Origin: Neocallimastix lanati (nom. inval.)
Lineage: Eukaryota; Neocallimastigomycota; Neocallimastigomycetes; Neocallimastigales; Neocallimastigaceae
Direction of reading: 5' to 3'
NCBI GenBank assembly: GCA_016946835.1
Contig: JACVTC010000027.1
Coordinates: forward strand, 682,001-746,000
Length of the DNA: 64,000 nucleotides
Shown: one piece after another, positions 1 through 64,000 of the stretch
Layout of the letters: the number at the start of each line of letters is the position of its first letter
How positions within the stretch are numbered: the stretch's first letter is position 1
Notes under the pieces: model-generated
What the model saw: the letters and a program-made list of their open reading frames with translations, nothing else
What the model was told of the DNA's origin: nothing
Databases searched by the model: none
Program-made: the position numbers and the translations under genes

Positions 1-715
1 TTGTAGTGAAAAAAGTAAAAATGTGATTATCCCAATCACATTTTAAATTAAAAATTTTTCTTGTGTAATTCAAAAATGTAAATTATTCTTTGATTTATAA
101 AATAATAAACAAAGTAAATAAATCATATGAACTAAATTTTTGAATTATATTCTTTAAGCCACAAGATAAACTTTTAATGTAATAATTTTTATAAAATTTA
201 ATTCTGAGAAAATTATTGTTGTAAAATAATTTAAATGAATTAATTAAAGTTTAAAACAAAATAAATTAATAATTTATTTTGTGAAAATTAAGTTTCAAAA
301 TTTAATCATGACTCCGTTAACATTGTTTTTAAATCGAAAATAAATAAAGACTTTACTTATAATATTAAAATAATAAATAGATAATAAATGTACTTAATTT
401 TAACTATTTAGTATTTAGTTTAATTAATAATTATATTTTTCTAAATTTAGTTATAGTTTATAAATTTATTATTTAATAAAATTCATTAGGATAGTTTTAT
501 GTTAAAATATATGTAATTTAAATAAAATAATATATTATCAATGTATTTAGGAAAAGTATAAATAGAAGATACTTTTCACATTTTTTCTCGATGTAATTGT
601 TATTTAACAAATAACTATTAAATATTAATAAAATATATTTTAATAAAAAATTTTTTAATAAAATAAAATTTATTGTATTTTGTTATTGTAATCTATTTTA
701 GTGTTTTCTTTTACA
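1..715 (+). repeat. Diverged 5' LTR-like sequence of element 1, cut by the window edge
   Basis: This AT-rich stretch shows patchy similarity, in the same order, to the 3' LTR at 4060-4830. Shared blocks include a TATA-like AAAAGTATAAATAG block against AAAAATATAAATAC, a TCGATGTAATTGTTAT-like block, and a common 3' end (TTTGTTATTGTAATCT, then CTTTTACA against CTCTTTACA). It would be the downstream part of an LTR whose start lies outside the window. The two LTRs differ far more than those of B, C and E, so element 1 is either old or assembled from two related copies. An imperfect TGTGATT/AATCACA inverted repeat lies near base 22. The alignment is by eye only. Confidence 0.5.
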
Positions 716-785
716 AAAAGAAGAACTTAATGATGTAAAAAATTTTTGTATAATTAATTATGATAGTGATGTAAATGATAGTTTT

Positions 786-3700
786 ATGTTTGATAATAAT
801 GATGAAATTTATAAATTTAGTGATAGTAATAATATTAATTTAGATGAATTAAATAAAATTTATACAATTGATGTTTTATGTAAAAATGTAACAAAAAATT
901 GTAATCATAATGATAATTTAAATAAAGATGAAAATAAAAAGTATATTTCTAAAAAGTGTTCTGTGAAAAATTTGTGTTGTATCTGTAATTGTTTGAAAAT
1001 TAGTAATTTTGAGAATAAATTAAATCAAAAAATTATAGGAATACCTCCTATTTATAATAATTACGTAGAAGTATTCAATGAAAGAAATTGCAACGTACTC
1101 CCTCCACATCGTGAATATGATTATGAAATAAGATTAAAGGATAATTCAAATTTATTTTATGGTCCAATATATCCTTTAACTGAGGCAGAACGAGATGAAC
1201 TAAAAAAGTATATAAAAGAAAATTTAGAAAAAGGATTCATTAGGAAATCCAAATCACCCGCTGGTGCACCTGTATTGTTTGTTAAAAAGAAAGATGGTTC
1301 ATTGAGATTATGTGTTGATTATAGAAAATTGAATGAAATGACCATCCGTAATTCTTATCCTCTTCCTTTAATAAATGAATTATTAGATAGAGTTAAAGGT
1401 GCAAAATATTTTACCAAGTTGGACTTAAAGTCTGCCTATAATTTAGTAAGAATTAAAGAAGGTGATGAGTATAAGACTGCATTTCGTACTCGATATGGTC
1501 ATTTTGAATATTTAGTTATGCCTTTTGGCTTAAAAAATGCTCCAGCCACCTTCCAGCATTTTATTAATGATGTTCTTAGCGATTACTTAGATGACTTTGT
1601 TATTTCTTACATAGATAATATATTAATTTATTCTAATAGTTTAGAGGAACATCATGAACACGTTAAAAAAGTGCTTAAAAAATTATTAGAAAATAACTTG
1701 TACATTAAATTAGAGAAGTGTGAATTCGATGTTACTGAAACCGCCTTCCTTGGTTATATATTATCAAAAGACGGCTTGAAAGTTGATCCTGAAAAGGTTA
1801 AAGCTATCCTAGATTGGCCTGTTCCTTCTAATGTAAAGGAAATACAATCATTTATTGGATTATGTAATTATTATAGAATTTTTATCAAGGATTTTGCTAA
1901 GATTGCGCGGCCCTTACATAAACTTACCAGGAAAAATATTCCATTTCTCTGGGGTTCTGATCAACAAAAATCCTTTGATAAATTAAAAGAACTTTTTACT
2001 TCTGCTCCAATTTTAAGAAATCCTGATAGTAACAAACCTTTCATTGTGGAAACTGATGCTTCTAATTTCGCTGTTGGAGCTATACTTTCCCAAGAATTTG
2101 ATGGTCAGTTACACCCAATTGCTTTTATTTCTACCAGTCTAACCAAATCTCAACTAAATTGCCCCATTTATGATAAAGAGCTTCTTGCAATTAAAGTTGC
2201 TTTGGAAGAATGGCGTCATTACCTTGAAGGTGCTCGCCATCCATTTACTATTTATACTGATCATAAAAACCTTACTTTTCCTAGGAAGCCTGAGCTACTT
2301 TCTCAACGACGAATTCGTTGGTATGAATTTCTTTCTCGTTTCGATTTTAATCTTGTGTTTCGTTCTGGTAAAAAATCTGGTAAACCAGATATTTTGTCAA
2401 GAAGAAGTGATCATTTATTTGATTGTTCTCGTGATGTTTCTTGTTGTGTTATTAATCGTAACTCATGTGACGAGTCATTAATTAATTCTATTTTGAAATC
2501 TTTAAATAATGATGATCTTTTTATAAAAATTAAATCCTTTATTTTAAATAATAGTAATGTTAATCCACCTATTAAATTTATTGATAAGTGTAAAATTGAT
2601 AAGGAAGGTTTCTTACTTTTTGATAACTTAATTTATGTCCCTCAGAATCTTCGCACAAGAGTTCTTGAAATACACCATGACTCTGTTACTGCTGGTCATT
2701 TCGGTGTACGCAAAACATTTGATTTGATTAATCGTAACTTTTGGTGGCCTAAGTTACGTAATGATGTTAAAAAATTTGTTAAGTCTTGTGAAATTTGTTG
2801 TAAAGCTAAAGTTCCAAGACATAAACCCTATGGCCTTCTCTCTCCCTTATCTACCCCAAATAGACCTTGGTCGTATATTTCTATGGATTTTATTGTTGAA
2901 TTACCTAAATCTAAGGATATGACTACTGTAATGACCGTTGTTGATCGTTTAACAAAAATGGTTCATTTTATTCCCTTTCGTTGTCTTCCTACTGCATCCA
3001 TTGCTGCTGATTCTTTTATTAGTAATATCTTTAAGTTGCATGGTTTTCCTGATTCCATTGTTTCGGATAGAGGTACACAATTTACTTCTGAGTTTTGGAA
3101 CCGCCTTTGCGAGTTATTGAACATTAATTTGACTCTTTCCACCGCTAACCATCCGCAGACTGATGGTCAAACGGAGAGGGTGAACGGAATATTGGAACAA
3201 TATCTCCGTTGTTTCATAAATGAAAGACAAAATAATTGGGTTGACTTGTTGCCTTTTGCTGAGTTTGCTTATAATAATACTTTGCAACAATCAATCAATC
3301 AATCACCGTTTTTTGCGAACTATAGATTTAACCCAAAATTTAGTCTAGAAATTCCTTCTTTAGATAGTCCTCATAGAGCTGATGTTAGAGTAAAAGATAT
3401 AAATGAAAATATTAAATTTTTAAAGGAAAATTTAGAGTCAGCTAAAGAAACCTATAAAAAGTATGCTGATTTCAAAAGATTACCCACGCCAGATTTTGAA
3501 GTTGGTAAAAAAGTTTGGTTACTCAAAGGAAATACAACTAAGAATGTAAAAAGGAAATTAGCAGACCAAATGCTTGGTCCATTTGAAATTGTGAAGAAAG
3601 TTAGTTCATTAGCCTACGAACTCAAATTACCAAGTAATATGCGTTGTCACCCTGTTTTCCATGTATCTTTACTGGAACCATATTATGAAAATGAATTTGC

Positions 3701-4049
3701 TAATAGAAATAATAGGAAAAGAAAGAATATTAAGTTAACTACCGATACCATAGATAAGATTCCTGAAAGAATTATTGATATGAGGACATATAGAGGAAAA
3801 AATCGTTTCCTCGTATCTTGGAAAAGCCTAGATTCTGTTGAACATTCTTGGATCGATGAAGATCAAATTTACGATAGACAGCTAATTCAAGAGTACTTTC
3901 GTAAATCTAAAAGGAATAAACGAAATAATGTGGTTGATGATGGTGATAAAGATTTTAATGAAGAATACATTAGGCATAAATATCAACCATTTATAATTGA
4001 CATTCCTTCCCGGAGATTGAACTCTATAGTTCGCAGGAGCTCAACTTAA
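786..4049 (+). CDS. Ty3/gypsy pol (RT-RNase H-integrase-chromodomain), gag and protease missing
   Basis: The 1087-residue ORF encodes the enzyme part of a Ty3/gypsy chromovirus. After about 100 residues of poorly conserved N-terminus come the reverse transcriptase (VLFVKKKDGSLRLCVDYRKL near 165), RNase H (VETDASNFAVGA near 420), integrase with an HH-CC zinc finger (HDSVTAGHFG and CEIC, 630-675) and the D, D, E catalytic residues in SMDFIVEL, SDRGTQF and QTERVNGILEQ (about 700, 760, 796), and a C-terminal chromodomain-like segment (FLVSWKSLDSVEHSWIDEDQ, about 1010). The frame is open back to 702, directly after the LTR-like sequence, and no gag, zinc knuckle or protease is visible. The RT active site reads YIDN (about 275-278) instead of YxDD, which predicts an inactive enzyme. 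The polypurine tract overlaps the stop codon. It is best read as a deletion derivative that keeps a long ORF. Confidence 0.85.
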   Translation: MFDNNDEIYKFSDSNNINLDELNKIYTIDVLCKNVTKNCNHNDNLNKDENKKYISKKCSVKNLCCICNCLKISNFENKLNQKIIGIPPIYNNYVEVFNERNCNVLPPHREYDYEIRLKDNSNLFYGPIYPLTEAERDELKKYIKENLEKGFIRKSKSPAGAPVLFVKKKDGSLRLCVDYRKLNEMTIRNSYPLPLINELLDRVKGAKYFTKLDLKSAYNLVRIKEGDEYKTAFRTRYGHFEYLVMPFGLKNAPATFQHFINDVLSDYLDDFVISYIDNILIYSNSLEEHHEHVKKVLKKLLENNLYIKLEKCEFDVTETAFLGYILSKDGLKVDPEKVKAILDWPVPSNVKEIQSFIGLCNYYRIFIKDFAKIARPLHKLTRKNIPFLWGSDQQKSFDKLKELFTSAPILRNPDSNKPFIVETDASNFAVGAILSQEFDGQLHPIAFISTSLTKSQLNCPIYDKELLAIKVALEEWRHYLEGARHPFTIYTDHKNLTFPRKPELLSQRRIRWYEFLSRFDFNLVFRSGKKSGKPDILSRRSDHLFDCSRDVSCCVINRNSCDESLINSILKSLNNDDLFIKIKSFILNNSNVNPPIKFIDKCKIDKEGFLLFDNLIYVPQNLRTRVLEIHHDSVTAGHFGVRKTFDLINRNFWWPKLRNDVKKFVKSCEICCKAKVPRHKPYGLLSPLSTPNRPWSYISMDFIVELPKSKDMTTVMTVVDRLTKMVHFIPFRCLPTASIAADSFISNIFKLHGFPDSIVSDRGTQFTSEFWNRLCELLNINLTLSTANHPQTDGQTERVNGILEQYLRCFINERQNNWVDLLPFAEFAYNNTLQQSINQSPFFANYRFNPKFSLEIPSLDSPHRADVRVKDINENIKFLKENLESAKETYKKYADFKRLPTPDFEVGKKVWLLKGNTTKNVKRKLADQMLGPFEIVKKVSSLAYELKLPSNMRCHPVFHVSLLEPYYENEFANRNNRKRKNIKLTTDTIDKIPERIIDMRTYRGKNRFLVSWKSLDSVEHSWIDEDQIYDRQLIQEYFRKSKRNKRNNVVDDGDKDFNEEYIRHKYQPFIIDIPSRRLNSIVRRSST

Positions 4050-4059
4050 AGGGAGAGAA
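4048..4059 (+). other. Polypurine tract of element 1
   Basis: The purine run AAAGGGAGAGAA overlaps the pol stop codon and directly abuts the LTR start TGTAAAG. This is the expected position of the plus-strand primer. Elements B, C and E have similar GGAG-rich tracts in the same place. Confidence 0.75.
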
Positions 4060-4830
4060 TGTAAAGATTTAATAAAATCTTTAATAATAATTATTACATA
4101 ATTAATTAATGTAATAAAATTACATAAATTTATGATTTACGTATATGAAAATTAATTATAAATTTATGTAAACTTTTCATAAAGGAAAAATTATTATTTA
4201 AATAATTTTGGATAATAACTTTAATCTAAAAATTTATTTAAGTTAGTTAATTTAGTTTAGTTTATTTAAAATAGTTATTCTATTTAACTTAGTTAATTTA
4301 GTTTAGTTAGTTTAAAATACTTTAAAATTAATTTCGGAATAGTTTTAAATAGTTAAAATTAGTTTAAATAGTTTATAAAAATAGTTTTGAATTGTAAATA
4401 TATAAACATTAGAATTAATAATATTTATTTAATAAATATATAATAAATGAGTTATTATTGAATTTAATTATTATTGTAAATTAGTTGAAAGTTTATTAAA
4501 TTAATTATTGTTTAGTTTAGTTAATTATTATTTAATAAAATTATTAATAAATATTTTGTTTATAAATAAATAGTAATATATGTAAATTAGATAGAAATAA
4601 TATATTATAATGTAATAATGAAAAAATATAAATACATGTAAATTTCTATAATTAAATCGAGGTATTAGTTATTGACTATATGATAGTTAATAACAAAAAA
4701 GAGATTTAATTTTTTTTTTAATTAATAAAGATTATTTTATTTAAAAAAAACGAATTTTTATTACGTGTTCTCTTTTATTTTGGTGTTAAAATTTGTTATT
4801 TGTAATCTGTTTCTGATAGAACTCTTTACA
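4060..4830 (+). repeat. 3' LTR of element 1 (771 bp)
   Basis: The LTR begins TGTAAAG after the polypurine tract and ends CTTTACA, giving terminal inverted repeats with canonical TG...CA ends. It is rich in TTTAGTTTAGTTAA-like repeats (4225-4310). No tRNA-like A/B-box pair was seen, unlike the LTRs of B and C. Target duplication cannot be tested because the 5' end lies outside the window. Confidence 0.75.
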
Positions 4831-4879
4831 ATTATATTTTTATGTTGTGTAACATTTATCTTTGTGCATTAATTCATAG

Positions 4880-5440
4880 TGATCTAAAACAAATATGTGT
4901 AGTAACATATTTGTATATTTAATAATAATTATTAAATATTAAATTTATATCTTTTGATAATAATTTTTATAATATATTATTAATTATTCATTATTATATT
5001 ATAATTACTATTATAATATATATTAAATTACATATTATTTTATAATATATTAAATTATATATTTATTTTATAATTATATATTATTATATTAAAATATAAT
5101 AATATTCTTATATTTAACTTTAATAGGATTTTTATTATATTATATAATATATTATTATGTATTATTTTATATTTATTTTATATTTTACATATAATATACA
5201 TTTATTATTTAAATATAGATATTGTACTCTTATATATATAATTTATATTATATGTTTAAAATATATTTCATATTATTAAATTTTATAATTTTAAAATGTA
5301 ATTTCTTACTAATAACCAATTTCTAATAAAATTAATTTAGAAAGGGGTTTTTAGTTTTTAGGAAAAGTAATAATAAATTAAATAAAGATATAACTATATT
5401 ATTATAATTAAAATATAGCACATAAAAGTCCCGAATATCA
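4880..5440 (+). repeat. 5' LTR of element A (561 bp)
   Basis: It begins TGATCTAAAACAAATATG and ends CCCGAATATCA, and is followed after AAAAT by a primer-binding site. The same ends, in the form TGATAT...ATATCA, are found in the element D copy at 42163-42550. That second copy fixes the boundaries and shows a 6-bp terminal inverted repeat. The matching 3' LTR was not found beyond element A's coding end at 18494. Confidence 0.7.
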
Positions 5441-5445
5441 AAAAT

Positions 5446-5462
5446 TGGTGGAGATATCGGGG
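5446..5462 (+). other. tRNA-type primer-binding site of element A
   Basis: TGGTGGAGATATCGGGG starts with TGG five bases after the LTR, as expected for a site complementary to the CCA end of a tRNA. The reverse complement ends ...TATCTCCACCA and is preceded by a T-stem-like CCCGA. The tRNA identity was not determined. The same site with one change (ATATT for ATATC) occurs in element D at 42557-42573. Confidence 0.65.
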
Positions 5463-5845
5463 ATGTGCAGTAATATAGTTGTATTATTTTTATAAGTGTT
5501 TTATTAAGAGATATATTTTATTATAATTATTTTCGTGTATTAACTTATTAAGTTTAAATATAATATAAATTGAAAATTAATAATTACGCGTTAAAAAAAA
5601 AATAAAAAAAAAATAAAAAAAAAAAATTATATATATATATATATATTTTATTTTATTCGTATTAATTAAAGGCTGCTGGGAATTTGGACCAGGATAAAAA
5701 CGAATAAGTCTTTAATTACTATTTAGATTTAGTTAATAGTGATAAGTTAGATAATTAATTATAATATTTTATTTGTAATTAAAGATAACTGGGAGTTTGA
5801 ACCAGTATAAAAACGAATAAGCCTTTAATTATTAGTTATTAGTTT

Positions 5846-5892
<47 letters not shown>

Positions 5893-6263
5893 AAAATAGT
5901 AATAAATAATATTAAATAATAAAAAAAAATTTAAAATAGTAATAATAGTAATAAATAATAGTAATAAATAATATTAAATAATAAAAAAAAAAATTAAAAT
6001 AGTAATAATTGTAATAAATAATATTAAATAATAAAAAAAAATTAAAATAGTAATAATAGTAATAAATAATAGTAATAAATAATATTAAATAGTAAAAAAA
6101 AAAAAAAAAAAAAAAAAAATAATATATATTTATATAATAAATATTTTAATAGTAACTATATTATATATTTAATTGTTATAAAATATTAAACGAGTTTTTG
6201 TTAGTTAAAAATATTATATTGTTAAACTTATAAAATATTTTTTTTATCCTAAATTTTGTGAAG
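5463..6263 (+). other. Untranslated leader of element A with tandem hairpins and A-rich repeats
   Basis: No gene was found. Two tandem copies (starting near 5665 and 5779, period about 114 bp) each have outer arms TTAAAG/CTTTAA and an inner CTGG/CCAG stem with a TAAAAACGAATAAG block, so each could fold as an RNA hairpin. A poly-A run of about 40 bases (5851-5890) follows. After it come several irregular copies of an AATAATAGTAATAAATAAT-type minisatellite separated by A runs (5891-6116). The leader position suggests a packaging or structural role, but that is inference. Confidence 0.5.
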
Positions 6264-7519
6264 ATGTCAGGTTCATCTACTCCTTTAACTGATCCAGTGG
6301 ATAATGATGATGTTGATACTAGAACTCTACCAAGAATTGGAGGTGTTCATAAAGATGCGGAGATCTGGAAGTTTCGTATTACTGACTGGTTTAGAAGAGA
6401 GCGTATAATTACTGATGAAGGTAAATTTAGTTATATCATTGCAGCTTGTGAAGATGATATTGTTAGGGTCCTTCATTCGGAGTGAATTAAGTTGGGTCGT
6501 ATTCTAACACTAGATGAGTGTGTAAATCTGATTAAAAAGAAATATTGGAGAGAAAATATGAAAGAAGACAAATTACGTCAAATTATGAAAATTATGATCA
6601 ATCCAAATGAAAGTATCTATGACTTTAATACAAGATTCTTGGAGCTATATGATCAGTTAGATTCCATAGATCAATCCGCTATTTCAGTAATTGATTATGA
6701 AAATGCCTTGAGACCTCTAAGTAAGATTTATGAAAGAGTCGCTATGGCTGAAGCTGCTGACCTCGAAACTGCCTGTAATTTAGCTGAGAAGTATGAAAAT
6801 ATATTAAATGAAACGCAAGGAAATCAAGAAATGTGGAGTTCTTATGGTAATGCCAGTAACTATAATGGAAGAAATAATTTTTTTTAAATCTGGGAGATTA
6901 AATTCTAATAATACCTTCATGGATCAATATAATAATAATTCAAATTTTATACCATTCAATAATAATTTTAATACATTTAATAATTCAGGAAATTTTAATA
7001 GAATAAGAAGATTTAATAATTTGCCATTAAATTCACCATCTAGAGTGAATTCGAACGGTTTTAGAAATTTTAACAACAATGAAAATTTTAGAAACACAAA
7101 TTTTAATGGAAACAATGGTAATAATTATAATAATAATAACAATAATAGAAATTTTAGAAACTTATACCATAGTTGGTTCTACTTCTGGTAGAGTGCATCA
7201 GGCATTATTTAATACGGAAGAACGTGTTTATGAAATGGTAAAATTAGAAGTACAAATTGGTACTCTAAAAATTAATGCAGTCTTTAGAGTATTTGATAAT
7301 GATGACTCAATATTTGATATAATAATTAATTTAAAAACACAAGCAGATTATAAATTATTAGTAGATGCAGATAGTAAATATTTATACGTAAAAAGTGGTA
7401 TTAATAATGTTAATGGTGTGTTTACCTTTAGTGCGGTCCCATTGGTCCCTTTGGAAGATGTGCATGAACTTCATACACAGTGTATATTTTGCTATATATT
7501 AGAGAATAATACTAGTATT
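6264..7519 (+). pseudogene. Element A gag and protease remnant (left part, split by element B)
   Basis: ATG at 6264 opens a capsid-like Gag (MSGSSTPLTD..., with CVNLIKKKYW and YDFNTRFLELYDQLDS). An in-frame TGA lies at 6486 and a frameshift follows near the T run at 6880. A long Asn-rich segment continues in the next frame (6890-7165). A third frame then carries a retropepsin-like C-terminal part (FRVFDNDDSIFDIIINLKTQ) up to the insertion point of element B. No zinc knuckle and no D-T/S-G protease motif is visible, so part of the protein between about 7165 and 7190 appears to be deleted. The reading frame at 7519 continues in frame at 15693 once element B and one copy of its 5-bp target duplication are discounted. 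Confidence 0.75.
7515..7519. repeat. Target-site duplication of element B, left copy (GTATT)
   Basis: GTATT directly precedes the left LTR and recurs directly after the right LTR at 15688-15692. Confidence 0.9.
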
Positions 7520-8162
7520 TATAACAAAATATTATAATAAATATAATAACACTCAAAAAAAACAAAAATTATTTTATTTTTTATTTATTTTTTTTTTTTT
7601 TTTAATTATTTTATTAATAATTATATTTATTATAATACTATAAGCCGCAAGGGTTGATATAGTATTAATATTAAAAAAAGTTTTATTAAAAATTAAGTTT
7701 TATTAACTAAACAAAAATTAAAATAAAAAACACAAAGAAAAGAATATTTGTTAATAAGAATTTTACTCATATTTATATTTTTTTTCAAAAGTTAAAGTTA
7801 TTAAAAAATAAAAATAAAAGTTTCTAAAAAGTTCTTAAAAATCGAAAAATTTAGAAAAAATAGAAAACAATAGAATTAAGAATTTAATAGAATAAATTTT
7901 AATTAATTAAACACAAGAATTATCAAGAAATTCTAGTAATTTCTTGAACTATAAAGAATCTTCTAGATATTTTTTAGAATAAAACTATAAAATAATAATA
8001 AATGTGAATCGAACCCTAAGTAGTTTGATTCATGGTATTAGTTACTAACAACTATACCAGAAATAATATTTTTTAAATTTAATTATTTGTTTTAAAACTT
8101 TATTGAAAAATAATACTAAATATTAAAATAATAAAATAATTGTAATTATTGATTCTGTTATA
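7520..8162 (-). repeat. 3' LTR of element B (643 bp)
   Basis: The ends are TATAAC...GTTATA, a perfect 6-bp inverted repeat but not the canonical TG...CA. The partner is 15048-15687 (640 bp), differing by a few indels near 7610 and substitutions near 7860. On the minus strand it carries a tRNA-like A box/B box (8049-8059, 8005-8015), a TATA box (7771-7777) and the inferred RNA start (7733). Confidence 0.9.
8005..8059 (-). promoter_or_regulatory. tRNA-like A-box/B-box pair in the U3 of element B's 3' LTR
   Basis: On the minus strand TGGTATAGTTG (8059-8049) fits the pol III A box TRGYNNANNNG. GGTTCGATTCA (8015-8005) fits the B box GGTTCGANTCC at 10 of 11 positions. They are 33 nt apart, a tRNA-like spacing. 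Flanking AATAATA/TATTATT sequences could form an acceptor-like stem, but the T stem is poor, so this is not a functional tRNA gene by eye. The same pair is in the other LTR at 15530-15584. Confidence 0.6.
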
Positions 8163-8174
8163 ACTCTCTCCCTT
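8163..8174 (-). other. Polypurine tract of element B
   Basis: The minus strand reads AAGGGAGAGAGT between the pol stop codon and the LTR end at 8162. Its position and composition match the plus-strand primer of LTR elements. Confidence 0.75.
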
Positions 8175-10007
8175 AGAGACGGATTCCAGACGTCTTAGGT
8201 TTTGGTTTATTTGGAAACTTCTTGTGGAATTCGGCAAGAAGTTTATTGCAATGAAGATTCTCAAAAGGTTCCCATGAGTTTTCAGAATCATCATAACCTT
8301 TCCAATGAATTAAATATTTAATTTTGTTATGAAATTTCTTTGAATCAAGAATAGATTCAACTTCATATTCTTTTTCTCCATTAAGTATAATAGGTTTTGG
8401 AGTTGGGATATTTCTTTCTGTAAATTCATTTTCATAGGCTGGCTCAAGAAGTGAAACGTGGAAAACTGGAAAGACCCTAAAAGAGTTTGGTAACTTTAAT
8501 TTATAACTTACATCTGAAATTTTCTTTAAAATAGTAAATGGACCAGATTTCTTAGGAGCAAGTTTACCTTTTTTATTATTTATTAAATCATTCCTTAACA
8601 GCCAAACTTTTGAGCCAACTTTAAACTCAGGCGGAGACATATGTTTATCATCATAATATTTTTTTTGAAAATTAACTGCACTTTGAAGATTTTCTTTAAG
8701 TACATTTCTTAATTCTTTTAAGTCTTTAGCAATAATTTCAGCACGAGGGACAATAGAAACATCTGGAGTAGAAGGATCAAATTTAGGATTGAACCCATAA
8801 TTAAGAAAGAAAGGAGTAGCATTTGCAGATTCTTGTATTGTGTTATTGTAAGCAAATTCTGCAAGAGATAAATATTCCATCCAATTATTTTGTTGATAAT
8901 TAACATAACATCTTAAGTATTGTTCAAGTATTGCGTTTACCCTCTCCGTTTGACCATTAGTTTGCTGATGATGAGCAGATGATAAACAAAGATCAACATG
9001 AAGTAAATTAAATAATCTATTCCAAAATTTAGAAGTAAACTGAGTACCTCTATCCGACACAATATCCTTTGGCAGACCATGAAGTTTGAAAATAGAATTA
9101 AGAAATTGTTCAGCACAATCCTCAGCAGAGGGAACTGATTTAAAGGGAACAAAATGAGCCATCTTCGTAAAGCGATCAACTACGACAAGAATACAAGACA
9201 TACCATTGGAAGAGGGAAGATCTGTTATAAAATCCATTGAAATTGATTCCCAAGGATTATTGCCAATGGGTAAAGATTTAAGTAAACCGTAAGGTTTATG
9301 ACGAGGAGCTTTTGAAGCGCAGCACACATTACAAGTACGAATATATTTTTTAATATCCTTATGCATACCAGGCCACCAATAATTTCTAGAAACTAAGTCA
9401 GAGGTTTTATTTATGCCAAAGTGGCCAGCAGTAGGAGAATCATGACAAGAACAAAGAATTTTAAATCTAAGGCATTCAGGAATATAAATAAGATTGTCAT
9501 ATAAAAGAATACCATTGGAGAACGAAAGGAGATCAATCGAAGCAATGGGTTTCTCATTAGCAGAAGGCTTTTCAAAATATATCTTAACATTATTAAAGAA
9601 AGGATCCTTGGAGTAACACTTTTTAATTTCATCTTGTAGATTTGATTCAATAGAGATCCTTGAAGTAAAACAAAAATTTTCCGGTTTAAGTACTTGGTAA
9701 GGTTTAGCAGGTTCATGATTATCATAATCAGGACGGCGAGATAAAGCATCTGGCTTACCACCGCGAGAACCTGGACGATACTCAATTTGAAAGTCAAATC
9801 GAGTAAAGAACATTGACCATCTAATTAAACGTTGTGAAAGCTGTTCTGGTTTCTTAAAGTAGAGTAGATTTCTATGATCAGTAAGAACTTTAATAGTATT
9901 CTTAGCACCTTCTAAATAGTACCTCCAAGTTTCAAAAGCAGTCTTAATAGCAAGTAACTCTTTATCATAAATTGGATAATTGCATTCAGCAGAGGTAAAA
10001 GCTCTAG
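8173..10007 (-). pseudogene. Element B gag-pol, 3' part: RNase H (end), integrase, chromodomain
   Basis: This is the downstream half of the element B polyprotein, separated from its start by element C. It opens within RNase H ([14 protein letters not shown]). It continues with the integrase zinc finger ([10 protein letters not shown] and CNVC) and the catalytic D, D, E in SMDFITDL (near 9231), SDRGTQF (near 9055) and [11 protein letters not shown] (near 8945). It ends with a chromodomain ([20 protein letters not shown]) near 8280-8340. Discounting element C and one TSD copy leaves 4329 nt from 8173 to 13843, exactly 1443 codons with no other break seen. The stop is followed at once by the polypurine tract. 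Confidence 0.9.
10003..10007. repeat. Target-site duplication of element C, left copy (TCTAG)
   Basis: TCTAG precedes the left LTR of element C and recurs directly after the right LTR at 11345-11349. Confidence 0.92.
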
Positions 10008-10381
10008 TGTAACGTTTTAGGTTAATCACCAGGTTGGTGTATTAACTTAAATAAACAAATAAATGTAAAATATTGAAAAACACTTTAAATATTAAAATAT
10101 TATTTAACAAATCATTTATTTTATCAAGATATTTATTTATTTATTTATTTATTTAATGTTTAATGTTAATGAAACCTCGAAATTATTAAACTAATTTTAA
10201 ACTACATGTTTTTATATCAAAATAAAATCAAACCTAATAATTTGATTGGTAAAATAATTTATAATAAAATTTAACAAAATAATATTTTCAATAAACAAAA
10301 AGTGTAATAGATGGAGTCGAACCAGTGACATCTTGTACTGAGCTCCAACTATTAACCACTAGACTAATAGGTTTCATTACA
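10008..10381 (-). repeat. 3' LTR of element C (374 bp)
   Basis: It looks identical by eye to 10971-11344. On the minus strand it starts TGTAATGAAACC and ends AAACGTTACA. It carries the tRNA-like module at 10304-10380, a TATA box (TATAAA starting at 10216) and the 10-mer complementary to the primer site (10169-10178). A short TTTA repeat lies at about 10132-10155. Confidence 0.93.
10304..10380 (-). ncRNA. tRNA-like sequence at the start of element C's 3' LTR
   Basis: This 77-nt minus-strand segment begins one base inside the LTR. It has an A box TAGTCTAGTGG, a B box GGTTCGACTCC (a perfect match to the consensus), partly paired ends (GTAATGA with CTATTAC) and a D-arm-like CTATTA/TAATAG stem. 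A TTTTT run just downstream resembles a pol III terminator. The anticodon and T stems are weak, so it is a tRNA-derived pol III promoter-like module rather than a working tRNA. Confidence 0.65.
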
Positions 10382-10393
10382 ACGCTCTCCTCC
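10382..10393 (-). other. Polypurine tract of element C
   Basis: The minus strand reads GGAGGAGAGCGT immediately before the LTR start TGTAATG. The composition matches the tracts of B and E and sets the element's orientation. Confidence 0.7.
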
Positions 10394-10433
10394 AAGGAAC
10401 GGATTCCAGACGTTCTAAAGGTTAATAACTAAG

Positions 10434-10555
10434 TAACCAGCAATGAAAACTGGGAGAAATTACACAGAATAAAAGAGCTAACCAGGAAGTATATCTGGGA
10501 GAAATTACAGCGAGTTTAGAGGTAACCAGCAGCAGAGACTGGGAGAAATTACAAC
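10434..10555. repeat. Three tandem 44-45 bp repeats in the core of element C
   Basis: The units start at 10434, 10479 and 10523. Each has TAACCAG, a variable 9-10 nt spacer, then CTGGGAGAAATTACA. CCAG and CTGG within each unit can pair, so the RNA could form three similar small hairpins. A leader-like role in packaging or dimerisation is possible but unproven. Confidence 0.7.
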
Positions 10556-10960
10556 TAGTGGATTCGTGGTTGATTTAGCCATAAGTCAGAAGTCAGTGGC
10601 AGAAATAGTGGTAGAAGCAAAGATGCGCGGAGAAGGGCTTGTTTCCGAGAAGATCAAAAATTTCCATAAAACGTTGAGAAAATATGAGCTAAAGGGTTCC
10701 AACTGGTAGAAAGTGATTTTTCCTTGATGGATGGGTTAGTTTCTTGATGGAACGAACATTCTAGAACTGAGAATCAGGTGTAACAGAAAACATAGAACGT
10801 CGGATAAGGATTACAGAAGCACTGACCACAGAAAGTGTTTTTCAGAGTTATATCTAAATATATGAATATATATTATATAAAGAAATTATATAAATAGAGT
10901 TAGTTAAAGTTTACTAAAACGAGCCAAAATACACCAAGGTGGTGACTTAGTTGCTTTAGG

Positions 10961-10970
10961 GAGGTTTCAT
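10961..10970 (-). other. Self-complementary primer site of element C
   Basis: The minus-strand sequence ATGAAACCTC directly after the 5' LTR is complementary to GAGGTTTCAT inside the LTR (11141-11132), 38 nt downstream of a TATA box. This fits Tf1-type self-priming. No TGG-type tRNA site is present at this position. Confidence 0.65.
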
Positions 10971-11344
10971 TGTAACGTTTTAGGTTAATCACCAGGTTGG
11001 TGTATTAACTTAAATAAACAAATAAATGTAAAATATTGAAAAACACTTTAAATATTAAAATATTATTTAACAAATCATTTATTTTATCAAGATATTTATT
11101 TATTTATTTATTTATTTAATGTTTAATGTTAATGAAACCTCGAAATTATTAAACTAATTTTAAACTACATGTTTTTATATCAAAATAAAATCAAACCTAA
11201 TAATTTGATTGGTAAAATAATTTATAATAAAATTTAACAAAATAATATTTTCAATAAACAAAAAGTGTAATAGATGGAGTCGAACCAGTGACATCTTGTA
11301 CTGAGCTCCAACTATTAACCACTAGACTAATAGGTTTCATTACA
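10971..11344 (-). repeat. 5' LTR of element C (374 bp)
   Basis: This is the upstream copy in element orientation. The tRNA-like module lies at 11267-11343 with the A box at 11319-11329 and the B box at 11276-11286. The TATA box starts at 11179 and the inferred RNA start is at 11141. The next-door TSD copy is 11345-11349. Confidence 0.93.
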
Positions 11345-11349
11345 TCTAG

Positions 11350-13843
11350 AATAGAAAGCAATTGGATGAAGCTTATTATCTTTAGAGCTAACTTGAGATA
11401 AAATACATCCAAGCGCAAAATTACTTGCATCCGTTTCAACAAAAAATTGAGAATTAGGATCAGCAGGAATAAGGATGGGAGCAGAAGTAAAAGAACGTTT
11501 AAGAAGTTCAAAGGAGTCATTAGCATCTTTTGACCAAACAAAAGGATCATTTTTTCTTGTAAGTTTATTAAGAGGATAAGCAATTTTAGCAAAATTTTTT
11601 ATAAAGCGTCTGTAGAAATTGGCTAGGCCAAGAAACGATTGAACTTCTTTAACTGTAGTTGGAGCAGGCCAATCTAAAATAGCTGAGACTTTCTTAATAT
11701 CCATCTTAAGACCATCTGAAGATACATAATATCCTAAAAATTTAACTTCGAACTTATCAAACTCACATTTTTCAAGGTTAACATGTAAATGAAATTTCCT
11801 AAGTTGTAATAGTACTTTTTTAACGTGTAAATGATGTTCAGAAAGATCATCAGAAAAAATGATAATATCATCAATATAGGCATAACAAAATTTACCTAAA
11901 TAGTCACTTAATGCAGTATCAATCATTCTTTGAAAACAGGCAGGTGCATTCTTGAAACCGAAAGGCATAACTCTAAATTCAAAGTGTCCTAAGCTACATA
12001 CAAAAGCTGTTTTGTATTCATCTCCAGACCTGATACGAATTTGGAAGTAAGCAGATTTTAAATCAAGCTTTGAGTAATACTTATGACCAGGAGCTTTATT
12101 AAAAATAACAGTTGTTAAAGGCATAGGATAACTATCTCTAATGGTGATTTCATTAAGTTTCCTAAGATCAATACACATACGTAACTCACCATTATCTTTT
12201 GGAGCAAATAAAATTGGATGACCAGCTTCTGATTTTGACCTAACAATAAAACCGTATTTTAAATAGTCTTTAATAATTTTTTCTAAAGCTATTTCTTCGG
12301 GAATTGTAAGGGGATAAATTGCACTATAATATAACTTAGTATTAGGTTTAAGGTCAATAGCACAATCAAAACTAGAATGAGGAGGTAAGATTTTAGCTTC
12401 TTCTTCACTAAATACATCAGAGAATTCTAGATAAATGGCGGGAAGTGTTTTATTTGGAGTATCCATGTTTGGGGAAGAGGCAATTGAATTCTTCAACACG
12501 GAAGGAGAAATAGAAGAATTATCAAACAAAGAATTATTAGGGGTGCATGAACTGGAATAGGCTGGTTTCGAAGAGATAGAGTCGGAAGTATTAGAAGTAA
12601 GAGAAAGTGAAGTAGAGTTAACCGAGGTTGAAGGTATTGATTCAACAAAGGAAGAATCTGACGCATTGTTATTACTATTGCAAAAGCTTAAAATATTATT
12701 GTTGAAATCAATTGATGATTTATTTTCTTTAAGAAATCTAGAACCAATTAAGCACTCAAATTTGTCGTTCAAATCAATAACAAAAAATTCTGTTAAGACC
12801 TGAAGGTTACTAACTTTAAATAATATTGGTATAGTTTTACCAACAACGTCTTTGCCACCACCAATACCAGTAATGTTATCAGCTTCTAAATTATCATGTA
12901 CAAGCTTAAAATTATTAATTTTAGCAAAATTACTATCCATAAGATTCAAGTCGGAGCCGGAATCTATAAGAGCCTTAGCTTTAATCCATTTATTTTTGTA
13001 GTTAAAGGAACACTTAATAATACAATCTTTATTAAATTTCTTAGAAGAATTAGATCTAGCCATATGGGAGGAGCCAGGTTTATTTGCTCGCTTTGGACAA
13101 TTTATTAACTTATGGCCTGATTGTCCACAATATAGACAAAGCCCTTCTTTAATTCTTCTTGCTCTTTCTTCAGGGGATAAATGAGAGTAATTTGAATCAT
13201 TATTTGATTTGAAAAAAGAATTAGAATTGGCGTTTCTATTATTACTAGAGTTAAATCTATAATACTTCCTATTATTACGAGAATTATTATTATTATTACT
13301 GTTATTTCTAGAATTGTAATTGTTGATCGTTGCGAATCGAGTCATTTGATGATCTATACGATTGGTAATTCGCATTAGTTCACTTAATTTGGCAGGAGGA
13401 GGGAACAAACTAATTACTCTTTCTTGAAGTCTTGGTAGCAATCCTTCAATATAAACATCCATTAAGGCAAATTCATTCCAGTCCGTTTTTTCCGAAAGCC
13501 TACGGAATTCATTATTGTAATCAGTGACTTTACCATATGCTTTTTGCTTAATATGCATAAGAGCTTGATTACAATTAAAAACTGCATCTACGTCACTGAA
13601 TCTATCCTTCATAAGTTCAATGAAAGCGTTAAAATCGTCAAGGACTGGGTTATTTTCATTCATCAAGTCTGCAGCCCAATCCATAGCTTCATCTCTTAAC
13701 AAAGTGATGGTATAAGCTACTTTTAACGGATCATTGGTGAAATATTCAGGACGAAGAGCAATGGCTAACCCAACATAAGCTAAAAATCCCTTGAGCTTAG
13801 CTGAATCGCCATTAAAATGAAAATCGTTTGATGAAGAAGACAT
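11350..13843 (-). pseudogene. Element B gag-pol, 5' part: Gag, zinc knuckle, protease, RT, start of RNase H
   Basis: ATG at 13843 begins a retrotransposon Gag (MSSSSNDFHFNGDSAKLKGF; DWAADLMNENNP; HIKQKAYGKVTDYNNEFRRL). An Asn-rich stretch (about 173-215) and a CCHC knuckle, CLYCGQSGHKLINC, follow. The aspartic protease has a normal DSGS motif (ALIDSGSDLNLMDS) and a CLIGSRFLKE flap-side motif. RT has an intact YIDD near residue 656. RNase H begins with VETDASNFALG, and the reading frame is then broken by element C after HPIAFYSR. All visible catalytic residues are intact, so only the insertion disables this copy. Confidence 0.92.
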
Positions 13844-15036
13844 TGAAAGAATTATTAAATTATAAACAAGTTTAAGAATTGCAATAGGAAGATTTATTTA
13901 ATATTATCACTATTATTATTATTATTATTTTTTTTTTTTTTTTTTTTTTTTATTAGTGCTCCCGAATGAAAATTGTAATGATAAAGAATTATAAATTATT
14001 ATTTTTCTAGGCGTTTAGTTTAATTGCTGATTTAAATTTTTTTTTTTTTTTTTTTTTAAATTTAATTTGGTAAATATAATAACTAGACTAAATTTCACTC
14101 TTTTATGCCTTACAACAAAATAAAAAACCGGCAAGAGTTACTAACTAGAGGTATATACTAGACCTCAAAATAAAAAATTATAAACTATATATTTTAAAGT
14201 CGCTTTACCTTCACGACCAACCTATAGCCTTCGGTGACTATAGTTCCTTATTCGCCAGAGCTTATTCGAATAGAGCAACCACCGAACTGTTGAAGTTGGT
14301 TGGTAGGATGTGGCTTTCGTTTAATCCACACGCTCTTCACGCCCTAGGGTTTTGAAGCCCGTTTATATTCGAATAATTAACGGCTATAGTTTCTAACCTA
14401 CTGAAACTAGTTACTAACCGCCGAAACTCTGTTTATGAGCTCTAATCGCTCCTAGTATATTTAAATATTATATTTACCTGTAATATTCTTTAAAAAGTCT
14501 CAAGAACTGTAGAACTTCTTAAAGAATTTTTTATATCAAAAAAAATTTTTTTTTTTTTTTCGCCTAGATAGATTTTGGTATAATTGTGAGTATGCTATTA
14601 ATACCAAAAACCGAGAATTTTATTTTTTAAAGAAAAAAAAGTAGATTCAAGAAGCAAGGCTGAACCCAAAGAAGATATCAGAGACTAAGAGAAGAAGAGA
14701 TTTTGTCCAAAAGTAGAAACCAAGAATCAGAAACCCGAAACCAATGGAAACAAAAACCAAGTCCAAAACTAAGAAATCTGAAACCAATGGAAACAGAAAC
14801 CAAGACCAAAAATAAGAAATCCAAGGCAAACAGAAAGAATCTAACCAAAAGTGGAAACCTGAAGCCAATAAGATAAGTAGCCAAACAGAAACCAAAAACA
14901 AAGGAAACAGAAAATCCGAGAGATTCAAAAAAAAAGTCCAAAAAGAAAACAAAAAGGCAGTAGACACTAATTCCAAAAGAAAGCTTCAAACCAAACAAAA
15001 GGGTAGATATATCAAGGCACGGCGTCAAAATCTTGG
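13844..15036 (-). other. Unusually long 5' leader of element B (about 1.2 kb)
   Basis: There is no convincing gene between the 5' LTR and the gag ATG. 13915-14060 holds long T runs. 14205-14470 is a GC-richer block with many short inverted repeats, probably structured RNA. 14645-15030 is purine-rich on the + strand with imperfect repeats around GAAACCAATGGAAAC, hence pyrimidine-rich in the element's RNA. Two overlapping minus-strand ORFs of about 110 codons here (within 14647-15028) are very hydrophobic and Phe/Leu-rich, which is what such a pyrimidine-rich repeat yields by chance, so they are not called as genes. For comparison, element E has only about 86 nt of leader. Confidence 0.6.
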
Positions 15037-15047
15037 GTGTTTTTTAT
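15037..15047 (-). other. Self-complementary primer site of element B
   Basis: The minus strand reads ATAAAAAACAC immediately after the 5' LTR. Its complement GTGTTTTTTAT occurs inside the LTR (minus strand 15258-15248 and 7733-7723), 44 nt downstream of TATAAAT. The 11-nt match, adjacency to the LTR and TATA spacing fit self-priming as in Tf1. The sequence is low in complexity, so by itself it is weaker than the site of element E. Confidence 0.6.
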
Positions 15048-15687
15048 TATAACAAAATATTATAATAAATATAATAACACTCAAAAAAAACAAAAATTAT
15101 TTTATTTTTTATTTATTTTTTTTTTTTTTTTTATTATTTTATTAATTATATTTATTATAATACTATAAGCCGCAAGGGTTGATATAGTATTAATATTAAA
15201 AAAAGTTTTATTAAAAATTAAGTTTTATTAACTAAACAAAAATTAAAATAAAAAACACAAAGAAAAGAATATTTGTTAATAAGAATTTTACTCATATTTA
15301 TATTTTTTTCAAAAGTTAAAGTTATTAAAAAATAAAAATAAAAGTTTCTAAAAAGTTCTTAAAAATCGAAAAATTTAGAAAACAATAGAAAACAATAGAA
15401 TTAAGAATTTAATAGAATAAATTTTAATTAATTAAACACAAGAATTATCAAGAAATTCTAGTAATTTCTTGAACTATAAAGAATCTTCTAGATATTTTTT
15501 AGAATAAAACTATAAAATAATAATAAATGTGAATCGAACCCTAAGTAGTTTGATTCATGGTATTAGTTACTAACAACTATACCAGAAATAATATTTTTTA
15601 AATTTAATTATTTGTTTTAAAACTTTATTGAAAAATAATACTAAATATTAAAATAATAAAATAATTGTAATTATTGATTCTGTTATA
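15048..15687 (-). repeat. 5' LTR of element B (640 bp)
   Basis: It has the same TATAAC...GTTATA ends as the 3' copy. It contains the tRNA-like B box (15530-15540) and A box (15574-15584), the TATA box (15296-15302) and the inferred RNA start at 15258. The TSD copy follows at 15688-15692. Confidence 0.9.
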
Positions 15688-18494
15688 GTATTAATAATGT
15701 AATTAGTACCAATAAAATTAATACAACTAATAAAAATAAAACTTTGGAAGAATTAATCAGCAATATGGATATCAAGGATGAAAATTTTAAAAATGAAATT
15801 AAATCCATATTAACTTCATATTCAGATGTAATAGCTATATCTAGTGATGATTTAGAACCATCCAAATTGCTACCTCACCATATTGAATTACTAGAAGGTA
15901 GCAAGCCTATAAAACAAAAGGCATATAGGATCTCCTAGGTACAACTTTCAGCACTAAAAGAAGAATTAAAAAAATTAATAGACAAAGAATTAATCTCACC
16001 TTCTCATTCACCTTGGTCTTCACCTGTTGTTTTAGTGCCAAAGAAAAATGGTAGATGGAGATTGTGTATAGATTATAGGTTATTAAATAAAATAACAAAA
16101 AAAGATGCTTATGCCATCCCTATAATTCAAGAAATTTTTGATGCATTGAAAGATGCAGTAATATTTTCTACTATTGATCTTTTTAGTGGGTATCACCAGA
16201 TACCCATGTATGAAAGCGACCAAGAAATTACTTCTTTTACAACTAAATTTGGAAATTATTACTTTAAGGTAATGCCTTTCGGATTGACTAATGCTCCGGC
16301 AACCTTCCAACGCGAAATGAATAGGATTTTCTTTGACTTAATTAATAAATGTGTTCAAATTTATCTAGACGATATTATTGTTTATTCACCATCCATTGAA
16401 CAACATTTAATCGACTTAACAAATGTATTTAAAATTCTCAGAAAATTTAAATTAAAAATGAATATTGAGAAATGTCATTTTTGTGTTTTTGAAGTGGAGG
16501 CTTTAGGACATAAGATTTCAAACAAAGGATTATTACCACTAGAAAAGAAGATTGATGCAATAATGAAGTTGGATAATCCTTCTAATGTTACGGAATTACG
16601 TTCTTTTCTTGGAATGGTGGGTTACTATAGGAATTTCATTGAAAATTATGCTACATTAACTTCGCCGTTATGCAAATTACTAAGGAAAAATTCTACTTTT
16701 GAATGGACTAATGAGCATACTACTAGTATAGAAAAATTAAAGGAAGCTCTTTGTCAAGCACCTATTTTGTGTTATCCACGTTATGATAAACCATTTATTA
16801 TACGCACTGATGCTAGTTATCAAGGAATTGGTGGTGTTTTATTGCAACTATATAATGATGAAATAGAACACCCAGTATTTTATATTAGTCGTTCCCTGTA
16901 TAAGTCAGAACTTAATTACCCGATAACAGAGTTAGAAGATACCGCGGCATATTTTTGTGTAAATAAATTTAAACAATATATATTAGGTAATCCGTTTCAG
17001 ACAATACTGTATACAGATCATCAACCTTTAGTCCCTATCATTATGAAATGCGAACCTAATACTAGTAAACACGCTCGTTGGTGTGATTTATTCAGTCAAA
17101 TACAAGTAAAAGTTGTCTACCAACCAGGGAAAAGGAATATTATTGCTGATGCATTATCTCGTATTAGAAAAAAAGAAAATATTGTAGTAAATGCTATTGT
17201 TGAAGAAAATAATAATAATATGAGAAATAATATTGAAAATAATAATAATATTGTTGATGAAAATAACGTAGAAATTATTAGTAATAGCAATAATGAAAAT
17301 GATCATTCGAACTTTTTGGACGAAGCCGAAAATGAAGAATATATTTCTAAATTCATGAAAAAGTTTTTAAAAGACAGAATTGTTACTATAGATGGTAAGA
17401 CTTATATTAGAGATAATAATAAACTACGATTGGTAATAGACGACTACTTGGAGAAGATAAAAATTATAGGTATGGCCCACAGAACTGGACATGATGGGAT
17501 ACAGAAAACGTACAATAGAATAAAACAAAATTATTATTGGAAAAATATGATTCTTGATATCAAAAAGTACGTCTCTCTTTGCAAAATATGTTAATTAACC
17601 AGATCTGAACCCATTCCTGAACAGATAGAAAAATTTCCATCTCCTTTGGAAGCTCCTTTTGTAAAGTTAGGATTAGATATAGTAGGTCCACTTAAACAGA
17701 CTCCTTGAGGTTTTAAATACTTAATAGTATGTGTGGACTATTTTACAAGTTGGGTAGAAGCAAAGCCAACAGTTTCAGTAACTTCGCAAGACGTAACAAA
17801 TTTCTTAATTGAAGTATTTAGTAGGCACGGACTTCCACAAGTTATAAATATGGATAATGGACCTCAGTTAAATTCAGATTATACCAAGATATTTTTAGAT
17901 TTATATGGGATATATATTCATTTTGTTTCAGTTTATCACCCGGCTTCGAATGGACTTGTAGAAAATAGAAATAGGGAAATTGAAAAGAAACTTAGGAACT
18001 TTGTAGAAGATAATGAAATTTGGGATTTACTACTACCTTTATTGTTATGGGCTTTACGAACATCAAGATCGTCAGTATCAGGATACTCTAGTTTCGAATT
18101 ATTATATGGACGGGAAGACTTATTACCTATTGAAATTAACATTAGGAATTCTATTGAGGAACCAATTCAAAGAACTATGGATGAACTTCTTATCGAGCGA
18201 TTCTTGGAACATCAACGTTGGATTAAAGAAGCTGCTAATAAAAGATTAGGAACCATTAATTATTGGAAGACTAGAAGGGAAGCTAAACAAAGTATGACAA
18301 ATAAGAATAATTATAAAATTGGAGATAAAGTAAAAATAAGAAGATTTCAAAGACACAAGTTAGAACCTTACTATTCTGGACCTTATACTATAAAAGAAAT
18401 AACTTGGAATACAGTAAAATTACAAGAAGATAGGACAGGAATTATACTACAACGAAATGTTCATATTAAAAACATTTTACCATATAAAGAATAG
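15688..18494 (+). pseudogene. Element A pol remnant (right part): RT, RNase H, integrase
   Basis: This continues element A beyond the insertion. After 70 residues of linker, RT begins (KKNGRWRLCIDYRLLNK at 16035) with an intact YLDD near 16362. RNase H follows (IRTDASYQGIGG), then an Asn-rich linker (about 17200-17310), an integrase zinc finger (HRTGHDG and CKIC), and a core with D (LGLDIVGPL), D (NMDNGPQLNS) and E (NGLVENRNREIE near 17958). The end (VHIKNILPYKE) has no chromodomain, unlike B, E and element 1. In-frame stops interrupt it at 15937 (TAG), 17592 (TAA) and 17706 (TGA). Each is one C-to-T change from CAG, CAA or CGA, which would fit the conserved residues around them. No 3' LTR is found downstream. 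Confidence 0.85.
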
Positions 18495-18789
18495 TATACA
18501 TAAATAATGATTAAACAAAAAAAATATTAATTAACACTCTCAATTTATATATTATGTATATATAATTTTTAAATTCAAGCTAAAATTAATTTTTAAAAAA
18601 TTAATTTTAAATTTTAAAATTCAATTTCGAAATTTCAATTTCAAGATCTAAAAAAAAAAAAAAAAAAATTTATTAGTAAAAATTTTTCAAAAATTGAATT
18701 AAAAATTTAATTAAAAATTTTATCAAAATTTTTATAATTTTTTTTTTTGGATATTTAAATTTTACTAAGGAATATTTTAATAATCAAGA
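18495..18789. other. AT-rich flank after element A, no gene seen
   Basis: The stretch has short inverted A/T-rich segments (for example AATTTTTAAAAAATTAATTTTAA) and A and T runs. No polypurine tract or LTR matching 4880-5440 was recognised, so the 3' end of element A is missing or too decayed to see. Confidence 0.5.
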
Positions 18790-18818
18790 CAGTAAATATA
18801 ATATTAATATTATATTAT

Positions 18819-18849
<31 letters not shown>

Positions 18850-18851
18850 GT

Positions 18852-18898
<47 letters not shown>

Positions 18899-19429
18899 TT
18901 AATTATTCATTTTAAAATAATAATATCCTATACATCTATAAGAAAATAAATATACTTCAAATTAAAATAATAATTATAAAAAAGTATTATTGTTACTAAA
19001 AGCAATTGATCAGTTATAAGTTTTAAAAAAATGTGAAAAAAATAATAAAAAAAAAAAAAACTCCAAAACCACCACAAGAACCATGAACCCTAACCGCAAC
19101 CCTAAATTTAAATATCAAATTTAAACTAAAGATCTTTAAATAATAATTTACAAACTTTTAAAACCCTAACTGCAATTCATATAATTTATTTTAAATTTAC
19201 TATTTATTATTTATTATTTATTTATTTATTTACTTTTTTTTTTACTTATTATTCATTGTTCATTATTATTAAAATAATAATACATAATTTATATCTATAA
19301 AAAAATAAAATATTTCAAACTAAAGTAGTCTTACAAAAAAAACTATTGTTACTAAAAATAAATTATCAATTATTACCCTCTGGTTATAAAAAAAATGTGA
19401 AAAAAAAAAAAAAAGAAAGAAAAAAAACG

Positions 19430-19438
19430 GGTGTGGGG
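19430..19438. repeat. 9-bp target duplication (AAAAAAAAC) left of the small MITE
   Basis: Eight A and a C precede the element and recur at 19669-19677. The neighbouring satellite unit near 20440 has the unoccupied form of this site, which supports the boundaries. Confidence 0.7.
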
Positions 19439-19668
19439 CAGTTCGCCAGGTTGCATTTCGCCATTTTTGAAAGCATGTGGCGTATTAAAAAATGTGGCAT
19501 TTCGCCATATTGAAAATTATTAAATAAATAAATAAAATTAAATATTATTAATATCGAATAAAAACAATTTTAAAAAAATTATTTTGAATTAATATTTATT
19601 TATTTATTCATTTATTTATATCAATACTCCATTTGTCGAAATGCAACCTGGGGAAATGCAACTCTCCC
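19439..19668 (-). mobile_element. 230-bp MITE, internal deletion derivative of the 43706-45134 transposon
   Basis: One end reads GGGTGTGGGGCAGTTCGCC. The reverse complement of the other end reads GGGAGAGTTGCATTTCCCC. Both carry repeated GCATTTCGCCA motifs just inside. Both ends match, in inverted order, the ends of the 1429-bp copy at 43706-45134, and most of the interior is missing. The 9-bp duplication suggests a Mutator-like transposase acting in trans. No transposase gene lies in the window. Confidence 0.85.
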
Positions 19669-22600
19669 AAAAAAAACTCTGTAACCATAAGAATTACGAA
19701 TCACCCCTAAACGCAACCCTAACTACAATAGATTCACCTGATTAATATTTTATTATTTAATATTTAATATTAATTATTTATTATTTATTTATTGTTTATT
19801 ATTATTTGTTATTTATTATTTATTATTTACCTATTATTTATTTATTATTTACTGTTATTTAATACTTATTATTTATTTCTTTTCACCATCAAATTAAAAA
19901 ATAATTAAAAAGAAAAAAAAATCTCTATAACCACAAGAAGCATGAATAATAATCCTAATTGTTAGTAAAAATGATTGATTTGTTAGTACTCTCTAGTTAT
20001 AAAAAAAAATGAGAAAAAAAAAATAAACAACCACAACTCTAAAACATAACCATGACCACCTCTAACCGCAACCCTAACCTCAACCCTAACTGAAATAGAT
20101 TCATGTGATTAATAATTTATTATATAATATTTAATATTAATCGTTTATTATTTATTTATTTATTTTTTATTATTTATTTATTTATTTTTTATTATTTATT
20201 TATTTATTATTTATTTATTTATTTATTTTTTATTATTTATTATTTATTTATTTATTATTTATTTATTATTTATTATATACTTATTTATTAATTATTCATT
20301 TTACAATAATAATATCCTATTCATCTATAAGAAATTAAATATACTTCAAATTAAAATATTCTTAATTAAAAAATATTATTGATACTTCAAACAACTAATC
20401 AGTTATTATCAGCTTTAATAAAATGTGAAAAAAAAAAAAAGAAAAAAAAATCTTTATAACTACCATAAGAACCACCCCACGTAACCGCAACCCTAACTGA
20501 AATGTATTCACGTGATTAAATTTTATTATATAATATTTAATATTAATTGTTTATTATTATTTATTTATTATTTATTTATTTATTTATTTATTCATTATTC
20601 ATTATTAAAATAATAATATATCTTATGCATCTATAAAAAAATAAAATAAGTCTTCTAAAAATAAATTTTATTGTTACCAAAAAGCAATTGATCAGTTATT
20701 ATCCTCTGGCCATAAACAAAAATGAGAAAAAAATAAAAAAAAAAAAATTTTTGCCACTACTACTGGAACTATCAACTATTCCACCTAACACCTAACCGCA
20801 ACCCTAACTGAAATAGATTCATATGATTAATATTTTATTATATAATATTTAATATTAATCATTTATTATTCATTTATATATATATATATTTATTTATTAA
20901 TTTATTACTTATTATTTATTATTAAAATAATAATAAAATATCCTTTATACTTAAAATAGTCCTTTAAAAAAAATATTGTTGTTACTAAAAACAATTGATC
21001 AGTAGTTATTACCCTTTGGATTTTTTTTCATTGTCCTTTAAAAATACATTTATATAATAAAAATTAATACAAAAAAAAAAAAAATTTAAAATTTAACTTC
21101 TTGCTATATATAATATCTATATAATTCTATTCATCTTATCTTATATACTATAAATATTATATTAAAGAAAATATTAATAATAATAAATAAGAGAAATTTA
21201 AAAAACTACTATAGCTACAAAATTTAATGATAAAATATAACCATAAATAACAAACCTAATTTCAATAACTACAGCCATTAATTCACATGATTTATTTAAT
21301 ATTTTAATTATTTATTTATTACTTATTAATAATAAAAATTATTTATCCTATGAAAATTAAAATCCTATAAAATTTAAATTCTATGAAAATTAAAATCCTA
21401 TGTAAATAAATAATAAAAATCTTCTAAATTAAAATATTTCATATTTTATTATAAACTCTTATATATATATAACAAAAAAGAAGAGTACTTTATTGTTGAT
21501 TTATATGTTTATATAAGCTTTATTTTTTTTTAAATCATTCACTAGTTGAAAGATAATAATTATTAAAAATAATAGTTTAAACATATTGAAACAAATAGTG
21601 AATTATCATCCAATTTTTGCCCATATAAAATATACTGTATAAAAATAGATATATATAGATAAATATATAGATAGATAAATGATAGATAAATATAGATAAA
21701 CATATTTATAATTAGAAGTATAAATATAGATAAATATTTTAATATTTTTATATTTATCTATAGATTAAGGAACTTTTTTTTTTCTTTTTTTCTTTTTTTT
21801 TTTTGTATTGTTATGGCTTTTAATTTTTCTTATAATATATATATATATTTATATTTAAATATTTTCAATATTATTTTCATTAATGAAGCTTTTTACAATT
21901 TTAACGAATATTTAATTATATCCAAATTAATATTTTTATATAAATTATATAAAATATATATTTTTTTTATATAGATCTTTATATATTAATATTTTACTTT
22001 GCTTTATTTTAAAACTAATATATATTATTATATTATATTATATTATTAATCATACTATTAATTGCTATTAATCATTATTTTTAAAATTTGTTATATATTA
22101 TTATTGAAAGACAATGGAAATATTTTCATTTCTTTCTTATATTTATATTTATTTTTTATATATAATTACTATTTTTTTTTTTTTTAAACTTTTTCTTAAA
22201 TAAATACTTATTATATTGTACTTTAAATTCTCTTTAAATAATTAAAAAATCTTTTTTTTTTTTTTTTTTTGAATATAGGCAATGATATTTGAAAATGACA
22301 GTTCATAGTGACAATGAGTGACTTGCTTCTTCAAAAATTGTGTAACCATTTTTTTATTTAATTTATTTTTTTTAAAAAATATATATATATATTTATTTAT
22401 TATTTAAGTTTTCAATATTTTTTAAATTTTATTTATTTAGTTTATATTACTCATCCATTAAATAGTTTAATAGTTTATTTAAAATTTTAAAGTTCGTTCA
22501 TGTAAGCCATTAAATAAAAATTAAAAAAAAAAAAAAAAAATTTATAATGAAATAAAATATATATATATATATATACATAATTTATTTTTTATCTTAGTTT

Positions 22601-24434
22601 AAAGTTATAAAAATTTTAATATTATGTAATATATTTTGTATTATTATTTAATTTTTATTTTATTATTAAGAAAAATCAAAAAAAAAAAAAAAAAAAACTT
22701 TCCTTTTATATATAAATTAATATGAATTGATTAATAAGTTTATAAAAATATAAAATAGAATAAATATATTTAAAAAATTATCATTACTATTATTATTTAA
22801 TAAATGAAATTAAAAAAATATATATATTATTTAAAATAAATATATTAAAATAAAAATAAATGAAAACATAATAAAAAAAAAATATAAAAGTATACTAATG
22901 AAATATTAATAATTAAAATAATTTAAAATAATATAATTATAAAATAATATAAAAAAAAAAAAAAAAAAAATAAAAAAACATAATATAATAACATAGAAAC
23001 ATAACATAGAAGCAACTGATTAAAACAAAAAAATTTTTTTTTTTTGTTTCTTCCTCTAAGATGGCTATATTAACTTTTTAGTTAATTTTAAAAAAAAAAA
23101 TAAAAATAAAAATAAAATATAAAGGCTTAACTAAATAGATAAAATATACATATAATAATATAATTAATTAATTAATTAATAAATATATACTTAAAATAAA
23201 ACTATTATATATAAATAATAATAATAATAATAATAATAATTTATTTTCGATGGTAATACAACAAATCTCCTTAAGAAAGAGAAAAGTAAAAATTCACATC
23301 ATTCAATACTTTATAATAATTAATTCTATATTATTTAATTAAAGTTATTAAATAAAAATGAATAGAGAATCGATATTAAAATATTATAATTTATTAATTT
23401 ATTAATAGATAATATATGTTAAAAAAATATATATATATATTAAAAATTAAGGAATAAAATATTTAAAACCATTAAAATTATTAACTGTCATTTTTCTATT
23501 TAAATTGGTAATAAATATATTGAAAAAAGTTATTAAAAAAGAAAAGAACTTTTTCTATTTACGAGCTTAGAAAAGCTAAGTTTAGAGACGTTTTTAATAA
23601 CAATAACAATAATTTTATATAAATAAAAATTATATATTTTTTTCTTTCCTTTACTACCAAAAAAATGTTCCTAAAATACTTGAAAAAAAAATAAACAAAA
23701 AATATTTTTTTATATAAAATATATAAATTTATATATTTTAAAATATTTTAAAATTTCAACAAAAATTGTTTTATGTTGTACAATAAATAAAAGATCAGAT
23801 CAACGTATTTAATTTGTTAATGTATTAAATAAGTTTTAAATTGTATTGTATTGTACATAAATGAACAAATATAAATATTATTAATAATTAGATTTATTAA
23901 AATAATAAGATACTTTAATATAAAACTTTAAATTCATGTACAATACATTATTTAAATGGTTGGATAATCACCTTTTTTGATTTAAAAAAAAAAAAAACGG
24001 AAATTAAACAAAATTAAAGAATTAAAAAATTTAAAAATAAAATTTTTTTATTTCATTTTCATTTTTAATTCTATTAATTAATTAATAAATTAATTTAATT
24101 TTTTATTTAATATCTGAACTATTTAATTATTTATTATAATTTATTAATTATTTATTATTATTTATTAATTATTTATTAAATTTTATTAATTATTTATTAT
24201 TTATTATTTATTATTTAACTATGAATTATTTAGCTAATTAGTTATTACTATTAATAATAATAAAAATTAGAGCAAAACAAAAAACAAAAAAAATATTATG
24301 CTATTAATTCTCCCATAAATTAGCAAATAAATATAAAATAAAAATAGAATAATAAATATTGAATATTTAATTATTACTATAATTTCAAGTATTATTACTA
24401 ATATTATTTTAATACAAGTATTATCATTTTATAT

Positions 24435-24548
24435 TGTCTTCTATTATATATCTTTATCCTTGATTATCATCTTGTCTTCTGTTATATATCTTTATCCTTG
24501 ATTATCATCTTGTCTTCTGTTATATATCTTTATCCTTGATTATCATCA
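24435..24548. repeat. Minisatellite, 3 copies of 38 bp
   Basis: Units start at 24435, 24473 and 24511 and are almost identical (TGTCTTCTGTTATATATC, then TTTATCCTTGATTATCATC). They differ at one position near base 9 of the first unit and at the last base of the third. There is no coding context. Confidence 0.85.
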
Positions 24549-27500
24549 TAATCATTGTTATTGTCTTCAATCATTTTTTTAATAGTTAACAATTATTAGC
24601 TATTATTTTTAATTTTTATTACTATTATTAACTATTAACTATTATTATTATTTTTAATTTTTAATTTAATAGATCAGATAAAGAGTGGAAAAGTAATAAT
24701 TTAAATCTGTTGTAAAGAACAATTTATATATTTTTAAAAACTAACTTTATATTAGAATAAAAAAAAAATACATATATTTATTAATTATTTATTATTTATT
24801 ATTTATTATTTATTTAATATTATTTATTTGTTATTTATTTGTTATTTATCTATTATTTGTTATTTATTTATTATTTATTTATTATTTATTATTTATTTAT
24901 TATTTATTATTTATTTATTATTTATTTGTTATTTATTTATTATTTGTTATTTATTTATTATTTATTTATTATTTATTATTTATTATTATTTATCTTATCA
25001 GTTATGATCATTTATAGTAGGAGAATGATTTATCAATTGTTAATCAATTGTTAATAGTCATAAATTTATTTTATTTATTTTTATTTTTAAAGAGTGATGA
25101 ACATTTAAAATGAATATTTAATCATATTATTTAATCCTAAATTTTATAAATTTATATCGTATTTCATTAATCTTTTTTTTTTTTTTTTTTTTCATATTTC
25201 CAACTACTTTTTTTTTTTTTTTTTTACAGAAATATTTTACAGAATTTAATAAAATAATAATAATAATAAAGGTAGATAGATTAGACTTTAAATTTTTATT
25301 TTAAAAAATAATTATAGTGGATAGATTAGACTTTAAAAATTTTAATATATATATTATTAATTACCTTTCTATACTTTTTTTTTTTTTTATATTTTATTTT
25401 TTTTTCATGTAATAATAACAAAATTTTAAATTTTAAATATAATCAAAATATAAAATAATAATAATAATAAAAAAAAAAAACTTTAATTTTAATAAAAAAT
25501 TATTATTTTATTTTATTTATGAAGTAATTAAAAAAAAAAAAAAAAAAAAAATAGACTGATTTATTACATTTCATTTAGATATAATGGAACTTTTTGTATA
25601 ATTATTATTATATTTGTAATATCTGTTAATCATCTTTTTTAAATATATATATTAATAAAAATATATATTTTAAAAAAGAAAAATTACAATAAGATAGAAT
25701 AATAAAAACCAGAAAAATTAAAAAAACTTTTGTAATAGTTAAAAATAAATGGTTATTTTAATTATTAAATTGTTTATTATTTATGTAATAATTTTTTTTT
25801 ATTTTTTTTAAACCTTTAAATATAATAGTTTTAGAAATTCTATTTCCACTAATTTAACTAAATATGTATATATATAGAATATACTCTATATCATAAATAA
25901 TTATTATTATGCTTATGGGTAAAATAATTTTATCTATTCCATGTGGTATAAAATAAAAATTTACCATTAATTTTAACCTGTACCAATGCCTTAACAAAAA
26001 TTTACCCATGTTATTTGACTGTATCTAATCCTTTATTATAGGAATGGAGGGAAAGTATATATAAAAAAATAAATTCTAATGGAATAAAAGAAATTATAAT
26101 AAATTTTAATAAGTTAAGTTTTTTTTTTTTAACTGCTTAGATAGATTTCTCTAAGAATAATATTTTTTTTCTCACTTTTTTTAATATATATTACATTTAT
26201 TTTCATTATTTTCCTTAGCTTCACCAGCAGATATTCCTTTTTCATTATACCAAAAAAAAAATAATAATAATATAATAAAAATAAGATTTTTTTCATTTGA
26301 AATACTCTAATCCTTAAAGAATAATACAAGTGTCATTAAAATTTATACAACTTTAAATGACGGATTAAATTATAAATTTGTAGACATTTCTATTTTTACT
26401 GTAGAAAAAACTTTAAATAATATATTGGTAATACATTAACAATGTGCTATTAATAAATGATAAATTTATTTAAGCTATTTAAATATTTAAATACTATAAT
26501 TAAATAAAATATATTAAATTATATTGATATATTTAATATATTTTATAAATAAATTAGAATATAATAGATTATATTCAATAGAATAAGGATAAATATAAAA
26601 TAATTCATAAAAAAAAATATTAAACTATCAAAATACAATACAAAATAGAATCAATAGAAGAATTAAAATGAAAATATATATTAAATAATAATATCTATTA
26701 TAAATATAAATATAATTATTTTAATAATAATTAATAAATAAAAAATTAATTATATATATATAAAGTGATAATTTTTTTTAATCATTAAATTGTTCAAATT
26801 TAATAATAAAAAAATTAAATAATAATTAATTAATATAAGTATTAAAGAATAATTAATAGTTAAATAATAATTTATTAAATAAAAATAACTATTAAATAAT
26901 AGTTAATAGTAAATAAATAATAAGTAACAGTTAATAATAAATAAATATTAAATAATAATTAATAGTTAATAACTATTAGATAATATTAGATAATAGTTAT
27001 TAATATTTATAATTATTTAATAATTTGGATGATTGTTTGAATATAAAAAATAATGAACCATTTTATATAAACCGTTTTACTATTTAATTATCATTTGATA
27101 ATCAAAATTACACAAATCAATTAAAACTGTATAAAAATAAAATGATATAATATAAAAAAAAAAAAAATTAAATAAAATGTTATTAAATGTAAAATGATTA
27201 TTAGTTTTAATTTATATTAAATAAACCATTAAATGAATTTAAATAAACCATCGCTGGTTTTATATATTTCTTTTTATTTTTCAAAAGTAATAATGGTTTA
27301 TTCTATCATTATTATAATAATTATTTTTTAAATAATTAATTCGTTAATGTATGAACTCTAATTAATTCTTTTGATAAAATAATAATAATAATTATAATGA
27401 TAATATTAATAATAATAATAATACTAATTTTTATATGAATATAATAGAGGAAAGTATAATAAAAGGAAAAAAATTTTTTTTTTTCTTTTTGTTGACTGCG

Positions 27501-27609
27501 GTCAAAAAATAATTTATTTATTTAATATAATGAAACCATTATTGCTAAAAATAAAAATAATAACAATAGTAAAAAAAAAAAGTTAAAAATAAATTTATAA
27601 GTTGACTTA

Positions 27610-27895
27610 TTTTATTTATTATGTACCATGAAAAATACTTGGTTAGGAGATTTACACATTCTTATTAATTAAGCCATAAAAACGGATTTTAAAAATGAAC
27701 CTTTACAACAAAATGATTTAATACTTAAAACTAATGATATAGAATGTTTTTCTAGTTAGTCTTGGATGAGAAAGATAGGTGTCGACGTTAAACCGATATG
27801 GCAAAGAATTCAATGAAAGTTTGATACGTTTATGGGAATCTTATTGTCATCCCTTCTCGTTAATCCCGTTTAAAAAAGACAAAAAGTAATTAGGA
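27610..27895 (+). pseudogene. Possible decayed coding fragment
   Basis: This short island has clearly less biased composition than its surroundings. One plus-strand frame reads SWMRKIGVDVKPIWQRIQ, then a TGA, then KFDTFMGILLSSLLVNPV. Other stops lie upstream. I do not recognise the family. It may be a relic of a gene or transposon, or simply unique non-coding DNA. Confidence 0.25.
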
Positions 27896-30098
27896 AGTAT
27901 TCTAAATCAATTATTATTTTTATTATTTATTTTAATTATAATATACAATAATAATATATTTAGTAATATTTTTTTTATTTTAAAATTAATAAAGTGTACT
28001 CTTTATATTATTAAAGTAAAATAATATAGAATACTTTAATTATTTTAATATTTCATTATTATTCAATCTTATTCTATATTATTCAATTCTTTATTACTTT
28101 TTAATTTTTTAATACTTCATAATCTATATTTTTATAATTCTCTCGCTAATTTTTTTATTTTTATTTTTATTTTTATTTTTTATTAATATTTGAACTATTC
28201 GATTATTTAATTTATTCAATATATATATATTTTTGAAGTGCTTAGTATTTTTTTTTTTTTTTTTTTTTTGACTTTTTGAAACTTTTTATTTTTATTTTAC
28301 TTTTGAATTTTTATTTTATTATTTTAAAGTTGCTAGTTTAAATGTTTTTATTTTAAATTTTATATAACTCTTTGCTCTTCTCAAGTTCATTGCAATATAT
28401 GGTTAGGTATATGTTTAAATATAATGAAGTATATACAAAAGTGTATTAAAACCATATTTAATTTGACTCTTTTTCTAAATAAAGTCAAAATAAATTAATT
28501 TGAAATTTTATATATATATATATATAAATAAATGAAGCATATATTAATAAAATTATAGTAGTAATATTATAATATATTTTATTATTATATATTATATAAT
28601 TAATAGAAAATTTAAAATAATATTTTTTGTAAGTTAAAAATATACTTTAATATGATTGGATATATTTTTAATACATATATTTTATATATTATCAATACAT
28701 TCTAATATATTCTAATCTTATAAATAATACTAAAATAATATATTATGAATATAATCAACAAATTTAGCATAAAATTAATATATGAAGAGTTAATTCTCTC
28801 ATAGATTAATTTTTTATATTTTAATCTTTTTAATATGTTAAATTTTCTTATATTATATATGAACAATATATTAGAATTAACTTTAATTGAATTTTATTTT
28901 GTTAATAACAATAATTAATAAATATTAATAAATTTTATATAAATAATAATCAATTTTATAAAAATAATAATCAATTTTATAAAAATAATAAAATTTATAT
29001 AAATAATAATAAATAGATGATTTTTATATTTTTTGCATAAAATAAATATTTACAACAAAGCTTTTTAGTTATTAATTATTAACTATTAATGATATTTAAT
29101 AGTCCTACTATGTATATAATTTTTTTTTTTTCATAATTCCTTTAAATATATCTTTTTATATTAATATAATTTTTTGTTAAATTTCTTATTTATTTATTAA
29201 AAACTTTAATTGTTTAATATATTAATAATTAATAACAATAAATTATATGCCATAAATAATATTTATCCTATATATATAAATTAAAAAATAATACATTGAA
29301 TATAGGTTTTTTTTTTAATTTTTAATATATATTTCAAATTCTAAAATAGATTTATACTATTTTCAATAGATAAAATTATATAATTACAATATATTGTAAT
29401 ATATTACATATTTAAATTATTTATTATTCATTGTGTATATATTTATTTTATACCTTTTTTTAAAATTTTTATATTTTTATACTAATTAAATATTTAAATA
29501 TTAAAAAATATATAATAAAAAATAAATAATAATCATTATATAATATTTAATAGTAAAAAAATTGTTTGTTATTATTTATTATTTATTATTATTTACAATT
29601 GTTATTAAAATTATATTATTAAATATTAGATATTTATATTATTTATTATTTCTTTTTATTGATCTATATTATTTATTTATAAAAATTTTTCATATAAAAG
29701 GAGTTAGAAGTCGTGTAATTTTTTAATTTTTTTTTTTTTTTTTAATTCATTATTATTTTATTCGAATTCTAGTTACGGTTGAAGAATAAATATTGAAATT
29801 AAAAAAATATATATATTTATCGTTTTCATTTATAAAGTATTTCTTTTTTCTTTTTTTTTTTTTATATTTAAAAAAATTTTAAATCATAAATTAAAAAAAA
29901 AATACAATATATGTATATTAGTAATCAATAATAATATTTATTTGAACCAAATTTTTAAAAAATTGATTTAATCGATTTTTTTTTTATTTTGACAAACTAG
30001 AAAGAAAATAATAATCCAATTTTAATTTTTTAATATCTATTATTGTGGACTTTTAAAAATATTTTTTTAATTTCAATATTTTTTTTATTGTTATTATA

Positions 30099-31061
30099 AT
30101 GCCAGCTACTTCAGCTCTTTCTTACGATCAAACTGTTTTAGAACCAAGAAAATATGATGATAACAGAACAAAATGTAACTTTATAAAAAAGATGACCACC
30201 AACGCTAATGTTGGTGCTGTTAAAACAGAAAAGCTTGATTCTTATACCCTTATAAACTTAGCGAAGTTTATGACTCACTCATTTTATAAAATTTGGGATA
30301 ATGCCAATAGTAAAGATATTTATAGTGGATATGGAAACAATGATTTAATGTATTACTTTCAACAAACTGCCATCAGTGAAGTCAATCCAAATTTTGAACA
30401 TTTTCAAGACTTTTGTGAAAAAATATTAGGTGCTACTGAAACTTCTTATAGTTTATGTCTTTGTGCTTTGAAGCTTATTGATCGTCTTCGTGTCAGAAAT
30501 AGTGATGTTTCTGGCTCTGATGGTTTTGAATATAGAATATTTATTGCTGCTTATGTTATTGCTTATAAATTTTTCACAGAACGTTCAATAAATAATAAAG
30601 CTTGGGAACCCATCTGTGGTATGGATGTATCCCAAATTAATGTTATGGAAATTGAAATGCTTTTTGGTATATCATTTAATGTGAATATTACCAGTGAAGA
30701 GTTTATTGAATGGATACAGGAAATGGATATGATTTTCAGTAATAATATAAATACAAGTATGTGGTATATACAAGATATAAAGCCAATATTATCAGCTATT
30801 GTTAGAGAAACTGAAGAAGTCGTTATGAGTGATAAATCAATAGCCTATTACGATTCCCAAGATACCAATGTAGACCTTGGTAATAAAAAGCCATCTACAT
30901 CTAAACCAATGATGAGCTATTGTAGAAACAACAGTATTAGTAGCGGTAGTACACTTGTTGCTTCCGAATACGAAGAAAGCATAGTTGAAGGTGATAGTTT
31001 CCAATATGCTTTATCCCCATTATCTGTTACCTCCACTGAAACCTCCTTTCTTACTCGTTAA
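30099..31061 (+). CDS. Cyclin, Pho80/Pcl-like
   Basis: The 320-residue protein holds one cyclin fold at about residues 50-215. The strongest part is IAAYVIAYKFFTERSINNKA followed by WEPICGMDVSQINVMEIEML and FGISFNVNITSEEF, the helix 3-5 signature of Pho80-type cyclins (small-residue helix, then an N-x-x-W element, then a hydrophobic ELxxLEFxLL-like helix). These cyclins bind Pho85/Cdk5-type kinases and control nutrient or morphogenesis responses in fungi. That role here is by family analogy. About 100 residues of Ser/Thr-rich tail follow (SISSGSTLVASEYEES). No intron is needed. The ATG lies directly after a T-rich upstream region. The partner kinase is not in the window. Confidence 0.8.
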   Translation: MPATSALSYDQTVLEPRKYDDNRTKCNFIKKMTTNANVGAVKTEKLDSYTLINLAKFMTHSFYKIWDNANSKDIYSGYGNNDLMYYFQQTAISEVNPNFEHFQDFCEKILGATETSYSLCLCALKLIDRLRVRNSDVSGSDGFEYRIFIAAYVIAYKFFTERSINNKAWEPICGMDVSQINVMEIEMLFGISFNVNITSEEFIEWIQEMDMIFSNNINTSMWYIQDIKPILSAIVRETEEVVMSDKSIAYYDSQDTNVDLGNKKPSTSKPMMSYCRNNSISSGSTLVASEYEESIVEGDSFQYALSPLSVTSTETSFLTR

Positions 31062-32484
31062 TCTTTAAAACATTATTTCATTTTAATTTTATTTTTTTAC
31101 CTTTTTATGTTTATTTAATTTTTTTTCCAAATATTAAATCTATAGATATAAAAAGAATTAATTGAGTAAAGGAATATAAAAAGGTGGGGTCTAAACCTTA
31201 ATACCAAATCTTTTTTTTTTTTTTTTTACAATTATTTCTTAAAAAAAAAAAGAAAAAGAAAAATCATTTGTAATTTATTTTAATAATATTAATTTAATTC
31301 ATTTAATTTATAAATACTTAATTTATTATCTAATTTAAAACACCATAAAATAAAAACAAAAAAAAAAAAAAATTTTTTTAATAGTATTAATAATAATAAA
31401 AAAAAATAAAACTTTTAAAAAAATGATTTATTTTTTTTATACTTTTATATTTAGTATTGTTTTTAAATATAAATGAAAGAAGTAATATTAATATGTTTTA
31501 TTAATACTCATAATTTATTTTTTAATGATTGTAAACATTGTAAAGCTTTAAAAAGGTACACATCACTTATGAGTTGATGTATTAAAACCAATTTTGTACA
31601 TTTTAATCTTAATATAAATTAATCATTGTATAAATAGTTAAAAAGTAATTTAAACAAAACATCATTATTATTAACTATAAAAAAAGAAACAAGAATTATA
31701 TAAAATTTATATAATTTTTATTATTTACCTCTTTATAATATTTAATTTAAAAAAAAAAAAAAATTATATAAAATAAATAATTTTTTATTATTTATCTCAT
31801 AATTATTTAATTTATTCATTTATATAATACAACTTTTTTCATTGTATAAATGAGAAAAAACAATAAATAATAATAAAAATAATATAATCAAAGAAACAAT
31901 ACATTTATATATAAATAATAAAATAAAGGATAAAATAAATTATATATATATAAATATAAATATGTTTATCCTATGTTTAAAAATAATAATAAAAAAAAAA
32001 GGAAGACCAAATTAATTTAATAATAAATATATATATATATATAAAAATAACAGAAAAAGAAGAGGAAAACTATCTATAAAGTTTTATCTTTTTTTTTTAT
32101 CATTTATATTTATTGTAAATTAGTTATAAAATAATAATAATAATAATAATAAAAATAATAATAATAAAACTAAAAAAACTATTATATTATTATAAAAAAT
32201 ATATAAATATTATTGAAATAAAAACTTTAAAAATAATATATTATATTATTTATATATATATATTTTAATATTTTTTTTCAGTATTTTAATTTTTTTTTTA
32301 TAATATATACCAATAATTTCATTGGTTTATCTATTTTTAGATACAAGTTTTTTTTTTTTAAAAAAAAAAATAATAATAATAATTTAAAAATTAAAAATTG
32401 TTATTAATGAAGATATATTTATGAAAATTATATAATATATAATATATATAAATTTATATAAATAAGAATTTTTTTTTATTATAA

Positions 32485-32535
<51 letters not shown>

Positions 32536-32859
32536 ATCTTAAATGAAGTATAATTATATAACATAACCATTCCTAAATATATTAATAATAAACTTTTTAA
32601 TAAGTTTTTCTTTTTAATTAATAGTATTTTTCATGAATAAATATTATTTTTTAAATAAATAAATAAATAAATAAATAAATTATTTGCTTATATATATGAG
32701 CAGCAAAAAAATTTCTTTGACATTTAATAAAATTATTTTTATTAAAATTTTAATCATCTATTTATAGATGAATAATTAAAAAAAAAAAAAAAATTATAAA
32801 TTATAAATTATAAATTATATATATATATATATATATAATTTTTTTTTTGTATTTTTTTA

Positions 32860-33000
32860 TCTCTCTTTTTATGAAGGGATTATTTAATTTAAAAAAAATT
32901 TGGTTAATTAACTGAATATAGTTGTAAGGATGTCCATGTATTCATTTATTACAATCATTATTATTCAATATTCAGTATAATTAATAGTAGTTCTTTCTTT
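32860..33000 (-). pseudogene. Degraded copy of the first exon/upstream region of the 46288 gene, inverted
   Basis: The minus strand contains AATGATTGTAATAAATGAAT, then ACATGGACATCC and ACAACTATATTCAGTTA, closely matching 46270-46325. The coding frame is lost through TTAATTAACC and A-rich changes. It is one of three degraded copies in 32.8-34.5 kb. Confidence 0.65.
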
Positions 33001-33230
33001 TTATGTATATATATAAATTACCAAAAATAAAAAATAACTATCTATATATTTTTTTATTTATTAACATATGTATTATTATGTTACATAATAGTTTTTTTAT
33101 TTTTTTATTTTTGAAATTTAGTTTTTAAAAAATAAAAATTTAATGAATAAAAAAAAAATTTAAATTAATAAAAAAAAATTAATTTATATTATTATAAATA
33201 GTAATAATAATATAAATAAAAAAATTTTTT

Positions 33231-33268
33231 TTTTTATAGATCCAATGAAATCATTGGATCTATAAAAA
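33231..33268. repeat. Perfect inverted repeat, 18-bp arms with a 2-nt loop
   Basis: The arms 33231-33248 and 33251-33268 are exact reverse complements around AA. The core GATCCAATGA/TCATTGGATC also occurs in imperfect form near 33938, 32305 and 41314. It could form a cruciform or RNA hairpin. Confidence 0.85.
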
Positions 33269-33284
33269 TAGTTATAAATGAAAG

Positions 33285-33321
<37 letters not shown>

Positions 33322-33519
33322 TAGTAAAAAAGAATTTTTATGATATTTAAAACAAATTTTTATTTAAAATTTTAATCAATTAAAAAATCTATATTTTTAT
33401 AAATAAAAAAAATGTAATAATATTAATAAATAAAAATATAAATAGTTTTTATTTTTTATATATCTTTAAGTAATTTAATATATATATGTATAAAAAGAAA
33501 GTATTACTATTAATTAAAT

Positions 33520-33735
33520 ATTTATAAATATTGAATAATAATGATTGAAATAAATGAATACAAGAATTTGAATAAACATCTTCATAACTATATTAAGTAA
33601 CCAAATTTTAAAATTAAAGCAATAATCTCTTCATAAAATAAAGATAAAAAAAGATACAAAAGAAATTTTGCTCAAACTCAACCCATGTCTTTTTTAATAG
33701 ATTCTTTAATAACAATAATTTTTTATATAACAATT
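33520..33735 (+). pseudogene. Degraded copy of the first exon/upstream region of the 46288 gene
   Basis: GAATTTGAATAAACATC, TAACTATATTAAGTAACC, GCTCAAACTCAACCCATG and GATTCTTTAATAACAATAAT follow the order of exon 1 and its splice donor region at 46288-46460. The frame is broken by several stops and the GT donor is lost (AATAAC). Confidence 0.7.
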
Positions 33736-33871
33736 ATCATTGGGTTTGATTTATTAATCGAAGTTAATAATAATTATAATAATAATAATAATAATAAAAT
33801 AAAAATTTTAAAAAAAAAATAATTTATAAATTTATATATATAATAATTATAATTTTTAATTTTTAATTTTT

Positions 33872-33911
<40 letters not shown>

Positions 33912-34116
33912 ATTCATCTATAAATAGATTATCCAATGAAATCATTGGTAGATACTATATATAGTTATAAATGAAAGGCAAAAAAAAAAAAAAAAGAGCA
34001 GTAAAAGAATTTTTGTGTCATTTAAAAAAAAAAATTTTTTTTCATTTAAAATTTTAATCTATTAAAAATTTATATATTTCTATTAATAAAAATGTAATAA
34101 TAATATTAATAAATAT

Positions 34117-34165
34117 AAAAATAAATAGTTTTTATTTTAAAAAAAAATAAAAACTATTTATTTTT
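34117..34165. repeat. Perfect inverted repeat, 22-bp arms with a 5-nt loop
   Basis: Arm 34117-34138 and arm 34144-34165 are exact reverse complements, separated by 5 A/T bases. It contains AAATAGTTTTTATTT, which recurs near 33440, so it probably arose by inverted duplication of the local repeat. Confidence 0.8.
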
Positions 34166-34294
34166 ATTTTTATTTTAAATTTAAATCTAAGTAATTCAAA
34201 ATATATATGTATTAATATATTTTTTATTTATCTTTTAGTAATTCTATATATATATATAAAGAAAGTATTACTATTAATTATATTGAATAATTAT

Positions 34295-34500
34295 AAATAT
34301 TTTTTAATAATGATTGTAATACATGAATACATGGATTTGAATAAACATTCTCATATCTATATTCAGTTAATTAACCAAATTTTTAAATTAAAGGAAAAGA
34401 AATAATCTCTTCATAAAAAGAGTGATAAAAAAATTCAAAAGAAATTTAGTTAAAACTCAATTCCATATCTTTTAAGATTCATTGATAATAATTATATATA
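34295..34500 (+). pseudogene. Degraded copy of the first exon/upstream region of the 46288 gene
   Basis: ATGGATTTGAATAAACATTC is almost identical to the gene start. TATATTCAGTTAATTAACC (in-frame stop), TTAGTTAAAACTCAATTCC and TATCTTTTAAGATTCATTG follow in exon order. It is a pseudogene fragment, with only exon 1 and its flank present. Confidence 0.75.
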
Positions 34501-34736
34501 TATATATATATTATATAATATATTATTAATAATATTATTTATATTGTTATTATTATTGTTATTTTTTTTCTATACTTTTTTTTTTTTTTTTTTTTTTTGT
34601 GGCTATTATAAATCTGTTGATTTAACTAAGTTTAAATTAAAATTATATATATCATTTTTATTCATTTTTATGAAATATCTTTTTTTTTTTTTTTTATTTT
34701 ATTTTTAAAATGTATTTAGTTTATTTATATGAATAA

Positions 34737-34796
<60 letters not shown>

Positions 34797-34934
34797 TAGT
34801 TTAAGAAATAATGAATAAATCAGAGAGCAAAGGATGAAATGAAAAAAAAAAAAAAAAAATAGAAACAAATATATATATATAAATTTAATCCTGTGTTGAA
34901 AAATGAAAAAAAAAAAAAAATCAAATTATAGAAT

Positions 34935-34939
34935 AAATG
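34935..34939. repeat. Target-site duplication of element E, left copy (AAATG)
   Basis: AAATG precedes the LTR start TGTCAA and recurs at 41263-41267. Confidence 0.92.
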
Positions 34940-35478
34940 TGTCAAAAATTAAAGAAAAGTTAATATTTGCTTAAATTTTCTTAAAACTTATTTTTTAGTA
35001 ATGAAATTTAGGGAATTAAAAAAAATTAATTTTATTTATTTTTTATTAAAATAAATAGTCGTTATAAATAATTAAATATGGCTACGATTTTATAAATCGG
35101 GAAAAAAAAAATTAAAAATGATTATAAGTTTTTTATCAAAAATTGTTAACGCTAATCGCTTAACAATTTTTTTTCGTTTTCTTCTTTTTATACTGACAAT
35201 TTCACTAAATTTAGAAGTTATTAAAATTAAAATTAAATTTAAAAGTTTATTGTATATAGTAGATTATTATTTTCAATTCTGCTAAATGATTTTTTAATTT
35301 GTTTATTCAACTATTCATTAACTAAACTAAAATTTATTTAAACAATTACTATTGATTCACTTATATAATTAAATATTAAGTTAAAACTATTAATTAATTT
35401 TTCATTAAATTTTAAAAATTTAATTAATCCAATAATGGATTAATTTAATCACAGTACAAGTATCGTCAGTTCTTGACA
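34940..35478 (-). repeat. 3' LTR of element E (539 bp)
   Basis: Ends TGTCAA...TTGACA give a 6-bp inverted repeat with canonical TG...CA. It differs from 40725-41262 by a substitution near 35044 and one base in an A run. It contains TTGTTAACGCT at 35143-35153, complementary on the element strand to the primer site. Confidence 0.95.
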
Positions 35479-35489
35479 CTGCCTCCTCC
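35479..35489 (-). other. Polypurine tract of element E
   Basis: The minus strand reads GGAGGAGGCAG between the stop codon and the LTR start TGTCAAG. Confidence 0.75.
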
Positions 35490-35497
35490 AGGAACCA

Positions 35498-38400
35498 TTA
35501 CTCCGGATGGTTAACAGTGGCACAAAATTTATCGTAAATGAACCTTTGATATCCGGCTAATACCGGGTCGTAATACTTGTCCTTATCAATAATATCTGCA
35601 TCGACCCAATCTTGGGAATTATTCCTTCTAAGAACCAAGTATTGGTAGTTTCCCTTATACTTTCTTGAGCTAAGAATTCTAATTATTTCTGATGGTCGGT
35701 CCTTAGACGTGGAAGAAAATTCCGTGGGGTTATGACTTCTTTTATAGTAAGGCTCTAATTCACTAACATGAAATATAGGGTACATATTCGGAAATGGTGA
35801 GCTAGAAAGGTCCAAGCGAAAATTATTTTGTTCTGGGTAAACTCCAGTGATTTTAAAAGGACCATAACGTCGCGTTTGTAATTTATAAAATGGGAGTGGG
35901 TTGAAACTGGCAGGCTTTTTCAACCAGACTAGATCACAAAGTTGGTACTGGACCGGAGGATTAGCAAGTTTCTTATCCTTAGCATTTAAGTAGTTTTCTT
36001 TTTGGATAGCTAGTATATGTTTTAGGTTAGCCAGATTGTGGGCAAAACTATCAATGTGGGGTGCTGCACCAAGTGAATGTACTAAGTCGGCGGTTTGAGG
36101 ATTAGCGTACAGCTGGTAATTGTATAGAGCTAGGAATGGAGCTTGGCCAGTAGAAGCATGGATCGAATTATTGTAACAAAATTCAGCTAGGTATAACCAC
36201 TTGATCCAAGACTCATTATCAAAATTTTCTAAAAAACAACGAAGGTATTGTTCCACATAAGCATTGGTTCGTTCAACCTGGCCAATAGTATGGTGGTGGT
36301 TAGTAGTAGCAAGTCTGTGGTCTACTCCTAAGAATTTCATTGTTTTCTTCCAGAACTTGCTGGTAAATTGGACTCCGCGGTCAGTAGTAATAATTAGTGG
36401 TAATCCATGTAACTTAAAAATATTTTGGAGGTATGCAGAGGCAGTTTCAGCTGCAGTTGGAACGTGATTAAATCCAACCAAGTGCACCATCTTAGTCAAG
36501 ACGTCACAAACCACCATAATGCATCCGCGGTGGGAACGTTCCGTAGAGTTTTCGTTTAATTTTGGTTTAGAAGGTAAAGCTGTAATGAAGTCAATTTGTA
36601 CCTGTTGCCATGGAAGTTCTGGTACGGGTAGTCTAACCATTTTTCCATAAGGTTTGTGTCGAGAATCCTTCATTTTGGCACAAATTTCACAGGATTGTAC
36701 ATAATCTGTTACGTCTTTTTTCAAGTTTGGCCAGGTATACCAGCGGCGTATTAATTCATAAGTTCTCTTGATACCTAGATGACCAGCTGTTTCGTCATCA
36801 TGATTAAGTTTCATGATGGTTTTTCTTAAGTTAGGGGGGACATATACCTTCCCTTCCCTCTCTAAGATAATTCCATCCTCGAGGGACCAGTTGTCCATGA
36901 AAGATTTATCCTTAGCTGCAAGTTTGGTTAAGATTTCTTGGGCCAGAGCATCTTGCAAATAACCCTGTTTAATGTCGTCAACAAAAAAAGATTCCTGGAA
37001 TGTAATCAAACAGGCATCGTTCGAAGGGTTGTCGAAACCTTGAAATTTTTCGGGTGAAATGATAGGGCATTCATCCAAGTTCTGGCTGGCTAGTACTTCG
37101 TGGTCAACTCTACGGGAAAGTTGGTCAGCTTTACCATTCGACTTACCAGGTCTGTAGATAATGGTAAAGTCAAAAGCAGATAAGAATTCCTGCCAACGAG
37201 CCTGGCGTTGGGTAAGTAGTTGTGGTTTACTGGCAAAAAGTAAATTACGGTGATCAGAATAAACCTGGGTTTGGAATTTGCTGCCTAGAAGTAGGTGTCT
37301 CCATTCAACGAAGGCTGTCTTAATAGCTAAAAGTTCTTTCTCGGTAATAGAATAATTAATTTCAGCTTTAGAAAGACTTTTAGAATAGAAATAAACTGGA
37401 TGTAGTAAATCGTCTTCGCCATATTGAGAAAGAACACCACCAATGGCAAAGTTGCTCGCATCGCATTCCACGATGAAAGGCTTGTCTTGGTTAGGATAAG
37501 CCAGAACAGGGGCGGAAACCAAAAGTTCTTTTAACTTGAGGAAAGCAGCCTGGCAGTCGTCGTTCCACACGAATTCAACATCTTTTTTGGTAAGGTGATG
37601 AATTGGTCTGGCAATTTTAGAGAAGTCTTTGATAAAACGGCGGTAATAATTGCAAAATCCGATGAAAGATTGAACTTCTTTAATGTTAGTAGGAGTGGGC
37701 CAAGAAGTAATGGCTTCGAGCTTGTGAGGATCAGTCTTGATGCCCTCACTGCTAACAATATGGCCGAGAAATTCCACTTCTTGTTTGTGGAATTCGCATT
37801 TAGAGATTTTGGCCACCAACTGATTATCGATGAGAAGTTGCAGGACGGTTTGTACCTGTTTAACATGCTCATCAAAAGATTTTGAATAGATGATTATATC
37901 ATCTAAGTAAACCTGAACGTATTTATTGATTACGTCTCGGAGAACAGTATTAATGAATCCTTGAAAAACAGCGGGGGCGTTGGTAAGACCAAAAGGCATC
38001 ACAGTGTATTCATAGTGACCATATTTTGTGCGGAAGGCGGTTTTAAATTCGTCACCTTCACGAATTCTGATGAGGTTATAAGCACTTTTTAGGTCGAGTT
38101 TGCTAAAAATTTTCGAGCCTCTCATAGCTTCGAAAACAACAGTGATTAAAGGGAGTGGGTATGAGTTCCGTAGGGTTTGTTGGTTTAACTTCCTATAGTC
38201 GATACATAGGCGGAGCTCCCCATTCTTCTTTCTTTGGAATAGCACTGGATGTGCGGCAGGAGAGATGGATCTTCTTATGAATCCATTTGCCAAGTTGTCC
38301 TTGAGGTATTTCTGAATTTCTTCATCCTCTTCCTTGGACGTAGGATATATTGGACCATAAAAGAAAGTGGCACCTTCCTTCAATTCTATTGCACAATCGT

Positions 38401-40627
38401 AAGGTCTATGCTTAGGTAGAGTATTTGCCAATTTTTCGTTAAATGCCTCAATCCAAGCAGAGTAATATTTCTTTACTAATTCTTCGGTAGTTAATTCTAA
38501 ATCTTCTTGGGGCATTGGTCCTTTAGTAGTAACAGTGATATTAAGAACACAGCGATGTCTTGAACTTCTTCTATAGGGTTGTCTTGCCCGTTGTGGTCTG
38601 GGAAGATTGTCTCTGGCTGAAACGGTGCCTAGGGTATTTCCGTAGTGTCGTCGTTCTATTTCTGGCTTAGAGATTTTATCAGTGGCCAAAAGTTCTTTTA
38701 TAGGGTTTCCGGAGGGTAACCCTTGTGATTCTGGTAGTTCTGGTTCAGAATAATCCACGCAGGCAGAAATTTCTCCTATCTGATTTCCGGGGGATTGCGT
38801 GTATCTAGTTACGACTGAATCATTTTTTGCTGGTTTAACTAAGAGTTCTTGTAAACCTTTTGTGGTTACCAGTTCTTTAAAATTTGTACTGTTTCTAATA
38901 TTAACGGTTATCAAACATGTGTTATCTTTCGTAGGGTAGTCTAGGCGGTCTCTTCCCTGATTGACTATCTTGGTGGTTCTTTTTCCATGGTTATCATAAC
39001 TAGTATAGATTCTATGCTTCTCTAGGAAATTTTGTCCTAAGAGTATAGTGTGTTCAAAGTGTTCGGTAATATTAAAACTAGTAGTGAATGTGAATGGTTT
39101 AGCTATTTTGTCATGCGAACCTTTAACCACAAGAGGGATGTTAATACTTACTTTGTCGGTTATAGCTCGTAATGTTGGCTCATTTCCGATTACCTTGACT
39201 GAAGTGAACTTTTCTTTTACGTTAATCTTTAATTCTTTAACTAATTTTGGAGGGATAATATTTATACTAGAACAAGGATCTAAACAAATTAAGACTTCTT
39301 TACACCGTGTGGGATCCCTAGGGTTGTTGATAGTTCCATTAAGAACAACAAAATTTTCTGGTACTTCTCTTGTTAGCTTAGGGACTTCACTTACTAACAT
39401 GGTAGTTGGTAGAGGGTTATTATTGCTTGAGAAGATTTTGCTTGGTCTTCTGAAGTTTCCTCGGTCAGACGTAGGGTTGTCGTTCTGGTATGCTTTTCCT
39501 TTTCCTAAGGAATCTTCCTTACCTTTTTCCTTGAAAGAAGAAAATTGCTTGTGCTTCTTCTTCCCATTTTCTCTTTTATTGTTGTCTTCTCTTTCTCTCT
39601 CGTTTATGAAGACTCTATATTCGGTACTGTAAATCCCTAATAAAGCGGCGACTAGGGCTCGGTTATCTTGGCGGCTATCTCTTTTCTCTAACCTCTCATC
39701 GTAGTACCTCTTCTGGTCAATGTCGCATCGGATCAAGCAACGAGTTAGGTCCTTGAGAGAAACTTTAGTAGGGTTATCGGCTTCCAATTTCATGAATTCT
39801 TTTTGTACGGAAGGCCTAACTTGGTAGTTCAATATTCCTTTTCTTTGTTCTTCCGTACAACCAATAGCTCTAGTAAGTCTATTAAATTCTGCCAAGAAGT
39901 CGTATACCTTTCCCCATTCGTGTTTTAGTTTTAGCAGCTTGGATTTCATGAGTTCTTTGTCTTCTTCTAGTTGGAAATCTGTCCTCATTTCTTCAAATAG
40001 TTTTGCAACGTCAGGATGTTTCTCTTGGCCTTCCTTCTGGGTAGCTTGGTACCATAAGGCAGCACTTCCTCGTAGTCGGTCAGTAACATAATATACCTTT
40101 GCTTGTTCATCGTAAAGGTATGTATTGGCGTATCGATAGAAGTGGCTTCTGCATCTATCGATAAAAGTGTTTACTTCTATGGCTTCTCCATGGAAGTAAA
40201 AAGGTGGTTCCGGTTGAGGGGTTATAGTATCCCTCATGACTACGTCGCCGTCTTCGTCCCTGGGAGTCTTAGGAGATTGGTTTAGTCGGATGTGGCTATT
40301 AATGTAATTAGCCACTTTTTCTTTAGCATCCTCAATGCTCTCGATGCTCTGCTTTTCGACTTTGTCAATCCTAGATGTATTTTCGTCGAATTTGTCCTTG
40401 ACGGCTTTCCCAAAAGTGTTGAACCTCTCTTCCAAAGAGGTTAGTTGCGTGTCCACCTTGGTAGTATGTTTATTGAGGGTTTCCACGGTAGAAGCTAAGC
40501 CCTCTATCATCTTCTTTAAAGTGTTGAACTGAGACGTCTGAAGAGTTGTCTCAGTCTTTTCTATCTTCTTTGTTTCTTCAACCTTTTTTGTTTCCTTGCT
40601 GGTTGAAGCTTTTGGTGTTTCCGACAT
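35498..40627 (-). CDS. Gag-Pol polyprotein of element E (1709 aa)
   Basis: Order of domains: an N-terminal coiled coil (about 30-115), retrotransposon Gag (FYFHGEAIEVNTFIDRC; YVTDRLRGSAALWYQA; about 150-320), a basic linker with no visible CCHC knuckle, then an aspartic protease region (LICLDPCSSINIIPPKLV near 450, with HTILLGQNFLEKHRI downstream). RT follows (VLFQRKKNGELRLCIDYRKL) with an intact YLDD near 906, then RNase H (VECDASNFAIGG). The integrase has an HH-CC finger (HDDETAGHLG, CEIC) and D/D/E near 1346, 1416 and 1451 (QIDFITAL, TTDRGVQF, IGQVERTNA). A chromodomain-like end (YQYLVLRRNNSQDWVDADII) closes the protein. The protease reads D-P-C-S where D-S/T-G is usual. A single frame for gag and pol resembles Tf1-type elements. 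The ATG at 40627 lies 86 nt after the primer site. Confidence 0.93.
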   Translation of the reverse strand: MSETPKASTSKETKKVEETKKIEKTETTLQTSQFNTLKKMIEGLASTVETLNKHTTKVDTQLTSLEERFNTFGKAVKDKFDENTSRIDKVEKQSIESIEDAKEKVANYINSHIRLNQSPKTPRDEDGDVVMRDTITPQPEPPFYFHGEAIEVNTFIDRCRSHFYRYANTYLYDEQAKVYYVTDRLRGSAALWYQATQKEGQEKHPDVAKLFEEMRTDFQLEEDKELMKSKLLKLKHEWGKVYDFLAEFNRLTRAIGCTEEQRKGILNYQVRPSVQKEFMKLEADNPTKVSLKDLTRCLIRCDIDQKRYYDERLEKRDSRQDNRALVAALLGIYSTEYRVFINEREREDNNKRENGKKKHKQFSSFKEKGKEDSLGKGKAYQNDNPTSDRGNFRRPSKIFSSNNNPLPTTMLVSEVPKLTREVPENFVVLNGTINNPRDPTRCKEVLICLDPCSSINIIPPKLVKELKINVKEKFTSVKVIGNEPTLRAITDKVSINIPLVVKGSHDKIAKPFTFTTSFNITEHFEHTILLGQNFLEKHRIYTSYDNHGKRTTKIVNQGRDRLDYPTKDNTCLITVNIRNSTNFKELVTTKGLQELLVKPAKNDSVVTRYTQSPGNQIGEISACVDYSEPELPESQGLPSGNPIKELLATDKISKPEIERRHYGNTLGTVSARDNLPRPQRARQPYRRSSRHRCVLNITVTTKGPMPQEDLELTTEELVKKYYSAWIEAFNEKLANTLPKHRPYDCAIELKEGATFFYGPIYPTSKEEDEEIQKYLKDNLANGFIRRSISPAAHPVLFQRKKNGELRLCIDYRKLNQQTLRNSYPLPLITVVFEAMRGSKIFSKLDLKSAYNLIRIREGDEFKTAFRTKYGHYEYTVMPFGLTNAPAVFQGFINTVLRDVINKYVQVYLDDIIIYSKSFDEHVKQVQTVLQLLIDNQLVAKISKCEFHKQEVEFLGHIVSSEGIKTDPHKLEAITSWPTPTNIKEVQSFIGFCNYYRRFIKDFSKIARPIHHLTKKDVEFVWNDDCQAAFLKLKELLVSAPVLAYPNQDKPFIVECDASNFAIGGVLSQYGEDDLLHPVYFYSKSLSKAEINYSITEKELLAIKTAFVEWRHLLLGSKFQTQVYSDHRNLLFASKPQLLTQRQARWQEFLSAFDFTIIYRPGKSNGKADQLSRRVDHEVLASQNLDECPIISPEKFQGFDNPSNDACLITFQESFFVDDIKQGYLQDALAQEILTKLAAKDKSFMDNWSLEDGIILEREGKVYVPPNLRKTIMKLNHDDETAGHLGIKRTYELIRRWYTWPNLKKDVTDYVQSCEICAKMKDSRHKPYGKMVRLPVPELPWQQVQIDFITALPSKPKLNENSTERSHRGCIMVVCDVLTKMVHLVGFNHVPTAAETASAYLQNIFKLHGLPLIITTDRGVQFTSKFWKKTMKFLGVDHRLATTNHHHTIGQVERTNAYVEQYLRCFLENFDNESWIKWLYLAEFCYNNSIHASTGQAPFLALYNYQLYANPQTADLVHSLGAAPHIDSFAHNLANLKHILAIQKENYLNAKDKKLANPPVQYQLCDLVWLKKPASFNPLPFYKLQTRRYGPFKITGVYPEQNNFRLDLSSSPFPNMYPIFHVSELEPYYKRSHNPTEFSSTSKDRPSEIIRILSSRKYKGNYQYLVLRRNNSQDWVDADIIDKDKYYDPVLAGYQRFIYDKFCATVNHPE

Positions 40628-40647
40628 GATAATTTCTCTTATTGTTT

Positions 40648-40695
<48 letters not shown>

Positions 40696-40713
40696 CGGTA
40701 AATCTTCTCTAAA

Positions 40714-40724
40714 AGCGTTAACAA
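40714..40724 (-). other. Self-priming primer-binding site of element E
   Basis: The minus strand reads TTGTTAACGCT directly after the 5' LTR. Its exact 11-nt complement AGCGTTAACAA lies inside the LTR (minus strand 40937-40927), 39 nt downstream of a TATAAA box (40976). This is the Tf1 arrangement, in which the first 11 nt of the transcript fold back to prime reverse transcription. No tRNA-type TGG site is present. Confidence 0.8.
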
Positions 40725-41262
40725 TGTCAAAAATTAAAGAAAAGTTAATATTTGCTTAAATTTTCTTAAAACTTATTTTTTAGTAATGAAATTTAGGGAA
40801 TTAAAAAAAATTAATTTTATTTATTTTTCATTAAAATAAATAGTCGTTATAAATAATTAAATATGGCTACGATTTTATAAATCGGGAAAAAAAAATTAAA
40901 AATGATTATAAGTTTTTTATCAAAAATTGTTAACGCTAATCGCTTAACAATTTTTTTTCGTTTTCTTCTTTTTATACTGACAATTTCACTAAATTTAGAA
41001 GTTATTAAAATTAAAATTAAATTTAAAAGTTTATTGTATATAGTAGATTATTATTTTCAATTCTGCTAAATGATTTTTTAATTTGTTTATTCAACTATTC
41101 ATTAACTAAACTAAAATTTATTTAAACAATTACTATTGATTCACTTATATAATTAAATATTAAGTTAAAACTATTAATTAATTTTTCATTAAATTTTAAA
41201 AATTTAATTAATCCAATAATGGATTAATTTAATCACAGTACAAGTATCGTCAGTTCTTGACA
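40725..41262 (-). repeat. 5' LTR of element E (538 bp)
   Basis: It has the same ends as the 3' copy. U3 contains a TATAAA box at 40971-40976 (minus strand), and the inferred transcript start is at 40937. No A/B-box pair was seen, unlike B and C. Confidence 0.95.
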
Positions 41263-41267
41263 AAATG

Positions 41268-41571
41268 AAAAATAAAAATATAAAAATATATAAAAAAAAT
41301 AACAGAAAATAGATGATCCAATGATATAATTGGTATATACTGTATATAGATATAAAAATAAATAGTAATGAAAAAAAAAATATATATATATATCCTATAA
41401 TAATAAGTTTTATTTTATTTTTTTTTTTCTTTCAAATATATATTTTATTATAATACTCTGTGATAAGTTATATTTTATTTTTTTTAAATATTTATAAAAA
41501 ATATTTGATGAAATGTATATAAATATTGTTAATTTTCAATTCCAATTTTTAATTGAATAGAATAGTTATAA

Positions 41572-41645
<74 letters not shown>

Positions 41646-41772
41646 ATTAATAAATGTAAATAATTAAATTTTATTATATATATAAAAATAAGTAGCAGTA
41701 TTAAAAAATTATTTTTGACTTTTAATAACTTTTTATTATATTATCAATTATATATATATATATATAATTGAT

Positions 41773-41850
<78 letters not shown>
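41268..41850. other. AT-rich DNA partly duplicated at 45540-45990
   Basis: No gene. Blocks such as AAATATTTGATGAAATG, TAATTGAATAGA, the AAAT microsatellite and TATTAAAAAATTATTTTTGAC recur in the same order near 45600-45970. A long AT-dinucleotide tract (41749-41815) is followed by about 38 T (41816-41853). The duplication suggests that the DNA around element D was copied locally. Confidence 0.55.
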
Positions 41851-41853
<3 letters not shown>

Positions 41854-41856
<3 letters not shown>

Positions 41857-42162
41857 TCGGTGTGTACCGCCCATGGTTTCAGCCTCCTCCTTCTCAGGGG
41901 TAGTAGAAATATTGAGGTATTCACATACATCCATATAGGGAAATATTGTCCTTTCTGGACAGCCTTACTGAGTGTTCAGCATTGATGCTCTGAGATGCGT
42001 ATTATTGCCAAGAATTTTTCTAGTACTTTCTCTCGGGGTACTTCTCCAATTCGTAACTTCCTTTTGAAGCTAAATCAATGTAACTTAACCCATGAACATT
42101 TGTACCAGCTCTCATATCAAATACATAAATGTTAGGAAGATTGTAATTTAGTAGAATACATT
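41854..42162 (-). pseudogene. Decayed protein-coding fragment of unknown family
   Basis: This GC-richer island sits between a T run and the LTR of element D. On the minus strand one frame reads NIYVFDMRAGTNVHGLSYID, continuing through LASKGSYELEKYPERKY to a TAG. Farther on, MDVCEYLNISTTPEKEEAET followed by MGGTHRS runs into the poly-Lys encoded by the T run. Intervening stops break it. I do not recognise the family. It may be a gene fragment trapped beside the retroelement. Confidence 0.4.
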
Positions 42163-42550
42163 GATATAAAACAAATATGTGTAGTAACATATTTGTATAT
42201 TTAATAATAATTATTAAATATTAAATTTATATTTTTTTGATAATAATTATTTTATATTATTTTATTTCAATATGTACTATTATAATTATAATAATTATAA
42301 TACTTTAATTCATATAAAAATAATATAGTTCTATAAATGAGAATATATAATTAATGTAATATCTATTTCATAAAAATAGATTAGATTATTTATATTAGAA
42401 ATAGAGGACTCTCTTGTAAAAAATTTTAGGAATTAGAATTATTATTTTAATTGTACGAATATTATAATTTTATTAATAAAAATTTACTAAACTACCATTA
42501 TTTAAAACCCACTGCTAATAAATTATTGCACATAAAAGTCCCGCATATCA
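42163..42550 (+). repeat. 5' LTR of element D (shortened relative of element A's LTR)
   Basis: It begins TGATATAAAACAAATATG and ends CCCGCATATCA. The first about 75 nt match 4880-4955 closely, and the last about 22 nt match 5419-5440. It is 388 bp against 561 bp in element A, so the middle has changed or been deleted. A primer site follows. Confidence 0.75.
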
Positions 42551-42556
42551 AAAAAA

Positions 42557-42573
42557 TGGTGGAGATATTGGGG
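42557..42573 (+). other. tRNA-type primer-binding site of element D
   Basis: TGGTGGAGATATTGGGG lies six A after the LTR and differs from the element A site by one C/T change. The following GATGTGC can pair with GCACAT near the LTR end, as in element A. Confidence 0.65.
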
Positions 42574-43251
42574 ATGTGCTGTGTAAAAGAAGTAATTTAT
42601 AAGTGGTGGTGTTTAGTAATTTTGTTAATTAATTATAAATCCATATATATTTACATAAATTCTCTTCAATTAAGATTAATTAAAATATACTGTTTAGGAT
42701 ATAAATTTTTAATTTTTTATATTGGTTATTTATAGTTTTATTATCTTTGGTGAAGAGAAAGTTATACTATATATGTTATTTCATTCATTTTAGTATAGTT
42801 TAAATAAATTGTTTTAAAATAAATAAATATTCGGAAATCTAATAAAACATATATATATATATATAAATAATTTATTAATATAGTGTTAGTGTTAAAAGTA
42901 AGGTAGTTTAAGTAGGATAATAATAATAATTAGAGATAAAATAACAATATTTTTACTATTTCACTATCTCTAATTATTATTATTATCCTACTTATTGTTA
43001 TTTTAATTAGCATTTTAGTGAATAATTTAAATAAGATATATAATAGGAATATTATTTTAATTAAAATAAGAGTAGGAAGATATAAATAGTGTTAAAATTT
43101 AGAAATAAAATTACAATAGATATAAGCATAATAAGATAAAAATATTGTTTATTTTAATAGTAGTATATTTATTAATATTAATTAGTAGTACATTTTAAAA
43201 ATAGATATAAAATAAAATATAAATCAAGATAACCTAACAGAAAAAATACAA
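42574..43251 (+). other. Leader region of element D with a strong hairpin
   Basis: There is no gene. The stretch is AT-rich, with an ATATAT run at 42850-42864 and a perfect long inverted repeat listed separately. By position it is the untranslated leader and lost gag region of element D. Confidence 0.5.
42909..42994. repeat. Perfect inverted repeat, 30-bp arms with a 26-nt loop
   Basis: Arms 42909-42938 and 42965-42994 are exact reverse complements (containing GTAGGATAATAATAATAATT), separated by 26 nt. It is the longest perfect hairpin I found. A transcript through it would form a 30-bp duplex. Confidence 0.88.
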
Positions 43252-43705
43252 TTGTTAAGATTGATAATTCAAAAAGGTAGATTTGAAACTGGAGTTAGTG
43301 ATGACGTGGATGAACTAGATGAGTTTATAGATGGTAAATCAATGGGAATATTAGCTCTTGTTGATAATAAGGAAGCTAGGTGTATTTTAAAAGGATATGG
43401 TGAAAATAATTTAGTAAATTGTAGTTTTCTGGAAAAATATATCCTTAATCATTTGCATCGATGACGCAAGTATTATTGGAATAACTAAACTTAACAATTT
43501 TAAATTTAACTATTGGTTGTATTCAAAAAAAAAAAAGTAATATTCAGAGTAGTTGAGAAAGAAAATCCATTTTATGATATTAGTTTGAATTTTAAAACAC
43601 AAAGAGAATTAGGAATTATTATTGACCCAAGGGACAATTTAATTCTTTCGAAACAAGGAACATTTGAATTTAGAGTGGTAGCTGAATTTGAAGAATTATC
43701 TATAA
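43252..43705 (+). pseudogene. Protease-region remnant of element D
   Basis: The first frame (43252-43464) has CILKGYGENNLVNCSFLEKY, which resembles a retropepsin D-T-G-x-x-x-x-L-V motif with the catalytic motif lost. After stops, a second segment (43513-43705) reads FRVVEKENPFYDISLNFKTQ, clearly related to FRVFDNDDSIFDIIINLKTQ of element A. It ends at the transposon insertion at 43706. RT, RNase H and integrase are absent. Confidence 0.7.
43697..43705. repeat. 9-bp target duplication (TATCTATAA), left copy
   Basis: TATCTATAA lies directly before the transposon start GGGAGAG and directly after its end CACACCC at 45135-45143. Confidence 0.92.
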
Positions 43706-45134
43706 GGGAGAGTTGCATTTCGCCAAGTGTGGCGTATTATTAAAATGTTGAATTTCGACAAGTGGCTTATTGATATAAATAAATGAATAAATGAATAAAT
43801 AAAAAATCAAAATAATTTTTTTAAATAAATAAAAATTCAAAATAATTTTTTTAAACTTGTTTTTATTATATTTTATAATTAATTATAGATATTTTTTAAA
43901 ATAAAATAATTATTAATAATATTTAATTATAAAAATAAATTTAATTATAAAGATATATTTTAATATTTTGTAAAAAAATAATATTATAACAATACTTTAA
44001 TTATAGAAATATATTTTTAAAATAATAAAATTTTATCATAAAAATATATTTTAATGTTCCTAAGCTAACCTAATCTAATAAAGATTAAAAATACTTTAAT
44101 AATTATTGTATTTATTCATTTATTCTCTTTTTTTTAAAATAATTTTTACTATTAAAAAAATTATTAATATATATTTTAATATTTCGTAAAATAGTAATAA
44201 AATAATAATTTATAATATTTAATTATAAAAATATATTTAATTATAAAGATATATTTTAATATTTTGTAAAATAGTAATAAAATAATTATTTAAAATATTT
44301 AATTATAAAAATATATTTAATTATAAAGATATATTTTAATATTTTGAAAATAATATTATAACAATATTTTAATTATAAAAATATATTTTTAAAATAATAA
44401 TATTTTATCATAAAAATATATTTTAATGTTCTTAAGCTAACCTAATCTAATAAAGATTAAAAATACTTTAATAATTATTATAATTTTATATTTATTTTTA
44501 TATTTAATAACTATTATAATTTTCATCGTTATTATAAAAATATTATTATTGATGTTTCTGTAATTATTGCTACAGTTTATATTATTTATTTATTATTTAT
44601 TATATATTATTTATTATTAATTTGTAAAATACTATAAGAAAAACTTTTTACATTTTTCTTAAGTAGGTAAATATTATTTTTATTAATTCATTTATATATA
44701 TATTTGCAAATAATAATAATATTATTTATAATTTAATAATCATTATTATTATTAATGACAATCCTTTTATAATTATAGTAATAGTGTTTATATAATAGTG
44801 TTTATATTATTATTTTTTTTATTAATTATATTACTATATTGTTTATTTTATTATTATTATTTTTTTTTTTATTTATTATTTATCAATATATTATTTATTT
44901 AAACAGATATTTGTAAAGCTATTTATATATGAAAAAAATTTTTTAATATTTAAATATTTACTTCAAAAATATAAATACATCAATATTAAAATTATTTTAT
45001 TTATTTATTTATTTATTTATTTAATAATTCTCAATTTGGCGAAATGCAACTTGGCGAAATGCCACATTTTTTTAATACGCCACATGCTTTCAAAAAAATC
45101 GGCGAAATGCAACCTGGCGAAATGCCCCACACCC
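43706..45134. mobile_element. 1429-bp non-autonomous DNA transposon (Mutator-like candidate)
   Basis: Left end GGGAGAGTTGCATTTCGCCA; right end, reverse complemented, GGGTGTGGGGCATTTCGCCA. GCATTTCGCCA occurs four times at the right end and, exactly or with changes, about twice at the left, as subterminal repeats. The 9-bp target duplication fits a Mutator-like transposase better than hAT (8) or Tc1/mariner (TA). The interior is AT-rich without an ORF and contains an internal direct duplication. Both ends also define the 230-bp derivative at 19439-19668. Confidence 0.85.
43920..44475. repeat. Internal direct duplication inside the transposon
   Basis: A segment with TTTAATTATAAAGATATATT, TTTAATATTTTGTAAAA and CTTAAGCTAACCTAATC-type blocks occurs at about 43920-44095 and again at about 44210-44475, with an extra partial copy between. 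The CTAACCTAATCTAATAAAG block is at 44066 and 44440. Confidence 0.75.
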
Positions 45135-45143
45135 TATCTATAA

Positions 45144-45336
45144 TACCTATTTCTTATAAATAGATTAGAATTATTTATATTAGAAATAGAGGACTCTCTT
45201 GTAAAAAATTTTAGGAATTAGAATTATTATTTTAATTGTACGAATATTATAATTTTATTAATAAAAATTTACTAAACTACCATTATTTAAAACCCCACTG
45301 CTTATAAATTATTGCACATAAAAGTCCCGCATATCA
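45144..45336 (+). repeat. 3' LTR remnant of element D
   Basis: This nearly repeats 42360-42550, including AGAAATAGAGGACTCTCTTG and the end CCCGCATATCA, and no primer site follows. The start of the LTR is missing, and the DNA transposon sits at the join between the protease remnant and this LTR. Confidence 0.8.
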
Positions 45337-46287
<951 letters not shown>

Positions 46288-47872
46288 ATGGATTTGAATA
46301 AACATCCTCGTAACTATATTCAGTTACGTAATCAAATTTTTAAATTAAAGAAAAAGTCTCTTCCTCCTGCTATAAAAAGAATTATTAAAAAGAAAAAAAA
46401 ACAAAGAAATTTAGCTAAAACTCAACCCCATATCTTTGCAGATTCTTTAGTAATAATAATTTTTTTATATATGTTATATATAATATATCATTAATAATAA
46501 TAATATATATATATATATATTTATTGTTATTATTGTTAATATTTTTCTTTACCTATTTTTTTTTTTTTGTTATTATTTTCTGTTTATATATGATATTAAA
46601 TTTAAATTCTTCTTCTTCTTCTTATATATATATATATATATTTTTTTTTTTTTTAATGGATGGATAAATGTATTTATATTATTATGGTGGCCATGCATTT
46701 TCTATTTTTATTTTTTAATCAACAATTTGTAGAATGATATTAATAGAATATCTAATGTATTAACTCTTTCGAAATATCAAAAAATACCACTTGAACTTCT
46801 TAATGAAACTCCTGATGAACCACCATCCTTAGAGGGAAATAATAGCTTTCCATTCATTTCACAAGATAATAATCTTAGTTACATTGATATTGATAATATG
46901 GTAACGAATGAAGGTCAGCAGCAGCAATTACTGCAACTGCTACCTTCACAGCAGCAAAAGCAACAAAATATTCAAGAATTAATAATGGAATGTAACAACC
47001 ATATTGAGAAAGGTCATATTCCAGCCATGGTGGATGACCTATTAAAAATTTCCAAAATGCAGGTAAAAAAAGAATAAAAAATAAATAATAAATAATAATA
47101 ATAAAATAATAAAAAAAGTAATACATATATAAGAAAAGAAAAACAACATAAAATTACGTGTTTTTTTTTTTTAAAATGCATTGGAATATAATTATTAATT
47201 TTATTACTCTTATTATTGTTATTATTATTATTGTTATTATTATTGTTACTTTTTATACTTATAATTATTGTTATTATCTTATTTTATTTTATTTTATTTT
47301 TTTTTATACATAAATTTTAATAATAATAATGATAAAATAAATATGAAATCTCGCTAGGATATTAATGCAATGGAATTAAACTATGACCAACTTTCCGATT
47401 TTGATCTTTTACAAATATATCAAAGTATATTTATTGAAACAAATATTGTTCCTTATAATACTGGACTTAATATAATTAATTATACACTATATAAAAAGGT
47501 TTGTTTTTCTTCATTTTTTTTTTTTTTTGAATACAATCAATATATTATTATTATTATTATTATTATTTTGTTATAATGCATCATCCATTAATTTTTTTTT
47601 TTTTTTTATGTTTAATTTTATTTATTATATATATAAATATATACATATATATATCATATTTAATATTTTTAAGCTAAAAAATTTAAATGAATATCCTAGT
47701 ATCCAACTGGTATCTATCAATGAAATTATTGGGAATTATAATAAGAAATTATTAATTCATGGCATTTTATCTCCTTTACTAGCTGAATCAAATTTTGGTA
47801 AAAAAAAAATAAAATAAAATAAAATAAATAATTTTTTTTTATTTATAATTTAATATATATGTATATATTTAG

Positions 47873-47927
<55 letters not shown>

Positions 47928-48124
47928 CCTTTCATATAGAAAAATTTCAATCCCAGTTAGTTACAAAGATCTTTAAAGAAATAAAATTTACTTCTGAAGA
48001 ATATTCATTATTATTAAAGTAAGAAGGATAAAAATAATAAAATAAATAATTAAAAAAAGAAAAATAATTAAAAAAAAAAAAAATAATAATAAGTAAATAT
48101 ATTTAATTAATTAAATTTTTATTC

Positions 48125-48168
<44 letters not shown>

Positions 48169-48900
48169 AATTCTTTAGAAATTTAGCAAAAACAAAATAT
48201 GAAAATACTGGAAATATTGGAGAAATAGAATTAAATGAATATCATTTAACTATTCTACAAACTATTGTAAATCAAAAAATTTCATTAAATAATGAAATTT
48301 TAAGAGGTAATATTCATCAATACATATACACATATATATACCTGACCCTATATATATAGAAGATGATATATCATAATAGTTTAAATAAAATATAACTTTT
48401 GAAGAAATTTTTTAATATTTTAAAATATTAAACTACAATTATAAATACTTAATTCTATATATATATATATTTTTTGTTTTGTTTTATTTTATTTTTAAAA
48501 GATATTCTCAATGTATATAATTTATTTAGTTTATCTGATATAAAATCATCAAATAAACATGGCATGTTTCTTTTTTCAATATGTCGAGCTTTTTCAAAGA
48601 TAAAGGTAAGTTTTTTTTTTTTTTTTTTTTTTAAAAAAAATAACACTATTACAAAATCATTAAATTTAATATATATATATTCAATATTATACTTCTTTTT
48701 TATATTTATTTTATTTTATTTTATATTATATATATATATATTTTAATTTTATATATTTTATTTTATATTATTTATTTATTAATATATATATATATTAGAT
48801 ATCCCAAGAAAATTATCAAGAATTATATCGACTTTCTAATCTACATGAAACCTTTTTAAAGAAAAGAATTAATGATACCCTTTCAAAATTTAAAACATAA
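46288..48900 (+). CDS. Eight-exon gene, FANCE C-terminal-domain-like protein (389 aa)
   Basis: Exons inferred from frame and GT-AG sites: 46288-46449, 46733-47062, 47358-47498, 47674-47797, 47940-48018, 48179-48306, 48502-48605, 48799-48900. Phases agree at every junction (0,0,0,1,2,1,0). The product has a basic Lys-rich start, an acidic/Gln-rich segment and about 200 residues of leucine-rich helices. Its end (HGMFLFSICRAFSKIKISQE, then LHETFLKKRINDTLSKF) resembles the last helical repeats of FANCE, the Fanconi anemia core-complex subunit that links FANCC to FANCD2. That similarity is by memory of the fold pattern, not a search. An earlier ATG at 46280 opens only a five-codon frame overlapping the start. 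Introns are 142-295 bp and contain microsatellites. An additional upstream exon cannot be excluded. Confidence 0.6.
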
Positions 48901-49358
48901 ATAAATAAAATAAATAAATAAAAACAATATATATATATATATCAATATAGCAATATTGAAATAAAATTATTTTTTTCTTATATATTTTATTATTACTATT
49001 ACTATTCTTTATAATTATATATATTTTTTTTTAAATTAGAATATCCTTTTTATTTTTATATATTTTTTTTTCTATATAGAAATTTTAATCTTTATATTCT
49101 TTTTATAATTATATATACACTTTAATGCATCTTAAACTTTATGAACAATTTTTTTTTTTTTAAAAAAATGTATGACAAAGTATAAAATATTAAAATATTT
49201 TAAACTTCAATATTTTAATTTAAATATATACCTATGTATATCTTATAGGTTAAACATTTTTTTTTAAATAAATAAAAAAAAAAAAAAAAAAAAGAAATAA
49301 AAAGAAATAAAAAAGATATGAAATAATTAAATATAAGTATAAATAAAAGAGATTAGAG

Positions 49359-49390
<32 letters not shown>

Positions 49391-49552
49391 CATAAAAAAA
49401 ATATATATATAATTATAATTTTAGGACTTTATATTTAAATAAATGAATTTTATAGTAAAAAATTTTTTTTATAAAACAAACGTTAGACATATATTATTAT
49501 TATATGTATAAATATTTATATCTATAATATTATATATATATATCATTTTTTA

Positions 49553-49585
<33 letters not shown>

Positions 49586-49711
49586 AATAAATTTATTTAA
49601 TAATATATTTTTTGTACCTTCTAAAAACCTGGTATCTTATTATTATCATTATTGTTATCATTTTTTTTTAATAAATTTATTTAATAATATATTTTTTGTA
49701 CCTTCTAAAAT

Positions 49712-49756
<45 letters not shown>

Positions 49757-51448
49757 GTTTTTAGTTTTATTATCATAAATTTGAAAAAAAAAAAAAGGAT
49801 AATTAAATAATATATGTATATATATTAAATTTAATTAAAAAAAGTTTTTTTTAAATTTTTTTTTTTATAGTTTTTTTTTATTATTAATATATGAAAATAA
49901 TAAATAAAATAATATATATATAAAATTAATATATAATGTTTTATTATTATTATTATTATTATTTTTTTGCCTTTTTTAGATAAACCAAATTTTTTTTTTG
50001 ATGTTCCACATGTTATTTTGTGTAATTTTTTGAAACCAAATATTATTGGATGAATGAATAGACTTTATATATATATAAATAAATAAATGAATAAATGAAT
50101 AAATGAATAAATGAATAAATGAATAAATGAATAAATGAATAAATGAATAAATGAATAAATAAATAATATATAATAAAATAATTTATACAAAATACAAATG
50201 TTATTATTATCATGACCAGTACTACTATATTGTAATAAATACTAAATAATAATTACTACTACTATTTTGCATTTGTAATAATTAAATACTACTACTACTA
50301 CTACTACTACTGCTACTATTTACTATTATTTCCTATTAATGACTATTATGAAAAGGTAAATAATATGATTATTATTTATATTATTAATAATAATAGTATT
50401 ATTATATATAAATATGTAAATAAATTTACTACTACTACTACTACCATCATCCATTTCCATTACCACTACTACTTTTTATATATTATTAACTAATAAATAA
50501 TAAAATAATAATAATAATAATAATAAAAAAATATGTATAAAACAAGAGACTTTTAAATTCAATTTTTTTTTTTATTTTTTTATTTATTTATTTATTTATT
50601 AAAAATCAATTTTTTTTTTTTTTTTTTTTTATATAAATTATTAATTATTATTATTTTATAAATTATTATTTTAAATTATTTATTTATTTATTTATTGTTT
50701 GAAATTTGAAATAAAAAAAAAAAAAAGAAAGAAAAGAATTTTTTATTTTTTACTTTATAAACTTATTTACTGAATTTTATTTTATATTATTTGTATTTTT
50801 TTTTTTTTTTTTTTTTAAAAGTTACTACTAATAAATATTATGGTAATTTACTTATTTCTATTTTATGTTTTGTGTTTTATTTTTATTGAAAATCATTTTA
50901 ATTTTTTTTTTTTTTTTGTTTTGTTTTGTTTTGTTTTTTAATACTTTATTTCTATTTTTTGATGGTTTTGAAATATTAATTTTTCTTTTATACATAGCAT
51001 TGATGATGATTATAATTATTTTTATAATTAAATATGAATTTTTTTTTTCCCTTTTCTTTTAAAATTATTGTTATATTTTATTATTATTATTTTATTGTTA
51101 ATTTTTATTTTTATTTTTTTATTTTTATTTTTTTTTTTATTTTTTATTTTTTATTTTTTTTTTTTAATTCTATTTTAATTCTATTTTATTATTTTTTTTA
51201 CATATCATCTATTCTTCTAATAAAATTTAACTGCATTCTCTATTACTCTATTTGAATTTTTATTTATTTATTTATTTAATTATTTATTATTTTTTTTGTT
51301 TTGTTAGCATTGATTATATATATAAATATATAAATAGAATTATTAAAAATTATACTTAAAAAAATAATTTCATTTTTTTTCCCCCCTTCTTTTTTAGATA
51401 TTTTAATTTATCTATATGCTTCTTCTTCTTCTTCGAATATCTATTTTA

Positions 51449-51492
<44 letters not shown>

Positions 51493-51678
51493 ATTTAATA
51501 TATATATATATAAATAATAAAATGATAAAAGAAAAAAAAAAAAAAAACATAACAATTTATACTAAAGAAAGAAAGTAGAAAGAAATAAATAAATAAGAAA
51601 AAAAAAAAAAAAAAAAAAAAAAATAAAGAAATCAATATATTAATTTGTATTTTTTAATAATAATATATATTTATATTT

Positions 51679-51722
<44 letters not shown>

Positions 51723-51962
51723 TTGGTAAAAATTTTTGAATATAACAATAATTATTATTATTACTTATGTTGATGAATAGTAATACTATGATATGTAAAT
51801 CATTATATATGATACAATTATTAATATAGTATTATTAGATTAATCGTATGAATAAAAATATTATTAAAAAATATATTTTTTAAAAAAAAAAAATAAAAAA
51901 TTAATTATTTAATTATATAAATAATTATACTTTATATATATATAAATATATATATATATTTA

Positions 51963-51999
<37 letters not shown>

Positions 52000-52277
52000 A
52001 TTTTGTAGATTATTATTATTATTATTAGAAAAAAAATTTTTTTTTAATTATTTTTTTTATTATTGTATTTCGTTTGCTAATTGTTGTTAATTACTTGTGA
52101 ATATATTTAATTTTTTTGATTATTTATTTATTATTACGTTTATTTTATTTTAATTATTATTTTTTTTTTTTTTGTGTAAAAAAGAAAAAAAAAATTGTTG
52201 ACTATAGGAAATAAAAAAAAATTAATTTTTATCAATTAAAAAGGTACAAATAAGAAAAAAAAAATGCATATTTTGTT
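48901..52277. other. AT-rich intergenic region, microsatellites only
   Basis: No gene seen. It contains a near-duplicate pair (about 49590-49625 and 49672-49710, both TTTAATAATATATTTTTTGTACCTTCTAAAA), an AATAAATG octamer array (50085-50165), ACT trinucleotides (50285-50315, 50428-50445) and T runs of 30-40 (49720-49752, 51454-51489, 51681-51721, 51970-51998). ORFs here are Phe/Ile/Leu-rich products of T runs. Confidence 0.65.
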
Positions 52278-55200
52278 TTAAAGAGTCCAATCAATTCTGA
52301 AAACATTATCAAAGAATTTATCAATTTCTGATGTTGAGGATGATGTACTTTTATTATCATTGTTGGAATATTTGTTGGAACGTTGTTTTGATGATGAGGA
52401 TGAAGAAGAAAGAGGATTAGATAAATTAAAATCATCTAATAATCCTGGACTACTTTTACTTGTTGGAAGTGGTGTTGTCTTACTTCTTTCACCATTAGCG
52501 TAACGTCTGGAAGTACTTTCTTGATTATAAGAAAGAGATGACATATGTGGTAAATCATATTTTGAGAGTGAATTTGAAGAATAGGATTTCTTTATTGAGG
52601 AGGAATTAGAATTATTCTCTTGACTATTTCCAATTTTATATCTTTGATAACTACGAACAGGTGAGGACGATTTTTCACTACTTTTACGTCTTATTAAATA
52701 ACTTTTATTACTTATACTATTTGAAGAAAGATTATCTCTACTGATACTTCTTTCCTTTTCTCTCTCTCTCTCTCTTTCTCTTTCTCTCTCTCTTTCTTTC
52801 TCTCTTTCTCTTTCTCTTTCTCTCTCTCTTTCTCTTTCCTTTTCCTTTTCTTTTTCCTTATTAGATCTTGATTTTGATTTTGTGAGTGAAGTCAAGAATC
52901 TACTAGCTCTTTTACTTGAAGAATTCTTTGAGGAACTACGAGTAATACTACTATTATTATTTGAAGAATTAGAATTAGAATTAGAATTTGAATTTGAATT
53001 AGAAAGCATACATCCACTTAATACATCCATCTTGGAAGATCCACAATTAGTACTACTGGATGTATTGGCATTTGAAATAGATGGAGAACTTGATGGTGAG
53101 TTTCTACCAGAAGATGAAGTATAACTATTCCTTTTATAATACAATTGTGGACTACTCATATTGTTATTATTTTCTTTAGCTTCTCTTTCCTTAGCTTTTT
53201 TAGCTTCTTTTTCTTTTGCTTTTCTAGCTTCTCTTTCTTTTGCTTCTCTTTCTTTTGTTTCTTTTTCTTTTGCTTTTTTAGCTTCTCTTGCCTTTTTATC
53301 TGTTACTGCAACATCACCACTAACATCATATCCAGCTAATTCTTGTTGTCTTTTTAATTCTTCAAATTCGTGGTATTCAAACTTTAACGAACTACGTCTC
53401 TTATTTTGTTTTTCCATTTCTTCCTTCTTCTTAATATATTTTTGATGTCTTTCGGATGGAATTGAATAAATTTCATATTCCTTACCATTACTTACAACTG
53501 TTGGTGGTGGTGTTGGAGCTCTTGATGGACGTCTACGTGGTCTTTCCTCTACAACATTACCATTACTATCCTTTGTTTTAGCTTTAGAGTTCAAGTTAGA
53601 AGAATTGAATGTTAAATCGTTACCAAGTAAATCATCATCACCAACAATATGTGGAATTAATGAAACAATATCCATAACATCAGCAAATTGGAAGAGTAAT
53701 TCATCCATTGATCTTCTTTGCATAGCTGGAGGTTCTGATATTTTTTGTGGACGTAAACGAACCTTGGATTGCTCTGGTATCGACTTTTTATCCCTTTCTT
53801 CCTTTTTAGTTTTAGTTTTAGTTTCATCGTTACTCTTATTGAGTTTATATTTATTCTTAATAGAAACATCCTTATCAGAGAGTTTGTAGGTTGGCTTATT
53901 CTTCATGTAATTTGAAGTTGAAGATTTACGGACAGGAATTGGCTGTTGTTGTGAAGAAAGTGAATTATTATAAGATAACAATAAGGATGAATCGGAAATT
54001 GCTGATAAAGATGGAGAAGAAGATGTAGTGGTGGAAGTTTGTGTGTCATCTTGTTGAGAGGGTATATTAAATGATCTAGCAACAAATGTATTATTATCTT
54101 TATTATTATTAACTGTGTTGGAAGCGGAGTCGTCTGTTTTTTCATTTATAGCCATAGTAGAATCAGATTTCTTATTAAGCTTTTCTTCAGAATTAATATA
54201 AGTCTTTTCGGTAGAAACAATACCTGATTTTTGTAATTCTCTAATAACTTCATTACATTTTTCTTCAGATAATTTAATATTTGCCTTTAATGAATCTTTT
54301 CTTGGTTCTCTTTCAATCTTTTTACGACGAGAACGTTCCTTCTTTGATTTCTTTGATTCTTTTACTTCAGAAGTTTGTTCTGTTGTAGTTTCTGTCATCG
54401 TTTCAGTATTACCTTCTATCTTAGTAGTTTCAGTCTTAGTTTCAGTTTTGGCGTTAGCAGTATCCTTATCCTTACTGCTAAAGTCAAGAGTAATTTTCTT
54501 AACATTTTCTTTTGGTTCACTAACTTTTTGCTCCTTAACCGTATTTTCATTGACATTCTTTGAAGAAGGTTTCTTTGTCATTTCTTTTGATGGAGCTAAG
54601 TTTTTCTTATTTTCAGGCTTTATAGTACTCTTTTCAACAATAGTTTCTTGGATACTCTTTTCATTGATATTTGGAGGTAAGATACCTTGTTCATTACTAT
54701 TATCAGTAATTTGTTGATTTTCAATAAATGCTGGTTTAATTGGTTTACCATTACTCTTGTGAGTAACTGAACTTTTTCTGACTGGTAACTGAATAACAGT
54801 ATTATCATTAGTGATAATAACACCTCCATTTTGAGTATTTGTATCATTAATATTTTCTTTATTTTCTTCATATTGTGATTCTTTGTTAGAGAATTCTATT
54901 GAATCATACCTTTCTTCAACCAATGCATCCTGTACATCTTCGTCCGATATATATTCTATTTCACTCTCATTTTCTTCCATCATTTCCTCTTGTAATAATT
55001 GTTCCTCTGTTATTTCACCATTTTCTATTTGCCTTCTTCTATTTTGTTGGTAACGAATTTGGTGATCTGTCCAGTTATTATATATATCATTAAATAAATT
55101 TTGAACAAGAACAACTTTTCTCATATCTAAAATTGTGTCTTGATAATATGAATTTAATTTTGTTGTTGTAATATTTGCTAAATGAGTTGGGTTAATTAGC

Positions 55201-55451
55201 CTAAAATATTTCATATTTAATATATGTTATTATATGTTTAGTAAAATATTAATAATTGTTATTTTCATATATATATTTAAAATATAAAATATCAATTAGG
55301 TAATATATTTATTAATATATATATTTTATTTATTTTTTTGATAATTCATTTATACTTTCTTTTAATAATCATATTATATTATAATAAAGATTTTAATTTT
55401 TACTTACAAAGCTAATTCCCATAAAGATTGCTCAAAATCTGAAATACTCAT
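52278..55451 (-). CDS. Two-exon gene, large Ser/Asn/Lys/Glu-rich protein of unknown function (988 aa)
   Basis: Exon 1 (55408-55451) starts MSISDFEQSLWELA. A GTAAGT...TTTTAG intron (55201-55407, 207 bp) follows, and exon 2 (52278-55200) continues in frame as LINPTHLANITT. This start is preferred to the in-exon ATG at 55214, because that ATG overlaps the splice acceptor and would lose the conserved-looking helical start. The exons sum to 989 codons exactly. The first about 75 residues look folded (YYQDTILDMRKVVLVQNLFN). The rest is low complexity: an acidic stretch, Lys/Glu-rich charged helices (about 640-700), Ser/Asn runs, and an Arg-Glu dipeptide tract (about 790-825). A scaffold or signalling role is only a guess, and no enzyme domain is visible. 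Confidence 0.8.
55201..55407 (-). other. Intron 1 of the 52278-55451 gene
   Basis: The minus strand starts GTAAGT after exon 1 (55407) and ends TTTTAG at 55201. Joining at these sites keeps the frame (split codon TT|G). Confidence 0.85.
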
Positions 55452-55987
55452 TTTTCCTGATTTTTAAAATTTAATAAATAAATATGTTTTTATGCTAAAA
55501 ATTTAATTTTTATTGAATATTGCTAAATTTTATTATATTTTATTATTTTTTTTATCTAAATCTTTTTTATATATTTTATATATATATTTTTTTATAAATA
55601 TAAAATACAAAATATTAATAATTATTTATTACGAATATTTATTAATATTTTCCTCGGTTAATTGTTTTTAGTATTGTATTAAATTTATTTATTTCTATTT
55701 ATTAGTTTAAATTTATTTTTATAATTGTTGTTGTTGTTTCTTTTCTTTATTTTTATTTTTATTATTTTTTTTTTATTTCTTGCTAATATAATATTTGAAA
55801 GTTAAATTATATATTATCTATATATAAACAAAATAAATATTACCAATATTTATTTTATTTTTTTATTTCATTATAAAATTTGTTTTATATTTTATATTAT
55901 TTTTGAATAAATAATTATTTTATATAAATATAAAAAAAAGAGATTAAGAAAAAGAAGTAAAATCCAGTGATGTTCTTTTTCCTATTC

Positions 55988-56068
<81 letters not shown>

Positions 56069-57046
56069 ATTTTTCTTTTTTCTTTTTTTCTTTTTTAATA
56101 AATTTTGAAAAAAAGATTTTTATTCAATAATATTGAGAATTTTTATTCGTTTTATTAATTGTTATTGAATATTATAACATTATTATAAATATTATAATTA
56201 AGGTATATTTAATTTTTATTTTCTTTTTCTTTTAATTGTAAATATGATGAGATAATGAATATTAACTTATTAGTCGAAAAAAAATAATTTGAAAAAAAAA
56301 ATAAAAATAATTAATATATATTAAACATAATAAATAATAATATTATTATACTTTTTTATTAAAAAATAAAAAAAAGAACTTTACTCCTTTTTTTTTTTTT
56401 TTTTTTTTATATTTTATTTAATTTTTTTATTTTATTATTTTTTTAAAAAAAAAAAAAAAGAAAAAGAAATTTTTTATTTTGAAATAAGAAGGTAAATATA
56501 GATAAATAAAATTTTTTAATATAATAAATTGTTTATTTTTTTATTTATTGAATTAATATTGAATAATATTAAATAATATAGAAAAATAATTTTATAATTT
56601 AATATTATTTAATTTTTATTATATAATTTTTATTATTTATTATATAATTAATATTATTATCTAATTATTAATATTTAATTATTAATATTTATTGTTATTA
56701 TTTCTAATTAATATTATTTTCTTATTATTAAAAAGAAAATAATTATAATTTCAAAAAGAATATTAATATGATATTGTCAAACATAGTTCTATATAATTAT
56801 TTTTTTAAAGTTTTATCTTTTATTATTATTTTACTATTATTGTATAACATCAATTATCATCAGTAGCTTTTATAATAAGAAAATAGTTGATAATTATTCT
56901 GTTTTATCAATTTTATTTGTATTATTATTATTTTTATACATATTGTTTTACCAGATACTATAAAAATGTTAGTGCTTTTATTATCAAACAAAGAAAAATT
57001 ATATATTTTTTTATTTTATTTTTAATAATATACTAGGACCTTATTA

Positions 57047-57093
<47 letters not shown>

Positions 57094-57744
57094 CTCATAT
57101 ATAATAAGTTATTTTTAATAATATAAAAAAAGAATTTTTTATATTATTAAAAATTTTATTAAAAAAATATTTTATTTAAATTTTATTCAATTTATTTTGA
57201 TATTATTAATATATTATTTAATTATATTATATTGATAATATATTATTTAAATGTAATTTACTTAAGTTTTTTTTTTTTAAAACTTTTATTATTTTTGCTC
57301 ATTATCTCCTTTTAAATATATTATATTATATTATACATTATCTTTTAATACATAATAGTATCACAAATTGTTAGGAATTAAATCAAGATGAATTGAATAA
57401 AAAAAAAAAAAAAAAAAAAAACAATTTGAATTAAATATATTTTTCTATATATTAATAAATTAAAATTCATATATTATCATGCTTTTAATATATTGTGTAA
57501 AAATGCTAGTGCTATTGTAGTACAGAATAAATGAAATGAATTAAACTAATATATTTACATATATTATAATGCATTAGTAATATAAATAATTATATTACAT
57601 GAAAATATGTAATTAACATTTAAGAAGAATTAAAACATTAATCAATATATAATATATATATATATTAATTTAATATAATTAACAATATAAAAAATTTCTT
57701 AACATTACATTAATGTATCTTTATGTAATATAATGTAGTGTTTT

Positions 57745-57808
<64 letters not shown>

Positions 57809-58028
57809 ATAGATAATAGTTGAAAAGAAAATTAACAGAATTAAAAATTAATTTTGCTATGTTCATTAAATATATTAAATTATATCACATAATATAGTTT
57901 ATTTACATTAATATATATTAAATAATCTTCGTTTAAATAGTTAAAGTTAAAATAAATAATACTAATACTAATAAAAATAATAATAATAATACTAATAATA
58001 TAATAATAATAATAATAATAACAATAAC

Positions 58029-58272
<244 letters not shown>

Positions 58273-59075
58273 GTAAAATGTTTTATTATTTTTGACAATA
58301 ATGATAAAAAGAAATTTATTTATTAATAATAAATAAAAATATCTTGTTAATAACTGATAAATATAATAATCATAAAATCTATATAAATGAAATACTTTAT
58401 GTATTAAATTTATTATTGTTTAGAGTAATATTGGTTGACATTTTAATTATTATAAATAAATAATGACAATGAGAATATTTCATTCTAAATCCACTTTATT
58501 AGCTTATGGAATTTATTTGCATCTGGACTTAAAAGTAAATAAAATTATATTTTATATAAAATATTAATTATATAGTATTTTTGTAGTATTTTGTAGTATT
58601 TTGTTGTCTATTTAAAGGAACTTTTTTTTTGCTTTCATAATTAATTATTCATTTTAATTACAAAAATCAATAAAGATTATTTAATTTTCCATTTATAACT
58701 TTTGTTTTTTCATTAATCTTTCTTCATTCAATATAACATAATATTATTATGATGTTTTTTGTTTATTTTTATATTTTATTTTAATTTTTATTTTAATTAA
58801 TTAAAATAAATATCAGATTTGAAAATAACTAATTAATTAAAAAAAATTAAATCTTAGTTTCTATAATAATTAATTAATAAAATTTATTAATGGTGGTTTA
58901 TTATTGTATCTAAAGTAATTTCTATAATTTATTTTATAATTAAATATTTATTCTATTTTAATCATTTGTTTAGCTGTTGGATTTCATTTCAATAGTTAAA
59001 TTTCTTTTTATTAATTACTAAAAATTTATAGTCTCTAAAATTAATTATAAATTGTTTAATAATTAATTTTTGGAA

Positions 59076-59246
<171 letters not shown>

Positions 59247-60155
59247 GTTAAAAAATTAATAATTTATATTTCAAAAAATTAATAAGTTAATATAAACAAT
59301 ATTTTTAATAGAATTTATTTATTTCTATATGATAGTTCTTTCTTTAAATAATAGTTATATAATAATATAATAACATTTTTAAAACTTAATTTTATAAATA
59401 TTAAATATCTTAAATGAAAATAATTAGATAGATTAAATATTTACCTAAATATTAAATATCTTAAATGTATATTATTAACTCTATATTCCACAATTTTACA
59501 TTTCATATAAAATTAAAATATTGATTATTATTATTTATTTATTATTTATTACTATTTAATACAATTTATCATAGTTTATTACTATTTAAAACTTTTTGTA
59601 ATTATAATTTTTTTATGTGGATAATTATTATAGTGAAAGAAATTTAGTATAAAGATTTTCATATGTAATAATATTTTTTTTTTTGGAAAAAAAAGGCTAA
59701 TAAGAAAAAAAGTTTGATTTGATTAGAAAGCTATTCAGAAAGCTTTTTTTTTTTTTTTAAAAAAAAATTAAAACAATTAAAATTAATAATAACAATGAAT
59801 AGTAAAATATCAATTGAATGGTTAAATAAGTATTATAGATTTAAAATTGAAATGGATATAGTAGTAAATAATAATATAAATAAATAATTAATTAATTAAT
59901 TAATATTTATCATAACAATAATAATAAAAATAATTATAATAATAAACAATAATGAAATAATAAATAAATAATAAATAATAAATAATAAATAATAAATAAT
60001 AAATAATAAAAAGAGTATTTATTAATAAATAAATAAATAATAAATAATAAATAATAAATAATAAATAATAAATAATAAATAATAAATAATTAATAATAAA
60101 TAATAAATAAATAAATAAATAAATAATAAATAATAAATAAATAAATAATAAATAA

Positions 60156-60198
<43 letters not shown>

Positions 60199-60468
60199 AT
60201 ATCAATTCATAAAAAAGATATCCAGTTATTGATAATCAAAAGTCATAATATATAGTGAAATATTTAATATAATTAAAATTAATATTATATGTTACACAAA
60301 CATTAATTTTATTTTCATTAAAAAAAACTTAAATAAAATATAAAATTTATAATAAGATTAAATAATTCTTAAAATGATAATAAAGTAAATAACAAATCAA
60401 AATCTTCATCTAGATATCTTTAAATAAAAAGTTTGAATTTAACTACTAAATAAAGATAAATAAACTAT

Positions 60469-60505
<37 letters not shown>

Positions 60506-61497
60506 TTTCATTTAACCTCTAAAAGTTCAAAAAAAATTTTTTTTTTTTTTATTATTTTTTTTTTAATCAACAATAGTAAATGGAAAGAAAATGATTATTA
60601 ATGTTATAATTTGATCTTTTACTCTAAATTTTAATGAATGCCATTTAATCATAATTATATTTAACTATAAATAAGATTATATAAAAAATAAAATAATAAT
60701 AAATAATTATAATAAATAAAAGAAATAAATTTAATAATTTTAAATTCAATATTTTTTTTTATATTTTTATATTTTAAAAATAAAATAAATTATAATAAAA
60801 TTATAATATTTTAATATATATATATTTTTTTAAATTATCATTATTTATCATAATTTAATATCATATTAAATATAAATATATATATATTTTAAAAAATATT
60901 TTAAATTTTAATTTTAATTATCCAATAAAATGTTTTAAAAACAAGTTTAATATAAAATAAATATTTTTTTCACTTTCCTTTTTTCTTAAAGAAAAGAAAA
61001 AGTAAAAAATAAAAAATATATATTTATATAAAATAAATAAAAAGTGGTAAAAAAAATAAATATAAAATTAAAAGGTATAACTATAAATAAAAAGTGGTTA
61101 AAAAAATAAATATAAAGCTAAAAGGTATAATTATAAATAAAAAATAATAATTTGGAAATATTGTTGAATATTTTAATATATATTTATTCATATCTAAAAA
61201 TAATAATAATAAATATTTTAAATAAATATTTATTAATTTCTATCTTTTACGTTGAAATATGTAATTAAATAATATTAATACTTTATAACTAATGAATGAT
61301 TTATATACATAATAAAACTGTTTATAATTAATATAAATTAAAAATATTTTATTAAAACAAACTTTTTTTATTATAATATATTTAAATTTTTGTGTATCTA
61401 ACTAGCTTTTATTTTATTTAATTTTTATATTAAACGTTTTATTAATTATTATGGAAAATTATAATAAAGTAAAAAAATTAATAATCAATAATATTAG

Positions 61498-61507
61498 GGG
61501 TATAAAA
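61498..61507 (+). promoter_or_regulatory. TATA box upstream of the Cys-rich secreted protein gene
   Basis: GGGGTATAAAAGA stands out in AT-rich DNA by its GGGG flank and lies about 50 bp before the ATG. It is a plausible core promoter, with transcription starting very close to the start codon. Confidence 0.45.
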
Positions 61508-61554
61508 GATAAATTAAATTCATACAAAAAATAAAATTAAATTAAAAATAAAAA

Positions 61555-63084
61555 ATGAAAGTTAAAGAAGTATTATCTTTTACTCTTGGATTAGTTTCAA
61601 TTGTATCAGGTGCTGTTAAAACACCATCTGGTGAAGTTATTCCAAATTCACTTTTAAGATATTTAGAATGTCCAATTGGCAATTCATTTTGTAAGGATGG
61701 TCAAATTAGAACTTGTATGGTCAACTTTAATGATTGTAGAACTGAAAAAACTGTTAAATACCTTACTGAGAGGGGTCATAAATTAGGAAATTTAAGTCCA
61801 TCAAAATATTGTGATATTCATTATGAAGTCTGTAATATGATTACAAACTATAATCCTCCTCTTACCGATGATTATATCTATAATTTAGATAAATATTTAA
61901 CTTGTGGTGAAAGTGATGCCTACTGCCAATCTGGTCAATCAAATTCTTGTAGAACAGTTCTTGTTGAGTGCTGGGGAAAATACCCATCTAAATATTGTAT
62001 TAAATTAGCAGATGTTTGTGATAAACTTTATGATGAATACTTTGATTCTAATGCTATTACGACACCTTCTGGTAAAAAGGTTCCAAAGTCCTTATTAACC
62101 TATTTAAGTTGTATTATTGGTGATGATGCATGTAAAAAGAGCATGAAAAGTAAATGTTTAACTCGTTACAATTACTGTAAATATCTTAATCCAATGGATT
62201 TAAAAAGTCAACTTATACATTATGGCTTTGAAGTTGGTTCTTTAACCGGCGAAGAATATTGCTCAATTTATAATGAGGTATGCAAAATGATTGATAAATT
62301 CAATCCACCTGTCACAGCTCGTAATGTATATGATGGTGATCATTATTTAACATGTGATAAAAAGGACAACTATTGTAAAAAAAGTAAACAGGAAAGTTGT
62401 AGACAAGTACTTATCCAATGTTGGCGTGAATATCCATTCGAAGCTTGTAACAATTTATATGATAATTATTGTAGTAAAATTGAATTTGATGAAAATGAAC
62501 AACGAATTTTAACTCCATCAGGTAAAGAAGTTCCATTGACTCTTTTAAATTATTTAGATTGTCCTATAGGTGAAGTCAATTGTAAAAATGGAAAAATTAG
62601 ACAATGTAAACACTTTGCTGAACCTTGTGCCAATACTCAACCACTTGTTCTTGAACAATCTCTTCGTGAATATGAAGTTGATATTGGATTATACCTAACT
62701 CCCCAAGAATATTGTTCTATTCATAATGAAGTTTGTGATATGATTAGTAGTTACGATCCACCTTTAACCAATGAATATATCTATAATTATAATAGATATT
62801 TATCCTGTGATGAATCAGATTCTATTTGTAAATATGATAAAAAGGAAAGTTGTAAAAAGGTTCTTAGTATGTGTGGTGGCAAATATCCAACCCAATCCTG
62901 TGTTATTTTATCTAACGTTTGTAAAAGAATTGATTCTACTACTACAACTACATCAAAAAAAACAACTACTAAAACTACCACTAGAAAAACTACTACTACT
63001 AAGAAAACTACCTCAAAAAAGACAACTACCAAAAAAACAACTAAAAAAACTACGAAAAAAGTTACAACATCCAAAAGAAAATAA
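61555..63084 (+). CDS. Secreted protein with six Cys-rich modules and a Thr/Lys tail (509 aa)
   Basis: The start MKVKEVLSFTLGLVSIVSGA is a clear signal peptide with likely cleavage after SGA. Three tandem repeats of about 145-150 residues follow, each opening with TPSGxxxPxxLLxYLxC. Each repeat is itself two related halves with six Cys: C-x6-C-x7-C-x6-C-x(24-28)-C-x6-C in the first half and C-x6-C-x7-C-x6-C-x8-C-x6(7)-C in the second. That makes six modules and 36 Cys, probably 18 disulfides. Conserved non-Cys motifs are EYCSIxNEVCxMI and NPPxT. The last about 50 residues are Thr/Lys-rich (KKTTTKTTTRKTTTT), like an O-glycosylated stalk. I recognise no known family. In a gut fungus, a cell-surface or extracellular binding role is plausible but unproven. 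Confidence 0.88.
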   Translation: MKVKEVLSFTLGLVSIVSGAVKTPSGEVIPNSLLRYLECPIGNSFCKDGQIRTCMVNFNDCRTEKTVKYLTERGHKLGNLSPSKYCDIHYEVCNMITNYNPPLTDDYIYNLDKYLTCGESDAYCQSGQSNSCRTVLVECWGKYPSKYCIKLADVCDKLYDEYFDSNAITTPSGKKVPKSLLTYLSCIIGDDACKKSMKSKCLTRYNYCKYLNPMDLKSQLIHYGFEVGSLTGEEYCSIYNEVCKMIDKFNPPVTARNVYDGDHYLTCDKKDNYCKKSKQESCRQVLIQCWREYPFEACNNLYDNYCSKIEFDENEQRILTPSGKEVPLTLLNYLDCPIGEVNCKNGKIRQCKHFAEPCANTQPLVLEQSLREYEVDIGLYLTPQEYCSIHNEVCDMISSYDPPLTNEYIYNYNRYLSCDESDSICKYDKKESCKKVLSMCGGKYPTQSCVILSNVCKRIDSTTTTTSKKTTTKTTTRKTTTTKKTTSKKTTTKKTTKKTTKKVTTSKRK

Positions 63085-63518
63085 ATAAATAAAATAATAA
63101 AAATAATAAAAATAATAAAAATAATAAAAATAATAAAAATAATGAAAATAATGAAAATAATGAAAATAATAAAAATGATGAAATAATGAAATAATTAAAA
63201 AATATAAAAATATATAAAAATAAATGAATAAATTATTAAAAAGTAAAAATAAGAATAATAATGGGAATAATTATAGTAATAGTAAAAATATAATAGGTAT
63301 TGAATATTTATTTAATTAATGCTTTTATTTTCTTTTTTTTTAAAAAAAAAAAAGAATTAATAAAGTATTGTATATAATTAGTACTAGTTGTAAATATGTA
63401 TATTTGATATATAAATACCTGTTACAATTAATTTTAATTTAAATAAAATTACATATAAGGAAAAACGAAACATTATTACTTTTATTGTTGATATGAAGCA
63501 AAATTTTTGTATTGTTAA

Positions 63519-63597
<79 letters not shown>

Positions 63598-64000
63598 ATA
63601 GATATTCGTATGAATGTTTTATAAATACATTATAACTTATATATGATTGAGTTATTTTATATATAATACATTGTAAATGTATTCAATCTTTGTGATTGGA
63701 TAAAATTATCCATTTAAGCCATAAATAAAAAAGCTAATAACTTTTAAATAATTTTTTTTATTTATATTTAATAATTCTCCTTTTTAAAAAATAAATAAAA
63801 ATATATAAAATTTTAAAAGATAAGTTATAGAAATAAAAAAAAATATAAAGTAAAAAGAAAATTCAGTAAAAGAGATTTTATTAAAATAAATAGGATACAT
63901 ATTGAACTTTTTAAAATATAATAAAATCTCTTTAGAAGTAATTGTATAAATAATGAGTATTTCACTATGCCTGGTATTTTCATGAATAATATGAGATCTT
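63085..64000. other. 3' flank and window end, no gene seen
   Basis: AATAATAAA/AATAATGAA short tandem repeats lie directly after the stop (63088-63190). An AAAT array of about 80 bp (63521-63600) follows, then AT-rich DNA to the window end. Confidence 0.65.

Follow-up and report, generated by a model that had tools for sequence, protein, structure and literature searches.

A non-coding, Helenus-like LTR retrotransposon with a tRNA-like module in its LTRs and a putative self-priming layout in the gut fungus Neocallimastix lanati

The window analysed here is a stretch of 64,000 nucleotides of the Neocallimastix lanati genome with a GC content of 20%, in which a cyclin gene is also present, its best named relatives being those of Neocallimastix lanati (76%), Anaeromyces robustus (67%) and Piromyces finnis (61%). 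Besides Ty3 frames at 786-4049 and 16035-18494, two Ty3 elements lie on its minus strand, and the primer-binding site (PBS) test in the window covered these two. Two long frames, of 978 aa at 52281-55214 (minus strand) and of 509 aa at 61555-63081 (plus strand), had no Pfam match at E up to 0.001. One of the Ty3 elements is a chromovirus, in whose integrase Pfam detects a chromodomain along with a Tf2-1-type SH3 domain; the other has the Tf2-1-type SH3 domain and no chromodomain match. The pol gene of the chromovirus is interrupted by a short LTR element, and the match to its RNase H domain is divided between the two frames flanking this insertion.

As shown in Table 1, the inserted element consists of two LTRs, alike at 374/374 positions, and a non-coding interior of 589 bp, and no ORF of at least 150 aa lies wholly within 10008-11344. 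Read in what we infer to be the sense direction, the LTR ends are TGTAAT..GTTACA. An empty site was found in two of four stretches taken from presumed chromovirus copies, where TCTAG is present once with the flanks joined, the other two being unalignable there; the meeting of the flanks at a single TCTAG in these relatives of the host element establishes that an insertion took place and where exactly it ends. The original prediction had described a non-coding LTR element of 1337 bp with identical LTRs and a perfect 5-bp target duplication, all of which stands, and its claim of recent movement is judged right, the LTRs in the window being identical. It is confirmed that the window element is a real non-coding LTR retrotransposon with a tRNA-like module in its LTR.

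Table 1. Positions of the element, its parts and the neighbouring Ty3 elements in the window.
Feature	Position	Strand	Remarks
Whole element (TRIM/Helenus-like)	10008-11344	- (inferred sense strand)	1337 bp
5' LTR (sense reading)	10971-11344	-	374 bp, identical to other LTR
3' LTR (sense reading)	10008-10381	-	374 bp
Left target site duplication	10003-10007		TCTAG; empty site known
Right target site duplication	11345-11349		TCTAG; empty site known
tRNA-like module, 5' LTR	11267-11343	-	A box 11319-11329, B box 11276-11286
tRNA-like module, 3' LTR	10304-10380	-	A box 10356-10366, B box 10313-10323
T5 run after module	11260-11264; also 10297-10301	-	possible weak Pol III terminator
TATAAA	11174-11179; also 10211-10216	-	38 bp upstream of self-primer
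Self-primer GAGGTTTCAT	11132-11141; also 10169-10178	-	inferred Pol II transcript start
Primer-binding site ATGAAACCTC	10961-10970	-	directly after 5' LTR
Three imperfect 32-nt repeats	10433-10553		element interior
14-mer ACGGATTCCAGACG	10399-10412		common with pol end of chromovirus 7520-15687
Polypurine tract GGAGGAGAG	10385-10393	-	3 bp before 3' LTR
Ty3 chromovirus interrupted by element	7520-15687	-	LTRs 7520-8162 and 15048-15687; target duplication GTATT
Chromovirus PBS	15037-15047	-	self-primer 15248-15258
Second Ty3 element, self-priming layout alike	34940-41262	-	PBS 40714-40724; self-primer 40927-40937

The assembly containing the window (199 Mb, 762 contigs) was searched for further copies. 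The 374-bp LTR, which the original prediction had put forward as a query, gave 40 scored matches among 52 candidates, including solo LTRs with 5-bp duplications; the interior gave 24 matches in 16 candidates, nine of them near full length; and an 86-bp module query gave 40 scored matches among 41 candidates. Uninterrupted copies with two LTRs are located at C190 (the window), C217, C1, C249 (twice) and C29, and since the C249 and C29 copies have common flanks, they amount to four distinct insertions, with the target duplications TCTAG, AAAAG, ATTTG and GATAT. Copies with nested insertions are found at C654 (target duplication GTTAC), C39 (GATTT) and C2 (AATAC/AATAT, one mismatch), and the C24 copy retains the interior and one LTR. 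Perfect 5-bp duplications flank nine distinct solo-LTR insertions, and four more have one mismatch, with L013/L014 and L022/L023, which have common flanks, each counted once and the decayed L040 excluded. The flanks of the 75-76% relatives at C357, C176, C688 and C168 are alike when compared by eye, which marks them as old duplicated copies. The module-side LTR end is broken in L034, L035 and L036, and one base is changed there in L015. The family is one of young, non-autonomous LTR retrotransposons of the TRIM type, Helenus-like by structure.

No coding copy with the LTR of the element was seen among the genome stretches examined. LTR pairs 13-15 kb apart at C654 and C2 were considered as autonomous partners and rejected, much of the extra DNA being nested retroelements with their own LTRs. 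At about 1854199-1862715 of C2 (L043-L044), a long-ORF LTR element with identical 545-bp LTRs is nested directly after the LTR of the element. A nested solo LTR of another family accounts for the additional 1.2 kb in C39 and for the additional DNA beside the interior start in C24. Solo LTRs of that family (TGTAAAATATT..TTTACA) occupy nearly the same interior spot in three old copies, L029, L045 and L041 (C39, C24 and C654, respectively), inverted in one; among 12 other copies, eight are flanked by perfect 5-bp duplications, the target sequences varying (catgg twice), one has a single mismatch, two are without duplication and one is without clear ends.

The tRNA-like module starts one base inside the LTR, whose minus-strand start is TGTAATG; its A box, TAGTCTAGTGG, begins at LTR base 16 and its B box, GGTTCGACTCC, at LTR base 59, and the first T5 run after it lies at LTR base 81. 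The original prediction had placed such a module, with its A and B boxes, at the minus-strand beginning of the LTR and a T5 run just behind it; the boxes proved exact. Within the window, the general A-box/B-box pattern is confined to these two LTRs; 0/100 dinucleotide shuffles of the window contain it, and among the examined loci L009-L056 it is seen only in copies of the LTR of the element. When 40 LTR rows were aligned (38 genome loci and two from the window, duplicates of one insertion included), 32 had an exact A box and 22 an exact B box, with 20 having both. The LTR ends TGTAAT..GTTACA enclose the module in 32/40 rows, the others being broken or changed at one end, so the LTR boundary of other copies also includes the tRNA-like part. 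Both boxes are retained in young copies, and exactly so in those nearest that of the window; older copies have lost one or both, roughly in parallel with decay elsewhere in the LTR. The module and the LTR body diverge by about 14% and 23-26%, respectively, in L037/L038, and by 17% and 16-18% in L039/L040. In old dead copies the module therefore has no consistent excess conservation over the LTR body, as is expected of dead copies, and this comparison gives no indication of purifying selection on it.

Likeness to a tRNA was assessed by tRNA searches. Default ARAGORN found no tRNA, and the Rfam tRNA model gave no match even at E up to 10; lenient ARAGORN (-ps80) detects the module, yet also 9/500 shuffles. 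The resemblance of the module to a tRNA is confined to the promoter boxes and a loose fold, and its descent from a tRNA is putative. In a genome-wide tRNA search, 63 of 9278 candidates were scored, almost all with one score, and the five examined were tRNA-Arg(TCT); no parent tRNA of the module emerged. This gene appears to be strongly amplified (C555, C78, C93 and others; L067-L071), with copies about 530-555 bp apart in one C555 stretch.

The 5' LTR is followed directly by ATGAAACCTC, 10 nt that exactly complement GAGGTTTCAT at LTR base 204. Complementarity of this length, beginning at the first base beyond the LTR, exists only in the minus sense; a plus-strand reading of the element was rejected, since the PBS complement there reaches 4 nt at most and the coding neighbours have their purine tract on the opposite side. 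As a control, 0/2000 single-base LTR shuffles attained 10 nt, and the exact primer 10-mer was found in 3/5000 dinucleotide shuffles. The 17-mer across the LTR/PBS junction has nine places in the genome, all in the family of the element, and the primer 10-mer is intact in 35 of the 40 LTR rows; the five in which it is altered are strongly diverged copies. Folding of 260 nt of RNA from LTR base 204 predicts all ten primer-PBS pairs at probabilities of 0.90-1.00. The sequence ATGAAACCT is present twice, at the PBS (window 10962-10970) and near the LTR start (LTR bases 5-13), so the self-primer could also pair with the U3 start in the 3' LTR.

The same layout was found in both of the tested Ty3 elements of the window. 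Read along the coding strand, the interrupted chromovirus has an 11-nt self-complement, GTGTTTTTTAT, directly after its LTR, for which the control is weaker (16/5000 dinucleotide shuffles and 0.35-0.4% of single-base shuffles), and the Ty3 element 34940-41262 has an 11-nt self-complement, AGCGTTAACAA, at the same place (1/5000 dinucleotide shuffles). TATAAA stands 44 bp upstream of the self-primer in the chromovirus, 39 bp in 34940-41262 and 38 bp in the window element. A TATAAA 35-47 bp before that position appeared in 102, 124 and 94 of 2000 shuffles of the LTRs (about 5-6% per LTR), which makes the spacing weak singly, and it is the three elements together that form the argument. The 11-nt complement of the chromovirus is retained in two further copies (C40, C46); its predicted 5' ends at C4, C14, C1 and C120 are without the expected LTR, and conservation of the chromovirus PBS therefore rests on these two extra copies. 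Among four coding or long-ORF elements inspected at the PBS side, two fit the self-priming layout; the nested element at C654 has 7 nt of complement at the LTR edge and 10 nt further in, and the PBS side of the nested element at C2 resembles what we take to be a tRNA-type PBS.

A link to a Ty3 helper is also suggested by the other end of the interior. Purine tracts are present in both Ty3 elements at the same place as GGAGGAGAG, and the 14-mer ACGGATTCCAGACG, which adjoins the polypurine tract of the element, matches the last codons of the pol gene of the interrupted chromovirus. The 16-mer around this 14-mer has 59 exact genome matches, of which the window copy, C40 and C46 are those confirmed as this chromovirus. 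Of its 19 one-mismatch places, nine are the element itself; seven others, of the AACGG form, resemble a related chromovirus subgroup by pol end and LTR end, and the frames were broken in the two that were translated. Gapped interior similarity between the element and the chromovirus was not above shuffles (alignment score 33, shuffle maximum 36), and the helper link thus rests on the anchored position of the 14-mer. The chromovirus LTRs were not brought up by the genome search with the LTR of the element; Kojima found the LTRs of a Helenus and its Copia relative to be likewise unlike (PMC10886601). Both the self-priming layout and the Ty3 link were unforeseen by the original prediction.

Taken together, these features make it likely that the element is a TRIM started by Pol II, self-primed in the Tf1 manner and moved by a Ty3 helper, with the module in U3. 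Synthesis of the genomic RNA by Pol II would begin at GAGGTTTCAT, directed by the TATAAA 38 bp upstream; the RNA would fold back on itself, bringing its first 10 nt into pairing with the PBS that adjoins the 5' LTR; it would then be cut at the paired stretch, and the released piece would prime reverse transcription, as in Tf1. Gag, reverse transcriptase and integrase would be supplied by a self-primed Ty3 element of the same genome, for which the chromovirus family of the interrupted element is the best candidate, and these helper proteins would package and copy the RNA of the element. The tRNA-like module would occupy the beginning of U3, upstream of the inferred RNA start, and it probably binds Pol III factors (TFIIIC). 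This reading runs counter to the published proposal that genomic RNA is transcribed by Pol III from such modules. A more tentative reading, possible although we lean slightly against it, is a TRIM with two promoters, in which the TATA at LTR base 166 would direct Pol II to produce the self-priming genomic RNA and a separate Pol III unit would lie at the LTR edge, upstream of the RNA start. This unit might yield a small tRNA-like RNA, or TFIIIC binding might keep the LTR open or steer integration.

Alternatively, Pol III itself could make the genomic RNA, as proposed for TRIMp3, starting at the LTR edge, passing the first T5 run and ending in the 3' LTR, with the module as the R region. The A box at LTR base 16 puts a Pol III start near base 1-5. 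The sense strand is also without a T run of at least six (4.3 expected in dinucleotide shuffles, none in 0.85% of 2000); however, A runs of at least six are equally absent, so the missing T runs are not strand-specific. T5 runs lie at 81, 302 and 685, before the 3' LTR, and the layout of TATA and self-primer agrees with the two Ty3 neighbours, which makes Pol III synthesis of the genomic RNA unlikely. Somewhat less improbable, yet still not expected, is that the module is a mere remnant of a tRNA or SINE, acquired in the distant past and without Pol III activity, in a TRIM otherwise served by Pol II; the silence of Rfam and default ARAGORN and the unexceptional decay in old copies suit this explanation, whereas the box counts over the 40 LTR rows and the exactness of both boxes in the copies nearest that of the window speak against it.

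Priming by a tRNA anticodon arm and movement by Copia, as in the Helenus elements of rust fungi, is the mode of most published fungal Helenus (PMC10886601), and the PBS complement of the window element does end in CAT. One anticodon-arm pattern that fits the PBS has 0 matches in the genome, however, and among the 15 genome places of the 12-nt PBS complement, nine are the element itself and the other six are without a tRNA by default ARAGORN, with one weak lenient hit. With the self-complementary layout common to the two Ty3 neighbours, this mode is very improbable here. A repeat in L085, L086, L088 and L089, consisting of GGGGAGGTTTCATTA followed by an ACGTGAT-containing stretch, includes the 12-nt complement of the PBS. 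The short size and tRNA-like head could likewise suggest a repeat of SINE-like or composite nature instead of an LTR retrotransposon, but the TG..CA repeats, 5-bp duplications, PBS, polypurine tract and solo LTRs leave this scarcely credible. Of the 40 scored module matches, 38 are inside LTR matches and one is in a partial LTR of C39; the remaining one, at C26 (L056), is accompanied by a further LTR stretch in the same order and is thus probably an old LTR remnant, so that no independent SINE copy of the module was seen among the 40.

TRIMs with tRNA-like LTR sequence were named Helenus by Kojima in 2024 and comprise 113 families in Pucciniales, in addition to others in Agaricomycetes, animals and Selaginella (PMC10886601). 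The original prediction had known of no fungal LTR element built this way; with more than 100 such families described from basidiomycete fungi, this claim falls, and its interpretation as a whole is partly supported. Like the window element, Helenus elements are non-coding and have two LTRs with A and B boxes, a PBS, a polypurine tract and solo LTRs, and those of fungi have 5-bp target duplications. The published fungal elements are from basidiomycetes, mostly have tRNA anticodon-arm primers and are Copia-like in their PBS, and the longest Helenus of any host, from wasps, measures 1263 bp, the longest LTR being 323 bp (PMC10886601). The window element differs in its length of 1337 bp with 374-bp LTRs, in its gut-fungus host, in its self-complementary PBS and in its link to Ty3. 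What is already known is the existence of tRNA-bearing TRIMs in fungi, and what is new is the self-priming layout and the Ty3 link. In the open-licence literature, no other description of a tRNA-bearing LTR element in this fungal group was found in titles and abstract starts, and the name Helenus was found only in PMC10886601.

Among other known systems, retrozymes resemble the window element in being short, non-autonomous and bounded by LTRs that carry a small-RNA module, but their module is a hammerhead ribozyme. To our knowledge, no tRNA-like LTR module occurs in the Tf1/sushi chromoviruses. These are autonomous, coding elements, whereas the window element has neither gag-pol nor a chromodomain integrase (its interrupted neighbour has the chromodomain); a self-complementary PBS directly after the 5' LTR is common to both. 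Passages of PMC10085805 and PMC4600332 describe the self-priming of Tf1, Tj1 and other Tf1/sushi elements, with a PBS complementary to their own RNA start, and the RNA fold involved; a passage of PMC6934838 cites Tf1 and others as known cases of self-priming, and no clear mechanism is put forward there for the bivalve TRIMs it describes. Retrozymes are named in PMC10886601, as are Cassandra, a plant TRIM, and Ajax of nemerteans, both of which have a Pol III-type promoter in the LTR like the window element; their module is derived from 5S rRNA instead of being tRNA-like, and Ajax is reported to be primed by tRNA-Leu (PMC10886601). No Rfam match, 5S rRNA included, was found in the element region (E up to 1) or in the window (gathering thresholds).

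If the preferred reading, a Pol II-started and self-primed TRIM moved by a Ty3 helper, is right, tRNA-bearing TRIMs extend from basidiomycetes to gut fungi and are tied to a different class of helper, Ty3 instead of Copia. The element would also be a case in which the genomic RNA seems to be driven by a promoter other than the Pol III module, and the question of what Pol III modules do would become testable by mapping of RNA 5' ends. Should the two-promoter arrangement be true, the Pol III module of a TRIMp3 would be decoupled from genomic RNA synthesis, and Helenus elements could arise from self-primed Ty3 elements, here in an early-diverging fungal lineage.
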